61,989 nucleotides of DNA. Origin: Alphaproteobacteria bacterium (GTDB lineage Bacteria; Pseudomonadota; Alphaproteobacteria; MPNO01; VGEU01). Where the stretch lies: contig VGEU01000009.1 in NCBI GenBank assembly GCA_016869145.1, positions 1 through 61,989 on the forward strand, read 5' to 3'. A model generated the notes under the pieces. It saw nothing but the letters and a program-made list of their open reading frames with translations. It made no database searches and had not been told where the DNA came from. This document shows positions 1 to 61,989 of this stretch, one piece after another (within the stretch, counting starts at the first letter, position 1; each line of letters opens with the position of its first letter). Position numbers and translations under genes: made by a program.

Positions 1-880
1 CGGGCGGGCGGGCCAGCGCGGCGGATTGTCGCAGCCGTCGCGGCCGCGCGCCGCGGCGGGGAGCGGCCGCCGCCGGCGCCCGTCCGGCCGCGACAGCATG
101 GATGAGGACCGCGGCCGCGGCCGCGACGTTGAGCGACTGCACGAGGCCGGTGCCCCGGATCGTCACGCGCGATGCTGAGGCCGCGATCGTCTCGCGCGGC
201 AGGCCGGCCTCCTCATTGCCGAGGACGAGCGCGACCGGCATGGCATGAGCGAGCGCCTCGACCGGGCCGCCACCCTCGGCGACCGTCGCGACGGTGTGGA
301 ACGTCTCGCCCAGGATACGGAGCGTGGCGGGGAGATCCGAGGCGCGATAGAGGCTCAATCGTTCGAGACCGCCCTCGGCGACACGGATCGCCGCGTCCGA
401 CGCGCCGGCCTGGCCGGGGTGATCGCTGAGGACGATCCGGTCGAGACCGAAGAAGGCCGCCGTCCGTGCGATGGCACCGAAATTGTGCGGATTGGCGACC
501 CCGTCGAGCACGAGAAGCATCGGCAGCGAGGTCGCCCAGGCGCGCGCCGCACGGGCGTCGAGCGCGAGCACCGGCCGCGGCGGGGCGAGCGCGACGATGC
601 CGCCGTGCAGCACGGTGCCGGCGACGCGCGCGAGCTCGTCCGCCTCGACCCGCCGATAGGGTTTTCGACGCGCGGCGAGATGGCGACAGAACGGGGTCGT
701 CGCCGCCTCGAGCGCTGGCAGGAAGAAGAGCCGCTCGACGGCGTCCGGCCGCGTCGCGAACAGCGCCGCGACGGCGGGAAGACCGGCGATGCGCGCGAGC
801 TCCTCGCGTGCGGTCGGCGATGGCGCGCGGCCTCTCCGATCGGACCGCGGCGGCCGGCTTCGCGATGGTCTCATCGCCAT
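1..880 (-). CDS. SpoU/TrmH-family RNA 2'-O-methyltransferase, C-terminus beyond the window
   Basis: This gene runs off the left edge. It methylates a ribose 2'-hydroxyl in tRNA or rRNA using SAM; the exact target cannot be told. The three SpoU motifs are visible: NPHNFGAIARTA after LLVLDGVA, then LVLGNEEAGLPRE, then VQSLNVAAAAAVLIH. The region ahead of the catalytic fold carries a basic, Arg-rich stretch and an L30e-like RNA-binding part. ATG is at 880, with a second ATG at 874; I chose 880. The last visible residues (about positions 2-85) are Ala/Pro/Arg-rich and look disordered. The frame has no stop inside the window. It is divergent from the cyclodeaminase-like gene at 968. Confidence 0.85.
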   Translation of the reverse strand, partial: MAMRPSRSRPPRSDRRGRAPSPTAREELARIAGLPAVAALFATRPDAVERLFFLPALEAATTPFCRHLAARRKPYRRVEADELARVAGTVLHGGIVALAPPRPVLALDARAARAWATSLPMLLVLDGVANPHNFGAIARTAAFFGLDRIVLSDHPGQAGASDAAIRVAEGGLERLSLYRASDLPATLRILGETFHTVATVAEGGGPVEALAHAMPVALVLGNEEAGLPRETIAASASRVTIRGTGLVQSLNVAAAAAVLIHAVAAGRAPAAAAPRRGARPRRLRQSAALARPP

Positions 881-967
881 GCCGGCCGCCGCCTTGTGAC
901 CGACCAAGGGTGGTGCGATGATCGCCAGCGACCACCGCAACCAACCATAACGAATCCGCAGGGAACC

Positions 968-2038
968 ATGCCGCTCCTGATCAGCAACGATGTCACCGCC
1001 CGCGTCCTCGCCATGAAGGACGCGATCGCGGTGATGGACAGCGCCTTCCGACAATACGCCGATGGCCTCGCCACGTTCCAGACCCGCACCGACATGTGGT
1101 CTCCGTCCGCGCGCGACGGCGACTACTACCGCTGGGGCTCGCTGATCGGCGCGATCGCCGACCCGCCGACGCTCGCCTTCCGCTTCAAGTCCGACATCCT
1201 GACCTGGAAGGAATACAACGGCGCCGTCACCGAGGAATGGCACTGCGTCGAGCCCGGCCGCTATTGCGGGTTCATCCTCCTGATCGACACCGCGAACGGC
1301 GAGCTGATCGGGATGCTGAACGACGGCATCATCCAGCACGTGCGGGTCGGCGCGACCACCGGCGTCGGCGTCCGTTACCTCGCGCGCCGCGACGCGTCGG
1401 TCGTCGGCATGCTCGGCTCGGGCGGCATGGCGCGGTCCTATCTCGAGGCGATCTGCCTCGAGCGCCCGATCCGGGAGTGCCGGGTGTTCAGCCCGACGCC
1501 CGCCAATCGCGAGCGCTTCGCCGCTGCCATGACCGCGGAGCTTGGCATCACGGTGCGGCCCGTCGCTTCGCGCGAGGCGGCGCTCGAGGGCGCCGACATC
1601 GCCGCGCTCTGCACCGATTCGCGCGTTCCGATCTTCACGTCGAACATGGTCGGGCTGCTGCGCCCGGGCGCGCTCATCGTCAACGTGCGCCACGACGAGA
1701 TCGACGCCGAGACCTACGACGCCTGCGACCGCGTCGTCATCACCTCCAACAACAAGCTCAACGACTTCGTGCTCGGCACGCCCGAGCAGCGCAACCGCCG
1801 CCCGATGGACAAGCACTATCGGCGCCGCTACGTCGATACCGTCTTCGAGGAATTGCCGCCGATAGTCGCCGGCAAGGCGCCGGGCCGGAAGAACGACGGC
1901 GAGCTCATCTTCTTCCACAACATCTCGGCCGGGATCCAGTTCGCCGCCGTCGGCCGCCTCGTCTACGAGAAGGCGCGCGAGCGGAGGCTGGGCACACCCT
2001 TGCCGATCGACTGGTTCCTGCAGGACATCCGCAATTGA
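968..2038 (+). CDS. Ornithine cyclodeaminase / mu-crystallin family protein
   Basis: A 356-residue NAD(P)-binding protein of the ornithine cyclodeaminase/mu-crystallin family, whose members act as cyclodeaminases, imine reductases or amino acid dehydrogenases. The dinucleotide loop reads GMLGSGGMARSYLEAI around residues 145-160, and the N-terminal MPLLISNDVTARVLAMKDAI is typical of the family. An in-frame reading continues upstream to 245, but that part lies opposite the methyltransferase gene and is not coding. ATG 968 has AGGGA just upstream. It begins a same-strand group with a TctC receptor (2064) and a hydrolase (3078). The substrate is unknown. Confidence 0.8.
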   Translation: MPLLISNDVTARVLAMKDAIAVMDSAFRQYADGLATFQTRTDMWSPSARDGDYYRWGSLIGAIADPPTLAFRFKSDILTWKEYNGAVTEEWHCVEPGRYCGFILLIDTANGELIGMLNDGIIQHVRVGATTGVGVRYLARRDASVVGMLGSGGMARSYLEAICLERPIRECRVFSPTPANRERFAAAMTAELGITVRPVASREAALEGADIAALCTDSRVPIFTSNMVGLLRPGALIVNVRHDEIDAETYDACDRVVITSNNKLNDFVLGTPEQRNRRPMDKHYRRRYVDTVFEELPPIVAGKAPGRKNDGELIFFHNISAGIQFAAVGRLVYEKARERRLGTPLPIDWFLQDIRN

Positions 2039-2063
2039 TCAGCACCGACCGAGGGAGGCAACC

Positions 2064-3074
2064 ATGAGGCTCGCGGCTGTCGTCGCGGCCGCGGCGCTGG
2101 CGATCGCCGCGACGACGGGTGCGCGCGCGAGCGAGCCGTTCTACGCCGGCAAGACCGTGCGCGTCGTGATACCGGCCGATGCCGGCGGCGTCTATGGTCT
2201 CTACGCGCAGGTCGTGGGCCCGCATCTCCGCCGCCACATGCCGGGCCATCCCGATATCGTGCCGCAATACATGCCGGGCGGCGGCGGCATCACGGCGGCG
2301 AACCATCTCGCCAACGTGGCGCCGACCGATGGCACCGTCCTTGCCATGCCGCACGACAGCCTCGTCCTCTACCAGATGCTGCGGCCCGACAACGTCAAGT
2401 ACGATGCGCGCCGGTTCAACTGGATCGGGACGATCGGCGGGCTCGCGAGCACGATCTCGGTCTGGCACACCTCGTCCGTGAAGTCGGTCGAGGATGCGAC
2501 CAAGGCGAGGGCGATCCTCGGCGCGACCGGACGCGGCTCCTACATGTACATGGTGCCGCGGCTCATGAATGTCCTTCTCGGCACCCAGTTCGAGATGGTG
2601 ACGGGCTACAAAGGCGTCGCCGAGATCGACATCGCGATGGAGCGCGGCGAGGTGCAGGGCCGCGGCGGCAGCTGGCTGTCGTGGAAGTCGACGCGGCCCG
2701 ACTGGATGCAGGGCAACAAGGTCGTCCACCTGGTCCAGATCGGCCACCGCAAGGCGGCGGATCTTCCCGACGTGCCGCTCCTCGTCGATCTCGGCCGGAC
2801 CGAGGAGGAGCGCCAGATGTACCGCTTCGTCTCCTCGATCGGCGTGATCGGGCGCGGGCTCGTGCTGCCGGCTGGCGTGCCGGCCGAGCGTGTCGCCTTG
2901 TGGCGCGACGCGCTCACGCGGACGATCGCCGACCCCGTATTCCTCGCCGATGCCAAGGCGCGGCTGATCGACGTCGAGCCGATCCTGGGCGCCGAGGTCG
3001 AATGGGCGATCGCCGAGGTTCTCGCGACACCGCAGCCGGTCGTCGAGCGTCTGCGGTCGCTGATCGGGTCGTAG
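2064..3074 (+). CDS. TctC/Bug-family periplasmic solute receptor (orphan)
   Basis: A 336-residue extracytoplasmic receptor of tripartite tricarboxylate transporters. A signal peptide is clear (hydrophobic core, residues 5-18, cleavage probably after ARA or ARAS near residue 22). The mature start, PFYAGKTVRVVIPADAGG, matches the family entry strand and first ligand loop, and PGGGGITAANHLA is the usual second loop. No TctA or TctB lies next to it; the only TctAB in the window is at 15187-17139. It probably presents an organic anion to a membrane partner encoded elsewhere. It lies 25 bases after the cyclodeaminase-like gene and 3 bases before the hydrolase, so co-transcription is likely. It ends in TAG. 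Confidence 0.88.
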   Translation: MRLAAVVAAAALAIAATTGARASEPFYAGKTVRVVIPADAGGVYGLYAQVVGPHLRRHMPGHPDIVPQYMPGGGGITAANHLANVAPTDGTVLAMPHDSLVLYQMLRPDNVKYDARRFNWIGTIGGLASTISVWHTSSVKSVEDATKARAILGATGRGSYMYMVPRLMNVLLGTQFEMVTGYKGVAEIDIAMERGEVQGRGGSWLSWKSTRPDWMQGNKVVHLVQIGHRKAADLPDVPLLVDLGRTEEERQMYRFVSSIGVIGRGLVLPAGVPAERVALWRDALTRTIADPVFLADAKARLIDVEPILGAEVEWAIAEVLATPQPVVERLRSLIGS

Positions 3075-3077
3075 ACC

Positions 3078-3995
3078 ATGGTCGTGCAGATACCGGCTGC
3101 CGGGCGCAGCTTGACGCTCGCGATGGACGACGACGCGCCGATCCTGATCCGCTGCCACGGCAATCCCGCGAGCGAGGTCCGGCTCTATGTCAGCCACGGC
3201 AACGGGTTCGCGACGGACGGGTATCTGCCGTTCTGGGGACCGCTCGGCGACGGCTTCGAGCTCGCCCTGTTCGACATGCGCAATCACGGCCGCAATCCGC
3301 CCTCGGATCCGGCGCGCCACAGCTATCCGCAGATGGTGCGCGACCTCGACCGCATTCTCGACGGCGTCGAGCGGGCGCTCGGGCCGAAGCGCCGGGTCGG
3401 CGTTTTCCATTCGATGAGCGCGCGGGCGGCGATGAAGCATGCGATCGAGGTGGGCTGGCGTTGGGATGCGCTCGCCTTGTTCGATCCGCCCAACGTGCCG
3501 CCGCCAGGCCACCCGCTCTACCCGGCGGCGGAGGCGTTCGAGCTCAGGCTGACCGAATGGGCAAAGGCTCGCCGTGCGCGCTTCGAGGACCCGGCCGAGC
3601 TCGAGGCCGAGTACGCGGCCTCGCGCGCGCACCGCAAATGGGTCGCCGGCGCGCACGGCCTGATGGCGCGCGCGGTCCTGCGGCGCGACCAGGCTGCGGG
3701 TGACTGGGTGCTCGCCTGCCCGCCCGCGCTCGAGGCCGCGATCTACAAGGCGGCGCTCACGCTCAATCTTTGGCCGCCGGCGTCGGCCTTCGCCGGGCCG
3801 GTCATGCTCATCGGCTGCGACCCGGCCGTCGAGCGCGCGCCGCCGCCCGCCCACGCCAACCGCATTCTCGGCACCGAGCACGGCTATGACTACGCGACCG
3901 TGCCGGGCACCGGACACCTTCTGCAGATCGAGGAACCGGCCGCCTGCCGCGACATCCTGGCCGCCTTCCTCGCCCGGCATCGCCTCGCGGGCTGA
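3078..3995 (+). CDS. Alpha/beta-hydrolase fold protein
   Basis: A 305-residue alpha/beta hydrolase without a signal peptide. The oxyanion region is SHGNGFATDGY near residue 38. The nucleophile elbow is irregular (VFHSMSARAA near residue 113, giving H-S-M-S-A rather than G-x-S-x-G). The C-terminal catalytic His is in PGTGHLLQIEEP near residue 278. Family members hydrolyse esters, amides, lactones or C-C bonds; the substrate here is unknown. It follows the TctC gene by 3 bases and is probably part of the 968-3995 operon. It converges with the next gene, with 3 bases between the stop codons. Confidence 0.75.
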   Translation: MVVQIPAAGRSLTLAMDDDAPILIRCHGNPASEVRLYVSHGNGFATDGYLPFWGPLGDGFELALFDMRNHGRNPPSDPARHSYPQMVRDLDRILDGVERALGPKRRVGVFHSMSARAAMKHAIEVGWRWDALALFDPPNVPPPGHPLYPAAEAFELRLTEWAKARRARFEDPAELEAEYAASRAHRKWVAGAHGLMARAVLRRDQAAGDWVLACPPALEAAIYKAALTLNLWPPASAFAGPVMLIGCDPAVERAPPPAHANRILGTEHGYDYATVPGTGHLLQIEEPAACRDILAAFLARHRLAG

Positions 3996-3998
3996 GCC

Positions 3999-4565
3999 TC
4001 AGTCGGCCGTCTGGTGGACACGGAACCGTTTTGTGCGCGGCTCCCAGACGTGGCTTTGGCGTGCCGCCTCGCAGCGCACGAGACCGAGCGCATCGGTGAG
4101 AAGCGTCACCCGGCGCCCGCCGCCAGGAACGATCGTGGTGCCCTTCGGCGTGACGTCGAGGAAGTACATCGGCTCCGCACTCGAAACCCGGAGCGGCGCC
4201 TCGATCGACACGACGCGCCCGCTCGCGAGCACGACATCGGTGCGGTGCAGCGTCTGGCCGCCGGCGGCCCGCACCAGATAGACGGCGTGATCGAGGCGCC
4301 CGTCACCGTCGAAATCGGCGGTGACCAGATAAGGATGGCGGTCCGAAGCGCCACGCCGCGGCGGGCCGCAGAACGCCCAGCCCTCGCGATCGATCGCGGT
4401 CGGGATCGTCCAGCCCGCGGCGTCGCGCTGGAGCGCCTCGCGGACGGTTGCGGGCAGAGCCGGCACCGCCATCTCGACGAGATCGCGTGCCGCATGCGCC
4501 GTGATCGAGGCCAGCCCGGCGAGGAGCGCTGCGGCGAGCGCCGCCCCATGGATGCCGCCGACCAT
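3999..4565 (-). CDS. Exported protein with an Asp-rich VCBS/EF-hand-like calcium motif
   Basis: A 188-residue protein with a signal peptide (hydrophobic residues 8-20, cleavage near AHA). The recognisable element is TADFDGDGRLDHAVYLV around residue 80, an Asp-rich loop of the type found in FG-GAP/VCBS and dockerin-like calcium sites. I do not recognise a named family, so the function is unknown; it is presumably periplasmic. ATG 4565 lies 11 bases after the DedA stop, so it is probably translated from the DedA message. Reading the frame farther upstream to 4859 would overlap DedA, so I rejected that start. Confidence 0.65.
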   Translation of the reverse strand: MVGGIHGAALAAALLAGLASITAHAARDLVEMAVPALPATVREALQRDAAGWTIPTAIDREGWAFCGPPRRGASDRHPYLVTADFDGDGRLDHAVYLVRAAGGQTLHRTDVVLASGRVVSIEAPLRVSSAEPMYFLDVTPKGTTIVPGGGRRVTLLTDALGLVRCEAARQSHVWEPRTKRFRVHQTAD

Positions 4566-4576
4566 CGTCGCCGCCG

Positions 4577-5143
4577 TTACTGGCTTCCGGTCGTCATGGG
4601 GATGACCGTCCGCCAGAGCTGTTCGAGCCCCGTGCCGGCGATACTGCCGGTCATCGGCACGACATAGGCCCACAGCATCGCCGATGTCGCGTTGGCGATC
4701 TGGAAGGGAATGACCGGCATCTGGAAAATTCCGGCGACCAGCGGGATCACCGCGCGGACCGGACCGAAGAAGCGACCGAAGAAGACGCCCGGCGCGCCCC
4801 AGCGATGGAAGAACCGCTCGCCGCGCGCCATCACGTCCGGGTTGCGGTTGAGGGGCCACACATGGGCGGCGCGGGGTCCGATCTTGATCCCGATCCAGTA
4901 TGACACCCAGTCGCCGAGGAAGGCGCCGACCGCCGCCGCCGCCCAGATCGGGAAGAAATCGATCGAGCCGGCGCCGACGACGGCGCCGATGCCGGCGAGG
5001 ATGACCGTCGCCGGCAGAAGAAGCGCGACGAAGGCGAGCGATTCGCCGAACGCGAGGAGGAAGACGATCGGCGGCGCCCAGGCCTGATGCGTCTGCGCGA
5101 AGGCGATGATCCAGCGGATGTGTTCCTCGATGACCGGAAACAT
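4577..5143 (-). CDS. DedA-family membrane protein
   Basis: A 188-residue inner-membrane protein of the DedA/VTT (SNARE-associated) family, members of which act in lipid scrambling or membrane homeostasis. Several hydrophobic segments are visible. The two family signatures are present: VGAFLGDWVSYWIG near residue 95 and FFGRFFGPVRAVIPLVAG near residue 122, the latter with the conserved Arg and Pro residues. Length is typical. It appears to lead a two-gene unit with the exported protein at 3999. No regulatory site was recognised upstream. Confidence 0.88.
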   Translation of the reverse strand: MFPVIEEHIRWIIAFAQTHQAWAPPIVFLLAFGESLAFVALLLPATVILAGIGAVVGAGSIDFFPIWAAAAVGAFLGDWVSYWIGIKIGPRAAHVWPLNRNPDVMARGERFFHRWGAPGVFFGRFFGPVRAVIPLVAGIFQMPVIPFQIANATSAMLWAYVVPMTGSIAGTGLEQLWRTVIPMTTGSQ

Positions 5144-5419
5144 CGCAGCGCGGGCCTAGGAGGTGCGGGTGCGGTGGAGGCCGGCTGGCGGATCCGCTGG
5201 CCCATTCGTCGGATGTCGGACGCCGAGATGTGCTGAGGCACCGACGGCGCCCTCACGGGCGAGGACGCGATCCGAAGTGACGAGATCGCATCGATTGGGC
5301 TCAATCGCATCCATCGGTCGGTTCTCCGGAAGGCCAGGACGACGCGATCCTACAGAGCCGCGCGCCGCGAGGCGAGCCATCAATGGCAATCCGCCTCGAC
5401 GACCGGCCGCCGATCGCCG
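5144..5419. other. Spacer without a supported gene
   Basis: These 276 bases separate the DedA gene from the flavin monooxygenase; both are on the minus strand. A 77-residue open frame exists on the minus strand (5156-5389), but its composition is Arg/Pro-rich with no recognisable motif and no convincing ribosome binding site. I see no tRNA, terminator or inverted repeat. It may hold the DedA promoter. Confidence 0.4.
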
Positions 5420-6580
5420 TCAGCGTTCGAGGGCCGCGGCCGGGACCGCCGCGTCGAGGGGCGCTTTCCACACGTCATAGCCGTAGACCCAGTCGGCATC
5501 CGTCTCGTGGCGCATCCAGCTGCCTTCGCGTGTGGTGCGTTGCATCGCCGCGGTGCGCTCGCGCCGGATCCGGCCATAGCGCTCGAAAGCCCGCGCGACG
5601 TCGTCGAGACCGCCGTCGGCCAGGATACGGCCGAGGATCACCGCGTCCTCGATGGCCGACGCGCCGCCCTGGGCCATGACGGGCGGCATCGGATGGCAGG
5701 CATCGCCGAGGAGCACCACACGCCCCTCGCCCCAGCTCGGCATCGGGTCGCGGTCGAGAAGCGCCCATTTGCGCACCTCCGGCGCCGCCGCGAGGAGCGC
5801 CCGCGCGCGCGGGTGAAAGTGGGTGAACGCGGACAGGAGCTCGGCGTGATCGCCGACGAGCGACCAGGATTCGCGCGTGAAGGCCGCGTCCGGAACGACG
5901 GCGATGAAATAGACCTCGTCCTGCGCGGCCGTTGTGACGTAGCTCACGACATGGCGATCGGGCCCCCACCATTTGACGCGCTCCTCGACCTCGTGGCCGA
6001 CGACACGGTCGATCGGGAAAATCGTGCGATAGGCGACCTTGCCGGTGAAGCGCGGACGTTCGGCGCCGAACAGCGCCTCGCGCACCACCGAGTGGAGCCC
6101 GTCGGCGCCGATCACCGCCTCCGCCACGATCGTGCCACCGTCGGCGAAGTCGAGGCGCACCCGATCGCCGTCGGGCGCAAGCCCGACCAGCTTCCGCCCG
6201 AGATGGAGGCGTGCCAGCTCGATCAGCTCGGCGAGCGCGAAATGGAGGACCGAGCGATGCATCGAGAGGTCGGGCGAGCCGTAACGGTCCTCGATCGCGC
6301 GCCCCATCGGAAGCACGTTGGTCGCCTCGCCCGTGTTCCACATCCGGTTGTAGCCGAGCGCCGCCGCGAAGCCGGTGCGACGGAGGTGTGGCAGTATGCC
6401 GAGCGGCGTGAGCGCCTTGGTCGCGTTGGCGGTGAGCTGGATGCCGGCACCGACATGGCCGAAGGCGGCAGCCTGCTCGTAGATGTCGGCGGCGATACCG
6501 GCGCGCCGCAGGACCGCGGCGAGCGCGAGCCCACCGATCCCCGCGCCGATGATGGCGATGTGCGCCGCGGTCCGGTTCAT
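5420..6580 (-). CDS. FAD-dependent aromatic-ring monooxygenase (PHBH superfamily)
   Basis: A 386-residue group A flavoprotein monooxygenase, probably NAD(P)H-dependent and cytoplasmic. FAD-binding GAGIGG is at residues 12-17. The second FAD/NADPH motif is VIGADGLHSVVREALFG near residue 160, and GDACHPMPPVMAQGG near residue 290 holds the third FAD contact. Overall shape resembles salicylate 1-hydroxylase and 3-hydroxybenzoate 6-hydroxylase. A hydroxybenzoate product such as gentisate would link it to the bicupin dioxygenase at 41868, but this is inference. It stands alone, divergent from the damaged gene at 6682. It has a distant paralogue at 32783. Confidence 0.88.
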   Translation of the reverse strand: MNRTAAHIAIIGAGIGGLALAAVLRRAGIAADIYEQAAAFGHVGAGIQLTANATKALTPLGILPHLRRTGFAAALGYNRMWNTGEATNVLPMGRAIEDRYGSPDLSMHRSVLHFALAELIELARLHLGRKLVGLAPDGDRVRLDFADGGTIVAEAVIGADGLHSVVREALFGAERPRFTGKVAYRTIFPIDRVVGHEVEERVKWWGPDRHVVSYVTTAAQDEVYFIAVVPDAAFTRESWSLVGDHAELLSAFTHFHPRARALLAAAPEVRKWALLDRDPMPSWGEGRVVLLGDACHPMPPVMAQGGASAIEDAVILGRILADGGLDDVARAFERYGRIRRERTAAMQRTTREGSWMRHETDADWVYGYDVWKAPLDAAVPAAALER

Positions 6581-6681
6581 CGCGCCAGTCTAGTCGCGGC
6601 GCGCCGTGGTCTCAATGCGGCCCCTCGCCGGGCCGCGGCCGATGGTCTAGACTTCATGCGCCGCCCACGGGAGATCACGCC

Positions 6682-7618
6682 ATGATCGGAACGAGCTGGA
6701 TGCGCGAGCAGGGTCTCAAGGACCCCCTGCTGGTCGAACTCCTGCGCAAGCGCAATCGACCAGGCCCCGCTCTGGGGCCGCAAATTCGCGGCCCGCGACG
6801 CCTGCATGCAGCGTTGGGACGACCTCGCCGTGCTTCGCGACGGCCCGGTCAGGCCCGAACGAACGCCGGTGAGCGATGCGGCCTCGATGGCCGCCGCGAT
6901 CAAGGAAAAGGCGATCGCGCTCGGCGCCGCGCGCGTTGGCATGAGCGCGCTCCGTCCCGAGTACATCGAGTACGGTGTAGATATCCCGCACCGGAACGTC
7001 ATCGCCTTGATCTGCTACGAGGACTATCGCAAGGTCATGGACGGCCCCGATGCCGTCGACCTCGAGGCGATGTCGACCTATGTGCGCTGCGCCGAGATCG
7101 CGACCGAGATCGCGCGCCACATCCGCGAGGACCTCGGCTAGCCGGCGCTCGCCCACCACAACGGCTCGGTCCAGATCCAGGCGATCCCGGTCATGCACCA
7201 GGTCGGCTTCGGCGAGCTCGGCAAGCACGGAAGCCTGATCAATCCCGACCTCGGCGCCAATTTCCGCCCCGGCTTCATCACCACCGACCTGCCGCTCGCC
7301 TACGACGCGCCGATCGCGTTCGGCGTGCAAGACTATTGCCTCTCCTGCAATCTCTGCACCAACAACTGCCCGGCCGACGCGATCCCAACCGAGTTCATCA
7401 TGACCGAGGGCGTGCGCCGTTGGCTGACGGACATCGACAAGTGCTACACGGTCTCGCGGCTCCGTGCCGAGTACTGCCACATCTGCGTCGATGTCTGCCC
7501 GTACATCCACAAGGAGAATGGCGATGCCGGCGCGCGCGAGGTCTACAAGGCCTATATGAAGGACCGCAAGTCCGAGGGCTACAAGACACCGAAGCGCAAC
7601 AAGGACGGCACCGCGTGA
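6682..7618 (+). pseudogene. Reductive-dehalogenase-like 4Fe-4S protein gene, frameshifted and with an internal TAG
   Basis: The product resembles the cytoplasmic relatives of reductive dehalogenases and epoxyqueuosine reductase. Two cluster motifs are intact near the C-terminus: CLSCNLCTNNCPADAIP, then a Cys eleven residues before CHICVDVCPY. Two lesions interrupt the reading. The start MIGTSWMREQG (6682) reads as far as LLRKR near 6753, and the protein then continues one frame over as IDQAPLWGRKFAARDAC, so one extra base lies near 6754. Then an in-frame TAG at 7139-7141 follows EDLG, with homologous-looking sequence (PALAHHNGSVQIQ) resuming directly after it. From ATG 6806 to 7141 only a 111-residue piece without iron-sulfur motifs could be made. 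It appears inactivated, unless the lesions are sequencing errors. Confidence 0.75.
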
Positions 7619-7946
7619 GCGCGACACTCGACCAGATCGCCCAGCGCGCGCTCGCACTCCTCGCGAGCGCCGGGGAGGTCCGCGCGAATGGCAGACGAGC
7701 GTGCGCGGGGCCGGCGGCATCGAGGTCGCGATATCGCTGTTCGGCCCCGACGTGCCGCGCACCGTTCCCGGCGTAATCGCGACACCCGACAGCATCGCGC
7801 GCGAGCGGCCGTGGCTCGGGACCTATCGTCTCGTCATCCGGGCGCCGCTCATCGTGTTCGACCTCTATTGGACCAAGGACGAGCCGCTCCGTATCATGGG
7901 CTTCAGCCGCGGCGACTGGGAGCGAACGCTGCTCGCCGCGCGCTGA
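7615..7946 (+). pseudogene. Small conserved-looking protein gene with a 2-base expansion in a CG run
   Basis: GTG 7615 overlaps the TGA of the preceding gene. It reads VSATLDQIAQRALALLASAG, then EVR, and then loses sense. Removing two bases from the CGCGCG run at 7681-7686 joins this directly to EWQTSVRGAGGIEVAISLF in another frame, which continues to a stop at 7946 and gives an uninterrupted product of about 110 residues. As written, only the short piece from GTG 7701 could be made (81 residues). I do not recognise a family. Overlap with the ferredoxin-like gene suggests they formed one operon and decayed together. Confidence 0.55.
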
Positions 7947-7983
7947 ACCATCCGCCACGCAACCCGCCGGGAGGACCGCCGCC

Positions 7984-9708
7984 ATGAATACCGCCGTCAA
8001 GGGCCAGCCGACGCCGGAGACGACTGTCGCGGAGGCCTATCTCTCCGCGTTGCACGACAGCGGCGTCCGCCATGTCTTCGCCAATGCCGGTACCGATTTC
8101 GCGCCCATCATCGAGGCGCTGGTCCGCGCCGCCGAGCAGGGCCGGCCGGCGCCGCGGTTCATGACGGTCCCGCACGAGAACGTCGCGATGGCGATGGCGC
8201 AGGGCTACTACAAGACCTGCGGCGAGCTCGCGGGCGTGATGGTGCACGTGACGGTCGGCACCGCGAACGCGCTCTGCGGCCTGATGAACGCCGCGCGCGA
8301 CAATGTGCCCGTCCTCCTCGCCGCCGGCCGCACGCCCCTCACCGAGGGAGGAGATCCGGGCTCGCGCAACATCAACATCCACTGGGGCCAGGAGTCGTTC
8401 GACCAGGGCGGGTCGGTGCGCGAATACGTGAAATGGGACTATGAGCTCCGCGGCGGCCAGCCGGTCGGCCAGGTGATCGAGCGCGCGGTCGATGTCGCGA
8501 TGAGCGAGCCGACGGGCCCGGTCTATCTGACGCTGCCGCGCGAGGTGCTCGGCGCGCGCTCGACCGAGGCGCCGCGGACGGGAAGCAACCGGCGTCGCGC
8601 ACCGATGCCGGCCGCACCATCGGCCGAAGCGATCGAGCATGTCGCCGACCTCATCGCGCGGGCCGAGAACCCCTTGATCGTCGCCGGGCGCAACTACCAC
8701 ACACCGCAGTCCTTCGCCGCGCTCGCCGACCTCGCCGAGGAGCACGCGATCCCGGTCGGCCAGGCTTCGGGCGGCAATCTGCCGTCGAGCCACCCGATGA
8801 CTCTCGGCGGCGTGCCCAAAGCGGCGCTCCAGGCGGCCGACGTCGTCCTCGTCGTCGATGCCGGCGTGCCGTGGATTCCGCGCTACGCCGACGCGCGCGC
8901 CGATGCGACGGTGATCCAGCTCGGTCCCGATCCGATCCACCACCGCCTGCCGTTCCGTGGATTCCGCTCCGATATCGCTGTCGCGGGCGATGCCGGCATC
9001 GCCTATGTGCTCCTGCGCGAGGCGCTCCGCGGCAAGCTCAAGAACCGTGCCGCCGCGGTTGATGCACGGCGCAAGCGCATCAAGGCGATGCGCGAGGAGA
9101 TCGACCGCGGGATCGCCAAGCTCCTCGACGAGGCGAAGGACATGCGGCCGATCCACCCCGCGTGGCTCGCCCATTGCATCAACAAGGTCAAGAACGACGA
9201 CGCCATCATCATCAACGAGCTCGGTGTCCCGTTCGATCATCTCGCGATCGATAAGCCGAACTGCTTCCTCCCCGGCGGCGGCGCCGGCGGTCTCGGCCGT
9301 GGCCTCGGCGAGGCGCTCGGCGCCAAGCTCGCCGCGCCCGGGCGCCAGGTCATGGCGCTGGTCGGCGACGGCTCCTACATGTTCTGCGTGCCGACGGCGG
9401 CCCATTACGTCGGCCTCGCCGAGCGGCTGCCGACGCTGACCATCGTCTCCAACAACGCGATGTGGTTCGCCGTCCGCGGCGCCACGCTCGGCATGTACCC
9501 GCAGGGGCGCGCATCGAAGGCGAACACGATGCCCCTCACCGATCTCGCGCCCTCGCCCGCTTTCGAGAAGACGATCGAAGCCTGCGGCGGCGTCGGCGAG
9601 CGCATCGAGGATCCGGCGAAACTGACAGGCGCAATCGAGCGCGCGCTGAAACACGTCGACGGCGGGACATCGGCACTCCTCAACGTGATCTGTCGCGCCC
9701 GCGGCTGA
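7984..9708 (+). CDS. Thiamine-diphosphate enzyme of the acetolactate synthase / benzoylformate decarboxylase type
   Basis: A 574-residue ThDP enzyme. The activating Glu is E65 in VPHENVAMAMAQGY. The ThDP/Mg motif runs from VGDGSYMF to IVSNN near residue 460-490. The three domains (PYR, central, PP) are all present at normal length. Family members decarboxylate 2-keto acids or ligate the aldehyde product; the substrate is not determinable. It is followed after 8 bases by a Baeyer-Villiger-type monooxygenase and then a 2-hydroxyacid dehydrogenase, which suggests a three-gene catabolic operon. A second enzyme of the same superfamily is at 26048-27745 on the other strand. Confidence 0.87.
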   Translation: MNTAVKGQPTPETTVAEAYLSALHDSGVRHVFANAGTDFAPIIEALVRAAEQGRPAPRFMTVPHENVAMAMAQGYYKTCGELAGVMVHVTVGTANALCGLMNAARDNVPVLLAAGRTPLTEGGDPGSRNINIHWGQESFDQGGSVREYVKWDYELRGGQPVGQVIERAVDVAMSEPTGPVYLTLPREVLGARSTEAPRTGSNRRRAPMPAAPSAEAIEHVADLIARAENPLIVAGRNYHTPQSFAALADLAEEHAIPVGQASGGNLPSSHPMTLGGVPKAALQAADVVLVVDAGVPWIPRYADARADATVIQLGPDPIHHRLPFRGFRSDIAVAGDAGIAYVLLREALRGKLKNRAAAVDARRKRIKAMREEIDRGIAKLLDEAKDMRPIHPAWLAHCINKVKNDDAIIINELGVPFDHLAIDKPNCFLPGGGAGGLGRGLGEALGAKLAAPGRQVMALVGDGSYMFCVPTAAHYVGLAERLPTLTIVSNNAMWFAVRGATLGMYPQGRASKANTMPLTDLAPSPAFEKTIEACGGVGERIEDPAKLTGAIERALKHVDGGTSALLNVICRARG

Positions 9709-9716
9709 CGCGGATC

Positions 9717-11177
9717 ATGCCGGAGATCGTCATCGTCGGCGGCGGCTTCGGCGGGATCGCGCTCGCGATCGCGCTCAAGAACGCCGGAATTTCGTCGTTC
9801 ACGATCGTCGAACGCGCCGCCGACATCGGCGGGGTGTGGCGCGAGAACGTGTATCCGGGGGCAGCCTGCGACGTACCGTCCCGGCTCTATTCGTTCTCGT
9901 TCGAGCAGGACTATCCGTGGTCGAGCCACTGCGCGCCGCAGGCCGAGATCCTCGGCTATGTCCGCCACTGCGTCGAGAAATACGGCCTCGCGCCCCACCT
10001 CCGCTTCGGCACCGAGATCGTGCGCGCGGCGTTCTCCGAGCGTGACGGGCGCTGGACGCTCGTGACGCGCGATGGCGCGACGATGACGGCCGATGTCTTT
10101 GTCTCCGCGGTCGGGCTGTTCAACCGGCCCGCTTTTCCGACCGTTCCGGGGCGCGAGGATTTCGCCGGCATGGCGTTCCACTCGGCGCGCTGGAACCACG
10201 ACTACGACCTCGCCGGCAAGTCGGTCGCGGTGATCGGGACCGGCGCGTCGGCGATCCAGTTCGTCCCGGCGATCGCAGCGACCGTCGGCCGTCTCCACGT
10301 GTTCCAGCGCTCGGCGCAGTACATCTTCCCGCGCGGCGGCCCGGCCGATCCCGCGGCATGGACGCGCCAGGACGCCCTCGCCCGCCGGCTCGAGCGGCTC
10401 AAGCTCTTCGTCACGTTCGAGAAGGGCGGGCGCCGGCGGCATTCCGAACGCGCGACGGCGAAGGGCGAGACGGGCTTCCTCGCCTATCTCGCGGCCAAGG
10501 TGCCCGACCCGCTGCTGCGGCGCGCGCTCACGCCCGACTATCCGCTCGGGTGCAAGCGCGTGCTCCGCTCCGACGACTACTACGACGCGATCCAGCGCCC
10601 CAATGTCGCGCTGATCACGACACCCGTCGCGCGCATCCTCGCCAACGGCATCAGGACCGAGGACGGCATGGAGCGCCCGGTCGATGCGATCATCTACGGT
10701 ACCGGCTTTACGCCGACCGACTATCTCACGCCGATGGCGGTCAGCGGGCACGACGGTCGCGATCTCAACGACGCCTGGCGCGACGGTGCCGAGGCCTATC
10801 TCGGCATCACGGTCGCCGGCTTCCCGAATTTCTTCATGCTCTACGGCCCGAACACCAATGTCGCGGGCTCGGTCCTCTACATGCTGGAGAGCCAAGCGCG
10901 CTATATCACGGCCTGCATCCAGACGCTCGCGCACCGACATGCGCGCTCCATGAACCTCCGCGCCGACGCGCAGACTCGGTTCAACGCCGAGATCCAACGC
11001 CGTCTCGCCGGCATGGTGTTGACCCGATCCAACTGCCACAGCTATTTCCGGACCGAAACGGGCAAGGTCACCACCAACTGGCCGGGCTTCATGGCGGAGT
11101 ATCGGCTCCGCACGCGGCGGGTGCGCGAGGCCGACTACGAGTTCGACGCCGTGCCCGCGACCGCCGCGACGCGATAG
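9717..11177 (+). CDS. Baeyer-Villiger-type flavin monooxygenase
   Basis: A 486-residue FAD/NADPH monooxygenase. FAD-binding GGGFGG is at residues 8-13. The Baeyer-Villiger fingerprint F-x-G-x3-H-x3-W is met by FAGMAFHSARW at residues 149-159. The NADPH Rossmann loop VIGTGASAIQ follows near residue 172. It would insert oxygen next to a ketone carbonyl to give an ester or lactone. Upstream in-frame sequence to 9462 overlaps the ThDP gene and is not coding; ATG 9717 follows that stop by 8 bases. Ketone substrate unknown; a hydroxylating rather than Baeyer-Villiger role is also possible. Confidence 0.87.
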   Translation: MPEIVIVGGGFGGIALAIALKNAGISSFTIVERAADIGGVWRENVYPGAACDVPSRLYSFSFEQDYPWSSHCAPQAEILGYVRHCVEKYGLAPHLRFGTEIVRAAFSERDGRWTLVTRDGATMTADVFVSAVGLFNRPAFPTVPGREDFAGMAFHSARWNHDYDLAGKSVAVIGTGASAIQFVPAIAATVGRLHVFQRSAQYIFPRGGPADPAAWTRQDALARRLERLKLFVTFEKGGRRRHSERATAKGETGFLAYLAAKVPDPLLRRALTPDYPLGCKRVLRSDDYYDAIQRPNVALITTPVARILANGIRTEDGMERPVDAIIYGTGFTPTDYLTPMAVSGHDGRDLNDAWRDGAEAYLGITVAGFPNFFMLYGPNTNVAGSVLYMLESQARYITACIQTLAHRHARSMNLRADAQTRFNAEIQRRLAGMVLTRSNCHSYFRTETGKVTTNWPGFMAEYRLRTRRVREADYEFDAVPATAATR

Positions 11178-11182
11178 CGCCT

Positions 11183-12112
11183 GTGACGATCCTCCTCCTC
11201 TCGACGATCGGGCCGATGGAGACCTGGCTGGCCGCGCTCCGCCGGGCGTTCCCCGACGACGACGTGCGCGCCGCTCCCGACATCGGCGATCCGCAAGCGG
11301 TCGAGGTCGTGGTCGTGGGCCATCCCGATGCGCCGCTCCTGCCGCGCCTCGCGCGGGTGCGGCTGATCGTCAGCCTCAGGGCCGGTGTCGACGATCTCCT
11401 CGCCGTTCCGGGCGTCGATCCCGCCATCCCGATCGTCCGCGCCCAGGAGGAGACGGGCGACCGGATGATCGACCTCTATGTGCTGATGCACGTGCTGCGT
11501 CACCACCGCGAGCTGCCTGCGTTCGCGGACGCGCAGGCGCGCCGCGCCTGGATCAACCGGCCCGTGAAGCTCGCCGAGGAGCGCCGCGTCGGGTTCATGG
11601 GGCTCGGCGTGATCGGTCTATCGGCCGCGCGCACCGTGCGCGATGCCGGATTTCGTGTCGCCGCCTGGACGCGGACGCCAAGGACCGAGCCCGGGATCGA
11701 GAGCTTTGCCGGCCGCGATGCGCTGTTGCCGTTCCTGGCCCGGACCGAGATCCTGGTCAATCTCCTCGCCGTCACGCCCGAGACCATGAACATAATCGGC
11801 GGCCGGACGCTCGCCGCGCTGCTGCAGGGCGCCTCCGTCATCAACATCGGTCTCGGCGAGCACGTCGACGACGAGGCGTTGATCGCCGCGCTCGATTCGG
11901 GCCACCTCGCGCATGCGACGCTCGATGTGTTTCGCATCGAGCCCCTGCCCGCCGATCACCCGTTCTGGGCGCACCCCAGGATCACCGTGATGCCGCACGC
12001 CTCACGTCGACCGCGCGCCGCCGCGATCATCCCGCGCGTGGTCGAGAACATCCGCCGCCTGCGCGCAGGCGAGGCGCTTCTCCAGCGCGTCGATCGGACA
12101 CGCGGCTACTGA
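11183..12112 (+). CDS. D-2-hydroxyacid dehydrogenase, glyoxylate/hydroxypyruvate reductase A-like
   Basis: A 309-residue NAD(P)-dependent dehydrogenase. The Rossmann loop is MGLGVIGLSAARTVRDAGF near residue 140. The C-terminal catalytic region reads VINIGLGEHVDDEALIAALD, then LDVFRIEPLPADHPFW and MPHASRRP, giving the Arg/Glu/His pattern of GhrA-like enzymes. Start is GTG 11183, five bases after the preceding stop; a longer reading to 10358 lies inside the monooxygenase gene and is rejected. It probably reduces a 2-keto acid made in the 7984-12112 pathway. It converges with the gene at 12117. Confidence 0.82.
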   Translation: MTILLLSTIGPMETWLAALRRAFPDDDVRAAPDIGDPQAVEVVVVGHPDAPLLPRLARVRLIVSLRAGVDDLLAVPGVDPAIPIVRAQEETGDRMIDLYVLMHVLRHHRELPAFADAQARRAWINRPVKLAEERRVGFMGLGVIGLSAARTVRDAGFRVAAWTRTPRTEPGIESFAGRDALLPFLARTEILVNLLAVTPETMNIIGGRTLAALLQGASVINIGLGEHVDDEALIAALDSGHLAHATLDVFRIEPLPADHPFWAHPRITVMPHASRRPRAAAIIPRVVENIRRLRAGEALLQRVDRTRGY

Positions 12113-12116
12113 GGTC

Positions 12117-12722
12117 TCACGGCACCGGCAGAAGCGGCGGCTGGCCGGGCTTGAGCTGCTGATCGACCGCGCAGAGAATAGCCGCGGTCGCCGTGTAGTG
12201 ACCCATCAGACAGAGGACGTCGACGAGCCCGCGGTCGCCGAGGAGCTTCCGCGCCCGGGCGAACGTCGCCGGCGCGACGCGGTGGGCGACGAAGATCTCG
12301 CGCCCGAGCTCGATGATCGCCGCCGCATCATCGGGGAGCCCCGCGGTCGCGCGACGATGCTTGATCGCATCGATCACGGCGGCCTCGACGCCCGCCTTAA
12401 CGGCGACCGGCTCGTGTGCCGCCCATTCGAACTGGCTGTCGAAGGCGCGCGCGGTGGTGAGGATCGCGATCTCGCGCGTTCGCGCGCTCATCACGTCGTC
12501 GCGGCGGAAATAGGCGTTGAGACCCTGCATCTGGACCGCGACGCCGGGGCTGTGAAGACGGATGCCGCCCGGACCCTTGAGCCCGACATAGGACGTGCCC
12601 TTGGGGTTCACGAGATTGTCGTAGAGCGCCTGAGCCGCGGCGTCGAGGGTTTCGCGCTTGACGGCCGGAAGCCGGCAATCGGACTCCGGATGCACATCAG
12701 GCGGCAGCGTGCGGTCGGTCAT
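12117..12722 (-). CDS. Carboxymuconolactone decarboxylase / AhpD-like family protein
   Basis: A 201-residue helical protein of the CMD family. The core is SARTREIAILTTARAFDSQF followed by EWAAHEPVAVKAGV, where Glu and His match the CMD proton-transfer residues. No CxxC pair is present, so it is not an AhpD-type peroxidatic protein. Members remove carboxyl groups from lactones or act in stress roles. ATG 12722 is chosen; the frame continues to 13388, but only across the divergent amidase gene. The 186-base spacer to the amidase (12723-12908) probably holds both promoters; I see no clear operator in it. Confidence 0.75.
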   Translation of the reverse strand: MTDRTLPPDVHPESDCRLPAVKRETLDAAAQALYDNLVNPKGTSYVGLKGPGGIRLHSPGVAVQMQGLNAYFRRDDVMSARTREIAILTTARAFDSQFEWAAHEPVAVKAGVEAAVIDAIKHRRATAGLPDDAAAIIELGREIFVAHRVAPATFARARKLLGDRGLVDVLCLMGHYTATAAILCAVDQQLKPGQPPLLPVP

Positions 12723-12908
12723 CCCTCGTCTCCCCGTTCTGGTGCATCGGCAGTCTAGTTCGGGAACATCGAGCGCGCACCGGCTACGACGGGCAACACT
12801 CCTCGTCTGTGCGAATGGAGGCGGCGATGCCGGCACGGCGCGGGCGGGGTTGACGCCCCGGCTCGGCCGGGCTTTGTTGCCGGGGGACCAGAGCGGGAAC
12901 GCCGGGAC

Positions 12909-14207
12909 ATGACCGTCAAGACGAGCGAGCTCAACAACCTCGCCGCGCACGAGATCGTGCGTGGCATCGAGGCGGGTGCCTTCACCGCCGAGGCCGTGAC
13001 GCGCGCCTGCCTCGAGCGCATCGCGGCGCGCGAGAAGACGGTCAAGGCCTGGGCCTTTCTCGACCGCGACCACGCGCTCGCCCAGGCCTGGGCGCTCGAT
13101 TCCGAACCGGTCCGCGGCCCCCTCCACGGCGTGCCGGTCGGCGTCAAGGACGTGATCGACACCGCCGACATGCCGACCCAGATGGGCTCGCCGATCTATG
13201 ATGATCATCGACCCGGCGCCGATGCCTCCTGTGTCGCTTTGATGCGCGCCGCCGGCGCGGTGATCCTCGGCAAGACCATCACGTGCGAGTTCGCGGGCTC
13301 GACGGCGAACGTCACGACCAACCCGATCGACCCGGCGCGCACGCCGGGCGGCTCGTCGTCGGGCACCGCCGCGGCGATCGCCGACCACATGGTGACGATC
13401 GGCTTCGGGACCCAGACCGGCGGCTCGGTGCTGCGGCCGTCGTCCTTTTGCGGCATCGTCGGCTACAAGCCGTCCTACAACGCCGTCAACCGCGCCGGCC
13501 TAAAATTCGCCGCCGAGAGCCTCGACACGATCGGGCTGATGACGCGGACGGTCGCCGATGCGGACGCGATGGGCGCCGTCCTCACCGGCCGTGCGACCGT
13601 GGTCGGCAAGGGCGCACCGGACCGACCGCGGATCGGGCTCTGCCGCACCTATCTGTGGCCGACCGCCGAGCCCGCGACCGTCAGCGCGATCGAGGATGCA
13701 GCGAGACGCCTCGCCGCCGCCGGCGCGCAACTAACGGAGGTCGCGCTGCCCGACCGGTTCGACCGGCTCGGCGCGGCACGCGACGTCCTCAACGACTACG
13801 AGCGCGCGCACGCGATGGCGTATGAATGGAACAGCCATCGCGACCGCCTGTCGCCCGGGCTCCGGCGCGCGATCGAGAACGGCTACGCGATGGACCTCGC
13901 CCGCTATGCCGAGGCACAGCGCCTCGCCGCCGACTGCCGCGGCCGCCTCGGTCCGGTCTTCGACGGTTGCGACGTCCTCCTCGCGCCGTGCGTGCCGGGC
14001 GAGGCGCCGGTCGGGCTCGCCAGCACCGGCGATCCCAAGATGCAGGGTCTCTGGACGATCCTCCACGTGCCGACGATTACGCTCCCGACGCACAAGGGCC
14101 CCAACGGGATGCCGGTCGGCATCCAGCTCGTCGGCGCACCCGGCGCCGACACCCTGCTTCTCGCGGTCGCCGACTGGGTGATGAGCCGCCTCGGCGCCGA
14201 CCGCTAG
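12909..14207 (+). CDS. Amidase-signature enzyme
   Basis: A 432-residue member of the amidase-signature family (GatA/AtzF/mandelamide hydrolase type). The Ser-cisSer-Lys triad is visible: Lys in GVPVGVKDVID near residue 80, cis-Ser in TPGGSSSGTAAAI near residue 145, and the nucleophile in GTQTGGSVLRP near residue 170. It would hydrolyse a small amide or ester in the cytoplasm. It has no gene partner on its strand, ends in TAG and overlaps the converging Rieske gene by 4 bases. A second amidase is at 38627. It lacks GatB/GatC neighbours and is shorter than GatA, so a role in tRNA amidation is unlikely. Confidence 0.88.
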   Translation: MTVKTSELNNLAAHEIVRGIEAGAFTAEAVTRACLERIAAREKTVKAWAFLDRDHALAQAWALDSEPVRGPLHGVPVGVKDVIDTADMPTQMGSPIYDDHRPGADASCVALMRAAGAVILGKTITCEFAGSTANVTTNPIDPARTPGGSSSGTAAAIADHMVTIGFGTQTGGSVLRPSSFCGIVGYKPSYNAVNRAGLKFAAESLDTIGLMTRTVADADAMGAVLTGRATVVGKGAPDRPRIGLCRTYLWPTAEPATVSAIEDAARRLAAAGAQLTEVALPDRFDRLGAARDVLNDYERAHAMAYEWNSHRDRLSPGLRRAIENGYAMDLARYAEAQRLAADCRGRLGPVFDGCDVLLAPCVPGEAPVGLASTGDPKMQGLWTILHVPTITLPTHKGPNGMPVGIQLVGAPGADTLLLAVADWVMSRLGADR

Positions 14208-15166
14208 GCGAGAAGCGCCTGCATCATCCGCCGGTAGAGGATCGCCGGATTGTCCGGCCCGCGCACGTGGAGCTCGTCGTGAAGGTCGAGCGGCAGCTCG
14301 ACCGGGCTCTGGCTCTCGATGATGACGCGGTCCTGCTCCCAGATCTTGAGCGTGAACGCGATCAGCTTATCGGGTGGCTGGTCGAGCCCGAAATTGCGCC
14401 CCACCACCATGTAGCGGACGGTCTCGGTCTCCGACACCGGCGTAGTGAAGAAGAGATCGATCACCCGATCGCCGTTCGGATAGATGTTCTCGTGGTAGAT
14501 CGTGAACGGCAGGACGATGCGGTAGGTGAGCCGGTTCAACGTCGTCTTGGTCGGATCGAACCGGTTGCGCACCTCGGAAGCGCACTCGAAATAGAACGCG
14601 CCATCCTCCTCCTCGACGTCGCGGGTGATCACCGGCGGTGCGCTGTCGCGGTTGCCGAGCATGCCGGGATGCGCCCACGGGAGATGCGCCTCGTCCATGA
14701 AGTTCTCGAGCGAGCGCGCGGCACCCGCCCGCCACGGCACCGGCCCGAGGAGGTGGACGCGGAAGGCGGGGTCATCGAACTCGGGCACGTCGTAGAGCGG
14801 TCGCCGCGGCGTGCCGAGACAGACGAACACGAGGCCGTAGCGCTCCTCGCAATGAAGCCGGTCGGCGCGGGCGCGCGCGGGGATCGCGCGGCCTTCCGCC
14901 AGCGCCGGAATGCGGGTGCAGGCCCCCGTGGCATCGAACGCCCAGCCGTGATAGGGGCAGACGATCGCGCCGGCCTCGACCCAGCCGAGCGAGAGCTTCG
15001 TGCCGCGGTGGACGCAGCGGTCGCGAAAAGCGACCGCCTGGCCGCCCGCCCGCCACAGGACGATCGCCTCGCCGAGGAGCGTCGCCGCCACCGGCGCGTC
15101 GCCGAGCGCGCTTGCGAGCGCCACCGGATGCCAGTAATCGTGCAAGGCCCTCGTTGCGTCGCTCAT
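14204..15166 (-). CDS. Rieske non-haem iron oxygenase, oxygenase component
   Basis: A 320-residue ring-hydroxylating or demethylating oxygenase. The Rieske ligands are C51-x-H53 and C70-x2-H73 (CVHRG, CPYHGWAF). The mononuclear iron site follows as D158-x2-H161-x4-H166 in ENFMDEAHLPWAH. Size and layout resemble the vanillate demethylase/phthalate dioxygenase group. No reductase or ferredoxin gene is nearby, so electrons must come from partners encoded elsewhere. It is the last gene of the minus-strand run that begins at 29850, 20 bases after tctA. ATG 15166 is chosen; the frame is open upstream only because of GC bias. Confidence 0.88.
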   Translation of the reverse strand: MSDATRALHDYWHPVALASALGDAPVAATLLGEAIVLWRAGGQAVAFRDRCVHRGTKLSLGWVEAGAIVCPYHGWAFDATGACTRIPALAEGRAIPARARADRLHCEERYGLVFVCLGTPRRPLYDVPEFDDPAFRVHLLGPVPWRAGAARSLENFMDEAHLPWAHPGMLGNRDSAPPVITRDVEEEDGAFYFECASEVRNRFDPTKTTLNRLTYRIVLPFTIYHENIYPNGDRVIDLFFTTPVSETETVRYMVVGRNFGLDQPPDKLIAFTLKIWEQDRVIIESQSPVELPLDLHDELHVRGPDNPAILYRRMMQALLA

Positions 15167-15186
15167 CGCCGCACCCGGTTTCACCG

Positions 15187-16686
15187 TTATTCCTGCATCG
15201 CGACGTCGCGCTTCTTGCGGACCGCCGGCGCCGCGATCGCGACCAGGAGAAGCGCCGAGGCGATCAGGAAGCCGAGGCTGATCGGCTCGGCCACGAACAC
15301 GCCGAAGTCGCCGCGGCTGATGAGGAGCGCGCGCCGGAGATATTGCTCCATCAGCGGGCCGAGCACGAAGGCGAGCACGAACGGCGCCGGCTCGCAGCCG
15401 AGCTTGAGCGCGACGTAGCCGAACAGCGCGAAGAACGCCATCACGAACACGTCGAACACATTGTTGCCGACGGCATAGACCCCGATCGCGCAGAACACGA
15501 CGATGCCCGGGAACATCAGCCGGTAGGGGATCTTGAGGAGCTTCACCCAGAGGCCGACCAGCGGCAGGTTGAGGATCACCAGCATGACATTGCCGATCCA
15601 CATGCTGGCGACGATGCCCCAGAAGAGGCCCGGGCGATCGGTCATGACGCGCGGGCCCGGCGCGATGCCCTGGATCATCATCGCGCCGATCATCATCGCC
15701 ATGGTCGGGTTCGACGGCAGGCCGAGCGTGAGCATCGGGATGAACGAGGTCTGCGCGCCCGCATTGTTCGCCGTCTCCGGCGCGGCGACGCCGCGGATGT
15801 CGCCCTCGCCGAAGCGCCGCGGTTTCCGCGCGACCTTCTTCTCGAGCGCGTAGGCGGCGAAGGCCGCGAGGAGCGCACCGCCACCCGGCAGAAGGCCGAG
15901 GGCCGAGCCGACACCGGTGCCGCGGATCATCGAGCCGAGGCAGTGGCGCATGTCGGCGAGGCTCGGCCAGACATGTGTGACGCGGGTGGCGAGGGTCGAA
16001 TCGGCGCGGCGGCGCTCGAGGTTGTAGGCGACCTCGGCGATCCCGAAGATGCCCATCGCCATCGGCACGAAGCCGATCCCGTCGGCGAGCCCGTCCACGC
16101 CGAAGGCGAAGCGGAGCGCACCGGTGTTGATGTCGGGGCCGACCAGCCCGAAGGCGAGGCCGAGCCCGACCATCGCGATCGACTTCAGGACCGAGCCGTG
16201 CGCGAGCACGATCGCGCCGACGAGGCCGAAGCACATCAGCGAGAAGTAGGAGGCCGGGTCGAACTTCAACGCCACCTCGGCGAGCCAGGGTGCGAACAGC
16301 GCGACGAGGAGGGTCGCGACGCATCCGCCGAAGAACGAGCCGACCGCCGCAATGCCGAGCGCAGGGCCGGCGCGGCCGAGCCGTGCCATGCGGTGGCCGT
16401 CGATCGTGGTCACGACGGAGGACGCCTCGCCCGGCATGTTGACCAGGATCGAGGTGGTCGAACCGCCATACTGCGCGCCGTAGTAGATGCCGGCCAGCAT
16501 GATGAGGGCGGATTCGGGCGGCAGCGAGAACGTGAGCGGCAAGAGGACCGCGACGGTCGTCACCGGCCCTATGCCCGGCAGCACGCCGACCAGCGTCCCG
16601 AGCAGCACGCCGATGAAGCAATAGCTGAGATTCGCGATCGTGAGTGCGACGCCGAAGCCGAGGGCGAGATTGTCGATCATGTCCAC
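15187..16686 (-). CDS. tctA: Tripartite tricarboxylate transporter large membrane subunit TctA
   Basis: A 499-residue inner-membrane permease with about twelve hydrophobic segments. The family motifs are clear: GVLPGIGPVTTVAVLLPLTF near residue 38 and YYGAQYGGSTTSILVNMPGE near residue 70. A second repeat of the GLPxNP type appears as LTLGLPSNPTMAMMIGAMMI near residue 325. It carries out cation-coupled uptake of a carboxylate delivered by TctC. It lies 6 bases after tctB, with tctC upstream, giving a complete tctCBA set in the minus-strand run. Confidence 0.93.
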   Translation of the reverse strand: MDMIDNLALGFGVALTIANLSYCFIGVLLGTLVGVLPGIGPVTTVAVLLPLTFSLPPESALIMLAGIYYGAQYGGSTTSILVNMPGEASSVVTTIDGHRMARLGRAGPALGIAAVGSFFGGCVATLLVALFAPWLAEVALKFDPASYFSLMCFGLVGAIVLAHGSVLKSIAMVGLGLAFGLVGPDINTGALRFAFGVDGLADGIGFVPMAMGIFGIAEVAYNLERRRADSTLATRVTHVWPSLADMRHCLGSMIRGTGVGSALGLLPGGGALLAAFAAYALEKKVARKPRRFGEGDIRGVAAPETANNAGAQTSFIPMLTLGLPSNPTMAMMIGAMMIQGIAPGPRVMTDRPGLFWGIVASMWIGNVMLVILNLPLVGLWVKLLKIPYRLMFPGIVVFCAIGVYAVGNNVFDVFVMAFFALFGYVALKLGCEPAPFVLAFVLGPLMEQYLRRALLISRGDFGVFVAEPISLGFLIASALLLVAIAAPAVRKKRDVAMQE

Positions 16687-16692
16687 GGCCCG

Positions 16693-17139
16693 TCACCACG
16701 CCGGCCAGACGCGGAGCGGAAGCCCGAGCATGCTGACGAACACGACCACCGTGAACGCGGCGAGAAAGACCGCCGTCGCCGCGATCTCGCGCCAGCGCGC
16801 CGTGCCGCCGGCGAAGGCGCTCACCACGACGAGGATCACGACCGCGAGCGCGATACCGCCATCGGGCGCGACCAGCGCGAACAAGACGAGCGCGAGGATG
16901 AGGATCGCGAGCGGGCCGAGCTCGAGCGTCGCGGCCTCGCGGAGGCGATGGACGAAGCCGCGCGCGACGAGGAGAGCGCCGAGCGTCGCGACGATGATCC
17001 CGACGGCTTGGGGGAAGTATCCCGGCCCCATGCGGGCCGGGGTTCCGATCCGGTAGTCGCGGGCGGCGATCGCGAAAAAGACGCCGCAGGCGAGGAAGAG
17101 AAGCCCCGCGCCGAGATCGCGATCGATCCGGATCCGCAC
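16693..17139 (-). CDS. tctB: Tripartite tricarboxylate transporter small membrane subunit TctB
   Basis: A 148-residue membrane protein with four hydrophobic segments (near residues 11-24, 45-60, 75-100 and 115-135). The motif YRIGTPARMGPGYFPQAVG near residue 30 is typical of TctB. Start is GTG 17139 (VRIRIDRDLGAGLLF), 34 bases after the TctC stop at 17174; a longer frame to 17283 would overlap tctC and reads as Arg-rich nonsense. It pairs with TctA to form the permease. Confidence 0.85.
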   Translation of the reverse strand: MRIRIDRDLGAGLLFLACGVFFAIAARDYRIGTPARMGPGYFPQAVGIIVATLGALLVARGFVHRLREAATLELGPLAILILALVLFALVAPDGGIALAVVILVVVSAFAGGTARWREIAATAVFLAAFTVVVFVSMLGLPLRVWPAW

Positions 17140-17173
17140 GGCGAGACGCCGCCCGCGCCCGCGTGATGCGGTC

Positions 17174-18133
17174 CTACTGGTCGCCGAGCCCCGCGGCGCG
17201 CACGAGCGGCGCCCACTTCTTGTCCTCGGCGAGGAGGATGTCGTTCGCCTCCTTGACGCTCGTCGACCACGCCTCGGCGCCAATCTTTTCCATCGCGGCG
17301 ACGAACTCGGGGTCCTTCTGCGCCGCGACGAGCGCCTCGTTGAGCCGCGCCGCGATCGGTGCCGGCGTGCCGGCGGGTCCGGCGAGCGTGGTCCAGATGT
17401 CGATGTTGAAGTTCGGCATCAGCGTCTCGTGGATGGTCGGGATATCGGTCAACCCGGCCGGCCGCTTGAGGCTCGTGGTCGCGATCGCGCGCACGCGGTT
17501 GTCCGCGATGAACGGCCGCGCGCCCGCGATGGAGGAGAAGGCGAGCTGCACCTTGCCCGAGAGCACGTCGGGGAAGGCCGCGCCGATGCCGGGATAGGGC
17601 ACGTGCACGGCCTTGACGCCGACATGGGGCCAGAACTGCTCGGCGCCGAGATGGGGCGCCGTGCCGACGCCGGCGGTCGCGAAGTTGAGCTTGTCCGGGT
17701 TCGCCTTGCCCCACGCGACGAGTTCCTGCGGGGTCCTCACCGGAAAATTGTTCGACACCACGATCACGACCGGCGCGGAGGCGACCATGCCGAAGCTCGT
17801 GACCTCGCCGATCTTGTAGCCGACGTCCTTGCGCATCAGCGGATTGATGACGGTGCCGACGTCCATCACCATGATCGTGTATCCGTCGGGCCTGGTCTTC
17901 GCGATAAACGTCGTCGCGACCGCGCCGGCGGCGCCGGGACGGTTCTCGACCACGATCTGCTGGCCGAGCGTCTTGGTGAGCGCCTGGGCGAGCGCGCGCC
18001 CGGTGAAGTCGACGACGCCGCCCGGCGCATAGCCGAGGACGAGGCGGACCGGCTGGTTCGGATAGGCCTGCGCGTGCGCCGAGGTGACCCCGAGCGCAAC
18101 GCACACGGTCGTGAGCAGCATCTTCAAGAACAT
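17174..18133 (-). CDS. TctC/Bug-family solute receptor of the tctCBA set
   Basis: A 319-residue periplasmic receptor. The signal peptide (residues 1-22) ends near AHAQA. The two ligand loops appear as LVLGYAPGGVVDFTGRAL near residue 31 and ENRPGAAGAVATTFIAK near residue 62. It is the receptor most likely to serve the TctAB pair, being directly upstream on the same strand. The flavoprotein at 18163 is tricarballylate-dehydrogenase-like, so a tri- or dicarboxylate ligand is plausible. ATG 18133 is supported by a typical signal sequence and a GGAG-like site upstream. Confidence 0.92.
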   Translation of the reverse strand: MFLKMLLTTVCVALGVTSAHAQAYPNQPVRLVLGYAPGGVVDFTGRALAQALTKTLGQQIVVENRPGAAGAVATTFIAKTRPDGYTIMVMDVGTVINPLMRKDVGYKIGEVTSFGMVASAPVVIVVSNNFPVRTPQELVAWGKANPDKLNFATAGVGTAPHLGAEQFWPHVGVKAVHVPYPGIGAAFPDVLSGKVQLAFSSIAGARPFIADNRVRAIATTSLKRPAGLTDIPTIHETLMPNFNIDIWTTLAGPAGTPAPIAARLNEALVAAQKDPEFVAAMEKIGAEAWSTSVKEANDILLAEDKKWAPLVRAAGLGDQ

Positions 18134-18162
18134 CGTCCTCTCCTTCGCTCTACTCTCGTCGA

Positions 18163-19644
18163 TCAGTTGCGGCGGATCGCGTCGGCCGCCGAGGCGCCGG
18201 CGAGCCGGCCGAACACCGCGCCTGCCGTGAGTCCCGATCCGCCTGGATAGTTGAAGTAGAAGAGCCCGCCAACGCATTCGCCGGCTGCGAACAGTCCCGG
18301 GATCGGCTTGAGGTCGGTATCGACGACCTGGCCCTCGCGGTTGATGCGCAGGCCGCCGAAGGTGAAGGTGAGACCACAGGTGACGCCATAGCCCTCGAAG
18401 GGCGGCGTGTCGATCGTGTTCGCCCAGTTCGACTTGTCGATCTCGAGCCCCTGGGTGCAGCGTCCGTCCTTGACGTTCGGGTTAAACGGAACGTCGGTGC
18501 GGATGGCGGCGTTATAGGCCTTGATGGTCGCGAGGAAGGCCTTGGGATCGACGCCCTCGAGTTTCCCGGCGAGCTCCTCGATGGTGTTCGCCGTCACCTT
18601 GGTGATCTGGCGGATATTGTATTCGCCGCGCTTGAGGTGGGCGACCTTGGCATCGAGCACCTGCCAGGCGAACTGGCCCGGCTGGTTCAGGATGACGCGG
18701 CCATATTTGGCGTAGGTGTAGTTGCGGAAATCCGCGCCCTCGTCGACGAAGCGCTTTCCTTCCGCGTTCACCATGATGAAGAACGGGTAGGAATGCTTCT
18801 GGAACTGATCGCCGACCGCGAGGTCGCCGAACTCGGGCGCGTTGCGGTCCCAGCCGACCGCGTGGCCACCGGAGAAATTGCCGTAGGATGCGGCCCCGAT
18901 CGCGAGCCCCATGTTGAGACCGTCGCCGGTGTTGAAGCGCGTGCCGCGCACCTTGGCGAGCTCCCAGCCGGGACCGAGATAGCGCGTGCGCATCTCGGGG
19001 TTCGACTGGAACCCGCCGCAGGCGAGGATCACAGCCCTGGCGTGCATGTCGCGGATCTTGCCGTTGCTCTTCACCTTGACGCCGGTGACGTGCACGCCGT
19101 CGTAGAGGAGCTCGACCGCGCGGGTTTCGTAGAACGTCTCGATCCCCTCGCGCGTGGCGGCGTTGGTGAGATACTCGAACAGGCCCGGCCCGCCGCCGTT
19201 CGATTCCACCGTGAGCCCGCCCCAGAACTTGAACTTGCCGTCGATCTTGAACGCCTGGCGGCCATAGATCGGCACGAACTGCACGCCCTTCGACTTCATC
19301 CAGATCAACGTGTCGAGGCTCCGCGTCACCAGCGTCTCGGCCATGTCCGGATCGGTCCGGTACTGGGTGACGCGGAAGATGTCGTCGAAAAACTGGTCCT
19401 GGGTGTAGGTGCCGAAATCGGTCGTCGCGATCTCGGTCTCGGAGAGATCGACGAGCTTCTTGATGTCATCGAGCCCGTTATAGACGACACGCATCGAGCC
19501 TGCGGTGAAGCGCGTGTTGCCGCCCGCCTCGTCCAGCGGCGCGCGCTCGATCATCGCGACCCGCATGCCCTTCTCGCGCGCCGACAGGGCCGCGCAGCCG
19601 GCCGCATTGCCCGCGCCGATCACGATCACGTCATAACTGTCCAT
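18163..19644 (-). CDS. FAD-dependent dehydrogenase, tricarballylate dehydrogenase (TcuA)-like
   Basis: A 493-residue flavoprotein of the succinate dehydrogenase/fumarate reductase flavoprotein fold. FAD-binding GAGNAAG is at residues 10-16, followed by an Glu-containing strand and GGNTRFTAGSMRVVYN near residue 42. The C-terminal FAD motif is PGLFAAGECVGGLFYFNYPG near residue 450. The overall pattern matches TcuA-type tricarballylate dehydrogenases, which oxidise tricarballylate to cis-aconitate. Position next to tctCBA supports uptake and oxidation of a carboxylate. An alternative is a 3-ketosteroid dehydrogenase-like or urocanate-reductase-like role. Confidence 0.8.
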   Translation of the reverse strand: MDSYDVIVIGAGNAAGCAALSAREKGMRVAMIERAPLDEAGGNTRFTAGSMRVVYNGLDDIKKLVDLSETEIATTDFGTYTQDQFFDDIFRVTQYRTDPDMAETLVTRSLDTLIWMKSKGVQFVPIYGRQAFKIDGKFKFWGGLTVESNGGGPGLFEYLTNAATREGIETFYETRAVELLYDGVHVTGVKVKSNGKIRDMHARAVILACGGFQSNPEMRTRYLGPGWELAKVRGTRFNTGDGLNMGLAIGAASYGNFSGGHAVGWDRNAPEFGDLAVGDQFQKHSYPFFIMVNAEGKRFVDEGADFRNYTYAKYGRVILNQPGQFAWQVLDAKVAHLKRGEYNIRQITKVTANTIEELAGKLEGVDPKAFLATIKAYNAAIRTDVPFNPNVKDGRCTQGLEIDKSNWANTIDTPPFEGYGVTCGLTFTFGGLRINREGQVVDTDLKPIPGLFAAGECVGGLFYFNYPGGSGLTAGAVFGRLAGASAADAIRRN

Positions 19645-19674
19645 GTTCCGATCCTCGTTCGTCTTTCGTTGCGT

Positions 19675-20583
19675 TCAGTCGGCGGCGTCGCCGGGCACGA
19701 TGCCGCGCGGCAGGGTTTCGATGTATTCGGCGATCGCGCCGGGCCGCGTGATCCAGACGCGGTCGCGATCGGGATGCGCGGTGATGTGGCGAAGCGCACG
19801 GCGGAGCTGGCGGAGCCGGAACGGCACGCCCGAGCAGAACGTGTGCAGCGAGAGCCCGCACACGAGCGGCTGGCGGGTCGAGAGCTCCAGCATCTCGTCG
19901 AAATGATCGACGATCATGTCGGCGAAGTCGATCGCGGTATGGCGGCGCGACAGCATGGCCGGCGTATCGTTGATCTCGATCGGATAGGGCATCGCGAGGA
20001 TGCGCCCGGCGCGCGTCCGCATCCACACCGGCTGGTCGTCGATCGCCCAGTCGAGGACATAGCGGTAGCCCGCCTCGCGGAGGAGATCGAGCGTCGTCGC
20101 GCTTTCCGAGATCCACGGACCCAGCCAGCCCGCCGGCGTCCGGCCCTCGTGGCGCCGGAACGCATCATTGGTGGTCGCGATCAGCGCCCGCTCCTCGGCC
20201 TCCGGCATCTCGCCCTGCGCCTCGGAATTGGTCACCGCATGGCCGACGAACTCGTCGCCGCGGGCGCGGATGCGGGCCGGAATGGCCGGCGCATGGTCGT
20301 AGATCGCGGCGTTCATCAGGTGGCTCGCCGGCAGCCCGAACTCCTCGAACAGATCGAACAGCCGCCAGATGCCGACGCGGAGCCCGTATTCGCGCCAGCC
20401 GAAATTGCGTATGTCCGGCTGCGGGCCCGGCATGGTCGGGGTGTGGCCGAGCCCTTCGCCGAAGCTGAAATGCTCGATATTGACCGCGACGTAGAAGGCG
20501 AGCCGGCAACCGCCTGGCCAATCGTAGTCGGCGCGATCCCCGATCGGCGCGTAGTCGAAGCGGCCGTGCTGGCGGATCCTCAT
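19675..20583 (-). CDS. Polysaccharide deacetylase (CE4, PuuE-like) family protein
   Basis: A 302-residue cytoplasmic CE4-fold protein. No signal peptide is present. It resembles the PuuE/allantoinase-like branch rather than chitin deacetylases: it starts with a variant DYAPIGDR region, then FYVAVNIEHFSFGEG, has HLMNAAIYDHAPA near residue 88, and LLREAGYRYVLDWAIDDQPV near residue 168. Members hydrolyse amide bonds of cyclic ureides or formamides. In this operon a ring-opening or deformylation step is conceivable, but unproven. It sits between the XDH-type subunit (85 bases away) and the TcuA-like gene (30 bases). Confidence 0.8.
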   Translation of the reverse strand: MRIRQHGRFDYAPIGDRADYDWPGGCRLAFYVAVNIEHFSFGEGLGHTPTMPGPQPDIRNFGWREYGLRVGIWRLFDLFEEFGLPASHLMNAAIYDHAPAIPARIRARGDEFVGHAVTNSEAQGEMPEAEERALIATTNDAFRRHEGRTPAGWLGPWISESATTLDLLREAGYRYVLDWAIDDQPVWMRTRAGRILAMPYPIEINDTPAMLSRRHTAIDFADMIVDHFDEMLELSTRQPLVCGLSLHTFCSGVPFRLRQLRRALRHITAHPDRDRVWITRPGAIAEYIETLPRGIVPGDAAD

Positions 20584-20668
20584 TCCTCTCCCCGGATTGG
20601 CGGCGGCCCTAGGCTAGAGCATGAACCGGCCGGAGGGAACCGCTCGACCGGCCGGATCGACCGACCGA

Positions 20669-23002
20669 TCAACCGGGCCGGGCCCCGCGGACGATCGCGA
20701 CGAGATCGGACGGCGAGACCGGGGCACCGGTGAGCCGCGCGCCGAACGGCGCCAGCGCGTCCTCGATCGCCGCGACGATGGCGGCCGCGGCCGGCACCGT
20801 GCCGCATTCGCCGACCCCCTTGACGCCGAGCGGGTTGAGCGGCGACGGCGATTCGTGATGGATGAGCTCGATCCGCGGCATCTCGGTGGCGGTGATCAGA
20901 AGATACTCGCCGAGATTGGTGGTGAGCGGCTGGCCGCCGTCGTCATAGCGCATCCACTCGAACAGCGTGTTGCCGATGCCGTGCGCGGCACCGCCGATGA
21001 CCTGGCCGTCGACGATCGTCGGGTGGATGAGGACGCCCGAATCGTGCGCCATGACGTAGCGGAGGATGGTGACCGCACCGGTGTCCGGATCGACTTCGAC
21101 CTCGGCGACGGCGGTGCCGTTGGCGAACGTCATGTTGTCGATCACGAGCTCCTCGGTCGCCTCCATGCCGGGGCTGACGCCGGGCGGCAGCGAATAGCCG
21201 GGCGTGCCGACGACCGCGTGGCCGAGCTTGGCGAGCGGCACCTTGAGGTCGGGGACACCCTTCACCCGCACCTCGCGGCCGACGATCTCGAGATCGTGCT
21301 CGGCGGCCTCGAGCATGTGCGCCGCGACCTTGAGGAGCTTGTCGCGCACCCGGCGCGCGGCGACGTGGGCGGATGACCCCGCCATCACGGCCTGGCGGCT
21401 GTTCGAGCCGCCGAGACCGTTGGCGATGGTCGCGGTGTCGCCGCACACGACCTCCACGTTGCCGATGTCGCCGCCGATCTCCTCGGCGACGATCTGGGCG
21501 AGCATCGTCCGCGTGCTCTGGCCCATCGCGGCGGCGCCGGAATAGACGAGGATCCGACCCGAAGGCCCAATGCGCACGGTCGCGGATTCGAACGGGCCGC
21601 GGCCGGTGCCCTTCACGTAGTTGGCGACGCCGATCCCGATGTGACGGCCCTCGGCGCGGGCCGCGCGCTGGCGCGCCGGAAACTGGTCCCAGCCGGCGGC
21701 GGCGAGAGCGCTGTCCTGGCACTCCGGAAAATTGCCGCTGTCGAGGAGGACCGGCATGCCGCCACGGGTCTGCAAGGGCTGGGTGAACGGCATGAGATCG
21801 CCCGGAATGAGGTTCCGCCGCCGCACCTCGACCCGGTCGAGGCCGAGCTCGCGCGCGACCCGGTCGAGAAGGCGTTCCATCGCGAACACGCCCTGCGGGT
21901 GTCCTGCGCCACGCACCGGTGTCACCGGCACCTTGTTGGTGAGCGCGAGCCGCACCGCCATCCGATAGGCCGGCACGATATAGGGCAGCGGCACCGTTTC
22001 GGCGGCGTTGTAGGGGAGATTGACGCCGCGCGCGGTATAGGCGCCGTGGTCGTGGATGATCTCGCCACGGATCGCAAGGATCTTCGCGTCGTCGTCGACC
22101 GCGATCTCGACGTCGAGATACTGGTCGCGCTCCTGCGTGGTCGCGACGAAGTGCTCACGCCGGTCCTCGATCCATTTGATCGGCGCGCCGACGAAGATCG
22201 AGGCGAGTCCGAGACCGACGTCCTCGGGGTAGAAGACGAGCTTCGGCCCGAACCCGCCGCCGACATCGGGCGTGGCGACGCGGATGCGCCGCTCGTCCCA
22301 ACCCAGCATGTCGACGAGGACGCGCATCGCGACATGCGGCATCTGTGTCGACGACCAGAGCGTCAGCTTCTCCTCGTTTCGGTCATAGTTGGCGACGCAG
22401 CCGCGGCACTCGATCGAGTGGCTGCCGCCGCGGTGCATCCAGAGCGTCTCGCGGAACCGGTGCGGCGCGCGCGCGAACGCCGCATCGACCTCGCCGAACG
22501 CCATGGTGAACTCGGCGAGGACGTTGTGCGGTGCATCGGCGTGGACCCGCGCTGCGTCTGGCTTCAGCGCGTCGCGGCAGTCCGAGACCGATGGCAGCGG
22601 CCGGTAGTCGACCGCGACCTGGGCGGCCGCGTCCTCGGCATCGTAGCGCGATCCCGCGACGACGATCGCGATCGGCTCGCCGACATGAACCGTCTCCGTG
22701 CCGGCGAGCACTGGGCGGTTGCGGTCCTGCCGGTAGGACGCGGACGGCAGGCCGACGACCATCCGCTCGTTGGCGAGATGCGGGCGGAGATCGTCGAGCG
22801 TGAGGACCGCGCGAACCCCCGGACGCGCCAGCGCCGCGGCCTTGTCGATGCCGGCGATCGCGGCGTGCGGATGTGGGCTCCGCACGAAGGCCGCGTGGAG
22901 CATGCCGTGAAGCCGGATATCGTCGACGAAGCGCGCGCGCCCCGCGACGAGTGCCGGATCCTCGAGGCGCGGAACACGGACGCCGAAAACCTTGCCGGTC
23001 AC
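20669..23002 (-). CDS. Molybdopterin-binding subunit, xanthine dehydrogenase / CoxL family
   Basis: A 777-residue catalytic subunit of a molybdenum hydroxylase. The N-terminal domain starts GKVFGVRVPRLEDPALVAGR and contains RFVDDIRLHGMLHAAFVRSP. Mo-cofactor contacts include DVGGGFGPKLVFYPED near residue 245, PVRGAGHPQGVFAMERLL near residue 355 and GVKGVGECGTVPAAAAIV near residue 735, the last with the catalytic Glu. Such enzymes hydroxylate aldehydes or N-heterocycles with water. The 2Fe-2S and FAD subunits are absent from the window. Start is GTG 23002, 26 bases after the UbiD stop; a frame to 23419 overlaps ubiD. Confidence 0.9.
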   Translation of the reverse strand: MTGKVFGVRVPRLEDPALVAGRARFVDDIRLHGMLHAAFVRSPHPHAAIAGIDKAAALARPGVRAVLTLDDLRPHLANERMVVGLPSASYRQDRNRPVLAGTETVHVGEPIAIVVAGSRYDAEDAAAQVAVDYRPLPSVSDCRDALKPDAARVHADAPHNVLAEFTMAFGEVDAAFARAPHRFRETLWMHRGGSHSIECRGCVANYDRNEEKLTLWSSTQMPHVAMRVLVDMLGWDERRIRVATPDVGGGFGPKLVFYPEDVGLGLASIFVGAPIKWIEDRREHFVATTQERDQYLDVEIAVDDDAKILAIRGEIIHDHGAYTARGVNLPYNAAETVPLPYIVPAYRMAVRLALTNKVPVTPVRGAGHPQGVFAMERLLDRVARELGLDRVEVRRRNLIPGDLMPFTQPLQTRGGMPVLLDSGNFPECQDSALAAAGWDQFPARQRAARAEGRHIGIGVANYVKGTGRGPFESATVRIGPSGRILVYSGAAAMGQSTRTMLAQIVAEEIGGDIGNVEVVCGDTATIANGLGGSNSRQAVMAGSSAHVAARRVRDKLLKVAAHMLEAAEHDLEIVGREVRVKGVPDLKVPLAKLGHAVVGTPGYSLPPGVSPGMEATEELVIDNMTFANGTAVAEVEVDPDTGAVTILRYVMAHDSGVLIHPTIVDGQVIGGAAHGIGNTLFEWMRYDDGGQPLTTNLGEYLLITATEMPRIELIHHESPSPLNPLGVKGVGECGTVPAAAAIVAAIEDALAPFGARLTGAPVSPSDLVAIVRGARPG

Positions 23003-23028
23003 GTGCGTGCGAACCCGTCGGTCGCCGC

Positions 23029-24465
23029 CTAGGCGTCGCGCGGGAGCATGCTCTTGAACTTCGCACGGATTCGGTCGTCGAGCTGGCGCGAGGAGCGCGC
23101 AACGACCGGGAACGTGTCGCGGCGGTTGAACGGCCGGCAGGCGTCGATCACCACGCGCGCGTTCCGCCGGTCGTCCTCCGAATAGACCATCGGGTCGAGA
23201 TGGGTCGACCAGCAGCCGCGCAGGATCTCGGCGCCCTCGCGCGGGTCGAAGCGCGTGCACATCGCCCAGATCACGTCGTTCATGTTGGCGGGGTCGATGT
23301 CGTCGTCGACAACGACCACCCAGCGGTTGGCGTAGGCGCCCGCGTGACACTGCGAGGCGACGATTCCGGCCTGTTTCGCGTGGCCGCCATAGAGCTGCTT
23401 GATCGAGATGGTGAGCCACATTCGGCTGCCACCCGCCTCATGCGCCCACACGCCCTTGACCTCGGGAATGCCGGCCGCCTCGAGCTGGTTCCACACCGCG
23501 CCGCAGCGATAGGTGCCACGGTAGAAGGTGTCGTCGTTGGGCGGCACCGCCGGTACCGCGCCGAGGAGGATCGGGTCGTTCCGGAACATCATCGTCTCGA
23601 CCCGGATGGCGGGCTCGAGCTTCTTGCCGCCGGCATAGTATCCGGTCCACTCGCCGAGCGGCCCCTCGTCGACGAGGTCGTCGGGGTGGATCCAGCCCTC
23701 GAACGCGATCTCGGCATGCGCCGGGATGGGAAGCCCGGTGACCGGGCCGTTGACGATCTCGACCGGCTCGCCGAGGAGGCCGCCCGCGAGATCATACTCG
23801 TTCTTGCCGTAGGGCATCTCGAGGCCGGCCACCATGAACAACGCGGGATGCATGCCGCAGATGACCGCGACGGGGCATTTCTCCCCGCGCTCCTTGTAGC
23901 GCTGCATGATGATGTTGCCGTGCTTGCCCTTCGAGGTCATCACCGAGGCGACGTTCTTGTCGTGCACCTGGACGCGATAGGCGCCGTAGTTGATCCAGCC
24001 CGAATCGGGATCCTTCATGATCACCATGCACGCGGTACCGATGAAGTAGCCGCCGTCGTGCTCGTGCCACTTGGGCGTCGGAATGCGCCACAGATCGACG
24101 TCCTTGCCCTTGAGCACGTTCTCGAGCACCGAGCCGCCATTGATCACCTTGGGGGCGATCATCGGCGTCTCCTTCATGTATTTCCGCCAATAGTTGACGA
24201 GTGTGATCTCCGAGGAATCGACCGGCAGCCCGAGCGTCAGGTTGATCCGCCGCACCGAGGTGAGGAGGTTGGCCAGCACGCGGTGGCCGCGCGGGAATCC
24301 CGGGATGTCGTCGAACAGGACGGCGGGATTGCCCATCTTGCGCTGGTGGATGTCGACGATGCCGCCGATCTCGACCTCGCGCTCTGCGCCCTCGACCTTC
24401 TGGACCTCGCCGTTCTCCTCGAGAAGGGTGAGCCAGCTCCGCAGATCCTGCTTGGTGTTCTTCAT
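23029..24465 (-). CDS. UbiD-family prenylated-FMN decarboxylase, copy 1
   Basis: A 478-residue UbiD-type (de)carboxylase. Members use prenylated FMN made by UbiX to decarboxylate aromatic or alpha,beta-unsaturated acids. Diagnostic parts are GWINYGAYRVQVHDK near residue 157 and EGPLGEWTGYYAGG at 267-280, which holds the catalytic Glu residues. NPDD-type cofactor residues occur in PVTGLPIPAHAEIAFEG. No ubiX is present in the window. It is a clear paralogue of copy 2 directly upstream (24486-25928), sharing long identical stretches such as PTPKWHEHDGGYFIGTAC. ATG 24465 lies 20 bases after the stop of copy 2. Confidence 0.93.
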   Translation of the reverse strand: MKNTKQDLRSWLTLLEENGEVQKVEGAEREVEIGGIVDIHQRKMGNPAVLFDDIPGFPRGHRVLANLLTSVRRINLTLGLPVDSSEITLVNYWRKYMKETPMIAPKVINGGSVLENVLKGKDVDLWRIPTPKWHEHDGGYFIGTACMVIMKDPDSGWINYGAYRVQVHDKNVASVMTSKGKHGNIIMQRYKERGEKCPVAVICGMHPALFMVAGLEMPYGKNEYDLAGGLLGEPVEIVNGPVTGLPIPAHAEIAFEGWIHPDDLVDEGPLGEWTGYYAGGKKLEPAIRVETMMFRNDPILLGAVPAVPPNDDTFYRGTYRCGAVWNQLEAAGIPEVKGVWAHEAGGSRMWLTISIKQLYGGHAKQAGIVASQCHAGAYANRWVVVVDDDIDPANMNDVIWAMCTRFDPREGAEILRGCWSTHLDPMVYSEDDRRNARVVIDACRPFNRRDTFPVVARSSRQLDDRIRAKFKSMLPRDA

Positions 24466-24485
24466 GACCGTGACGACCCTTCCCC

Positions 24486-25928
24486 TCAGCTCTTCGGCAA
24501 TACGTGCGACCACTTGGCCTTGATCCGGTCGTCGAGCGCCTTGGACGACCGCGCGACGATCGGGAACGTGTCGCGGCGGTTGAACGGACGGCACGCGTCG
24601 ATCACGACGCGGGCATTCCGCCGGTCGGTGTCGCCGTCATAGCACATCGGATCGAGATGGGTAGACCAGCAGCCGCGGATGATCTCCATGCCTTCGCGCG
24701 GGTCGAAGCGCGTGCACATGGCCCAGATCACGTCGTTGATGCTGGTCGGATCGATGTCGTCGTCGACGACGACGGTCCAGCGGTTGGCGTAGGCTCCGGC
24801 GTGGCATTGCGAGGCGATCAGGCCGGCCTGTTTCGAATGCCCGCCATAGAGCTGCTTGATCGCGACCGTGGTCCACATCCGGCTGCCGCCGGCCTCATGC
24901 GTCCAGACGCCCTTGATCTCGGGCACGCCCGCGGCCTCGAGCTGGTTCCAGATCGCGCCGCAGCGATAGGTCCCGAGATAGAAGGTGTTGTCGTTCGGCG
25001 GCACCGCCGGGATCGCGCCGACGATGATCGGATCGTTGCGATACATCAGGGTCTCGATCCGAATCGCGGGCTCGGGGCGCTGGCCGCCCGCGTAGTAGCC
25101 CGTCCATTCCCCGAGCGGGCCCTCGAGCACCTCGTCGTTGGGGTGGATGTAGCCCTCGAACGCGATCTCGCTGTAGGACGGAACGGGCAGCCCGGTCTTG
25201 GGCATCGCGATGACCTCGACCGGCTCGCCGAAGATTCCGCCGGCCGCGTCGTACTCGCTCTTGCCGTACGCGACCTCGAGCCCCGCCAGCATGAAGATCG
25301 CGGGGTGCACGCCGGCGACGACCGCGACCGGGCAGGGCTCACCGCGCTCATGGAACTTGCGCATGATCAGGCGGCCGTGCTTGCCGGGCGACATCATCAC
25401 GGTCGCGACGCGCGGCTCGTGCACCTGGACGCGATAGGCGCCGTAGTTCACCCAGCCGGTGTCGGGGTCCTTCATGATCACGAGGCAGGCCGTGCCGATG
25501 AAATAGCCGCCGTCATGCTCGTGCCACTTGGGCGTCGGGAACTTGAGGATGTCGACCTTCGCACCCTCCTCGACGTTCTCGAGCACAGGCCCCCCGTTGA
25601 CCGTCCGCGGCTTGTGGGTCGGAGCATTCCGCATATAGCTCCGCCACCACTGGATCAGCTCCATCTCGGAGCCGGTCGCCTTGATGCCGAGCGCCTGGTT
25701 GATGCGCTGGGTCGAGGTCAGGATGTTGGCGAGCACGCGCTGTCCCTTGGCGAAGCCCGGGACCTCATCGAACATCAGAGCCGGATTGCCCATCTTGCGC
25801 ATCGAGAGATCGAGGACGCCGCCGATCTCCTCGTCGCGGTCGGCGCCCCGGATATGTGTGACGTCGCGCGACTCCTCGACCTGGGCGAGCCAGAATCGGA
25901 GGTCCTGCTTTGACATGTTGGCAATCAT
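24486..25928 (-). CDS. UbiD-family prenylated-FMN decarboxylase, copy 2
   Basis: A 480-residue UbiD-type enzyme with the same motifs as copy 1 (GWVNYGAYRVQVHEP, EGPLGEWTGYYAGG). Differences concentrate in the N-terminal 130 residues and in scattered surface positions, so the two may act on different acids or form a hetero-oligomer. ATG 25928 is preceded by GGGAGAG; ATG 25916 (MSKQD) is an alternative that aligns better with copy 1. The 119-base gap to the ThDP gene is the longest in the minus-strand run and could hold an internal promoter. Confidence 0.93.
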   Translation of the reverse strand: MIANMSKQDLRFWLAQVEESRDVTHIRGADRDEEIGGVLDLSMRKMGNPALMFDEVPGFAKGQRVLANILTSTQRINQALGIKATGSEMELIQWWRSYMRNAPTHKPRTVNGGPVLENVEEGAKVDILKFPTPKWHEHDGGYFIGTACLVIMKDPDTGWVNYGAYRVQVHEPRVATVMMSPGKHGRLIMRKFHERGEPCPVAVVAGVHPAIFMLAGLEVAYGKSEYDAAGGIFGEPVEVIAMPKTGLPVPSYSEIAFEGYIHPNDEVLEGPLGEWTGYYAGGQRPEPAIRIETLMYRNDPIIVGAIPAVPPNDNTFYLGTYRCGAIWNQLEAAGVPEIKGVWTHEAGGSRMWTTVAIKQLYGGHSKQAGLIASQCHAGAYANRWTVVVDDDIDPTSINDVIWAMCTRFDPREGMEIIRGCWSTHLDPMCYDGDTDRRNARVVIDACRPFNRRDTFPIVARSSKALDDRIKAKWSHVLPKS

Positions 25929-26047
25929 CGCACTCTCCCAAGAGGCGCGCGCCGCGCGCCGCCGCAACCGTTCGTCGCGGTCGGTGATAGCGGGAAATCG
26001 GCCCGGCGTAAACGTGTCCGCGCGCGAAACCGGCCGGCTGCGAACGC

Positions 26048-27745
26048 TCAGGGGTCGATGACGACGTTAAGGATCGCGGTGCGGCCGTCGAGCGTCGCCC
26101 GGTGCGCGTCGCGGAGCGCCGGGACCAGAGCCGCCGGATCCTCGACCCGCCGGCCCCAGCAGCCGAACGGCTCGCCGAGCGTCGCATAATCGGGCCCGCC
26201 GATCGGCGCGCCGTACCAGAGGTCGTGCTGGTGCGCGACGCCGTCGGGGTAGTAGTCCTCGTGGTTGTCGCGCATCGCGCGGTACTGGTTGTTGTTGTAG
26301 ATGACGATGATGATCGGCAGCCCGGCGCGCTGGGCGTAGCCGAGGCTCTGCGTCACCGGGTTGTAGAGGAACGAGCCGTCGCCGATCAGCGACACGACCG
26401 GCCGGTCGCGGAGCGCGAGCTTGACGCCGATGGCGTGGCCGAGCCCCTGGCCGAGCCCGCCGCGCACCTTGAAGAAGCTCTGTGGCCCCTTATTGCGGAG
26501 ATGCGCCTCGACGACGCCGCGATGGGTCACGGTCTCGTCGACATAGGCCGTGTTCCCGGGGAGCGCCTCGGCGAGCGCCGCGGTGAGCGCGATCGGGTGG
26601 ATCGGCGTCTTCGTCCGCGCCGCGGCGACCGCCGCGAGCCGGTCGGCGTCGTTCTTGCGATGGGCGGCCGCATGGCGCGCGCGGCGCTCCTCGATCGCGG
26701 CCGAGGCCGGCCGCGCGGCGCCGACGGCGGCGGCGAGCGTCTCGATCGTGAACGCGACGTCGCCCTCCAGCACCGTATCGGCGTGGAGGTTCTGGTAGAC
26801 CATGTGGTGGCGGAACGGGTTGTCGTCGATCAGGACGATGTGCGCATTCGGTGGCCGCCGGCTCGGCGGGTACCACGGCGCGCGGCTCCGGATCACGAGC
26901 ACGAGGTCGGCGGTCTCGAAGAACGGCTTGAAGCTCGGCCCCTGGTGCAGCTCGTGGTCCTTCGGGAAGTTGGAGAAGATCGACGACGGCGTCTCGACGA
27001 CCGGAATCGCGAGCGCCTCGGCGAGCGCGAGGAGCGTCGCATAGGCGGCCGGCTGGCGCGCCGCCGCCTCGGTCGTGATCACCGGGTTCTTCGCCGCCAG
27101 GAGGTGCTCGGCGACGCGCTCGATCTCGGCGAGCGGCGCGCGGGGTGCGATCGGCGCGGGCGCCAGCGCGAGCGGCGCCGGCTTCTTCCACTCCTGCAGC
27201 ATCGTCTCGATCGGGACGTTGAGATAGACCGGCCCCATCGGCGTGCGCTGCGACATCTGGCCGGCGCGCACCACGCTCTCGTAGAGCGTGTCGGCGCTCG
27301 GTACCTGGCCGGAGAACTTGACATAAGGCTCGACCAGCCGCTGCGGTCCGCCGACGACCGAGAGATTCTGGTACCATTGCTGGCCGGGGTCGAAACCGTC
27401 GCGCTCGCCATAGGTGAGCGCCTCGCCCGACATCACGAGCATCGGGATGTTCTGGATGTGCGCGGCATGGATGCCGACCGAGCCCTGGAGAAGGCCGACG
27501 CCGGCGTGCAGCATCACCACCTGCATGCGCCCGGTCGCCATCGTGTAGCCGATCGCCATGTCGGCGGCGAGGGTCTCGTGCCAGCAGCTCAGATATTCCG
27601 GCCCCGGCGTCTTGTCGACGGTCTGTCGCGCGAGCGCTTCCCACACCGACCCCCATTCCGAGCCGGGGGACGACATGATGTAGTCGACGCCGAGATTGCG
27701 GAACGCCTGGAGGATCGCGTCACCGCCATCAAGATAGTTTTTCAT
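26048..27745 (-). CDS. Thiamine-diphosphate enzyme, acetolactate synthase-like
   Basis: A 565-residue ThDP enzyme. The activating Glu is E57 in SCWHETLAADMAIGY; the ThDP/Mg motif runs from SLIGDGSFLYNP to IVIYNNNQYRAM near residue 455-490. The PYR, central and PP domains are full length. It differs clearly from the ThDP enzyme at 7984. In this operon, between a TctC receptor and two UbiD genes, it may decarboxylate or ligate a 2-oxo acid intermediate. The exact reaction is unknown. Confidence 0.87.
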   Translation of the reverse strand: MKNYLDGGDAILQAFRNLGVDYIMSSPGSEWGSVWEALARQTVDKTPGPEYLSCWHETLAADMAIGYTMATGRMQVVMLHAGVGLLQGSVGIHAAHIQNIPMLVMSGEALTYGERDGFDPGQQWYQNLSVVGGPQRLVEPYVKFSGQVPSADTLYESVVRAGQMSQRTPMGPVYLNVPIETMLQEWKKPAPLALAPAPIAPRAPLAEIERVAEHLLAAKNPVITTEAAARQPAAYATLLALAEALAIPVVETPSSIFSNFPKDHELHQGPSFKPFFETADLVLVIRSRAPWYPPSRRPPNAHIVLIDDNPFRHHMVYQNLHADTVLEGDVAFTIETLAAAVGAARPASAAIEERRARHAAAHRKNDADRLAAVAAARTKTPIHPIALTAALAEALPGNTAYVDETVTHRGVVEAHLRNKGPQSFFKVRGGLGQGLGHAIGVKLALRDRPVVSLIGDGSFLYNPVTQSLGYAQRAGLPIIIVIYNNNQYRAMRDNHEDYYPDGVAHQHDLWYGAPIGGPDYATLGEPFGCWGRRVEDPAALVPALRDAHRATLDGRTAILNVVIDP

Positions 27746-27776
27746 CGGTCGTGCACTCCTGCGTGCCGGGCGTGCG

Positions 27777-28766
27777 TCATTCCGGCTTGATGTCGGCGTC
27801 CTTGATGACCTTCGCCCACTTGGCGACCTCGCGTTCGATGACAGCGGCGAAGGCGGCAGGCGTCACGGGTGGCGACAGCTCGAATCCCGTCGTCGTGAGG
27901 CGCTGGCGCACGTCGTCCATCGCGAGCACGACCTGGACCTCCTTGGCGAGCCGTTCGACGACCGCGGCGGGAAGTCCGGCCGGTCCGACCAGCGGGAAGA
28001 ACGTCGTCACCTCGAAGTCGGGATAGCCCTGCTCGGCAAAGGTCGGAACCTTGTTCCACTGCGGCACGCGCGCGCGCCCCGTCGCGCCGAGCGCGCGGAG
28101 CTTGCCGGCCTCGAGGTGGGGGCCGGCGATCACATAGCTTCCGAACATCATCGGCACGCGGCCGGCGACCACGTCCTGCGTCATCGGTCCGCCGCCGCGA
28201 TAGGCGACGTGCACGATGTCGAGGCCGGCGGTGAGCTTGAGGAGCTCCATCGCGAGATGGTGCGGCGTGCCGTTGCCCGGCGTCGCATAGTCGAACTTGC
28301 CCGGGTTCGCCTTCACGTGCGCGACGAACTCGGCAAGGGTTGCCGCCGGAAACGACACGTGGACGTTGAGGAGAAGGGTCTGGCCCGCGAGCATCGAGAT
28401 AGCCGTGAAGTCGCGCACCGGGTCGAAGCCCGCGTCCTTGGAGAGCGCCGGACCGACCGTGTAGCCCGGATGATTGCCGACCATCAGCGTGTAGCCGTCG
28501 GCCGGCGCCTTGGCGACGAAATTGGCGGCAAGGTTGCCGCCGCCACCGGGCCTGTTCTCGATCACGACCGGCTGGCCGAGGAGGGACGCGAGCTTATCGC
28601 CGACGAGGCGGCCGACCACGTCCGTCGCGCCGCCCGGCGCGAACGGGATCACGAACCGGATCGGCTTCGACGGCCAGGCCTGGGCCGCAGCGCCCGCGCC
28701 GTGGCCGATTGCAAGGACGAGAGCCAAGACCGCAAGACCAGCGGCCCGAACGATTCCGCGCGTCAT
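27777..28766 (-). CDS. TctC/Bug-family solute receptor, second copy of the minus-strand run
   Basis: A 329-residue periplasmic receptor with a long signal peptide (residues 1-30, hydrophobic core LAVLALVLAIGHG). Ligand loops appear as RFVIPFAPGGATDVVGRL near residue 37 and ENRPGGGGNLAANFVAK near residue 75. It is 31 bases from the ThDP gene and more than 9 kb from tctAB, so either the operon supplies two receptors for one permease or this one uses a permease elsewhere. Confidence 0.9.
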   Translation of the reverse strand: MTRGIVRAAGLAVLALVLAIGHGAGAAAQAWPSKPIRFVIPFAPGGATDVVGRLVGDKLASLLGQPVVIENRPGGGGNLAANFVAKAPADGYTLMVGNHPGYTVGPALSKDAGFDPVRDFTAISMLAGQTLLLNVHVSFPAATLAEFVAHVKANPGKFDYATPGNGTPHHLAMELLKLTAGLDIVHVAYRGGGPMTQDVVAGRVPMMFGSYVIAGPHLEAGKLRALGATGRARVPQWNKVPTFAEQGYPDFEVTTFFPLVGPAGLPAAVVERLAKEVQVVLAMDDVRQRLTTTGFELSPPVTPAAFAAVIEREVAKWAKVIKDADIKPE

Positions 28767-28833
28767 CGCCGCCCTCCCTTGTGGCCGACCCGGATGCTGG
28801 AGCCGCGCCGGGCCCGAGTCAACGCAGACCTGC

Positions 28834-29850
28834 TCAGCCGAAGGTGAAGCGGCTCCCGATGTTCGACGTCACCACCTTGTCCGGCATGCGCTCGCGCGCC
28901 GCCGCGATGAAGCTCGGCCCACTGCAATGCATCGGCACGACGACGTCCGGCGCGAGCGCCTCGAGCGCATCGACCGTGTGCTGGATGTAGTCGAGCGGTG
29001 CCGGCCCGAGATGGAAGCCGCCGAGCACGGCATGGAGCTTCCGTACATTCGAAACCGCCATCGCGGTCCGGATCGTGTTGATCAGCCCGGCATGACCACA
29101 GGACGAGATCACGGCGAGCCCTTTGCCCTGGATCACGTAGCAGGTCGCGTGCTCGTCGGGATGCTGATCCGGCTGCAGCTTGCCGCGACGCTCGGCCTCG
29201 GTGAAGTGGTCGTCGTCCTCCTCGCCGACCAAGGTCGAGGGCAGGAGCCGCTCGAAGCTCGTCCGCTCGATATAGCCCGACGAGAACGGCCCCTCGAGCG
29301 CATGCGGCGCGTGGCAGCAGTGGGTCGCGACGTGGTGGACGGCAAGCGCGGCACGGTCGAGCGCGCCCCACGACATCGGGCTGCCGCCCCCTTCCTTGCC
29401 GCCGATCCATTTTTCGCGGAAGGCATCGTCGGCCCCGACATGGAGCGTGAGATCACCAGGCATGTCGCCGCGGTAGCGTTCGACGAATCCGAGCAGGCCG
29501 CCATAGTGGTCGCGGTGGCCGTGCGACAGGATCAAGCCCTTGATCCGCTTGGGATCGATCGCGAGGAGATCGAAGTTGCGGTTGAGCACCTCGGGCGTGT
29601 AGCCGAAGTCGAGCAGGTATTCCGCCTTGGTGCCCGCGCGCACCGATTCGAGATGAAGCGACAGCCCCCACTCGCCGGCAAGCGTCGACATCTGCCGGCC
29701 GCGGATCTGACGCGTGTGCTCGATCGTGCATGCCGGATGGGCCGCATCCCTGATGAAGCGCTCATAGAAGGAATCGACCACCACCCTGACGGCGAGCCGA
29801 TCGACGACCGGTGCAGCGAAGGGCTTCAACGTTGCGAGCTCGAGGGTCAT
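28834..29850 (-). CDS. Metallo-beta-lactamase-fold hydrolase
   Basis: A 338-residue MBL-fold protein. The metal motif is SHGHRDHYGG at residues 109-118, with further candidate ligands in HHVATHCCHAP, VISSCGHAGLINTIR and LGGFHLGP. The arrangement with a late SSCGHAG motif resembles the Tflp/7,8-dihydropterin synthase-like MBL branch (COG1237). It is the first gene of the 12-gene minus-strand run and is divergent from the luciferase-like gene; its promoter must lie in the AT-rich interval 29851-30003. ATG 29850 is chosen because farther upstream the frame runs into the operator. Confidence 0.83.
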   Translation of the reverse strand: MTLELATLKPFAAPVVDRLAVRVVVDSFYERFIRDAAHPACTIEHTRQIRGRQMSTLAGEWGLSLHLESVRAGTKAEYLLDFGYTPEVLNRNFDLLAIDPKRIKGLILSHGHRDHYGGLLGFVERYRGDMPGDLTLHVGADDAFREKWIGGKEGGGSPMSWGALDRAALAVHHVATHCCHAPHALEGPFSSGYIERTSFERLLPSTLVGEEDDDHFTEAERRGKLQPDQHPDEHATCYVIQGKGLAVISSCGHAGLINTIRTAMAVSNVRKLHAVLGGFHLGPAPLDYIQHTVDALEALAPDVVVPMHCSGPSFIAAARERMPDKVVTSNIGSRFTFG

Positions 29851-29939
29851 GGCGCAACTCCCGGTTTGGGCGCCGGGCGGCACCCCCGAAACCGTACACT
29901 TGCGGACGTCGGGCGCAAGCGCTCCGGGAATCGGCGCTA

Positions 29940-29968
29940 TTGACCCGGCATATATTTGCATTTACAAA
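29940..29968 (+). promoter_or_regulatory. Candidate sigma70 promoter for the luciferase-like/MarR pair
   Basis: TTGACC at 29940-29945 matches the -35 consensus at five positions. TACAAA at 29963-29968 is an acceptable -10. The spacer is 17 bases. The start region lies about 35 bases before ATG 30004. The -10 element falls inside the inverted repeat at 29956-29982, so bound repressor would block the polymerase. Confidence 0.5.
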
Positions 29969-29982
29969 TATTGTGAATGCAA
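29956..29982. promoter_or_regulatory. 27-bp inverted repeat, likely MarR operator
   Basis: Left arm TTGCATTTAC (29956-29965), spacer AAATATT, right arm GTGAATGCAA (29973-29982). The arms are reverse complements with one mismatch, and the AATATT centre is itself palindromic. This is the most AT-rich stretch in a very GC-rich window. It lies between divergent genes, and the operon on its right encodes a MarR regulator (31086), so autoregulation plus control of the minus-strand run is the simplest reading. Confidence 0.65.
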
Positions 29983-30003
29983 TTAACAACCGGGGTTCGC
30001 GCC

Positions 30004-31089
30004 ATGGAATTCGGTTATTTCACGCTGAGCGACAACCACTACGCCGGCAACCGCCGGACGGCGAACGAGTTCGTGCTCGAGATCCGCGACCAGGCCCTCC
30101 TCGCCGACCAGCTCGGCTATCACTCGGCGTGGATCGGCGAGCACCATTTTGACTCGCTCGGCGTCAACTCGCGCCCCGACCTCGTTTTGTCCTCGATCGC
30201 GCCGCTGACACGCAACGTCCGGCTCGCGCCGGCGGTCTCGGTCCTGCCGCTGCATCACCCGGTTCATGTCGCCGAGACCTGGGCGACGCTCGACCTCCTG
30301 TCCGGCGGCCGGGTCGACTTCGCCTGCGGACGCGGCTACGACCCGCGCGAGTACGCCCCGTTCGGCGCCGATTTCATGAAGTCGGCCGAGACGATGGAGG
30401 AATCGATCGAGGTCATCCTCAAGGCCTGGACCTCGCCCGGGCCGTGGTCGCACCAGGGCCCCATCTGGACGATCCCGGAAATGGAGCTGACGCCGAAACC
30501 GGTGCAGCGCCCGATCCCCTTCTACGTCGCCTCGTTCTCGCGCACCTCGATCGCGATGGCGGCCAAGCGCGGGCTCAACATCATCTACGCGCCGTTCGCC
30601 GCCGGCATGGTGTTCGGCGGGCTCGACCGCGCGGTCGATGCCTATCGCGAGGCCTGCGTCAAGGCCGGGCACCGACCGGGTCGGCGCATGTGCTCGTATT
30701 TCATCTTCCTCGCCGACACGCCCGCGGAGGAGGACTATGGCCGCGTCTCGCAGCTCCGCTATTTCAAGGAGTGCGCGCTCCCCGCGTTCCGCTTCGAAGC
30801 CGGCCAGGCGCCGCCGACGATGCAGTACTTCCTCAAGATCTCGGCTATCCTCGAGGACATGAAGAAGGAGGATCTGAGCGACAAGTCGATCCTCCTCGGC
30901 TCGCCGCAGCAGATCATCGATACGCTCAAGACGGTCGAGGCGGCCGGTATCGACGAGGTGATCCTCTACTTCAATGTCGGCTGCAAGCCGCACGCGATGG
31001 TGAAGGAGCAAATGCATCGTTTCATGGAACAGGTGGCGCCGCACTTCGACGGCTTGCACCGGAAGCGGTTCGGAATGGCCGCCGAATGA
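30004..31089 (+). CDS. Luciferase-like (LLM) flavin-dependent monooxygenase
   Basis: A 361-residue TIM-barrel flavin oxidoreductase of the bacterial luciferase/alkanal monooxygenase type. Family features include the start MEFGYFTLSDNHY, SAWIGEHHFDSLG near residue 45, and the loop VHVAETWATLDLLSGGRVDF near residue 88. It uses reduced flavin from a separate reductase to oxygenate an unknown substrate. ATG 30004 is chosen over ATG 29977, which lies inside the operator. The stop overlaps the start of the MarR gene, so the two are translationally coupled. Confidence 0.88.
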   Translation: MEFGYFTLSDNHYAGNRRTANEFVLEIRDQALLADQLGYHSAWIGEHHFDSLGVNSRPDLVLSSIAPLTRNVRLAPAVSVLPLHHPVHVAETWATLDLLSGGRVDFACGRGYDPREYAPFGADFMKSAETMEESIEVILKAWTSPGPWSHQGPIWTIPEMELTPKPVQRPIPFYVASFSRTSIAMAAKRGLNIIYAPFAAGMVFGGLDRAVDAYREACVKAGHRPGRRMCSYFIFLADTPAEEDYGRVSQLRYFKECALPAFRFEAGQAPPTMQYFLKISAILEDMKKEDLSDKSILLGSPQQIIDTLKTVEAAGIDEVILYFNVGCKPHAMVKEQMHRFMEQVAPHFDGLHRKRFGMAAE

Positions 31090-31604
31090 AATCGCGCCGC
31101 TTCGATCTCGAGCGCTTTCTGCCCTATCTCGTCAACCGCGTCGCGGTCTCGCTCGTCGGCGCTTTCGGACCGATGCTGGCGGCGAGCGATGTCACCCTCC
31201 AGGAATGGCGGGTGCTCGCCGCGCTGCGCCAGGGTGGGGCGATGCGCGTCTCCGACATCGCGTCGGTCACCTCGATCGACATCTCGACATTGTCGCGGAC
31301 CCTCAACGCGATGGAGCGCAAGGGTCTCGTGGTGCGCCATCGCCCGAAAGGCGGCGACGCGCGTGTCGTGATCGTCGAGGCGACCGAGCACGGCGGCGCG
31401 GTCACCGAGACGCTCGTGCCGGAAGCGCAGAAGCTCCAGACCACGGCGCTTGCGGGCTTCTCCGCCGAAGAGGAGAGCGCGCTCAAGGCGATGCTCGTCC
31501 GCGTGTTCGCGAACGTCGCGGCGCAAGGCAAGCGGAACGGCGGCGATGCCGCGCCGGCGCGAGCGCCGCGATCGCCGCCGACGCTGGCGTCCGACCGCGG
31601 CTAG
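31086..31604 (+). CDS. MarR-family transcriptional regulator
   Basis: A 172-residue winged-helix regulator. The recognition region reads VTSIDISTLSRTLNAMERKG near residues 60-80, followed by the wing LVVRHRPKGGDARVVIV. Family members usually repress divergent catabolic genes and release DNA on binding a phenolic or carboxylate ligand. ATG 31086 overlaps the TGA of the luciferase-like gene. The inverted repeat at 29956-29982 is the likely target. The last 30 residues (APARAPRSPPT region) are low-complexity. It ends in TAG and overlaps the converging gene by 4 bases. Confidence 0.9.
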   Translation: MKSRRFDLERFLPYLVNRVAVSLVGAFGPMLAASDVTLQEWRVLAALRQGGAMRVSDIASVTSIDISTLSRTLNAMERKGLVVRHRPKGGDARVVIVEATEHGGAVTETLVPEAQKLQTTALAGFSAEEESALKAMLVRVFANVAAQGKRNGGDAAPARAPRSPPTLASDRG

Positions 31605-32656
31605 CGGCGAGCGGCGGTCGCCTGCGGCGGCAGGACCGGCGCGAGCGCCGCCGCCTTCGCGGCGAGCGCCTCGGGCCAGACGATGCGGCCGGCATCGATC
31701 ACCTGCCGGTCACCGATCCAGACCGAATGTGCGGTCATCACGCCGTCGGGGTGGTTCTCGCCGCCGCCCGGCTCCCACCACGGTGTTCCGAATCCGACCG
31801 CATTGTTGCCGACCGCGCGAATGTCTTCGATGAACGAAGCGCCGGTGTAGCGCGCCGCGGGATGCAGGCCGTGGCTGAAATGGATGATCGAGCCCATGCC
31901 GTTGCGCGCCGCGCGCCGGAGCGCGCGCTCGAACAGGAGCCCGGAGCCACCGCCGCCGCCGATCGCGCGGATCTCGCCCGCGACGTCGACCCTGATCGGG
32001 TCGGCGAGGCGTTCGTAGAACTCGTGGAACACGGCATCGACGACGATCCTGCCTTCGACGGTCGCGATGTCGGGCGCGATCGAGCACGTGCCGGGAACGA
32101 GATACATGCCGGGCTCGCCCGCCCGCCGCGGCTTGTTGAGCGTCGAGGCGGTCAGCCTGAAGCGGACGTCGCTGCCTCGGCCGTTGGCGATGCGGCAAGT
32201 CTCGCCGCGCGCGGCGTCGAACACGGCATCGAAGGCGCGCTGGGCGTCGTGATAGCGGTCGAGATCGGCAAGCCCGTAGAGGCGGATGAACGGATCGAGC
32301 CCGGTGTCGCCGAGGAGGAGATAGCGCGTCGTCTTCGCCTGCATCACGCTGTCCTGGAGATGGGAGCCGGCGAGATAGGGAAAGGTGAGATCGATCCACA
32401 CCGCCGCCGCGCGCGCCGCCGCGGCGAGGGTCGCCGGCACGAACGGATCGGCGAGCGCCCCCTGATAGGGAAGCCGCGGCACGGTGATCAGGCTCGCGAT
32501 CGCGCCCTTGGCCTGACCGGCGGCGAGGATGGCGGCGGCGACCGCCGGGTCGGTCGCGGTGTCGGCGGTGATCAACAGCTCTTCGCCGGCACCGACCGAC
32601 ATGACATCACCGACGAGATTGTCCGCCGCGGCGGCGAGGGTGGATGCATGGGCCAT
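31601..32656 (-). CDS. NicX / M29-type metal-dependent enzyme (2,5-dihydroxypyridine dioxygenase-like)
   Basis: A 351-residue protein of the thermophilic aminopeptidase (M29) fold, in the branch that includes NicX, the ring-cleaving 2,5-dihydroxypyridine 5,6-dioxygenase. Visible candidate iron ligands are the His cluster HFSHGLHP (259-266) and H302-x-D304 in ENHPDGVM. Length equals that of NicX. It is divergent, with a 126-base spacer, from a flavin monooxygenase that could supply a hydroxylated pyridine ring. A plain aminopeptidase role cannot be excluded. ATG 32656 is chosen; a much longer frame to 34084 is antisense to the monooxygenase. Confidence 0.68.
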   Translation of the reverse strand: MAHASTLAAAADNLVGDVMSVGAGEELLITADTATDPAVAAAILAAGQAKGAIASLITVPRLPYQGALADPFVPATLAAAARAAAVWIDLTFPYLAGSHLQDSVMQAKTTRYLLLGDTGLDPFIRLYGLADLDRYHDAQRAFDAVFDAARGETCRIANGRGSDVRFRLTASTLNKPRRAGEPGMYLVPGTCSIAPDIATVEGRIVVDAVFHEFYERLADPIRVDVAGEIRAIGGGGGSGLLFERALRRAARNGMGSIIHFSHGLHPAARYTGASFIEDIRAVGNNAVGFGTPWWEPGGGENHPDGVMTAHSVWIGDRQVIDAGRIVWPEALAAKAAALAPVLPPQATAARR

Positions 32657-32782
32657 CGGGTTCCTCCGCTCCGGGCGAGGCTCGGCATCCAGCATACACC
32701 GCGGCGCCGCTTCGGGCAGCCGGTGCCGCTTGTGCCGGCCGAGCGGGGTCCATAGACTTCGGTCACTCGCTCGGACGTCGGG

Positions 32783-34024
32783 ATGCCGCCCATGGCCGCC
32801 GATCGCAGGACGACACGGATCGCCATCGTCGGCGCCGGCATCGCCGGGCTGACGCTCGCGCTCGCACTGAAGCGGCGCGGCATGGAGGATTTCGTCGTCC
32901 TCGAGCAGGCGCATGAGCTCCGCGAGCTCGGCGCCGGCGTCCAGATCGCGGCCAATGCCTCGCGGCTCCTGTTCCGTCTCGGTCTCCAGCCGGTCCTCGA
33001 TCCGGTGATCGTCCGACCCGACCGGCTCCAGTCGAAGGACAGCCGCACCGGCGCGATCATCCGCGACTTCCCGCTCGGCGAGACGGTGCGCAAGCGCTAC
33101 GGCTATCCGCACATCCAGATCCACCGCGGCCATCTGCACGAGATCCTCGCCGAGGCGGTCGGGCGCGAGCAAATGCGGCTCGGCGCGCGCGCGGTCGGCA
33201 TCGCCGAGGAGGCCGACGGCGTCGCGATCCGGACCGAGGCGGGCGAGACCATCCGCGCCGCGGCCGCGGTCGGTGCCGACGGCATCCACTCGGTCGTCCG
33301 CGAAGCCCTTTTCGGCCCCGAGGCGCCGGCGTTCTCGGGCCATGTCGCGTTCCGCGGCCTCGTGCCGGCCGACCGGCTCGCCGATCTCGGGCTCCGCCAC
33401 AACACGACCTCGTATTGGGGGCCAGACCGGCATTTCGTCATCTATTTCGTCGCCGGCGGTCGGCTGGTGAACTGGGTCGGCGTCTGCCCGGCCGCGACCT
33501 GGCAGAAGGAATCGTGGTCGGCGCGCGGCGACCGGGCGGAGATCCTCGCCGAGTATGACGGCTGGCACGTCGTCGTCCGCCGCATCATCGAGGCGACGGA
33601 CGAACCGTTCAAATGGGGCCTGTTCGACCGCGACCCGATGCCGGCCTGGACCAGACGCCGCGTGACGCTTCTCGGCGATGCCGCGCACGCGATGCTTCCC
33701 TACATGTCGCAGGGCGCGGCGCAGGGCATCGAGGACGGCTACGTCCTCGCCCATTGCCTGACGCGACCGGGCGCCACGATCGAGGACGCGTTCGGCGACT
33801 ACGAGGCGATCCGGCGCGGCCGTGCCCACTGGGTGCAGCTCGGCTCGCGCGCCAACGGCAAGATCTACCACCTCGCCTCGCCATGGGCGCGGTTCCGCCG
33901 CGATCTGCGGTTCCGGCTCGCCGCCTTCAACCCGCGGAGCCGCGAACGCCGGAAGCTCGAGACGCTCTATGGTTTCGACTGCGACCACGCCATCGCCGCC
34001 CACGAGGCCGCGCGCGCCCGGTGA
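32783..34024 (+). CDS. FAD-dependent monooxygenase, salicylate / 6-hydroxynicotinate hydroxylase-like
   Basis: A 413-residue group A flavin monooxygenase. FAD motif GAGIAGLTLALALKRRG is at residues 17-33; the DG motif VGADGIHSVVREALFG lies near residue 165; GDAAHAMLPYMSQGAAQGIE lies near residue 300. The last motif is typical of salicylate hydroxylase and of NicC-type 6-hydroxynicotinate monooxygenases. Opposite orientation to a NicX-like gene suggests a hydroxylation and ring-cleavage pair. A second in-frame ATG (MAADRR) is at 32792. Confidence 0.88.
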   Translation: MPPMAADRRTTRIAIVGAGIAGLTLALALKRRGMEDFVVLEQAHELRELGAGVQIAANASRLLFRLGLQPVLDPVIVRPDRLQSKDSRTGAIIRDFPLGETVRKRYGYPHIQIHRGHLHEILAEAVGREQMRLGARAVGIAEEADGVAIRTEAGETIRAAAAVGADGIHSVVREALFGPEAPAFSGHVAFRGLVPADRLADLGLRHNTTSYWGPDRHFVIYFVAGGRLVNWVGVCPAATWQKESWSARGDRAEILAEYDGWHVVVRRIIEATDEPFKWGLFDRDPMPAWTRRRVTLLGDAAHAMLPYMSQGAAQGIEDGYVLAHCLTRPGATIEDAFGDYEAIRRGRAHWVQLGSRANGKIYHLASPWARFRRDLRFRLAAFNPRSRERRKLETLYGFDCDHAIAAHEAARAR

Positions 34025-34057
34025 TCCCGTCGCTGGCGGCGACGACACGGTCTTGCC

Positions 34058-34311
34058 GTCGGCCCGACCGAATGAGGCTGTCACGATCGCTGTCCGCGAA
34101 GACGCATTCTCGCCGCGATCGACGATGCCGAGACCATCGAGCTCTGCATCGACCTCGCGCGGATTCCGAGCTTTTCCGGAGAGAAGGGTCCGTGCGCCCG
34201 CTTCCTCGCAGGCCGGCTCCGCGCGCTCGGCTTCGACGACGTGACGCTCCAGGAGGTCGAGCCGGGACGCCCCAACGTGATCGGCGTCATCAAGGGCGAC
34301 GGCAGCGGTCC
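34058..34311 (+). pseudogene. N-terminal remnant of an M20-family peptidase/deacylase gene
   Basis: Only the first part of an M20 metallopeptidase is present: ETIELCIDLARIPSFSGEKG, then FLAGRLRALGFDDVTLQ and GRPNVIGVIKGDGSGPT. Family proteins continue here with the first metal ligands (an H-x-D after a MLNGH-like strand), but the sequence changes at once to a permease. The start is also damaged: TIAVREDA in one frame joins ILAAIDDAET in another through a missing base near 34105. No product containing a catalytic site can be made. Confidence 0.7.
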
Positions 34312-34707
34312 GACATCTGGCGCGCGCTCGATGCGGTGCGCGAGGACGAGGACGTCGCGAGCGCGCTCGGTATCGACGTCGTCTATGTCCGGCTCATCGC
34401 CTTCGCCACAGGCGCGATGCTCGCGGGCTTCGCGGGCGGGCTCTACGGCCACTACATGGTGTTCGTCGCGCCCGATCACTTCTCGATCCTGATCTCTGTC
34501 TTCGTCGTCCTCTACGTGATCCTAGGCGGGGTCAACAACATGTGGGGGCCGGTGGTCGGCGCGCTCCTGATGACGCTGATCCCCGAGTTCGTGCGCGACC
34601 TCGCGGAATGGCGGACGGCGTTCTTCAGCCTCCTCCTCGTCCTTCTCCTCCTCGTGCGGCCCGACGGCCTCCTCACCTTCCGCACCCGCACGGTGCGCAA
34701 GCCGTGA
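34312..34707 (+). pseudogene. C-terminal remnant of a branched-chain amino acid ABC permease (livM)
   Basis: From 34312 the reading becomes DIWRALDAVREDEDVASALG, the cytoplasmic loop that contacts the ATPase in LivM proteins, followed by hydrophobic segments IAFATGAMLAGFAGGLYG, ILISVFVVLYVILGGVNNMW and FFSLLLVLLLLVRPDGL. About 130 residues remain of a protein normally near 300-400. The start codon and N-terminal membrane segments are missing. Its TGA overlaps the GTG of livG by 4 bases, so the remnant keeps the original operon coupling. Confidence 0.78.
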
Positions 34708-35477
34708 ACGCCGCCGCGCCGGGCGCGATCGTCGAGGTCAAGGCGCTCACCAAGCGCTTCGGCGGTCTCGTCGCCATCGACAACCTGTCGCTCGAGATCA
34801 GGACCGGCGAGATCCTCGGCATCGTCGGCCCCAACGGCGCCGGCAAGACGGCGCTGATCAATGTGCTGACGGGGTTCTATCGCGCGACGACGGGCACGAT
34901 CCGCTTTACCGGCCGCGATATCACTCGGCTGCCGCGCCACCGCATCAGCCGCCTCGGCATCGCGCGCACCTTCCAGAACATCCGACTGTTCCGCCGCATG
35001 TCGGTGCTCGAGAACGTGATGGTCGCCGACAAGCGTCACGCGATCGCCCCGATCAAGGCGCTGTTCCGCCGCGGCCATGCGCAGGCCGACGTCGCGCGTG
35101 CGATGGCGCTTCTCGATCTCATGGGTCTCGCCGATCGCGCGGATCATCCGGCGGGAGGGCTCGCCTATGGCGATGCGCGACGGCTCGAGATCGCGCGCGC
35201 GCTCGCCGGCGGTCCGCGTCTTCTCTTCCTTGACGAGCCGGCCGCCGGGATGAACGAGGAGGAGACCGAGGAACTCGTCGCCGACGTACGGAAATGCCGC
35301 GCGATGGTCGAGGCGATCGTCCTCGTCGAGTACGACATGGCCCTGATTCGCGACCTCTCGGACCGGCTGATCGCAATGGATTTCGGGCGCAAGATGGCCG
35401 AGGGCACCACCGAGCAGGTGTTCGCCGACCCGATCTTCATGCGTGCCTATCTCGGGCTCGAGCCGGACGATGGCTGA
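34704..35477 (+). CDS. livG: Branched-chain amino acid-type ABC transporter ATPase LivG, with altered H-loop
   Basis: A 257-residue ATPase. Walker A GPNGAGKT is at 42-49, Walker B LLFLDEPAAGMN near 173-184. The signature reads LAYGDARRLEIARAL (153-167): LAYGD is normal for LivG, but the following Gln is Ala158. The switch His of the H-loop is replaced by Tyr210 in VLVEYDM (codon TAC at 35331). Such changes usually cripple ATP hydrolysis. GTG 34704 overlaps the livM remnant by 4 bases, and livF overlaps its end. No intact permease or receptor is present, so the protein may be non-functional or serve another system. Confidence 0.87.
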   Translation: MNAAAPGAIVEVKALTKRFGGLVAIDNLSLEIRTGEILGIVGPNGAGKTALINVLTGFYRATTGTIRFTGRDITRLPRHRISRLGIARTFQNIRLFRRMSVLENVMVADKRHAIAPIKALFRRGHAQADVARAMALLDLMGLADRADHPAGGLAYGDARRLEIARALAGGPRLLFLDEPAAGMNEEETEELVADVRKCRAMVEAIVLVEYDMALIRDLSDRLIAMDFGRKMAEGTTEQVFADPIFMRAYLGLEPDDG

Positions 35478-36201
35478 GACGGTTCTTGAGGCGCGCGAGC
35501 TCCATGTCGGCTACGGCCCGATCCGGGCTGTGCGCGGCTGCTCGTTCGTGCTCGGTACCGGCGAGACGGTGGCGATCGTCGGCGCCAACGGCGCCGGCAA
35601 GACCACGATCATGCGCGCGCTCTCGAACCTCCTGCCGCGCCAGGGCGGTGCGGTGCGCGTTCTCGGCGAGGATACCGCAGGCGTGCCCGCGCACGCGCTG
35701 GTCCGTCGCGGGCTCCTCCACATTCCCGAGGGGCGCGGCATCGTCGGCCGTCTGACCGTGCGTGACAATCTCCGCATCGCCCATGACTCGCGCGCCACCG
35801 CGAGCGGCTTCACCGAGGCGCTCGCCGCCGCCTATCGCCGTTTCCCCCGCCTCGAGGCGCGCGCCGGCCAGCGCGCAGGCAGCATGTCGGGCGGCGAGCA
35901 GCAGATGCTCGCCCTCGCCAAGGCAATCGTGAACCCGCCGCGGGTCCTCCTGATCGACGAGCCCTCGCTCGGCCTCGCGCCGATGATGGTGCGCGAGGCC
36001 TTCGACGTGCTGGCCGATTTCCGGCGCGCCGGCATGGCGATCCTCCTCGTCGAGCAGAACGTACGGAGCGCGCTTGCGCTCGCCGACCGCGCCTATGTGC
36101 TGCGCCAGGGCGAGATCGTGTTCGAGGACACCGGTGCCGCCCTGCTCGCGTCCGCCGAGCGGCTCCGCACCCATCTGGTCGCCCGCCCGTCGAGCGGCTA
36201 A
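35470..36201 (+). CDS. livF: Branched-chain amino acid-type ABC transporter ATPase LivF
   Basis: A 243-residue ATPase with intact motifs: Walker A GANGAGKT near residue 38, signature MSGGEQQMLALAKAI near residue 141, and Walker B VLLIDEPSLGLAP near residue 161. The Q in LLVEQNVRSALALADRAYVL is normal for LivF. It starts at ATG 35470 inside the end of livG (8-base overlap). It remains from a high-affinity branched-chain amino acid, amide or aromatic-acid ABC importer whose membrane and receptor genes are missing here. Confidence 0.9.
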   Translation: MAETVLEARELHVGYGPIRAVRGCSFVLGTGETVAIVGANGAGKTTIMRALSNLLPRQGGAVRVLGEDTAGVPAHALVRRGLLHIPEGRGIVGRLTVRDNLRIAHDSRATASGFTEALAAAYRRFPRLEARAGQRAGSMSGGEQQMLALAKAIVNPPRVLLIDEPSLGLAPMMVREAFDVLADFRRAGMAILLVEQNVRSALALADRAYVLRQGEIVFEDTGAALLASAERLRTHLVARPSSG

Positions 36202-36231
36202 GCTCGCCACGACAATCGGGGGAGCACCGCC

Positions 36232-37908
36232 ATGGCCGCGAAGCCGCGCATCGCCCATCTCACGGGTGCCAACGCGACGATCCAGAACTCGCCGCCGCTC
36301 GTCACGAGCAACAAGGCGCGCGCCCAGTATGGTCTGCCGATCCGCCGCGAGGCGGATGGGAGCGTGCCGCGCTTCGACATCCTCCGCGCGCAGCGGCTCG
36401 CCGCACCCGCGGTGGTCTATGTCGAGCAGTTCAGCGCGCACCCGCTCGAGCGCGACGCGGCGGAGCTCTATGCGCCGCCCGACGGCTATCTCGACAAGGA
36501 CAAGCGCTTCTCCAAGACGCGGACGCAGGCCGACGACAAGCCGGTCTATCGCATCGAGCTCAGGCCCGAGGACGGCCTCTATCCCCTTCCCTACATGGCG
36601 CGCCAGGCCGACGGCGGCGCGTGGGAGGACGACTGCGCCTTCCCCGGCGCGCCGGCGGAGAAGGCGCGGCAGGCCTATTACCCTGACGGCTCGCGGCTGT
36701 TCGAGGAGATCGACCGCCTCGGCGTCGGCGACAAGGGGACCGGCAACCTGATCGCCTCGCGCGCCGATATCGACTTCTTCCGTGTCCTGCCGTCCGGCGG
36801 CTACACCAAGGGCCTGCCGGCGCGCGAACGAACCGACGTCGGCGAGGGCGATATCGCACCCGAGAGGCTCGGCCGCGACTTCTTCCCCTACCGGCCGAAC
36901 CACCTCGCCGTGTCGCCGCCGCGGCCCGCGCTCGCCAAGATCACCAACGAGGTCCAGGCGATCCTCGCCTCGGGCACCTATCTCGGTGCGATCTGGACGC
37001 AGGGCAGCCCGCGCGTCGAGGAGACCGTCTACTGGTTCAATCTCCTCCTCGACACGACGCTGCCGGTCTGCGGCAACGCGGCCCAGCGCACCCACGGCGA
37101 GATCTCGAACGATGGCCCGAAGAACATCGTCGATTCGGTCGACTACATCACCTCGCGCGTGTGGGCCGACCGCGCCGGACGCAATCGCGCCGGCATGGTG
37201 CTGATCCAGGAGCAGCAGATCTTCGCCGCGCGCGACGTGCAGAAGGGCGATGCACGCCCCGGTGGCTACGTGACGACCGGCGGCCACGGCGGGCTCCTCG
37301 GCGCGGTGCGCCACGGCGAGCCCCCGGTCCTCACCTATCTCCCCGGAACGCGTCACAGCTATCTGTCGGAGGTCAACCTCACCCGCCTGCCGGCCTCCGT
37401 CACCGGGCTTCGCGGCGCGGCCGTCGCGATCAAGGACCAGCTCGGCCGGCTCACCGCCGGCGCGATCGCGCGGGTCGCGATCGTCAAGGACGGCAACTAC
37501 ACACCCGACGCGCACGACAGCGGCCCCGAGCGCGAGGTCGATATCATCGCCCTCCTCGAGCACAACGCCCGCCACGAGGGGCTCGCCGGCTTCGTCGTCG
37601 AGGGCCAGTCGCCCTACGGCTCGATGACCAATGCCGTGCGGCACGCGCTGATGCGCCGGGCGGTCTATTCGGGCATGCCGGTCGCCCGCGTCGGTCGCGG
37701 CAACAATGACGGCTTCAGCCCGGGCACGCCCGAGCTCATCGGCGGCGGCAATCTCACCGCGACCAAGGCGCGGCTCCTCCTGATGGCATGCCTGATGAAG
37801 TTCGGCGCACTGCCCGCCGCCGCCGATCCCGACCGGCCGAACGCAACCGAGAAGGCCGCCGTCGCGGCGAAGGTCGCCGCATACCAGGCCGTCTTCGATA
37901 CCCACTGA
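36232..37908 (+). CDS. Asparaginase-fold protein with large insertion and altered catalytic motif
   Basis: A 558-residue protein related to type I/II asparaginases. The N-terminal strand and loop HLTGANATIQN (9-19) corresponds to the TGGTIA loop. The second motif, normally HGTDTMEET, reads QGSPRVEET at 257-265, so the catalytic Thr-Asp pair is Ser-Pro. SNDGPKNIVDSV (292-303) matches the Lys-containing SADGPxN region. The C-terminal part GRGNNDGFSPG then LIGGGNLTATKARLLLM near residue 520 is clearly asparaginase-like. Between the first two motifs lie about 240 residues instead of about 77, so roughly 165 residues are inserted. Activity may differ from amide hydrolysis. The stop lies in the 13-bp repeat. 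Confidence 0.7.
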   Translation: MAAKPRIAHLTGANATIQNSPPLVTSNKARAQYGLPIRREADGSVPRFDILRAQRLAAPAVVYVEQFSAHPLERDAAELYAPPDGYLDKDKRFSKTRTQADDKPVYRIELRPEDGLYPLPYMARQADGGAWEDDCAFPGAPAEKARQAYYPDGSRLFEEIDRLGVGDKGTGNLIASRADIDFFRVLPSGGYTKGLPARERTDVGEGDIAPERLGRDFFPYRPNHLAVSPPRPALAKITNEVQAILASGTYLGAIWTQGSPRVEETVYWFNLLLDTTLPVCGNAAQRTHGEISNDGPKNIVDSVDYITSRVWADRAGRNRAGMVLIQEQQIFAARDVQKGDARPGGYVTTGGHGGLLGAVRHGEPPVLTYLPGTRHSYLSEVNLTRLPASVTGLRGAAVAIKDQLGRLTAGAIARVAIVKDGNYTPDAHDSGPEREVDIIALLEHNARHEGLAGFVVEGQSPYGSMTNAVRHALMRRAVYSGMPVARVGRGNNDGFSPGTPELIGGGNLTATKARLLLMACLMKFGALPAAADPDRPNATEKAAVAAKVAAYQAVFDTH

Positions 37909-37951
37909 CGGAACCCACTGACGGAACCCACTGACGGAACCCACTGACGGA
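37902..37951 (+). repeat. 13-bp tandem repeat, almost four copies
   Basis: The unit CCACTGACGGAAC occurs at 37902, 37915 and 37928, and again at 37941 where it breaks after ten or eleven bases. The first copy encodes the last His and the TGA of the asparaginase-like gene. Since 13 is not a multiple of 3, successive copies put TGA in all three forward frames, blocking read-through into the gene at 37955. It looks like recent slippage expansion. Confidence 0.9.
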
Positions 37952-37954
37952 TCG

Positions 37955-38575
37955 ATGATCCTGACCCCGATCGATCGCGAGGCGCTGCCGGCGATCCTCG
38001 ACGACATTGCGCGCCGGCTCGCCGACGATGCCCTCGCCGCGCGCGCCTTCGCCCGCATCGCCGCAACGCTTGCGGACGCGGAAGACCCCGCCGACACGCC
38101 CGAACGGCGGCGCGCGGCGGTGGCGCTCGCCCGCGACTATGGCATCGCGACCAAGGACGAGGCGCCGGATCGCGCCTTCAGCTGGGACGGCATGGTGCTC
38201 CGCACCGACAGCGAGCCCTGGGTGGTCCTGCACGAGATCGCGCATTTCCTGGTCGCGCCGGCCGAGCGGCGCGAGCTTCCCGACTTCGGCGTCGGCGCCG
38301 GGCCGGAGACCGGACGCAAAGACGAGGCCGACCGCGCCGCCGTCGCCGACGACGAGAGCCGCCAGGAGGACGAGCTCCTGTCCTCGCTCCTCGGCATCCT
38401 CCTCGAGGTCGAGCTCGGCCAGCCCGCGATCCTCGCCCTCATCGAGCAGAACTGGCTCGAAGGCTGGCGCCGGCCCGGCGGCCTCGACGCCTTGCGGCAG
38501 ACGCTCCGCGGGCTCCGCGCCCGCGGGCTCATCGACGACGACGCGCGCCCCGTGCCGCCCGCTCGCCCACGATGA
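37955..38575 (+). CDS. Hypothetical metalloprotein with an HEIAH motif
   Basis: A 206-residue soluble protein. The only strong motif is VVLHEIAHFLV with H93-E94-I95-A96-H97, an HExxH-type metal site. Further acidic residues follow in EDELLSSLLGILLEVELG near residue 135. A weak resemblance to EpmC-type hydroxylases (metal-site context with a nearby DFG) is noted, but the family is not established. It lies directly after the tandem repeat, with ATG 37955 and no clear ribosome site, and 51 bases before the amidase at 38627. Its role is unknown. Confidence 0.55.
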   Translation: MILTPIDREALPAILDDIARRLADDALAARAFARIAATLADAEDPADTPERRRAAVALARDYGIATKDEAPDRAFSWDGMVLRTDSEPWVVLHEIAHFLVAPAERRELPDFGVGAGPETGRKDEADRAAVADDESRQEDELLSSLLGILLEVELGQPAILALIEQNWLEGWRRPGGLDALRQTLRGLRARGLIDDDARPVPPARPR

Positions 38576-38626
38576 CACGAGGCGCGTTAGCGGACAGAAT
38601 AGCGGCGCACTCGAGCGGAGAGACAC

Positions 38627-40117
38627 ATGGCCACGCCCAACGCCTTCAAGATCGTCGAGACCACCATCGCCGAGATCCACGCCGCCTATCGCGCCGGGGT
38701 TCTCACCGCGCGCCAGCTCGTGCAGATGTATCTCGACCGCATCGAGGCCTATGACAAGAAAGGCCCGGCGATCAACGCGCTGGTCTCGCTCAACCCGAAG
38801 GCGCTCGAGGAGGCCGACCGTCTCGATGCCGCCTGGCGCGCCAAGGGCCCGGTCGGCCCGCTGCACGGCATCCCGCTGATCATGAAGGACCAGGGCGACG
38901 TCAAGGAGATGCCGACGACGCTGGGCTCGGTCCTGTTCAAGGGCCACATGCCGGGCCGCGATTCCTTCGTCGTCGCCCGGCTCAAGGAGGCCGGCGCGAT
39001 CTTCCTCGGCAAGGCGACACTCGGCGAGCTCGGCGCCGGCGACACGCACGGTTCGCTGTTCGGCTCGACGCGGAACGTCTACGACCTCGAGCGCACCGCC
39101 GGCGGCTCGTCCGGCGGCTCGGGCGCGGCGGCCTCGGCCAATTTCTGCGCCGTCGCGATCGGCCAGGAAGGCTTCGCCTCGATCCGCCGCCCGGCGATCT
39201 GGAACGGCGTCGTCGGCATGCGCCCGACCGCGGGCCTCGTCAGCCGCGGCGGCGTCTTCGCCGGGTGGCCGTCGATCAACGGCTCGCTCGGTCCGATGGC
39301 GCGGACGGTGACCGACCTCGCTTTGGTGCTCGACAGTATGGTCGGCTACGACCCGACCGACCCGATCACCGCCCGCGGCGTCGGCCATGCGCCCAAGAGC
39401 TACGCCGCGCTCCTCGACAAGGGCGCGCTCAAAGGCGCACGGATCGGCATCCTGCGCGAGCCGATCGGCTTCGATACCGAGCCCGGCTCGCAGGACTTCC
39501 ACCGCGTGACCGAGGTCTTCGACAAGGCGGTCGCCGACATCCGCGCCGCCGGCGCCGAGATCGTCGATCCGGTGGTCATACCCGACCTCAATCGCCTCCT
39601 CGCACTCCGCGCCGGATCGAACGAGGACGAGGACGATTCGTTCCGCGAATACGTCAAGGGAAGCGCCAATCCGCCGTTCGCGACGCGGCGCGAGGCGATG
39701 GCCTCTCCGCTCTTCCAGCAAGTGCTCCGCAGCAACCGGGCGCGCTGGGAGAAGAACCACACGCCCGAGGCGCATCACGGCTATCTCAAGGCGCGCGAGC
39801 TCCTGATGACGCTGTTCCTCAAGGTCATGGCCGACTACCGGCTCGACGCCATCGTGCACAAGGCGGTCGAGCACACCGCGACCCTGATCAAGGACGGCGT
39901 CAACCCGCCCTTCGTCGACCAGAAGGGCGTGCCGCACCTCAACACGTTCCTGGTCTTCGTGCCGTCGATCGTGGTGCCGGCCGGCTTCACGAAGGACAAC
40001 CGGGCGGCCGGGATCACGTTCCTCGGCCGGCCCTATGACGACGCCAACATGATCCGCTTCGCCTATGCCTATGAGCAGGCGACGCGGCACCGCCGCGCGC
40101 CGACGGCGACGCCGTGA
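38627..40117 (+). CDS. Amidase-signature enzyme, second copy
   Basis: A 496-residue amidase-signature enzyme. The triad is visible: Lys in LIMKDQGD near residue 85, cis-Ser in AGGSSGGSGAAASANF near residue 160, and the nucleophile in GQEGFASIRRPAIW near residue 185. GFAS replaces the usual TGGS, a variant seen in several family members. Residues 230-400 form a longer insert than in the copy at 12909. It would hydrolyse a small amide in the cytoplasm. GGAGAGACAC lies just upstream of ATG 38627. Confidence 0.88.
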   Translation: MATPNAFKIVETTIAEIHAAYRAGVLTARQLVQMYLDRIEAYDKKGPAINALVSLNPKALEEADRLDAAWRAKGPVGPLHGIPLIMKDQGDVKEMPTTLGSVLFKGHMPGRDSFVVARLKEAGAIFLGKATLGELGAGDTHGSLFGSTRNVYDLERTAGGSSGGSGAAASANFCAVAIGQEGFASIRRPAIWNGVVGMRPTAGLVSRGGVFAGWPSINGSLGPMARTVTDLALVLDSMVGYDPTDPITARGVGHAPKSYAALLDKGALKGARIGILREPIGFDTEPGSQDFHRVTEVFDKAVADIRAAGAEIVDPVVIPDLNRLLALRAGSNEDEDDSFREYVKGSANPPFATRREAMASPLFQQVLRSNRARWEKNHTPEAHHGYLKARELLMTLFLKVMADYRLDAIVHKAVEHTATLIKDGVNPPFVDQKGVPHLNTFLVFVPSIVVPAGFTKDNRAAGITFLGRPYDDANMIRFAYAYEQATRHRRAPTATP

Positions 40118-40236
40118 TCAGCCACGGCGGTTGATCGCCGCGACGGCGGATCGCGACGCGCGTTCCGCAAGGGATGGGCCGGCGTCGATTTGGTGCTATC
40201 TATCGGCCCCGTTCACACCATCCCGGGAGCCGAGCC

Positions 40237-40641
40237 ATGGCCACGATGCGAAAGATCGTCAGCCCACATGTACGCGAGCCGAAGCCGCAGACCTGGTCGA
40301 ACTGCAAGGTCGTCGGCGACCAGGTGTTCATCTCGGGCATGACCGCGCACGATCTCTCGGGCGGGCTCCAGAGCGGCCCCTCGATGTACGAACAGGCGAA
40401 GCAGACCTTCGTCAAGATCAAGCATCTGGTCGAGGCGGCCGGCGGCCAGATGGACGACATCGTCAAGGTCAACGTCTTCGTCACCAACATCAAGGAGCGC
40501 GAGGAGGTCTGGCGCGCCCGCGCCGAGTTCTTCACCGGCGACTTCCCGTGCTCGACCTTGGTCGAGGTCAGCGCGCTGGCGACGCCTGCGCTCAAGGTCG
40601 AGATCGAGGCCGTCGGTTTCATCGGCTCGAGCCGCGCGTGA
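40237..40641 (+). CDS. RidA/YjgF/Rid-family protein
   Basis: A 134-residue small protein of the RidA superfamily, members of which hydrolyse reactive enamines/imines or act as deaminases. Family features: GDQVFISGMTAHD near residue 30, KHLVEAAGGQMDDIVKVNVF near residue 65 and a C-terminal ALKVEIEAVGFI. The RidA catalytic Arg (usually in CTR or RVEV contexts) is not obvious; the region reads FPCSTLVEVSALATPALKVE. ATG 40237 follows GGGAGC. The next remnant starts at GTG 40638, overlapping its stop. Confidence 0.83.
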   Translation: MATMRKIVSPHVREPKPQTWSNCKVVGDQVFISGMTAHDLSGGLQSGPSMYEQAKQTFVKIKHLVEAAGGQMDDIVKVNVFVTNIKEREEVWRARAEFFTGDFPCSTLVEVSALATPALKVEIEAVGFIGSSRA

Positions 40642-40848
40642 CGGGCGAGATCGGCCGCGCGCGCCCGCGCCCGGAGGCGTACCGCTTCGTCGAGGGGCGC
40701 GGCCGCTATACCGACGACCTCGCGTTTCCCGGGCTCCTCCACCTCGCCTTCGCGCGGAGCCCGTTCGCGCGCGCGCGGATCGGCGCGATCGACGCGGCCG
40801 CGACGCGGCGCGTGCCGGGCGTGGTCGCGGTCGTGACGGGTCGCGCAC
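40638..40848 (+). pseudogene. N-terminal remnant of a second molybdenum hydroxylase large subunit
   Basis: About 70 residues from GTG 40638 match the N-terminus of XDH/CoxL-type subunits: RFVEGRGRYTDDLAFPGLLH, LAFARSPFARARIGAID, then VPGVVAVVTGRAL. The match stops near 40846, where an amidohydrolase begins in another frame. The Mo-cofactor domains (about 700 residues) are missing. It differs from the intact subunit at 20669, so it belonged to a separate gene. Confidence 0.75.
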
Positions 40849-41790
40849 TCATTCCCGGTCGATCAGACCTGCAGCTTCGAGCGGCGGATGGAGGATCTCG
40901 ACCGGCTCGGCATCGACAGCCAGCTTCTGTTCCCGAACCATTCCGGCATCTACAACGAGATCGCCGATCCCGGCGCCGCGCGCGCGCTCGTCCAGAACCA
41001 TAACGACGGCATGGCCGACGTCGAGCGGCGGTCCAACGGCCGGCTGCTCTCGACCTTCTGCCTCACGATGCAGCATCCCGACATCGCGATCGAGGAGCTG
41101 CAACGCTGCGTCCGCGGGCACGGCATGCGCTGCGCGGTGGTCTGCCCGAATGTCGACGGCGGCACGATCGACGACCTGCCGTTGTGGGATTTCTTCGCCG
41201 AGGCCGAGCGGCTCGGTGTCGTTCTCGCCTTCCACGGCGATTCCGATTCGAAGCTCGTCGGCCACGAGCGGTTCGACCGTTGGCGGCTGTTCAACTGCCT
41301 CGGCTTCCCGTTCGACTACATGACCGCGATCGTTTGCATGATCTACTCGGGTCTTCTCGACCGGTTCCCGAAGCTCAAGCTGATGTTCGCCGAGGCAGGC
41401 GTGAGCTTCCTGCCATTTCTCGAGGACCGGCTCGACGACACGACCGAGACGTTCCACTCGCCGCTCGCCCACGAAAATTTCGACATCCGCCGCCGGCCGG
41501 CGAACAAGCGTCCACCGACGGAGTATTTCCACATGTTCCACCATGCGGTCGGCCTCGATGAATCCCTCCTCGAGCTCGTAATCAACAAATACGGCACCGA
41601 CAAGTTCCTGGTCGGCACCGACTACCCGCATCCCGATGCGCACATGAACGTCGCCAAGACGGTGGAGAAGCTGACCTCGATCTCGCAGGAGGCCTACGAG
41701 GCGATCACCTGGAAGAATGCCGAGCGGCTGTTCGGCCTCACCGACCGCAACAAGCGGAAATCATCGACCGCCAAGGTCGCCGCCGAGTAG
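40849..41790 (+). pseudogene. Amidohydrolase (COG2159 type) lacking its N-terminus
   Basis: The reading from about 40852 (FPVDQTCSFERRMEDLDRLG) to 41790 is the central and C-terminal part of an amidohydrolase-2 protein, the group of ACMSD and related decarboxylases/hydratases. Metal-site residues remain in VLAFHGDSD, MFAEAGVSFLPFLEDR and VGTDYPHPD. The N-terminal strand with the H-x-H metal pair is absent, having been replaced by the hydroxylase remnant in a different frame. The first ATG is 40888. Loss of the HxH pair should abolish activity. It ends in TAG. Confidence 0.72.
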
Positions 41791-41867
41791 CATCCGAGCG
41801 CGCGACCGCTGGGCCGCGCGCCCCGTCACGCCGAGGGCCCGTCACGTCGGAGGAAGGACCGCGATCC

Positions 41868-42968
41868 ATGGCCACGTCGATACCGCGCAACTGGGAAGCC
41901 GAGCTCAGCGATTTCAACGACCGGATGGTGCGCCACCATCTGACGCCGACCTGGGCTTACTACTCGGAGCTCGTCGCCAAGGAGCCGCCGATCGCCTATC
42001 GGCCCTATCTCTGGAAGTCGGAGCTCCTGTGGAAGGTCGTCCACAAGTCGGGCGAGCTCGTCGATCTCGAGCGCGGCGGCGAGCGGCGCTCATTCGAGGT
42101 GGTCAACCCAGACCTTCGGCATCTGCACGGCACGACGCATACGATCGGCGCGGCGCTCCAGCTCGTCCAGCCCGGCGAGCTCGCGCCGCCGCACCGCCAT
42201 CTCGCCAACGCGATCCGCTTCATCGTCAAGGGGCGCGGGTCCTACACCGCGGTCCAGGGCGAGCGGCTCTACATGGAGGAGCGCGACCTGATCCTGACCC
42301 CGACCTGGACCTGGCACGAGCACGGCAACGAGACCAACGAGCCGATCGTCTGGGTTGATGCCCTCGACTATCCGTTCAACAAGCTCATGCAGCTCAGCTT
42401 CTTCCAGCCCGGCGGCCCGACCGCCGCGCCCGAGCCGCGGCCGGTCAACTACACGACCAACCGCGTCGGCCTCGCGCGGCCGACCTGGCTCAAATACCCC
42501 GAGGAGATCCCGAACGTCACCTATCGCTGGACCGACACGTGGAAGATGATGGACGCCCTCCGCAAGGAGGAAGGGAGCGCCTTCGACGGGATCCTGTTCG
42601 AGTATGTGAACCCGTTCACCGCCGGCTCGGTGCTCCCGACCATGGCGTGCTATGCGCAGCTCCTCCGCCCCGGCGAGCACACGAAGGCGCGTCGCGTGAC
42701 GACGAGCGCGGTCCGCTACGTGCTCGAGGGCGAGGGCTCGACGATCGTCAACGGCACGCGGTTCGATTGGGCGCCGGGCGATTTCTTCATGGTTCCGCCC
42801 TGGGCCTGGACCGAGCACGTCAACGGCAGCGCGAAGGACGCAGTCTTCTTCGTGATGACCGACAAGCCGATCATCGACACCTTCAAGTTCTGGCGCGAGG
42901 AGGCCTATACCCAGAACGGCGGCCACCAGGCGGTGACCGACCTCTTCGTGCCGCTCCAATGGGCGTGA
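41868..42968 (+). CDS. Bicupin ring-cleavage dioxygenase, gentisate 1,2-dioxygenase-like
   Basis: A 366-residue bicupin. The N-terminal cupin carries the Fe ligands H109, H111 and H150 (PPHRHLANAIRFIVKG, TWHEHGNE). The C-terminal cupin (GEHTKARRVTTSAVRYVLEG, WTEHVNG) lacks a full ligand set, as in gentisate dioxygenases. The enzyme would open the ring of gentisate or a related hydroxybenzoate to a maleylpyruvate-like product. The monooxygenases at 5420 or 32783 could form such a substrate, but no isomerase or hydrolase for maleylpyruvate was recognised. GGAGGAAGG precedes ATG 41868. Confidence 0.86.
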   Translation: MATSIPRNWEAELSDFNDRMVRHHLTPTWAYYSELVAKEPPIAYRPYLWKSELLWKVVHKSGELVDLERGGERRSFEVVNPDLRHLHGTTHTIGAALQLVQPGELAPPHRHLANAIRFIVKGRGSYTAVQGERLYMEERDLILTPTWTWHEHGNETNEPIVWVDALDYPFNKLMQLSFFQPGGPTAAPEPRPVNYTTNRVGLARPTWLKYPEEIPNVTYRWTDTWKMMDALRKEEGSAFDGILFEYVNPFTAGSVLPTMACYAQLLRPGEHTKARRVTTSAVRYVLEGEGSTIVNGTRFDWAPGDFFMVPPWAWTEHVNGSAKDAVFFVMTDKPIIDTFKFWREEAYTQNGGHQAVTDLFVPLQWA

Positions 42969-42996
42969 ACGCGGCAACCCGGAGAGGAAAAGAACC

Positions 42997-43401
42997 TTGG
43001 ACAAGGACTACATCAATCCGCCGGGTGCGCTGAACTCGCTGCCGCGCGGCTACAGCCACGCGATCAAGGTGCGCAACCCGGGCTAGATGATCTTCATCGC
43101 CGGCCAGGGCGCGATCGATTCCAATCTCAAGCTGATCGGCGGCAACGACATCGAGGCGCAGACGCGGGCGACGTTCCAAAACATCAAGGAGAAGCTCACC
43201 CTCGCCGGCGCGAGCTTCACAGACGTGGTCAAGATGGTCGTCTACTGCTCCGACATCGACACGCAGCAGTGGCCGATCCGCAACGTCCGCGCCGAGTTCA
43301 TCGACGTCGACCACCCGCCGGTCTCGACCATGATCGAGGTATCGAAGTTCGCCGTCGCCGGCATGATGATCGAGATCGACGTGATCGCGGTCGCGCCGTA
43401 G
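42997..43401 (+). pseudogene. RidA-family gene with an in-frame TAG
   Basis: TTG 42997 has GGAGAGG nine bases upstream and reads DKDYINPPGALNSLPRGYSH up to VRNPG, then meets TAG at 43084-43086. The same frame resumes at once with MIFIAGQGAIDSNLKLIGG and continues to 43401 as a typical RidA core. Without the TAG the product would be 134 residues, normal for the family. From ATG 43087 a 104-residue piece lacking the first strand could be made by reinitiation. It follows the bicupin gene by 28 bases, suggesting a shared operon. Confidence 0.7.
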
Positions 43402-43411
43402 CACCCATCAT

Positions 43412-43432
43412 CGCCGCCCACGACGGGCGGCG
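43412..43432. terminator. GC-rich hairpin after the RidA gene
   Basis: CGCCGCCC (43412-43419) and GGGCGGCG (43425-43432) form a perfect 8-bp stem with loop ACGAC, 10 bases after the RidA stop. There is no U-run, so termination may be Rho-assisted or the hairpin may only stabilise the transcript end. The remaining spacer (43433-43593) before the converging MFS gene shows nothing I can assign. Confidence 0.4.
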
Positions 43433-43593
43433 CCGATGAAGAGCATCCGCGGGTCGGTCGCGTGGGTGTTCGTCCGGGTGGTCGCGCGCGGCGCGCTCAT
43501 GCCGGCGCGGTCACGGCGGCGCTCGGCCATGACCCGATCCGCGAAAACGCGACTGAATCCGGTTCCTCTGCGGAGAGATCGAGCCGCGCGGCC

Positions 43594-44784
43594 TCATTCG
43601 GCCGGCATGAACCGTCGCCGCCCGAAGCGGAGCCACAACGTGAGACCGAGCGCGGCGGCGATGACCGGGATCACGCCCAGATTGACGAACCACCAGCCGA
43701 GACCGGCCTGGAGCATTCCTGATGCCAGCACCGCGAGCGTCACGCTCGACCAGATCAAGAGGTCGTTGAACCCCTGCACCTTGGCGCCTTCCGACGGGGT
43801 ATGGGTCTGGGTCAGCAGCGTCGTGCCGCCGATGAACAGGAAGTTCCAGCCGATGCCGAGGAGCGTCATGCCGACCAGGAAATGACCGAGCTCGACACCC
43901 ATGAAATTGACGACGATGTTGGCGACCAGGAGCGCGGCGCCGGCCAACATGACGTCGAGCATACCGAAGCGCTTGATCAGGTGGCCAGTGAAGAAGGACG
44001 GCCCGAACATGCCAAGCATGTGGAAGATCATCATCGTCGCCGTGTCGGCGAAGGTGAGCCCGCATTCGATCATGGCGAGAGGCGCCACCGTCATCAGAAG
44101 CATCATGGTGGCATAGGCGGCCGTCGCCGCGAGTGCGGCCACTAGGAATTCCGGCTGCCGCGCGATCACGCGGAGCGGCCGCCCAGCCTCTTGGCGCTCG
44201 GCCGTGGTCAGGCGCGGCAAATGCACGAACAGGAGGATCGCGATCACCAGGAAATACATGAGCGCGAAGCTCACATAGGCGCCGGCATAGAGAACCGGCG
44301 TGAACAACTCGTTGGTGAGGCGCGCGAGATAGGGGCCCGTCACCGCGGCGACCACGCCGCCCGCCAGCACGAGCGAGATCGCGCGCGATCGGTACTCGGG
44401 GCCCGCGATTTCGGACGCGGCAAAGCGGAGGAACTGGGCGAAGGCGTTGAAGCTCCCGATCATCGCCGAGCCGATACAGAACAGCACGAACGACCGTTCG
44501 AAGATGGCGTAGGCGCAGACCAGCGCCCCGGCACCCGCGACCGTGGCGCCGACGACGAAGCCGAGCTTCCGGCCGAAACGGCGCATGAAGAACGCGGCCG
44601 GCAATGTCGTCAGCATTGCGGCGCCGAAGAAGAGAGCGACCGGGAGCGTCGACAGAGACTTGTCGACCGCGAGCGTGTTGCCGGCCAGCGCGACCACGAT
44701 GAATTTCGCGCCGATCGTGGTCATGTAGAGGGCCTGGGCAACCGCGAGGAGAAAGATATCGCGGCGGCTACGCTCTGCGAACAT
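43594..44784 (-). CDS. Major facilitator superfamily transporter
   Basis: A 396-residue inner-membrane protein with about twelve hydrophobic segments. The start MFAERSRRDIFLLAVAQALYMT and the loop FFMRRFGRKLGFVVGATVAG after segment 2 (near residue 65) match the MFS cytoplasmic 2-3 motif. The second half repeats it in HLIKRFGMLDVMLAGAAL near residue 270. The substrate is unknown; efflux or uptake of a catabolic acid is possible given the neighbours. It is divergent from the Rieske gene at 44931 with a 146-base spacer. Confidence 0.87.
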   Translation of the reverse strand: MFAERSRRDIFLLAVAQALYMTTIGAKFIVVALAGNTLAVDKSLSTLPVALFFGAAMLTTLPAAFFMRRFGRKLGFVVGATVAGAGALVCAYAIFERSFVLFCIGSAMIGSFNAFAQFLRFAASEIAGPEYRSRAISLVLAGGVVAAVTGPYLARLTNELFTPVLYAGAYVSFALMYFLVIAILLFVHLPRLTTAERQEAGRPLRVIARQPEFLVAALAATAAYATMMLLMTVAPLAMIECGLTFADTATMMIFHMLGMFGPSFFTGHLIKRFGMLDVMLAGAALLVANIVVNFMGVELGHFLVGMTLLGIGWNFLFIGGTTLLTQTHTPSEGAKVQGFNDLLIWSSVTLAVLASGMLQAGLGWWFVNLGVIPVIAAALGLTLWLRFGRRRFMPAE

Positions 44785-44930
44785 CGGCGGAGGGTATGCG
44801 ATCGTCGCCGCCGCCGCCAGCCTTGGTTGCGGCCCCGGCGCGGGCGGGCGACGGCCATTGTCGGCGCCGCCTCGCGGTTGCTAGCATCGGTCGACCCGGA
44901 CCAGGGCGTCCGTCCGCGTTGGAGACATCG

Positions 44931-46214
44931 ATGCTGTCGACCGAAGACAACGATCTGGTGACACGGGTCGGCCCCGGAACGCCGCTCGGCGCGTTGATGC
45001 GGCGCTATTGGATCCCGGTCGTGGTCGCGTCCGAGATCGCCGAGCGCGACGGCCCGCCGATCCGCGTGCGGCTCCTCGGCGAGCGCCTGGTCGCGTTTCG
45101 CAACAGCGAGGGGCGTGTCGGACTGCTCGGCGAGTTCTGTCCGCATCGGAGGGTGTCTCTGTTCCTCGGCCGCAACGAGGAATGCGGGCTCCGTTGCGTC
45201 TATCACGGCTGGAAGTTCGACCTCGCTGGCCGCTGCGTCGACATGCCGACGGAACCGCCGGGAAGCGAGTTCAAGAACCGTATCCGCCAGGTCGCCTATC
45301 CGACCGCCGAGCTCGGTGGCGTCGTCTGGGCCTATATGGGAGAGGGCGATCCGCCGCCGCCGCCGCGTTTCGAGTGGACGCGGCTTCGCGACGATCAGCG
45401 CGTCGTCACGCGGACCTGGCAGGAGTGCAACTGGCTGCAGGCGCTCGAGGGCGGCATCGACAGCATGCACGCCTCCGCTCTTCACACCAAGCTAACGCCA
45501 GGGTCGCCGCGCGCCGGTCTGAGCGGTCTCTGGACCGTGCCGGTGCCGTTGCGCGACGAGGTCGAGGTGACCGACTACGGCCACGCCTACGCCTCGATCC
45601 GCCCGATGGACGGCGGCCGGCGCTGGGTCAAGGTCTATCACTACGTGATGCCGTTCTACACGCTGTTCCCGTTCGAGCTCGGTGGCGACGGCACGACGCT
45701 GCAACCGATCATCAACGGCCACATCTTCGTGCCGATGGACGACGAGAACACGATGGTCTTCAACTGGATCGGCCGCTACGGCAACGACGCACTCGGCGAG
45801 ACGGAGCGGGCGGCACTCGAGTGGAGCCGCGGCCGCGGCCCGGGTGAGATCGATCCCGACCACCGCAAGCTGCGCAACCGCGATCGGCACTGGCTGATCG
45901 ACCGCACGGTGCAGAAGACCGAGACCTATAGCGGCATCGACGGCATCAACAACCAGGACCACGCGGTGCAGGAGAGCATGGGCGCGATCGTCGACCGCAG
46001 CCTCGAGCATCTCGGCACCACCGATGCCGCCGTCATCGCGACACGGCGCATCCTCCTCACCCATCTCAAGACCGCGCGGCGCGACGACGCGCCGCCAGGC
46101 GTGGCACCGACCTACTACAACATCCGCGCGATCGAACGCATCGTCAGCGACGGCGGGCGCTGGCAGGACACGCTGCGCGCGCTCTACGACCCGCGCGACA
46201 CACCGCAACGCTGA
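44931..46214 (+). CDS. Rieske aromatic ring oxygenase, phthalate 4,5-dioxygenase-like
   Basis: A 427-residue oxygenase component. Rieske ligands are C70-x-H72 and C89-x2-H92 (FCPHRR, CVYHGWKFD). The mononuclear iron site is D177-x2-H180-x4-H185 in GGIDSMHASALH. The C-terminal domain with VQKTETYSGIDGINNQDHAV near residue 325 is typical of the phthalate dioxygenase group. It needs a reductase, which is not in the window. ATG 44931 is chosen; the reading to 44796 lies in the divergent spacer and is low-complexity. A NAD(P)-binding protein follows after 31 bases. Confidence 0.88.
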   Translation: MLSTEDNDLVTRVGPGTPLGALMRRYWIPVVVASEIAERDGPPIRVRLLGERLVAFRNSEGRVGLLGEFCPHRRVSLFLGRNEECGLRCVYHGWKFDLAGRCVDMPTEPPGSEFKNRIRQVAYPTAELGGVVWAYMGEGDPPPPPRFEWTRLRDDQRVVTRTWQECNWLQALEGGIDSMHASALHTKLTPGSPRAGLSGLWTVPVPLRDEVEVTDYGHAYASIRPMDGGRRWVKVYHYVMPFYTLFPFELGGDGTTLQPIINGHIFVPMDDENTMVFNWIGRYGNDALGETERAALEWSRGRGPGEIDPDHRKLRNRDRHWLIDRTVQKTETYSGIDGINNQDHAVQESMGAIVDRSLEHLGTTDAAVIATRRILLTHLKTARRDDAPPGVAPTYYNIRAIERIVSDGGRWQDTLRALYDPRDTPQR

Positions 46215-46245
46215 CGGCCGCGACCGCCGCGCCAGGGAGGCAGCG

Positions 46246-46893
46246 ATGAAGATCGGAATCCTCGGAAGCGGCAACATGGGCCGTGCGCTCGGCGCCGCCT
46301 GGGCCGGGTGCGGGCACGCGATCTTCTTCGGCGGTCGGACGGAAGCAAGCGCGATCTCGGTCGCGGAGCGCGTCGGCCGACGGAGCGTGGGCGGCTCGCT
46401 CGCCCGCGCCGCCGCGTTCGGCGAGGTCCTCGTGCACACCGCGCGCGATGCGATGCCCTCGGCCATGGTCGAGGACGCCCGCGCACTCGCGGGCAAGGTG
46501 CTGATCGATCTCAACAACAAGCCCGTGCCGCCGGGCTATGCGTTCGAGCCGGTCCTCGAATCCTATGCCGAGCGCTATGCGGTGGATGTCCCCGGGCTCC
46601 GCGTGGTGAAGGCCTTCAACACGCTCCCGGTCCAGGTCTTCGGCTACGCGCCCGACATTCTCCGACGGCACGCCGTGACGGTCTTCGCGGCCGCCGACGA
46701 TGCCGACGCGAAATCGATCGTGATGCGGCTCGCGACCGAGATCGGCCTCGCGCCGGTCGATGCCGGACCGCTGCGGAACGCACGCGTGCTCGAGGGGTTC
46801 GGCGACATGCTCCGCTATCTGATCAACGTCGCGAAGCTCGGCGCCGCGACAACACTCTCGGCACGTGTCCTGCCGCCGCCCGGCGAAGCCTAG
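46246..46893 (+). CDS. Small NAD(P)/F420-type dinucleotide-binding oxidoreductase
   Basis: A 215-residue Rossmann protein resembling NADPH:F420 oxidoreductase and the NADP-binding domain of related reductases. The glycine loop is KIGILGSGNMGRALGAAW at residues 2-19. VLIDLNNKPVPPGYAFEP near residue 86 and VVKAFNTLPVQVFGY near residue 118 are typical. AGGGAGG lies 7-13 bases before ATG 46246. It follows the Rieske gene and may provide reducing power or act on its product, but no such link is established. It ends in TAG. Confidence 0.8.
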   Translation: MKIGILGSGNMGRALGAAWAGCGHAIFFGGRTEASAISVAERVGRRSVGGSLARAAAFGEVLVHTARDAMPSAMVEDARALAGKVLIDLNNKPVPPGYAFEPVLESYAERYAVDVPGLRVVKAFNTLPVQVFGYAPDILRRHAVTVFAAADDADAKSIVMRLATEIGLAPVDAGPLRNARVLEGFGDMLRYLINVAKLGAATTLSARVLPPPGEA

Positions 46894-46921
46894 CCGGCAA
46901 CACCCTATCGAGGCGCCACCT

Positions 46922-47749
46922 CTAGGCCGCTGCCGAGATCATCCGGCGCGTCTTCAGGAAGAACTTCAGGAAGAACATCATGCACACGAGCCGGGTGAGA
47001 AACCGGCCCGAGCGGGTCTCGGGCGGCACGCCGACCGCCTTGAACACCATGCCGGCGCCGCGTTCAACGTGCCACGGCCGGTAGTAGCGGAGCGCGACCC
47101 GGCGATAGGCGTCGAAATTGGCCGCGCGGTCATACTGACCGCCGTCACCATTGGCCGCGAAATAGGCCGAGGCGAGCTCGTCGTCCTCGGTCTCCGCGAT
47201 CCGCGAGAAGGCGACCCGGACCCGCGCCCACATGCCGAGATGCTCGGAATCGAGATAGCGGCGCATGTGATTGTAGAACAGCCAGTAATGCGCGATCTCG
47301 TCGTGGGCGATGTTGCGGCAGATCGCCTTGAGGACCGGCTCGCGCGTCGCGTCGGCGAGCGCGGTGTAATAAGAGCTCGTGCCGGTCTCCACCATGCACC
47401 GGGCGATCATCTCGCCGGTGCGCGAGCCGCGGACCGATTCGGATGCGCCGAGCGGCAGCTTGTAGCGGGTGGTGAATGCCCGGAACGCGCGGTCGAAGTC
47501 GAATGCGGGATCGGCGAGCGTCGCCCATCGCCCGAGGGCGAGACCGTGCTGGACCTCCTCGCGCGACCAGCCCTCGACCGCCTTCCGGACCTTGGGGTCA
47601 TCGGCGAACACGTCTTCGAGATATCGCCGATAATCGTCGGCATTGTATTCGACCAGACACGCCGCCTTGATCAGCGGCACGATGTCGGGATCGACACGCG
47701 TGCGGTCGAAGCGCTCCCAAGGAATGTCGTCGAGCGTCCACCCCGTCAT
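46922..47749 (-). CDS. Ferritin-like di-iron protein, function unknown
   Basis: A 275-residue helical protein. A di-iron ligand set can be traced: E34, E65-x2-H68 (SREEVQHGL), E121 (VETGTSSYY) and E151-x2-H154 (AHDEIAHYW). This pattern belongs to the ferritin-like group that includes acyl-ACP desaturases and ribonucleotide reductase R2-type oxidases. The C-terminus is hydrophobic and basic (CMMFFLKFFLKTRRM), suggesting membrane contact. It is not named further. It stands alone at the border between the accessory region and the atp operon. Confidence 0.7.
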   Translation of the reverse strand: MTGWTLDDIPWERFDRTRVDPDIVPLIKAACLVEYNADDYRRYLEDVFADDPKVRKAVEGWSREEVQHGLALGRWATLADPAFDFDRAFRAFTTRYKLPLGASESVRGSRTGEMIARCMVETGTSSYYTALADATREPVLKAICRNIAHDEIAHYWLFYNHMRRYLDSEHLGMWARVRVAFSRIAETEDDELASAYFAANGDGGQYDRAANFDAYRRVALRYYRPWHVERGAGMVFKAVGVPPETRSGRFLTRLVCMMFFLKFFLKTRRMISAAA

Positions 47750-47765
47750 TTCGACACCCCACGTC

Positions 47766-47822
47766 TTCTTGGCTTCTTGGCCTTATTCGCCATAAATGTA
47801 GGCGGGTGTTCGATTTAGGCAA
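47766..47822 (-). promoter_or_regulatory. Candidate promoter and tandem 8-mer ahead of the di-iron protein gene
   Basis: On the minus strand TTGCCT (47822-47817) and TACATT (47800-47795) are separated by 16 bases, a fair -35/-10 pair in a locally AT-richer stretch. Between it and ATG 47749 the 8-mer TTCTTGGC (plus strand) occurs twice in tandem at 47766-47773 and 47774-47781. The rest of the spacer up to 47940 shows nothing assignable. Confidence 0.35.
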
Positions 47823-47940
47823 GGGCAAAGTCGATGAGCCGGCGCCGCCCGGATGATCCATCGGGGCGGATGTCGCGGCGCGAGTGGGCGCGAGAGGCTT
47901 CGTTGATGCGCGGCGCGGGATGGCCGCCGCCGCCTTCCGG

Positions 47941-48357
47941 TCAGTGGCCGCTCGTGCCTTCGACCGCCTTGAGGAGGAGCTCGGCCCCGGCGAGACGCTG
48001 CTTGGCGGCGCGGATGTCTTCTTCCCGCACCGCGGCATCGACCGCCTCCTTCGCCGCGCGCACACGCGCCTCGGCGGCGGCCCGGTCGATGCCGGCGAGC
48101 GAGATCGCCTCGTCGGCGAGAACGGTGCAGCGATCGGGCATCACCTCGGCGAAGCCGCCGGCGACGAAGATGCGTTCGTCGATCTTGCCGTCGCGATAGA
48201 TGCCGATGATGCCGGGACGCACGGTCGAGATCATCGGGGCATGGCCGGGCAGCACGCCGAAATCGCCCTCGGCGCCGGGAACGACGATCATCTCCGCCGG
48301 CTTCGACACGAGGAGCCGCTCCGGCGAGACGAGCTCGAACTGGACCGTATTGGCCAT
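47941..48357 (-). CDS. atpC: ATP synthase F1 subunit epsilon
   Basis: The 138-residue epsilon subunit of the F1 rotor stalk. The N-terminal beta-sandwich reads VQFELVSPERLLVSKPAEMI and contains PGAEGDFGVLPGHAPM near residue 28, the family hallmark. The C-terminal helical part is Ala/Glu-rich with the usual length. It is the last gene of the minus-strand atpHAGDC operon, 14 bases after atpD. Confidence 0.95.
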   Translation of the reverse strand: MANTVQFELVSPERLLVSKPAEMIVVPGAEGDFGVLPGHAPMISTVRPGIIGIYRDGKIDERIFVAGGFAEVMPDRCTVLADEAISLAGIDRAAAEARVRAAKEAVDAAVREEDIRAAKQRLAGAELLLKAVEGTSGH

Positions 48358-48371
48358 CGCCCCCTCGCCGA

Positions 48372-49835
<1,464 letters not shown>

Positions 49836-50723
49836 TCAGACCGCGTCGGCGCCCGAGATGATCTCGATCAGTTCCTTGGTGATGACCGCCTGCCGCGTCC
49901 GGTTGTACTGGAGCGTCAGCCGGTCGATCATGTCGCCCGCGTTGCGGGTGGCATTGTCCATCGCGGTCATCCGCGCGCCCTGCTCGCTCGCGTTGTTCTC
50001 GAGGAGGGCGCGGAAGATCTGGACGGCGAGGTTGCGCGGCAGGAGCGCCGACAGGATCTCGCCCTCGTCGGGCTCGTACTCGTAGACCGCGCGCGCGCCA
50101 CCGGCCGCCGCTTCACCCGCCTCGGCCGGCACGGCGAAGGGGATGAGCTGCTGGCGTGTCACCGTCTGCTTGATGGCCGACGTGAAGCGGTTATAGATGA
50201 TCGTGCACACGTCGAACTCGCCCGCCTCGAACATTGCGTTCACGCGGTCGGCGATCTTCTGGGCATCGTCGTAGCTGAGCCGGCGCCGACCGACGTCCTC
50301 GAACGTCTCGACGATGTTCGAGCGATAGTCGCGGGTCAGCTGGGTGCGTGCCTTGCGGCCGACACAGAGGATCTTGACCGTCTTGCCGTCGCGCTGGAGC
50401 GACCGGATCATCAGACGCGCATCGCGCACGATCGAGGAATTGAACGCGCCGCAGAGGCCGCGGTCCGATGTCGCGACGACGAGGAGCTGCACTTGGTCCT
50501 TGCCGGTTCCGGCGAGGAGCCGCGGCGCGCCGGCCGACTTGGCGAGCGAGGCGGCGAGCGAGCCGAGCATGCGCTCCATCCGCTCCGCATAGGGCCGCGC
50601 GGCCTCGGCCTGCTCTTGCGCGCGGCGGAGCTTCGCCGCGGCGACCATCTTCATCGCCGAGGTGATCTTCTGCGTCGACTTGACGCTTCGGATCCGGTTG
50701 CGGAACGCCTTGAGGCTGGGCAT
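49836..50723 (-). CDS. atpG: ATP synthase F1 subunit gamma
   Basis: The 295-residue central stalk subunit. N-terminal coiled-coil helix begins [20 protein letters not shown], followed by [16 protein letters not shown]; the C-terminal helix holds [18 protein letters not shown] and the typical end [19 protein letters not shown]. Length is normal. It lies 21 bases after atpA. Confidence 0.97.
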
Positions 50724-50744
50724 CGCGGGCTACGGTCGCTCGGC

Positions 50745-52280
50745 TCAACCCGCGACGAACGACTTCGAGAATCCGTCCAGCGCCGACTTGAGACGGCCGC
50801 GGATGTCGTCGGTCAGCTCGCGCTTGGTGCGGATGTCGTCGAGGATGGCCTTGTGCTTCGAGCGCACCTCGCTGAGGAGCCCCTGCTCGAATCGGGTTAC
50901 GGCCGAGATCGGGAGCGTGTCGAGATAGCCGTTGACGCCGGCATAGATGACGACAACCTGCTCCTCGACGGGCATCGGCGAATATTGCGGCTGCTTGAGA
51001 AGCTCGGTCAGCCGCGAGCCGCGGTTGAGGAGCCGCTGCGTCGCCGGGTCGAGGTCGGAGGCGAACTGCGCGAACGCCGCCATCTCGCGATACTGCGCGA
51101 GCTCGAGCTTGATCGAGCCGGCAACCTGCTTCATCGCCTTGATCTGCGCCGCCGAGCCGACGCGGCTCACCGAGATGCCGACATTCACCGCCGGGCGGAT
51201 GCCGGAGTAGAAGAGCTCGGTTTCGAGAAAGATCTGACCGTCGGTGATCGAGATGACATTGGTCGGGATATAGGCCGACACGTCGCCGGCCTGGGTCTCG
51301 ATCACGGGAAGTGCGGTGAGCGAGCCCGAGCCGTTGCGGTCGCTCATCTTCGCCGCGCGCTCGAGGAGCCGCGAGTGGAGATAGAACACGTCGCCCGGAT
51401 AGGCCTCGCGTCCCGGCGGCCGGCGGAGGAGGAGCGACATCTGGCGGTACGCGACGGCCTGCTTCGACAGATCGTCATAGATGATCAGCGCGTGCATGCC
51501 GTTGTCGCGGAAGAACTCGCCCATCGTGCAGCCGGTGTAGGGGGCGAGGAACTGGAGCGGCGCCGGGTCGGACGCCGTCGCGGCGACGACGATCGAATAC
51601 TCGAGCGCGCCGTTGTCCTGCAACGACTTCACGATCTGCGCCACGCTCGAGCGCTTCTGGCCGACCGCGACATAGATGCAGTAGAGCTTCGCCTTCTCGT
51701 CGGTGCCGGAATTCGGCCCCTTCTGGTTGATGATGGTATCGATCGCGACCGCGGTCTTGCCGGTCTGGCGGTCGCCGATGATGAGTTCGCGCTGGCCGCG
51801 ACCGATCGGAATCAGACTGTCGATCGCTTTGAGGCCGGTCTGCATCGGCTCGTGCACCGACTTGCGCGGGATGATGCCGGGCGCCTTGACCTCGACGCGG
51901 CGGCGCTGGGCGTCCTGGATCGGCCCCTTGCCGTCGATCGGGTTGCCGAGGCCGTCGACCACGCGACCGAGGAGGCCGCGGCCGACCGGCACGTCGACGA
52001 TGGCGCCGGTGCGGCGAACGGTGTCTCCTTCCTTGATCGTGCGGTCGTCACCGAAAATGACGACGCCGACATTGTCGGACTCGAGGTTGAGCGCCATGCC
52101 GCGAATGCCGCCGTCGAACTCGACCATCTCGCCGGCCTGAACCTTGTCGAGCCCGTGGATGCGCGCGATGCCGTCGCCGACCGACAGGACCTGGCCGACC
52201 TCGGCCACTTCGGCCTCGGTGCCGAAATTGGCGATCTGGCTCTTGAGGATTGCGGAGATTTCCGCGGCGCGGATGTCCAT
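50745..52280 (-). CDS. atpA: ATP synthase F1 subunit alpha
   Basis: The 511-residue non-catalytic nucleotide-binding subunit. Start [19 protein letters not shown] is standard. P-loop [20 protein letters not shown] lies near residue 170 and the Arg finger region ends SVGGSAQI-like as [18 protein letters not shown] near residue 370; here the family Gly in SVG is followed by SAAQ, a common alpha variant. ATG 52280 overlaps the atpH stop by one base. A frame open to 53123 is not coding. Confidence 0.98.
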
Positions 52281-52840
52281 CACGCGGCCCCTTTCATGGC
52301 GAGTTGCAGACGTTGCAGCTTGGTACGGAGCGAGGAATCGACCATGCGCGAGCCGACGCGCACGACGAGACCTCCGAGTATCTCCGGATCGACGCGGACC
52401 TCGAGTGAGACCTTGGCGCCGAGCGAGGCGGCGAGCGACTGACGGATCGCATCGCGCTGCGCTTCCGACAAGGGCATCGCCGATACGACCTCGGCCGTCA
52501 CCTCGCCGCGGCGGCTCGCGAGGAGCGCCTTGTAGGCCTGGATCATCGACGGCAACGCGAACAACCGGCGGTTCTTGGCGACGACGCCGACGAAGCGGCG
52601 GGTCAACGCCGCCATGCCGGCGGCGGCCATCACCGCCTCCATCGCCCTGCCCTGGTCGTCGCGGCCGATCACCGGGCTCCGGATCAGGCGCGCGAGGTCC
52701 GACGACTCGGCGATCATGGCCGCCAGGCGACCGAGATCGTCGGCGATGGTGTCGAGCGCGCGTTCCTGCCCGGCGAGCTCGAACAACGCGGTCGCGTAGC
52801 GGCCGGCGAGACTGGAAACGCCGATCGGCTCGGACGACAC
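52280..52840 (-). CDS. atpH: ATP synthase F1 subunit delta
   Basis: The 186-residue peripheral stalk subunit, first gene of the operon. It reads [20 protein letters not shown] at the N-terminus and ends [20 protein letters not shown] followed by [16 protein letters not shown], the usual C-terminal signature. Start is GTG 52840. The F0 genes are not in the window, as is usual for alphaproteobacteria, which keep F1 and F0 in separate operons. Confidence 0.96.
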
Positions 52841-53041
52841 CTGGCTGAATCCTCAGAGACCGGTTTCGGGATCTATAAGTACTTGAAGCGTCGAGGTTTT
52901 TTAGCCACGGGTCCGAACTGGTTGTGGCCCCTCTGGGCCGTGGGGCACGGTTACCTAGCACACTCGTCCGGCGCTGGCAATCGGACAGCCGCGCGCAACC
53001 CCGAGCCCCCATGCGACCGCCGACAGGCACGCTCGGGTCAT

Positions 53042-53058
53042 ATTGTTCAAACAAGAAT
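53042..53058. promoter_or_regulatory. Imperfect palindrome ahead of the nitroreductase-MarR pair
   Basis: ATTGTTCAAACAAGAAT is a partial palindrome (TTGT-tcaa-ACAA core) in an AT-rich stretch 44 bases before ATG 53102. The second gene of that operon encodes a MarR regulator (53878), so this may be its operator. The rest of the divergent spacer toward atpH (52841-53041) contains a GGCCC-ctct-GGGCC hairpin at 52926-52939 and presumably the atp promoter, which I could not place. Confidence 0.35.
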
Positions 53059-53101
53059 GTTCTGCTATGAATGAATGATCGTTTTGCGCAGGGATCCCGC
53101 G

Positions 53102-53875
53102 ATGCCGACCCGACCCGACACACCCGCCACAGAGGCGCCCTTCATCACCCGCGACCGCTACGAGGCCTTCATCGCGATCGCCCGCGACCGCATCACGACG
53201 CGCCAGTTCGACCCGGCCTATCACGTGCCGCGCGCACACTACGAGATGATCCTCGAGGCCGCGCGCCACGCGCCGTCGGGGGCCAACGCGCAACCGTGGT
53301 TCTACGTCGTCGTGCCCGAGGCCGAGACCAAGCAGAAGATCGCCGACTATTTCGTCGAGGAGCAGCGCGCCCGCGCCAAGCTCAAGATGAAATTCCCGAC
53401 GCCCGACTATCGCGGCCTCGCCACCGCACCCGGTGTGATCGTCGTCGGCACCGATTTCCGCTGGACGCGCGCGTTCCCGGTGCTCGGCGACGGCTCGGAC
53501 CTCGACCGCATGTATCAGCAGAACGCCGAACGCATTCTCCTCCAGAGCGTCGCGGCGTCGACCATGTCGGCGCATCTCGCCGCCGCCGCGCTCGGCTACA
53601 ACGTGTGGTGGATCACGGCGATTGGCCAGGAGATGGCGCAGAAGGCCATGAAGCCGCTCCTCGGCATTCCCGACGAGCTCTCGGTCATCGATATCATGTG
53701 CTTCGGACCGCCGTCGGCAAAGGGCACGTATAAGCGCTGGAAGAAGTCGCTGCCTGAGATCATGAACTGGGGCCGCTTCGACCCGGCCAACCACAGGACC
53801 GCGGACGAGATCGAGACCTGGATCCGCGACCAGCGCCACCGTGTGCTCTATCGCGACGCGACGCAGATCGACTGA
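53102..53875 (+). CDS. Nitroreductase-family flavoprotein
   Basis: A 257-residue FMN-dependent oxidoreductase. FMN contacts are seen in [14 protein letters not shown] near residue 30 and [18 protein letters not shown] near residue 55, and the dimer helix has [20 protein letters not shown] near residue 150. It would reduce quinones, nitro compounds or halogenated phenols using NAD(P)H. ATG 53102 is preceded by AGGGA; the frame is open to 53075 but offers no ribosome site. It pairs with a MarR gene 2 bases downstream. Confidence 0.88.
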
Positions 53876-53877
53876 CG

Positions 53878-54312
53878 ATGGACGCCGTGCCCGAGCCGGC
53901 CCACTACCGGCTCGACGACCAGATCGGCCACCTCCTCCGCCGCGTCTACCAGCGCGCCGCGGCCAATCTCGCGAGCCGGCTCGAGCCACATGGCCTGACA
54001 CCGGTTCAGTATGCCGTGCTGGCGCGCCTCGCCGAGACCGGACCGATGTCGCAGAACCGCCTCGGCCGGCTGGTCGAGATGGAGCAGTCCAATATCCACG
54101 GCGTCGCGCTCCGCCTCGCCCGCCGCGGCTTGATCCGCCGGAGCCGCGATCCCGACGACCGCCGCCTCACGCTCCTCGTGCTGACGGCCGAGGGCCGTCG
54201 GCTCGTCGATGCGCTGATCCCGATCTCGACCGCCGCGAGCGCGGCGACGCTCGCCATCCTCGCGCCCGATGAGCGCGCGGCGCTGATCGGTCTCCTCCGC
54301 CGCCTCCTCTGA
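53878..54312 (+). CDS. MarR-family transcriptional regulator, second copy
   Basis: A 144-residue winged-helix regulator. Core: LEPHGLTPVQYAVLARLAET near residue 40, recognition helix in RLVEMEQSNIHGVALRLARR near residue 65, wing SRDPDDRRLTLLVLTAEGRR. It starts 2 bases after the nitroreductase stop, so the two form an operon, and probably regulates it through the palindrome at 53042. It converges with the methyltransferase gene, 7 bases apart. Confidence 0.9.
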   Translation: MDAVPEPAHYRLDDQIGHLLRRVYQRAAANLASRLEPHGLTPVQYAVLARLAETGPMSQNRLGRLVEMEQSNIHGVALRLARRGLIRRSRDPDDRRLTLLVLTAEGRRLVDALIPISTAASAATLAILAPDERAALIGLLRRLL

Positions 54313-54319
54313 CGCCAAC

Positions 54320-55156
54320 TCAGGGCGCGTGCGCCGCGGCGAGCCGGACATGGCTCCGGATCGCGATCTCCCTGCCCTGCCGGTACGGCTCGAACGCGGC
54401 GGCGACCGCAGCCTCGAGCGCGCGGCGCCGCGCCGGATCCAGCCGGTCCGCACGCTGCGCCCAGCTCCGCATCAGCGACGGGCGCCAGAACGGATCGTCC
54501 GCCTTGGCCATCGTCGTCTCGTCGAAGGACTCCTCGCCGACCGCGGCGAACCCGGCGGCCTCAAGGACCGACGCGGCGCTTCCCTCGGCGGCGAAGCGGT
54601 AGCGCTCGGCCGTCCGCCCCGAATCGGGCTCGCCGAAGAAGCCGAGGACGGCGGCGCGCACCGTCTCGAACATCGTGTTGTGCGCGGCCGGCCCGTGCAC
54701 CATGACCGCCACACGCGCCCCCGGGCGCAGTACGCGGCGCATCTCGGACGCGGCGGCGACGGGATCGGGCAGGAACATCAGCCCGAAGCGGCAGGTGAGC
54801 GCATCGAAGCGGCCGCCCGCGAAAGGAAGCGCGTCCATCGAGCCGACGGCGAACGCGACATTGCCGAGCGCAAGTGTCGCGGCCCGCCGACGGGCGCCCG
54901 CCATCATCTCGAGGACGAGATCGGTGCCGATCACGCGCCCGCTCGCGCCGACCGCGACCGCGACGCTGATCAGAGGCTCGCCCGCTCCGGTCGCGCAGTC
55001 GAGCACCGTCATCCCGTTGGCGATGCCCGCGGCCGCGATCAGACGGCGGTTGTGCGCATCGGCGGTCGAAAGACCCGCGGGCGCGGTCCGATTCCACGAC
55101 GCGCCACGCGCCTGCCAGTTGGCCCGTCGGGCATCGCGTTCCGTTGCGTTCGCCAT
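54320..55156 (-). CDS. Class I SAM-dependent methyltransferase
   Basis: A 278-residue methyltransferase. Motif I is VLDCATGAGEPLISVAVAVG near residue 51, the post-I acidic strand is RVIGTDLVLEMM, and motif II/III correspond to FDALTCRFGLMFLPDP and MRRVLRPGARVAVMVHGPA. The pattern matches UbiE/COQ5-like small-molecule methyltransferases, but the substrate is unknown. ATG 55156 is chosen; the frame open to 55519 lies in priA. It follows priA by 7 bases on the same strand. Confidence 0.85.
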   Translation of the reverse strand: MANATERDARRANWQARGASWNRTAPAGLSTADAHNRRLIAAAGIANGMTVLDCATGAGEPLISVAVAVGASGRVIGTDLVLEMMAGARRRAATLALGNVAFAVGSMDALPFAGGRFDALTCRFGLMFLPDPVAAASEMRRVLRPGARVAVMVHGPAAHNTMFETVRAAVLGFFGEPDSGRTAERYRFAAEGSAASVLEAAGFAAVGEESFDETTMAKADDPFWRPSLMRSWAQRADRLDPARRRALEAAVAAAFEPYRQGREIAIRSHVRLAAAHAP

Positions 55157-55163
55157 CGCCGTC

Positions 55164-57386
55164 TCACACGAAGCTGTAGGGGTCGACATCGACCTGCACG
55201 CGCACGCTGCCCTTGACCCGCACCCGGTCGATCCAGGCGCGGAGGATCGCGGGCAGGTTCGTCGCGCGATCGGTCTTGACGAGAAGGCGCCGCCGATGAC
55301 GGCCGCGCAACACGGCGAGCGGCGGCCGCGCGGGGCCGAGCACCTCGATCGCGGCGTCGCGCGGCGCGGTGCGGGCGAACGCCGCCGCCGCGGCCTCGAC
55401 CGCCGCCTCGTCGGGTCCGCCGACGATGATCGCCGCGAGCCGGCCGAACGGCGGCATCGCGCAGCGTCGCCGCTCGGCGAGCTCGGCCATGATGAACCGG
55501 TCGCGCTCGCCCGACACAAGCGCCCGCATCACGCTCTGGTCGGGATCATAGGTCTGCAGGAAGACGCGGCCCGGACGGTCGGCCCGTCCCGCCCGTCCGG
55601 CGACCTGATGGAGGAGCTGGTAGGTGCGTTCCGCGGCGCGGAGATCGCCACCGGCAATCCCGAGATCGGCATCGATCACGCCGACCACGGTGAGCCAAGG
55701 GAAATGGTGGCCCTTGGCGACGACCTGCGTGCCGATCAGGACGTCGATCTCGCGCGCCTGCACGGCGCCGACCAGCGCCGCCGCGGCCGCCGGACCGTGC
55801 AGCGTGTCGCTCGCCATGACCGCGATCCGCGCGCCCGGAAACGTCGCCAGCGCCTCCTCGTTGAGCCGTTCGACACCCGGTCCGCACGGCACGAAGGAAT
55901 CGGGCGCATCACAGCGCGGGCAGTGGTCCGGGATCGGCGCGTGATAGCCGCAGTGATGGCATTGCAGCCGGCGCTGGAGCCGATGCTCGACCAGCCATGC
56001 GGTGCAATTCGGGCATTGCAGCCGGTGGCCGCAGCCGCGGCAGAGCGTGAGCGGCGCATAGCCGCGCCGGTTCAGGAACAGCATCGCCTGCTCGCCGGCC
56101 CCAAGCGCAGCGGCGACCGCATCGCGGAGCGGGGGCGATATCCAGCTCTGGCGCGCGAGCGTCTCCTTGCGCATGTCGACGACGGCGATCGCGGGCAGCG
56201 TCGCGCCGGCGTGGCGTTCGGGGAGCGCCAGCCTGTCGTAGCGGCCGCGGTAGACATTCTCCACCGTCTCGAGCGCGGGCGTCGCGGAGACCAGAACGGC
56301 GGGGCAGCCCTCGAACCGCGCGCGCATGATCGCCGCGTCGCGCGCGTTGTAGATGACGCCGTCCTCCTGTTTGAAGGAGTGATCATGCTCCTCGTCGACG
56401 ACGACGAGGCCGAGGTCGGGGAACGGCAGGAACAGCGCCGAGCGTGCGCCAACCACGACGGGCGCGTGTCCGGTCGCCACGCTCCGCCAGATCGCGCGCC
56501 GCTGCGTGGTGCTGAGATCGGAGTGCCACCCGACCGGCCGCGCGCCGAAGCGCATCGCGAACCGGTCGAGCCACTGCGCGGTGAGCGCGATCTCGGGCAC
56601 CAGGACGAGGACCTGGCAGCCGGCCGCGAGCGCGGCGGCGATCGCCTCGAAATAGACCTCGGTCTTGCCCGATCCGGTGACGCCGTCGAGGAGCGTGACC
56701 GAGAAGGCGCGCCGGTCGACCCGCTCGACGAGGCGGTCGGCCGCTTCGCGCTGCGGCGCCGACAGGAGCGCGCGCGGCCGCTGCCAGTCCGGGCTGGGAA
56801 ATTCAGGCTCGCCGGTCGCGATCACGGTCTCGACCAGGCCGTGCGCCGCGAGGCCCTTGATGACGCCGGCGCCCGAGCCCGTCGCGCGCGCGATCTCGGC
56901 GGCTGTGCGGGCGCGGCCGTCGGCGAGGAGCGCGAGGACGGCTTCGCGCGCAGGCGTGCGGCGCACCGGCTCGGTCCGCGCGGCCGCGGCGGTCGCGGCG
57001 GTCGCGACATAGGTGACGACGGTCCGCGGCGGATCGAACGCGGACGGCACGCTCAGCGCCATCCGCAGCACCGAGCCCACTGGCGAGACGGTGTAGGCGG
57101 CGGTCCAGGCGACGAGCCGTCGAAGGGACTCGGTCATCGGTGGCAGATCGAGGCGTGATTCGATTGGCTTCAGCCGCGAATCGGGGAGCGCGCCGTCGCC
57201 CGAATCCCACACCACGCCGACGACGTCCCGCTTGCCGAACGGCACGACGACATACGCGCCCGGCGCGCAATTTCCGCCCGTCACCGCGTAGTCATAGGCC
57301 TGGTCGAGCGGCAGCGGCAGCATCACGCCGACACGGTACGGCGCGGGTGCCGATTCCCGGCTGTCGCTGGCGCGAAGGGGCTCCAT
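55164..57386 (-). CDS. priA: Primosomal protein N', replication restart helicase PriA
   Basis: A 740-residue helicase that reloads DnaB at stalled forks. The N-terminal 3'-DNA-binding domain reads YRVGVMLPLPLDQAYDYAV and VPFGKRDVVGVVW. Walker A is LLDGVTGSGKTEVYF near residue 235, and motif II is VVDEEHDHSFKQEDG. The eight zinc-binding Cys occur as CRGC, CPNC, CHHC and CPRC near residues 440-485. Length is normal. It is divergent from the aldolase gene at 57448. Confidence 0.96.
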   Translation of the reverse strand: MEPLRASDSRESAPAPYRVGVMLPLPLDQAYDYAVTGGNCAPGAYVVVPFGKRDVVGVVWDSGDGALPDSRLKPIESRLDLPPMTESLRRLVAWTAAYTVSPVGSVLRMALSVPSAFDPPRTVVTYVATAATAAAARTEPVRRTPAREAVLALLADGRARTAAEIARATGSGAGVIKGLAAHGLVETVIATGEPEFPSPDWQRPRALLSAPQREAADRLVERVDRRAFSVTLLDGVTGSGKTEVYFEAIAAALAAGCQVLVLVPEIALTAQWLDRFAMRFGARPVGWHSDLSTTQRRAIWRSVATGHAPVVVGARSALFLPFPDLGLVVVDEEHDHSFKQEDGVIYNARDAAIMRARFEGCPAVLVSATPALETVENVYRGRYDRLALPERHAGATLPAIAVVDMRKETLARQSWISPPLRDAVAAALGAGEQAMLFLNRRGYAPLTLCRGCGHRLQCPNCTAWLVEHRLQRRLQCHHCGYHAPIPDHCPRCDAPDSFVPCGPGVERLNEEALATFPGARIAVMASDTLHGPAAAAALVGAVQAREIDVLIGTQVVAKGHHFPWLTVVGVIDADLGIAGGDLRAAERTYQLLHQVAGRAGRADRPGRVFLQTYDPDQSVMRALVSGERDRFIMAELAERRRCAMPPFGRLAAIIVGGPDEAAVEAAAAAFARTAPRDAAIEVLGPARPPLAVLRGRHRRRLLVKTDRATNLPAILRAWIDRVRVKGSVRVQVDVDPYSFV

Positions 57387-57447
57387 GAGCTAGATTGTAG
57401 CCGACCCGCGCGGCCCTGCGTCATACTTCCGGCGAGAAGCGATCCGC

Positions 57448-58110
57448 ATGAAATTCTTCGTCGATACCGCCGATGTCGCCGAGATCCGAGAGCTGGCCGC
57501 GACCGGCTTCGTCGACGGCGTCACGACCAATCCCTCGCTCGTCGCCAAGAGCGGCCGCAAGTTCCTCGACGTGATCGGCGAGATCTGCGATCTCGTTCCC
57601 GGCCCGGTCAGTGCCGAGGTGACGGCGACCGATCACAAGACGATGCTGTCGGAAGGCCGCAAGCTGGTGAAGATCGCGAAAAACGTCGCGGTCAAGGTGC
57701 CGCTCACGGCCGACGGGCTCAAGACCTGCAAGGCGCTGTCGAGCGACGGCCACATGGTCAACGTCACGCTCTGCTTCTCGCCGGGCCAGGCGATCCTCGC
57801 CGCCAAGGCGGGCGCGAGCTTCGTCTCGCCGTTCATCGGCCGGCTCGACGACATCGCGAGCGACGGGCTCGGGCTGATCGCCGACATCTGCCAGATCTAC
57901 GCCAACTATCCCGCGTTCCGGACCGAGGTCCTCGTCGCCTCGGTGCGCCACCCGATGCATGTCGTCGAGGCGGCGAAGCTCGGCGCCGATGTCTGCACCC
58001 TGCCGCCATCGGTGCTGCACCAGCTCTACGCCCACCCGTTGACCGACAAGGGCCTCGACCAGTTCCTCGCCGACTGGAAGAAGACCGGCCAGTCGATCCT
58101 GGATAGCTGA
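57448..58110 (+). CDS. fsa: Transaldolase / fructose-6-phosphate aldolase-like enzyme
   Basis: A 220-residue TalC/FSA-type class I aldolase. Start [20 protein letters not shown] is diagnostic, followed by [16 protein letters not shown]. The Schiff-base Lys lies in [14 protein letters not shown] near residue 85, and [14 protein letters not shown] near residue 130 completes the active site. It interconverts pentose phosphate or fructose-6-phosphate intermediates; members annotated as transaldolase are common in alphaproteobacteria. It begins a three-gene unit with the DUF484 and xerC genes. Confidence 0.94.
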
Positions 58111-58112
58111 AG

Positions 58113-58847
58113 ATGGGGACGAATGCCGGGGAGACCAATGCCGGCGATGTGCCGGAGGTCGAGGTCGGTGATCTCGACCCGGAGGCCATCGCGGACTTTC
58201 TCCGCCGCCATCCCGATTTCCTGAGCGAGCGTCCGACGCTCCTCTCCGCCCTGACGCCGCCCACCTTCCAGCGCGGCGACGGCGTCGTCGACATGCAGCG
58301 CTTCATGATCGACCGGTTGCGCGCCGAGCTCGCGACGCTGCAATCGCGCGAGCGGACGCTGCTCGACGCCGCGCGCGCCAATGCGATGGTGCAGGCGCGC
58401 TGCCTCCGTGCGGCGCTCGCGCTCAACGAGGCGCCGACCCTCGCAAGGCTGATCCGGACGCTCAACGCCGAGGTTCCGGGCATCCTCGATGTCGCCGCCG
58501 TCGCGCTCGGGATCGAGACCACCGAATCGCTCCCCGCCGGCGCACGCGATGTCGGCATCGTGATCCTGGCCCCCGGCACGATCGATTCGCTGGTCGGCCC
58601 GAGCCGGACCGTCGCGCTCGCCGCCGACGAGACGGGCGATCGCCAGATTTTCGGCCGCGCCGGCGGCCGCGTTCGCTCGATGGCGTTCATTCGGCTCTCG
58701 TTCGGTGTCGGCCATCCCACCGGCCTCCTCGCGCTCGGCTCGTCCGATCACGACGGCTTTCACCCTGGCCAGGCGACCGACCTCCTCTCCTTCATCGCCC
58801 GCGTGCTCGAGCAGTGCGTGCGCCGCTGGCTCACCCCGGCAGACTAG
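58113..58847 (+). CDS. DUF484 (GAF-like) family protein
   Basis: A 244-residue protein of the DUF484 family, usually encoded next to xerC. The N-terminal signature is AIADFLRRHPDFLSERPTLL near residue 25, followed by a helical segment DMQRFMIDRLRAELATLQSR and a GAF-like domain to the end. Biochemical role is not established; its link to XerC suggests a part in chromosome dimer handling. It starts 2 bases after the aldolase stop and overlaps xerC by 34 bases. It ends in TAG. Confidence 0.9.
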   Translation: MGTNAGETNAGDVPEVEVGDLDPEAIADFLRRHPDFLSERPTLLSALTPPTFQRGDGVVDMQRFMIDRLRAELATLQSRERTLLDAARANAMVQARCLRAALALNEAPTLARLIRTLNAEVPGILDVAAVALGIETTESLPAGARDVGIVILAPGTIDSLVGPSRTVALAADETGDRQIFGRAGGRVRSMAFIRLSFGVGHPTGLLALGSSDHDGFHPGQATDLLSFIARVLEQCVRRWLTPAD

Positions 58848-59785
58848 CGCCGCCGTCGGCCGCGCCCGACGTCGCGCGCGCGATCGGCGACTGGCAGGCT
58901 TGGCTGTCGGTCGAGCGACGCGTCTCGCCGCACACTTTCGCCGCCTATGCGCGCGACATCGCCGATTTCCTTGCCTTCGTCGCCGCGCATCGCGGCGAGG
59001 AGACGAGCCTCGCGGTCCTCGCCTCGCTGGAGGCGGCCGATTTCCGCGCCTGGCTCGCCGAGCGCGCCGGCCGAACGCTCGCGCGCACCTCGACCGCGCG
59101 CGCGCTTTCGGTGGTGCGGAGCTTCTTCCGCTTCCTCGACCGGAGTGGACGCGCGCACAATCCGGCGATCGGCGCGTTGCGGGCGCCGCGCTTGCCGCGC
59201 TCGGTGCCGAAGCCGCTGGTCGCGGCGGATGCGCTCGCGCTCGTCGCGGCGGCCGACGACCACGCCGCGGCGTGGATCGGGCTCCGCGACACGGCGCTGT
59301 TCACGCTCCTCTACGGCGCCGGGCTCCGCATCGACGAGGCGCTGTCGCTCAACCAGGCGGATGCGCCGCGGGGTGAGTCCATGGTCGTCGTCGGCAAGAG
59401 CCGCAAGAGCCGCGTGGTGCCGCTCTTGCCGGTCGTCGTCGGGGCGGTCGCTGCCTATCTCGCCGCCTGCCCGATGCGGCCGGGCCCGGACGGTCCGCTC
59501 TTTCTCGGTGCGCGCGGCGCGAGGCTCGCGGCGGGCGTCGTGCAGCGGCGGATGCGCGGGCTCCGCGCCGCGCTGGGCCTGCCCGAGACCGCGACGCCGC
59601 ACGCGCTCCGCCACAGCTTCGCGACCCATCTACTCGCGGGCGGCGGCGATCTCCGGACCATCCAGGAGCTTCTCGGCCACGCCTCGCTGTCGACGACCCA
59701 GCGCTATACCGGCGTCGACACGGCGCGTCTTCTCGAGGTCTACGACAAGGCGCACCCGCGCGCGAAGGCGGGGCGCAAGACCTGA
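58814..59785 (+). CDS. xerC: Tyrosine recombinase XerC
   Basis: A 323-residue site-specific recombinase for chromosome dimer resolution at dif. The core-binding domain is AIGDWQAWLSVERRVSPHTF. Catalytic residues: Arg in LLYGAGLRIDEALSL near residue 175, Lys in KSRKSRVVPLLP, H-x2-R in HALRHSFATHLL near residue 262, His in LLGHASLSTTQRYTG, and the nucleophile Tyr in QRYTG near residue 298. GTG 58814 overlaps the DUF484 gene; no other start keeps the whole N-terminal domain. No dif-like site was seen in the window. Confidence 0.93.
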   Translation: MRAPLAHPGRLAPPSAAPDVARAIGDWQAWLSVERRVSPHTFAAYARDIADFLAFVAAHRGEETSLAVLASLEAADFRAWLAERAGRTLARTSTARALSVVRSFFRFLDRSGRAHNPAIGALRAPRLPRSVPKPLVAADALALVAAADDHAAAWIGLRDTALFTLLYGAGLRIDEALSLNQADAPRGESMVVVGKSRKSRVVPLLPVVVGAVAAYLAACPMRPGPDGPLFLGARGARLAAGVVQRRMRGLRAALGLPETATPHALRHSFATHLLAGGGDLRTIQELLGHASLSTTQRYTGVDTARLLEVYDKAHPRAKAGRKT

Positions 59786-59814
59786 TCCCGCCCCAGGTCT
59801 CCCGCCCCAGGTCT
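59778..59814. repeat. Direct 14-mer repeat and hairpin between xerC and lpdA
   Basis: CCCGCCCCAGGTCT occurs twice in tandem (59787-59800, 59801-59814). AGACCT at 59778-59783 can pair with AGGTCT at 59795-59800 over an 11-base loop. The element spans the gap between the converging xerC and lpdA stop codons, so it may act as a two-way transcript end; there is no U-run. Confidence 0.5.
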
Positions 59815-61222
59815 AGAGATGGACGGCAGCGCCCTCGATCAACAGCGCCGCTTCCTTGACCGCCTCGTTGAGGGTCGGATGCGCGTGGCAGGTTCGCGCG
59901 ATGTCCTCGGTCGAGGCGCCGAACTCCATCGCCAGCGCGACCTCGGCGATCATCGTTCCGGCATCGGGCCCGACGATATGGGCGCCGAGCACGCGGTCGG
60001 TCCTCGCGTCGGCGATGATCTTCACGAAGCCGGCCGTCTCGGCATTGGCGCGCGCGCGCGAGTTCGCGGTGAAGGGAACCTTGCCGATCTTGCAGTCGAT
60101 GCCGGCGGCCTTGATCTCGGCCTCGGTGCGCCCGACCGACGCCGCTTCCGGGGCGGTGTAGACGACGACCGGGATCGCGTCGTAGTTCAGCGGCGCCGCG
60201 TGGCCCGCCATCATCTCGACGCAGGCCGCGCCCTCGTCCATCGCCTTGTGCGCGAGCATCGGTCCCGGGATCACGTCGCCGATCGCGTAGATGCCGGCGA
60301 CATTGGTCTGGAACGACGCATCGACCGTGATATAGCCGCGGTTGTTGCGCTGGACGCCGACCGTCTCGAGCCCGAGGCCGTCGGTGAACGGGACGCGCCC
60401 GACCGAGACAAGGACGATATCGGCCTTGATCTCCTCGGCCGTGCCGCCCTTGGCGGGCTCGAGCGTCACGGCGACCCCTGATTTCCCCGGCTTCGCGGCG
60501 GTGACCTTGGTGCCGGTGCGGAACACCATGCCCTGGCGCTCGAGGAGCCGCTTCATCTGCTGCGCGACGTCGCTGTCCATGTTGGGCAGGATCGTGTCGA
60601 GATACTCGACGACCGTCACCTTGGCGCCGAGCCGGAGCCAGACCGAGCCCATCTCGAGCCCGATATAGCCGCCGCCGATCACGACGAGATGGCCCGGCAC
60701 CGATTCGAGGGCGAGCGCGCCGGTCGAGGACACCACCCGCTTCTCGTCGATGGCGATGCCGGGTAGCGGCGTCGAGACCGAGCCGGTCGCGATCAGGGTG
60801 CGCGCGGCGGTCACGGCCGCGGGACCGCTGCCGTTCCGCGCCACCGTCACGGTGCCGGCCGGACCGATGCGGCCCATGCCGTCGAGCCGCGTCACGCCGT
60901 ATTTCTTGAACAGGCCGTCGATGCCCTTGGTGAGCCCGTCGACCACCTTGTCCTTCCGCGCCATCATCTGTGCGAGATCGAGGCCGACCGAGCCGACCGC
61001 GACGCCGTGCTCGGCGAGATCGCCCTTCGCCTCGACGAATTTCTCGGACGACTGGAGAAGCGCCTTCGACGGGATGCACCCGACGTTGAGGCAGGTGCCG
61101 CCGAGCGTCTTGCGGCTTTCGACGCAGGCGACCTTCATGCCGAGCTGGGCGGCCCGGATCGCGGCGACATAGCCGCCCGGACCCGCGCCGACGACGACGA
61201 GATCGAAAGCCTGGTCCGCCAT
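59813..61222 (-). CDS. lpdA: Dihydrolipoamide dehydrogenase (E3)
   Basis: The 469-residue FAD/NAD disulfide oxidoreductase of 2-oxo acid dehydrogenase complexes. FAD-binding VVGAGPGGYVAAIRAAQLG is at residues 10-28. The redox disulfide is in GGTCLNVGCIPSKALL near residue 42. NAD loop VIGGGYIGLEMGSVW lies near residue 182, and the active-site His-Glu pair is in CHAHPTLNEAVKEA near residue 445. It follows odhB by 7 bases and is co-transcribed with it. Confidence 0.97.
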   Translation of the reverse strand: MADQAFDLVVVGAGPGGYVAAIRAAQLGMKVACVESRKTLGGTCLNVGCIPSKALLQSSEKFVEAKGDLAEHGVAVGSVGLDLAQMMARKDKVVDGLTKGIDGLFKKYGVTRLDGMGRIGPAGTVTVARNGSGPAAVTAARTLIATGSVSTPLPGIAIDEKRVVSSTGALALESVPGHLVVIGGGYIGLEMGSVWLRLGAKVTVVEYLDTILPNMDSDVAQQMKRLLERQGMVFRTGTKVTAAKPGKSGVAVTLEPAKGGTAEEIKADIVLVSVGRVPFTDGLGLETVGVQRNNRGYITVDASFQTNVAGIYAIGDVIPGPMLAHKAMDEGAACVEMMAGHAAPLNYDAIPVVVYTAPEAASVGRTEAEIKAAGIDCKIGKVPFTANSRARANAETAGFVKIIADARTDRVLGAHIVGPDAGTMIAEVALAMEFGASTEDIARTCHAHPTLNEAVKEAALLIEGAAVHL

Positions 61223-61229
61223 CGCCGCC

Positions 61230-61989
61230 TCACATATCGAGAAGGATGCGGTCGGGCGCCTCGATGCATTCCTTCACGCGGACGAGAAAGGTGACCGCCT
61301 CGCGCCCGTCGATGATGCGATGGTCGTAGGAAAGGGCGAGATACATCATCGGCCGCACCTCGAGCTTGTCGCCGACGGCGACAGGGCGCGGCTGGATCTT
61401 GTGCATGCCGAGGATGCCCGACTGCGGCGGGTTCAGGATCGGCGTCGAAAGGAGCGAGCCGTAGACGCCGCCATTGGTGATCGTGAACGTGCCACCCGAG
61501 AGCTCGTCGAGCGAGAGCTTGCCGTCACGCGCGCGGCGGCCGAGATCGGCGACGGTCTTCTCGACCGCGGCAAAGGAGAGCTGGTCCGCATCGCGCAGCA
61601 CCGGGACGACGAGCCCCTGCTCGGTCCCGACCGCGACGCCGATGTCGTAGTGGTTCTTGTAGACGAGGTCGGTTCCGTCGATCTCGGCGTTGACCGCCGG
61701 CAGCTCCTTGAGCGCGACGATCGAGGCCTTGATGAAGAACGACATGAACCCGAGGCGGACGCCGTGCTTCTTCTCGAAGGTCTCGCGATAGCGGTCGCGG
61801 AGCGCGAGCACGGCGGTCATGTCGACCTCGTTGAAGGTCGTGAGCATGGCCGCGGTGTTCTGCGCCTCCTTCAGCCGTTCGGCGATGCGCCGGCGAAGCC
61901 GCGTCATCGGCACGCGCTCCTCGCGCGCACCGGCCGGTCGCGCGGCGGCCGGCTTGGCAGGCGGTGCCGGCGCGGCGACGGGCGCCGGC
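61230..61989 (-). CDS. odhB: 2-oxoglutarate dehydrogenase E2 (dihydrolipoyl succinyltransferase), C-terminal part
   Basis: The right edge cuts this gene; the part seen is the catalytic domain and an Ala/Pro-rich linker. The domain begins [20 protein letters not shown] and carries [13 protein letters not shown], the [20 protein letters not shown] segment, and the active-site motif [12 protein letters not shown] near the end. These features favour succinyl- over acetyltransferase (TFNEVDM is typical of OdhB/SucB). Lipoyl and E1/E3-binding domains lie beyond the window. With lpdA it supplies the TCA-cycle complex. Confidence 0.93.

Follow-up and report, generated by a model that had tools for sequence, protein, structure and literature searches.

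A putative autoregulatory operator of a MarR-family regulator at the promoter of a luciferase-like monooxygenase operon in an alphaproteobacterium

In the 61,989 nucleotides of alphaproteobacterial DNA analysed here (the window), a 27-bp inverted repeat lies at the promoter of an operon that encodes a luciferase-like monooxygenase (LLM) and a MarR-family protein, and the sequence evidence makes it very probable that this repeat contains the operator of the adjacent MarR, acting on its own LLM-MarR operon. The most fitting reading is a pair of 12-bp near-palindromes placed over the -10 box and start region of the LLM gene. Judged from sequence, the element is a dedicated autoregulatory operator, that is, part of an ordinary local circuit of a well-known kind (the autoregulatory MarR operator). 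The case for function is strong because of the conservation of this element among relatives and not because of the repeat itself.

The intergenic region spans exactly 29851-30003 (153 bp), from the MBL-fold gene on the minus strand to the LLM gene on the plus strand. The repeat within it reads TTGCATTTACAAATATTGTGAATGCAA, with 11 of 13 pairs matching; its arms, TTGCATTTAC and GTGAATGCAA, differ by one mismatch, and two further pairs within them match too. The first-pass annotation had described this repeat, a promoter overlapping it (TTGACC, 17 nucleotides, TACAAA) and a MarR gene as the second gene to the right, and all three were found at these positions (Table 1). A search against Rfam detected no RNA family between 29000 and 31000.

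Table 1. Coordinates of the putative operator, the promoter and the flanking genes in the window
Feature	Position	Strand	Remarks
MBL-fold protein heading the minus-strand run	28834..29850	-	Pfam Lactamase_B, E 1e-7
-35 box TTGACC, promoter of the luciferase-like/MarR operon	29940..29945	+	
27-bp inverted repeat	29956..29982	.	sites 1 and 2 head to head
Candidate operator site 1, TTGCATTTACAA	29956..29967	.	core of the 16-bp ATTTGCATTTACAAAT, 29954-29969
-10 box TACAAA	29963..29968	+	largely within operator site 1
Candidate operator site 2, TTGTGAATGCAA (reverse complement TTGCATTCACAA)	29971..29982	.	centre 15 bp from site 1
Luciferase-like (LLM class) flavin-dependent monooxygenase, 361 aa	30004..31089	+	PF00296, E 3e-56
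MarR-family repressor, 172 aa	31086..31604	+	PF01047, E 3.7e-12, above cut-off

The start codon of the MarR gene overlaps the stop codon of the LLM gene (ATGA), so the promoter at which the repeat sits belongs to the operon of the regulator itself. The MarR protein has the winged helix-turn-helix domain of the family, its recognition helix is SIDISTLSR (residues 63-71), and its closest MarR paralogue in the genome shares 31% identity with it. The LLM protein scores under all the NCBIfam family cut-offs shown; its best match is to the MupA/Atu3671-type luciferase-like monooxygenases (TIGR04020), at 134 bits against a cut-off of 244.

The conservation of the element was evaluated in LLM relatives. 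When GTDB genomes were scanned with the LLM protein, 79 loci were obtained, most of them with a close LLM gene, and a few more were taken from genomes of the same order; the comparison set consisted of 58 non-redundant relatives, of which 24 (the window's own counted) have a MarR gene at most 2 kb away and 34 do not. The upstream regions of relatives share the element ATTTGCAnnTRCAAAT. Its core, TTGYN4RCAA, was defined on these same loci and sought in the 200 bp upstream of LLM, and it was present in 18 of the 24 MarR-linked relatives and in none of the 34 unlinked ones (Fisher p 3e-10, a value that ignores the kinship of the loci). MarR linkage is clustered on the LLM tree, although several changes are needed to explain it, and since the loci are related this p overstates their independence. 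The conservation upstream of orthologous MarR operons that the first-pass annotation had named as a check is thus borne out for the core. Among the other MarR-linked loci, five (5/24) carry the variant GTGCN4GCAC and the last one (L005) carries TTGCAGTATCAA. The sole unlinked locus with this GTG variant (L046) lies on a contig that gives only 242 bp upstream, and a further unlinked locus (L067) has a related element (TTGAATTTACAA/TTGCAAATTCAA) on a contig that stops inside the LLM gene; in both, a MarR gene could not be seen because the contigs end there.

In a close pair of LLM relatives (end branches 0.016 and 0.014), one locus (L009) has both the MarR gene and the core and the other (L037) has neither, which shows, as far as the sequences tell, that the two were gained or lost together. 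The core keeps its place upstream of LLM irrespective of where the MarR gene lies (downstream, divergent, or upstream in the same orientation). Among loci collected later with a MarR profile, the core was detected in L109, which is near the earlier loci, and in L114, L116, L118 and L124, and with one mismatch in L119; the stretches available for L113 and L110 stop short of the upstream region. The TTG core was absent from 12 more distant MarR relatives (L125-L136), most of which have other recognition helices. Four proteins with the STLSR helix and no LLM neighbour (L120-L123) have no such core nearby in non-coding DNA and may have other targets. Separately, in L117 a perfect core (ATTTGCAATTGCAATT) occurs just beyond a MarR gene without an LLM neighbour, 536 bp after the start of that gene, so further genes may be under the control of this MarR clade.

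The first-pass annotation had treated the 27-bp repeat as the unit, but what is conserved is a core of 12-16 bp. In the window both cores have the form TTG-N6-CAA and are mutually inverted (TTGCATTTACAA and TTGCATTCACAA), with centres 15 bp apart. The 16-bp form of site 1 is identical in L052 and L053, where it is placed between divergent MarR and LLM genes. A second core matching at least 6 of 8 positions occurs at exactly +15 in 7 of 26 related loci (shuffled flanks gave a mean of 0.1 and at most 3), and L124 is also a two-core locus in which the second core is a direct copy; the remaining relatives have a single good core. As the two-site form is limited to these loci, the second site may be dispensable. 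It was also considered whether an imperfect (ACAA-type) core is always accompanied by a second site. This was the case in 7 of 9 such loci of the first set, against 0 of 17 others, and L114 and L116, in which an ACAA core stands alone, break the rule and leave only a tendency.

The association of the core with a promoter is repeated in relatives. Of 26 related loci, 15 have TTGAC in the 50 bp preceding the core, compared to 3.8% of random positions, and TTGAC[AC]-17-TACAA[AC] is also present in L011, L016 and L067; a scan for consensus promoters at a strict threshold gave no match. In most relatives with a recognisable -35 box the operator starts 3-8 nt past the first base of the -10 box, and in L058 it starts 17 nt past it. 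In the window site 2 starts at +8 on this scale, like the single operators of most relatives, and site 1 at -7.

The type of operator varies with the recognition helix. Loci with the TTG core have the helix x-S-TLSR, while the five with the GTG core have R-T-TLSR. The GTG type forms one clade on the MarR tree and requires a single change there, while the LLM tree requires two, indicating that operator type follows the regulator and not the enzyme. As this correlation derives from a single evolutionary switch, it is suggestive and not a statistical proof. In SlyA, Ser62, Val64 and Arg65 of this helix contact bases (PMC4737184); in our own alignment they correspond to T68, S70 and R71 of the window MarR. 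Based on these observations, a composite hypothesis can be put forward tentatively, as plausible though somewhat short of probable: that the operator combines two dimer sites, with centres 15 bp or about one and a half helical turns from each other, of which one covers the -10 box and the other lies at the start region (an arrangement found in several lineages), and that in this regulator clade a change of the neighbouring recognition-helix residues I66/S67 to R/T turns the outer T-A base pair of the operator into G-C. If the specificity switch is true, the double substitution I66R/S67T would gain binding to the GTG operator (GTGCAAATGCAC) and lose binding to the TTG operator.

Taken alone, the palindrome is not significant window-wide: the window has 14 palindromes of equal quality (11/13), where first-order resampling leads one to expect about 9. 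Locally, P is about 0.01-0.02, whether the 153-bp intergenic region or the AT-rich island in it is taken. This abundance would suit a functionless chance palindrome in an AT-rich promoter, an explanation that the conservation of the core and its statistical linkage to MarR render extremely improbable, barring an artefact of locus sampling. A different question is which protein reads the site. The genome encodes eight further MarR homologues and the motif was assigned by association; even so, recognition by another regulator of this genome instead of the adjacent MarR is very unlikely, as both the presence and the type of the core track the presence and clade of the adjacent MarR. The search elsewhere in the genome that the first-pass annotation had suggested detected no copy of the repeat or core besides the site at 29956-29982, so there is no wider regulon with these patterns, and a core that occurs once fits a local regulator. 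As to the mode of recognition, the whole 27-bp repeat might be the recognition unit of one dimer, given its symmetry here and a similarly wide symmetry in L039. This is improbable, since most relatives have the 12-16 bp core alone, lacking the outer symmetry, and since the cores in L016 and L124 are near-direct repeats with the same 15-bp spacing, meaning that wide symmetry is not what is conserved.

The first-pass annotation had further proposed that one regulator controls both the monooxygenase operon and a 12-gene catabolic run on the minus strand. The first part is supported by the conservation of the core with MarR; the second found no such support. By gene call the run comprises 11 genes (15187-29850), encoding MBL, TctC, a TPP enzyme, two UbiD, a molybdenum hydroxylase large subunit, a deacetylase-like protein, a TcuA-like protein, TctC, TctB and TctA. 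Control of the run and the LLM-MarR operon from the same MarR site would be in line with the location of the site between divergent starts, with a minus-strand promoter-like match that overlaps the palindrome (TTCACA-17-TATATG, 9/12), with the operators of L049, L052 and L053, which lie between divergent MarR and LLM genes, and with CouR, for which one operator was reported to serve two divergent promoters (PMC4737184). Nevertheless, dual control is rather unlikely. The minus-strand match is at chance level, equal matches being found in 11-21% of resampled sequences, and some 105 bp separate the site from the MBL start. For eight tested proteins of the minus-strand run no divergent homologue was found beside an LLM-MarR pair in any relative, the nearest being a TctC homologue 4.8 kb off in L052, so that this run is seen adjoining the pair in this genome only. 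Nine MBL homologues in other genomes have no core in their 300 bp upstream and no LLM or MarR gene nearby. The gene upstream of LLM varies among relatives, including a HAD hydrolase (L016), an EamA transporter (L019), a TPP enzyme (L039) and a nitrile hydratase (L063), according to translations read by eye. The MBL-fold gene is thus probably outside this circuit. The position of the site would allow control of the run, but these results give no support for it, and the tempting claim of shared control over the large catabolic run is removed as unsupported.

Within the run, the two tandem UbiD-type decarboxylases (23029-25928) are phenylphosphate carboxylase beta-like, scoring 290-294 bits against a 469-bit cut-off, and they share the run with the TPP enzyme, the molybdenum hydroxylase subunit and the TctABC transporter genes.

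In the circuit that we infer for the LLM-MarR operon, a MarR dimer would bind the 12-bp core TTG-N6-CAA, which in the window is present twice, over the -10 box and over the start region. Bound MarR would shut out RNA polymerase and keep both enzyme and repressor low. It would be released on binding an inducer, which is probably a small compound, aromatic or carboxylic, that belongs to the pathway. Repression is suggested by the position of the operator and by the MarR family; activation would also be compatible with the sequence.

The nearest solved relatives of the MarR set include 3CDH and MarR_73/IadR (profile of the set, E 9e-26 for MarR_73). IadR/MarR_73 of Variovorax paradoxus CL14 (PDB 7KFO and others) is a repressor of a catabolic locus that leaves DNA on binding an aromatic acid, and its contacts with IAA include Ser28, His32, Trp45 and Arg46 (PMC9613470). 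Its ligand contacts Trp45-Arg46 align with W41-R42 of the window MarR, whereas the carboxylate contacts Ser28 and His32 are not kept, being V24 and G28 here (counted along the alignment), and its target genes are different. Of the carboxylate contacts expected of IadR/IacR auxin regulators (equivalents of Ser28, His32 and Arg46), only the arginine is retained, within the W-R pair that aligns. By analogy, the ligand of the window MarR may be an aromatic or carboxylic compound. The best NCBIfam match of the window MarR is HpaR (TIGR02337), also a MarR repressor of a catabolic operon, but the score of 63.4 bits is below the cut-off of 121.2 and hpa genes are not seen beside the LLM-MarR pair. CouR of Rhodococcus jostii is a MarR repressor with an inverted-repeat box over promoter elements, one box lying between two divergent promoters (PMC4737184). 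The CouR box, cATTGA-N5-TCAATg, lies over the -35 element, while in the window TTG-N6-CAA lies over the -10 box and start region, in two copies.

Besides LLM and MarR, no conserved neighbours are shared past small groups of close loci. In two loci (L016 and L110), a RidA-like (YjgF) gene is apparently located between LLM and MarR, followed by ABC transporter genes (DNA read by eye). An LLM gene beside RidA recalls RutA/RutC, a pyrimidine-degrading pair, and by this analogy the adjacency is a possible hint to the substrate class. The window itself has two RidA-family genes (PF01042; 40237-40641 and 43087-43401), an amidase-like gene (38627-40117, start read by eye) and an asparaginase-like gene (36232-37908), all within about 12 kb of the LLM-MarR pair. 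A second MarR-family gene of the window (53878-54312) lies near ATP synthase genes; its best match is BagL/FevM, below the cut-off. The nearest LLM relatives (L011, L059 and L067) come from MAGs labelled Candidatus Odyssella, a label that looks doubtful because of their kinship with catabolic loci of a free-living type.

In the papers covered, a literature search found nothing relevant on LLM-MarR operons and no description of the motif, the latter being weak evidence of novelty. Altogether, the analysis provides a candidate operator motif for a MarR clade that is associated with luciferase-like monooxygenases and occurs mostly in Alphaproteobacteria; with this motif, regulon membership would be predictable from sequence. 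The contrast between the R-T and x-S recognition helices may offer a compact test of how MarR specificity changes.
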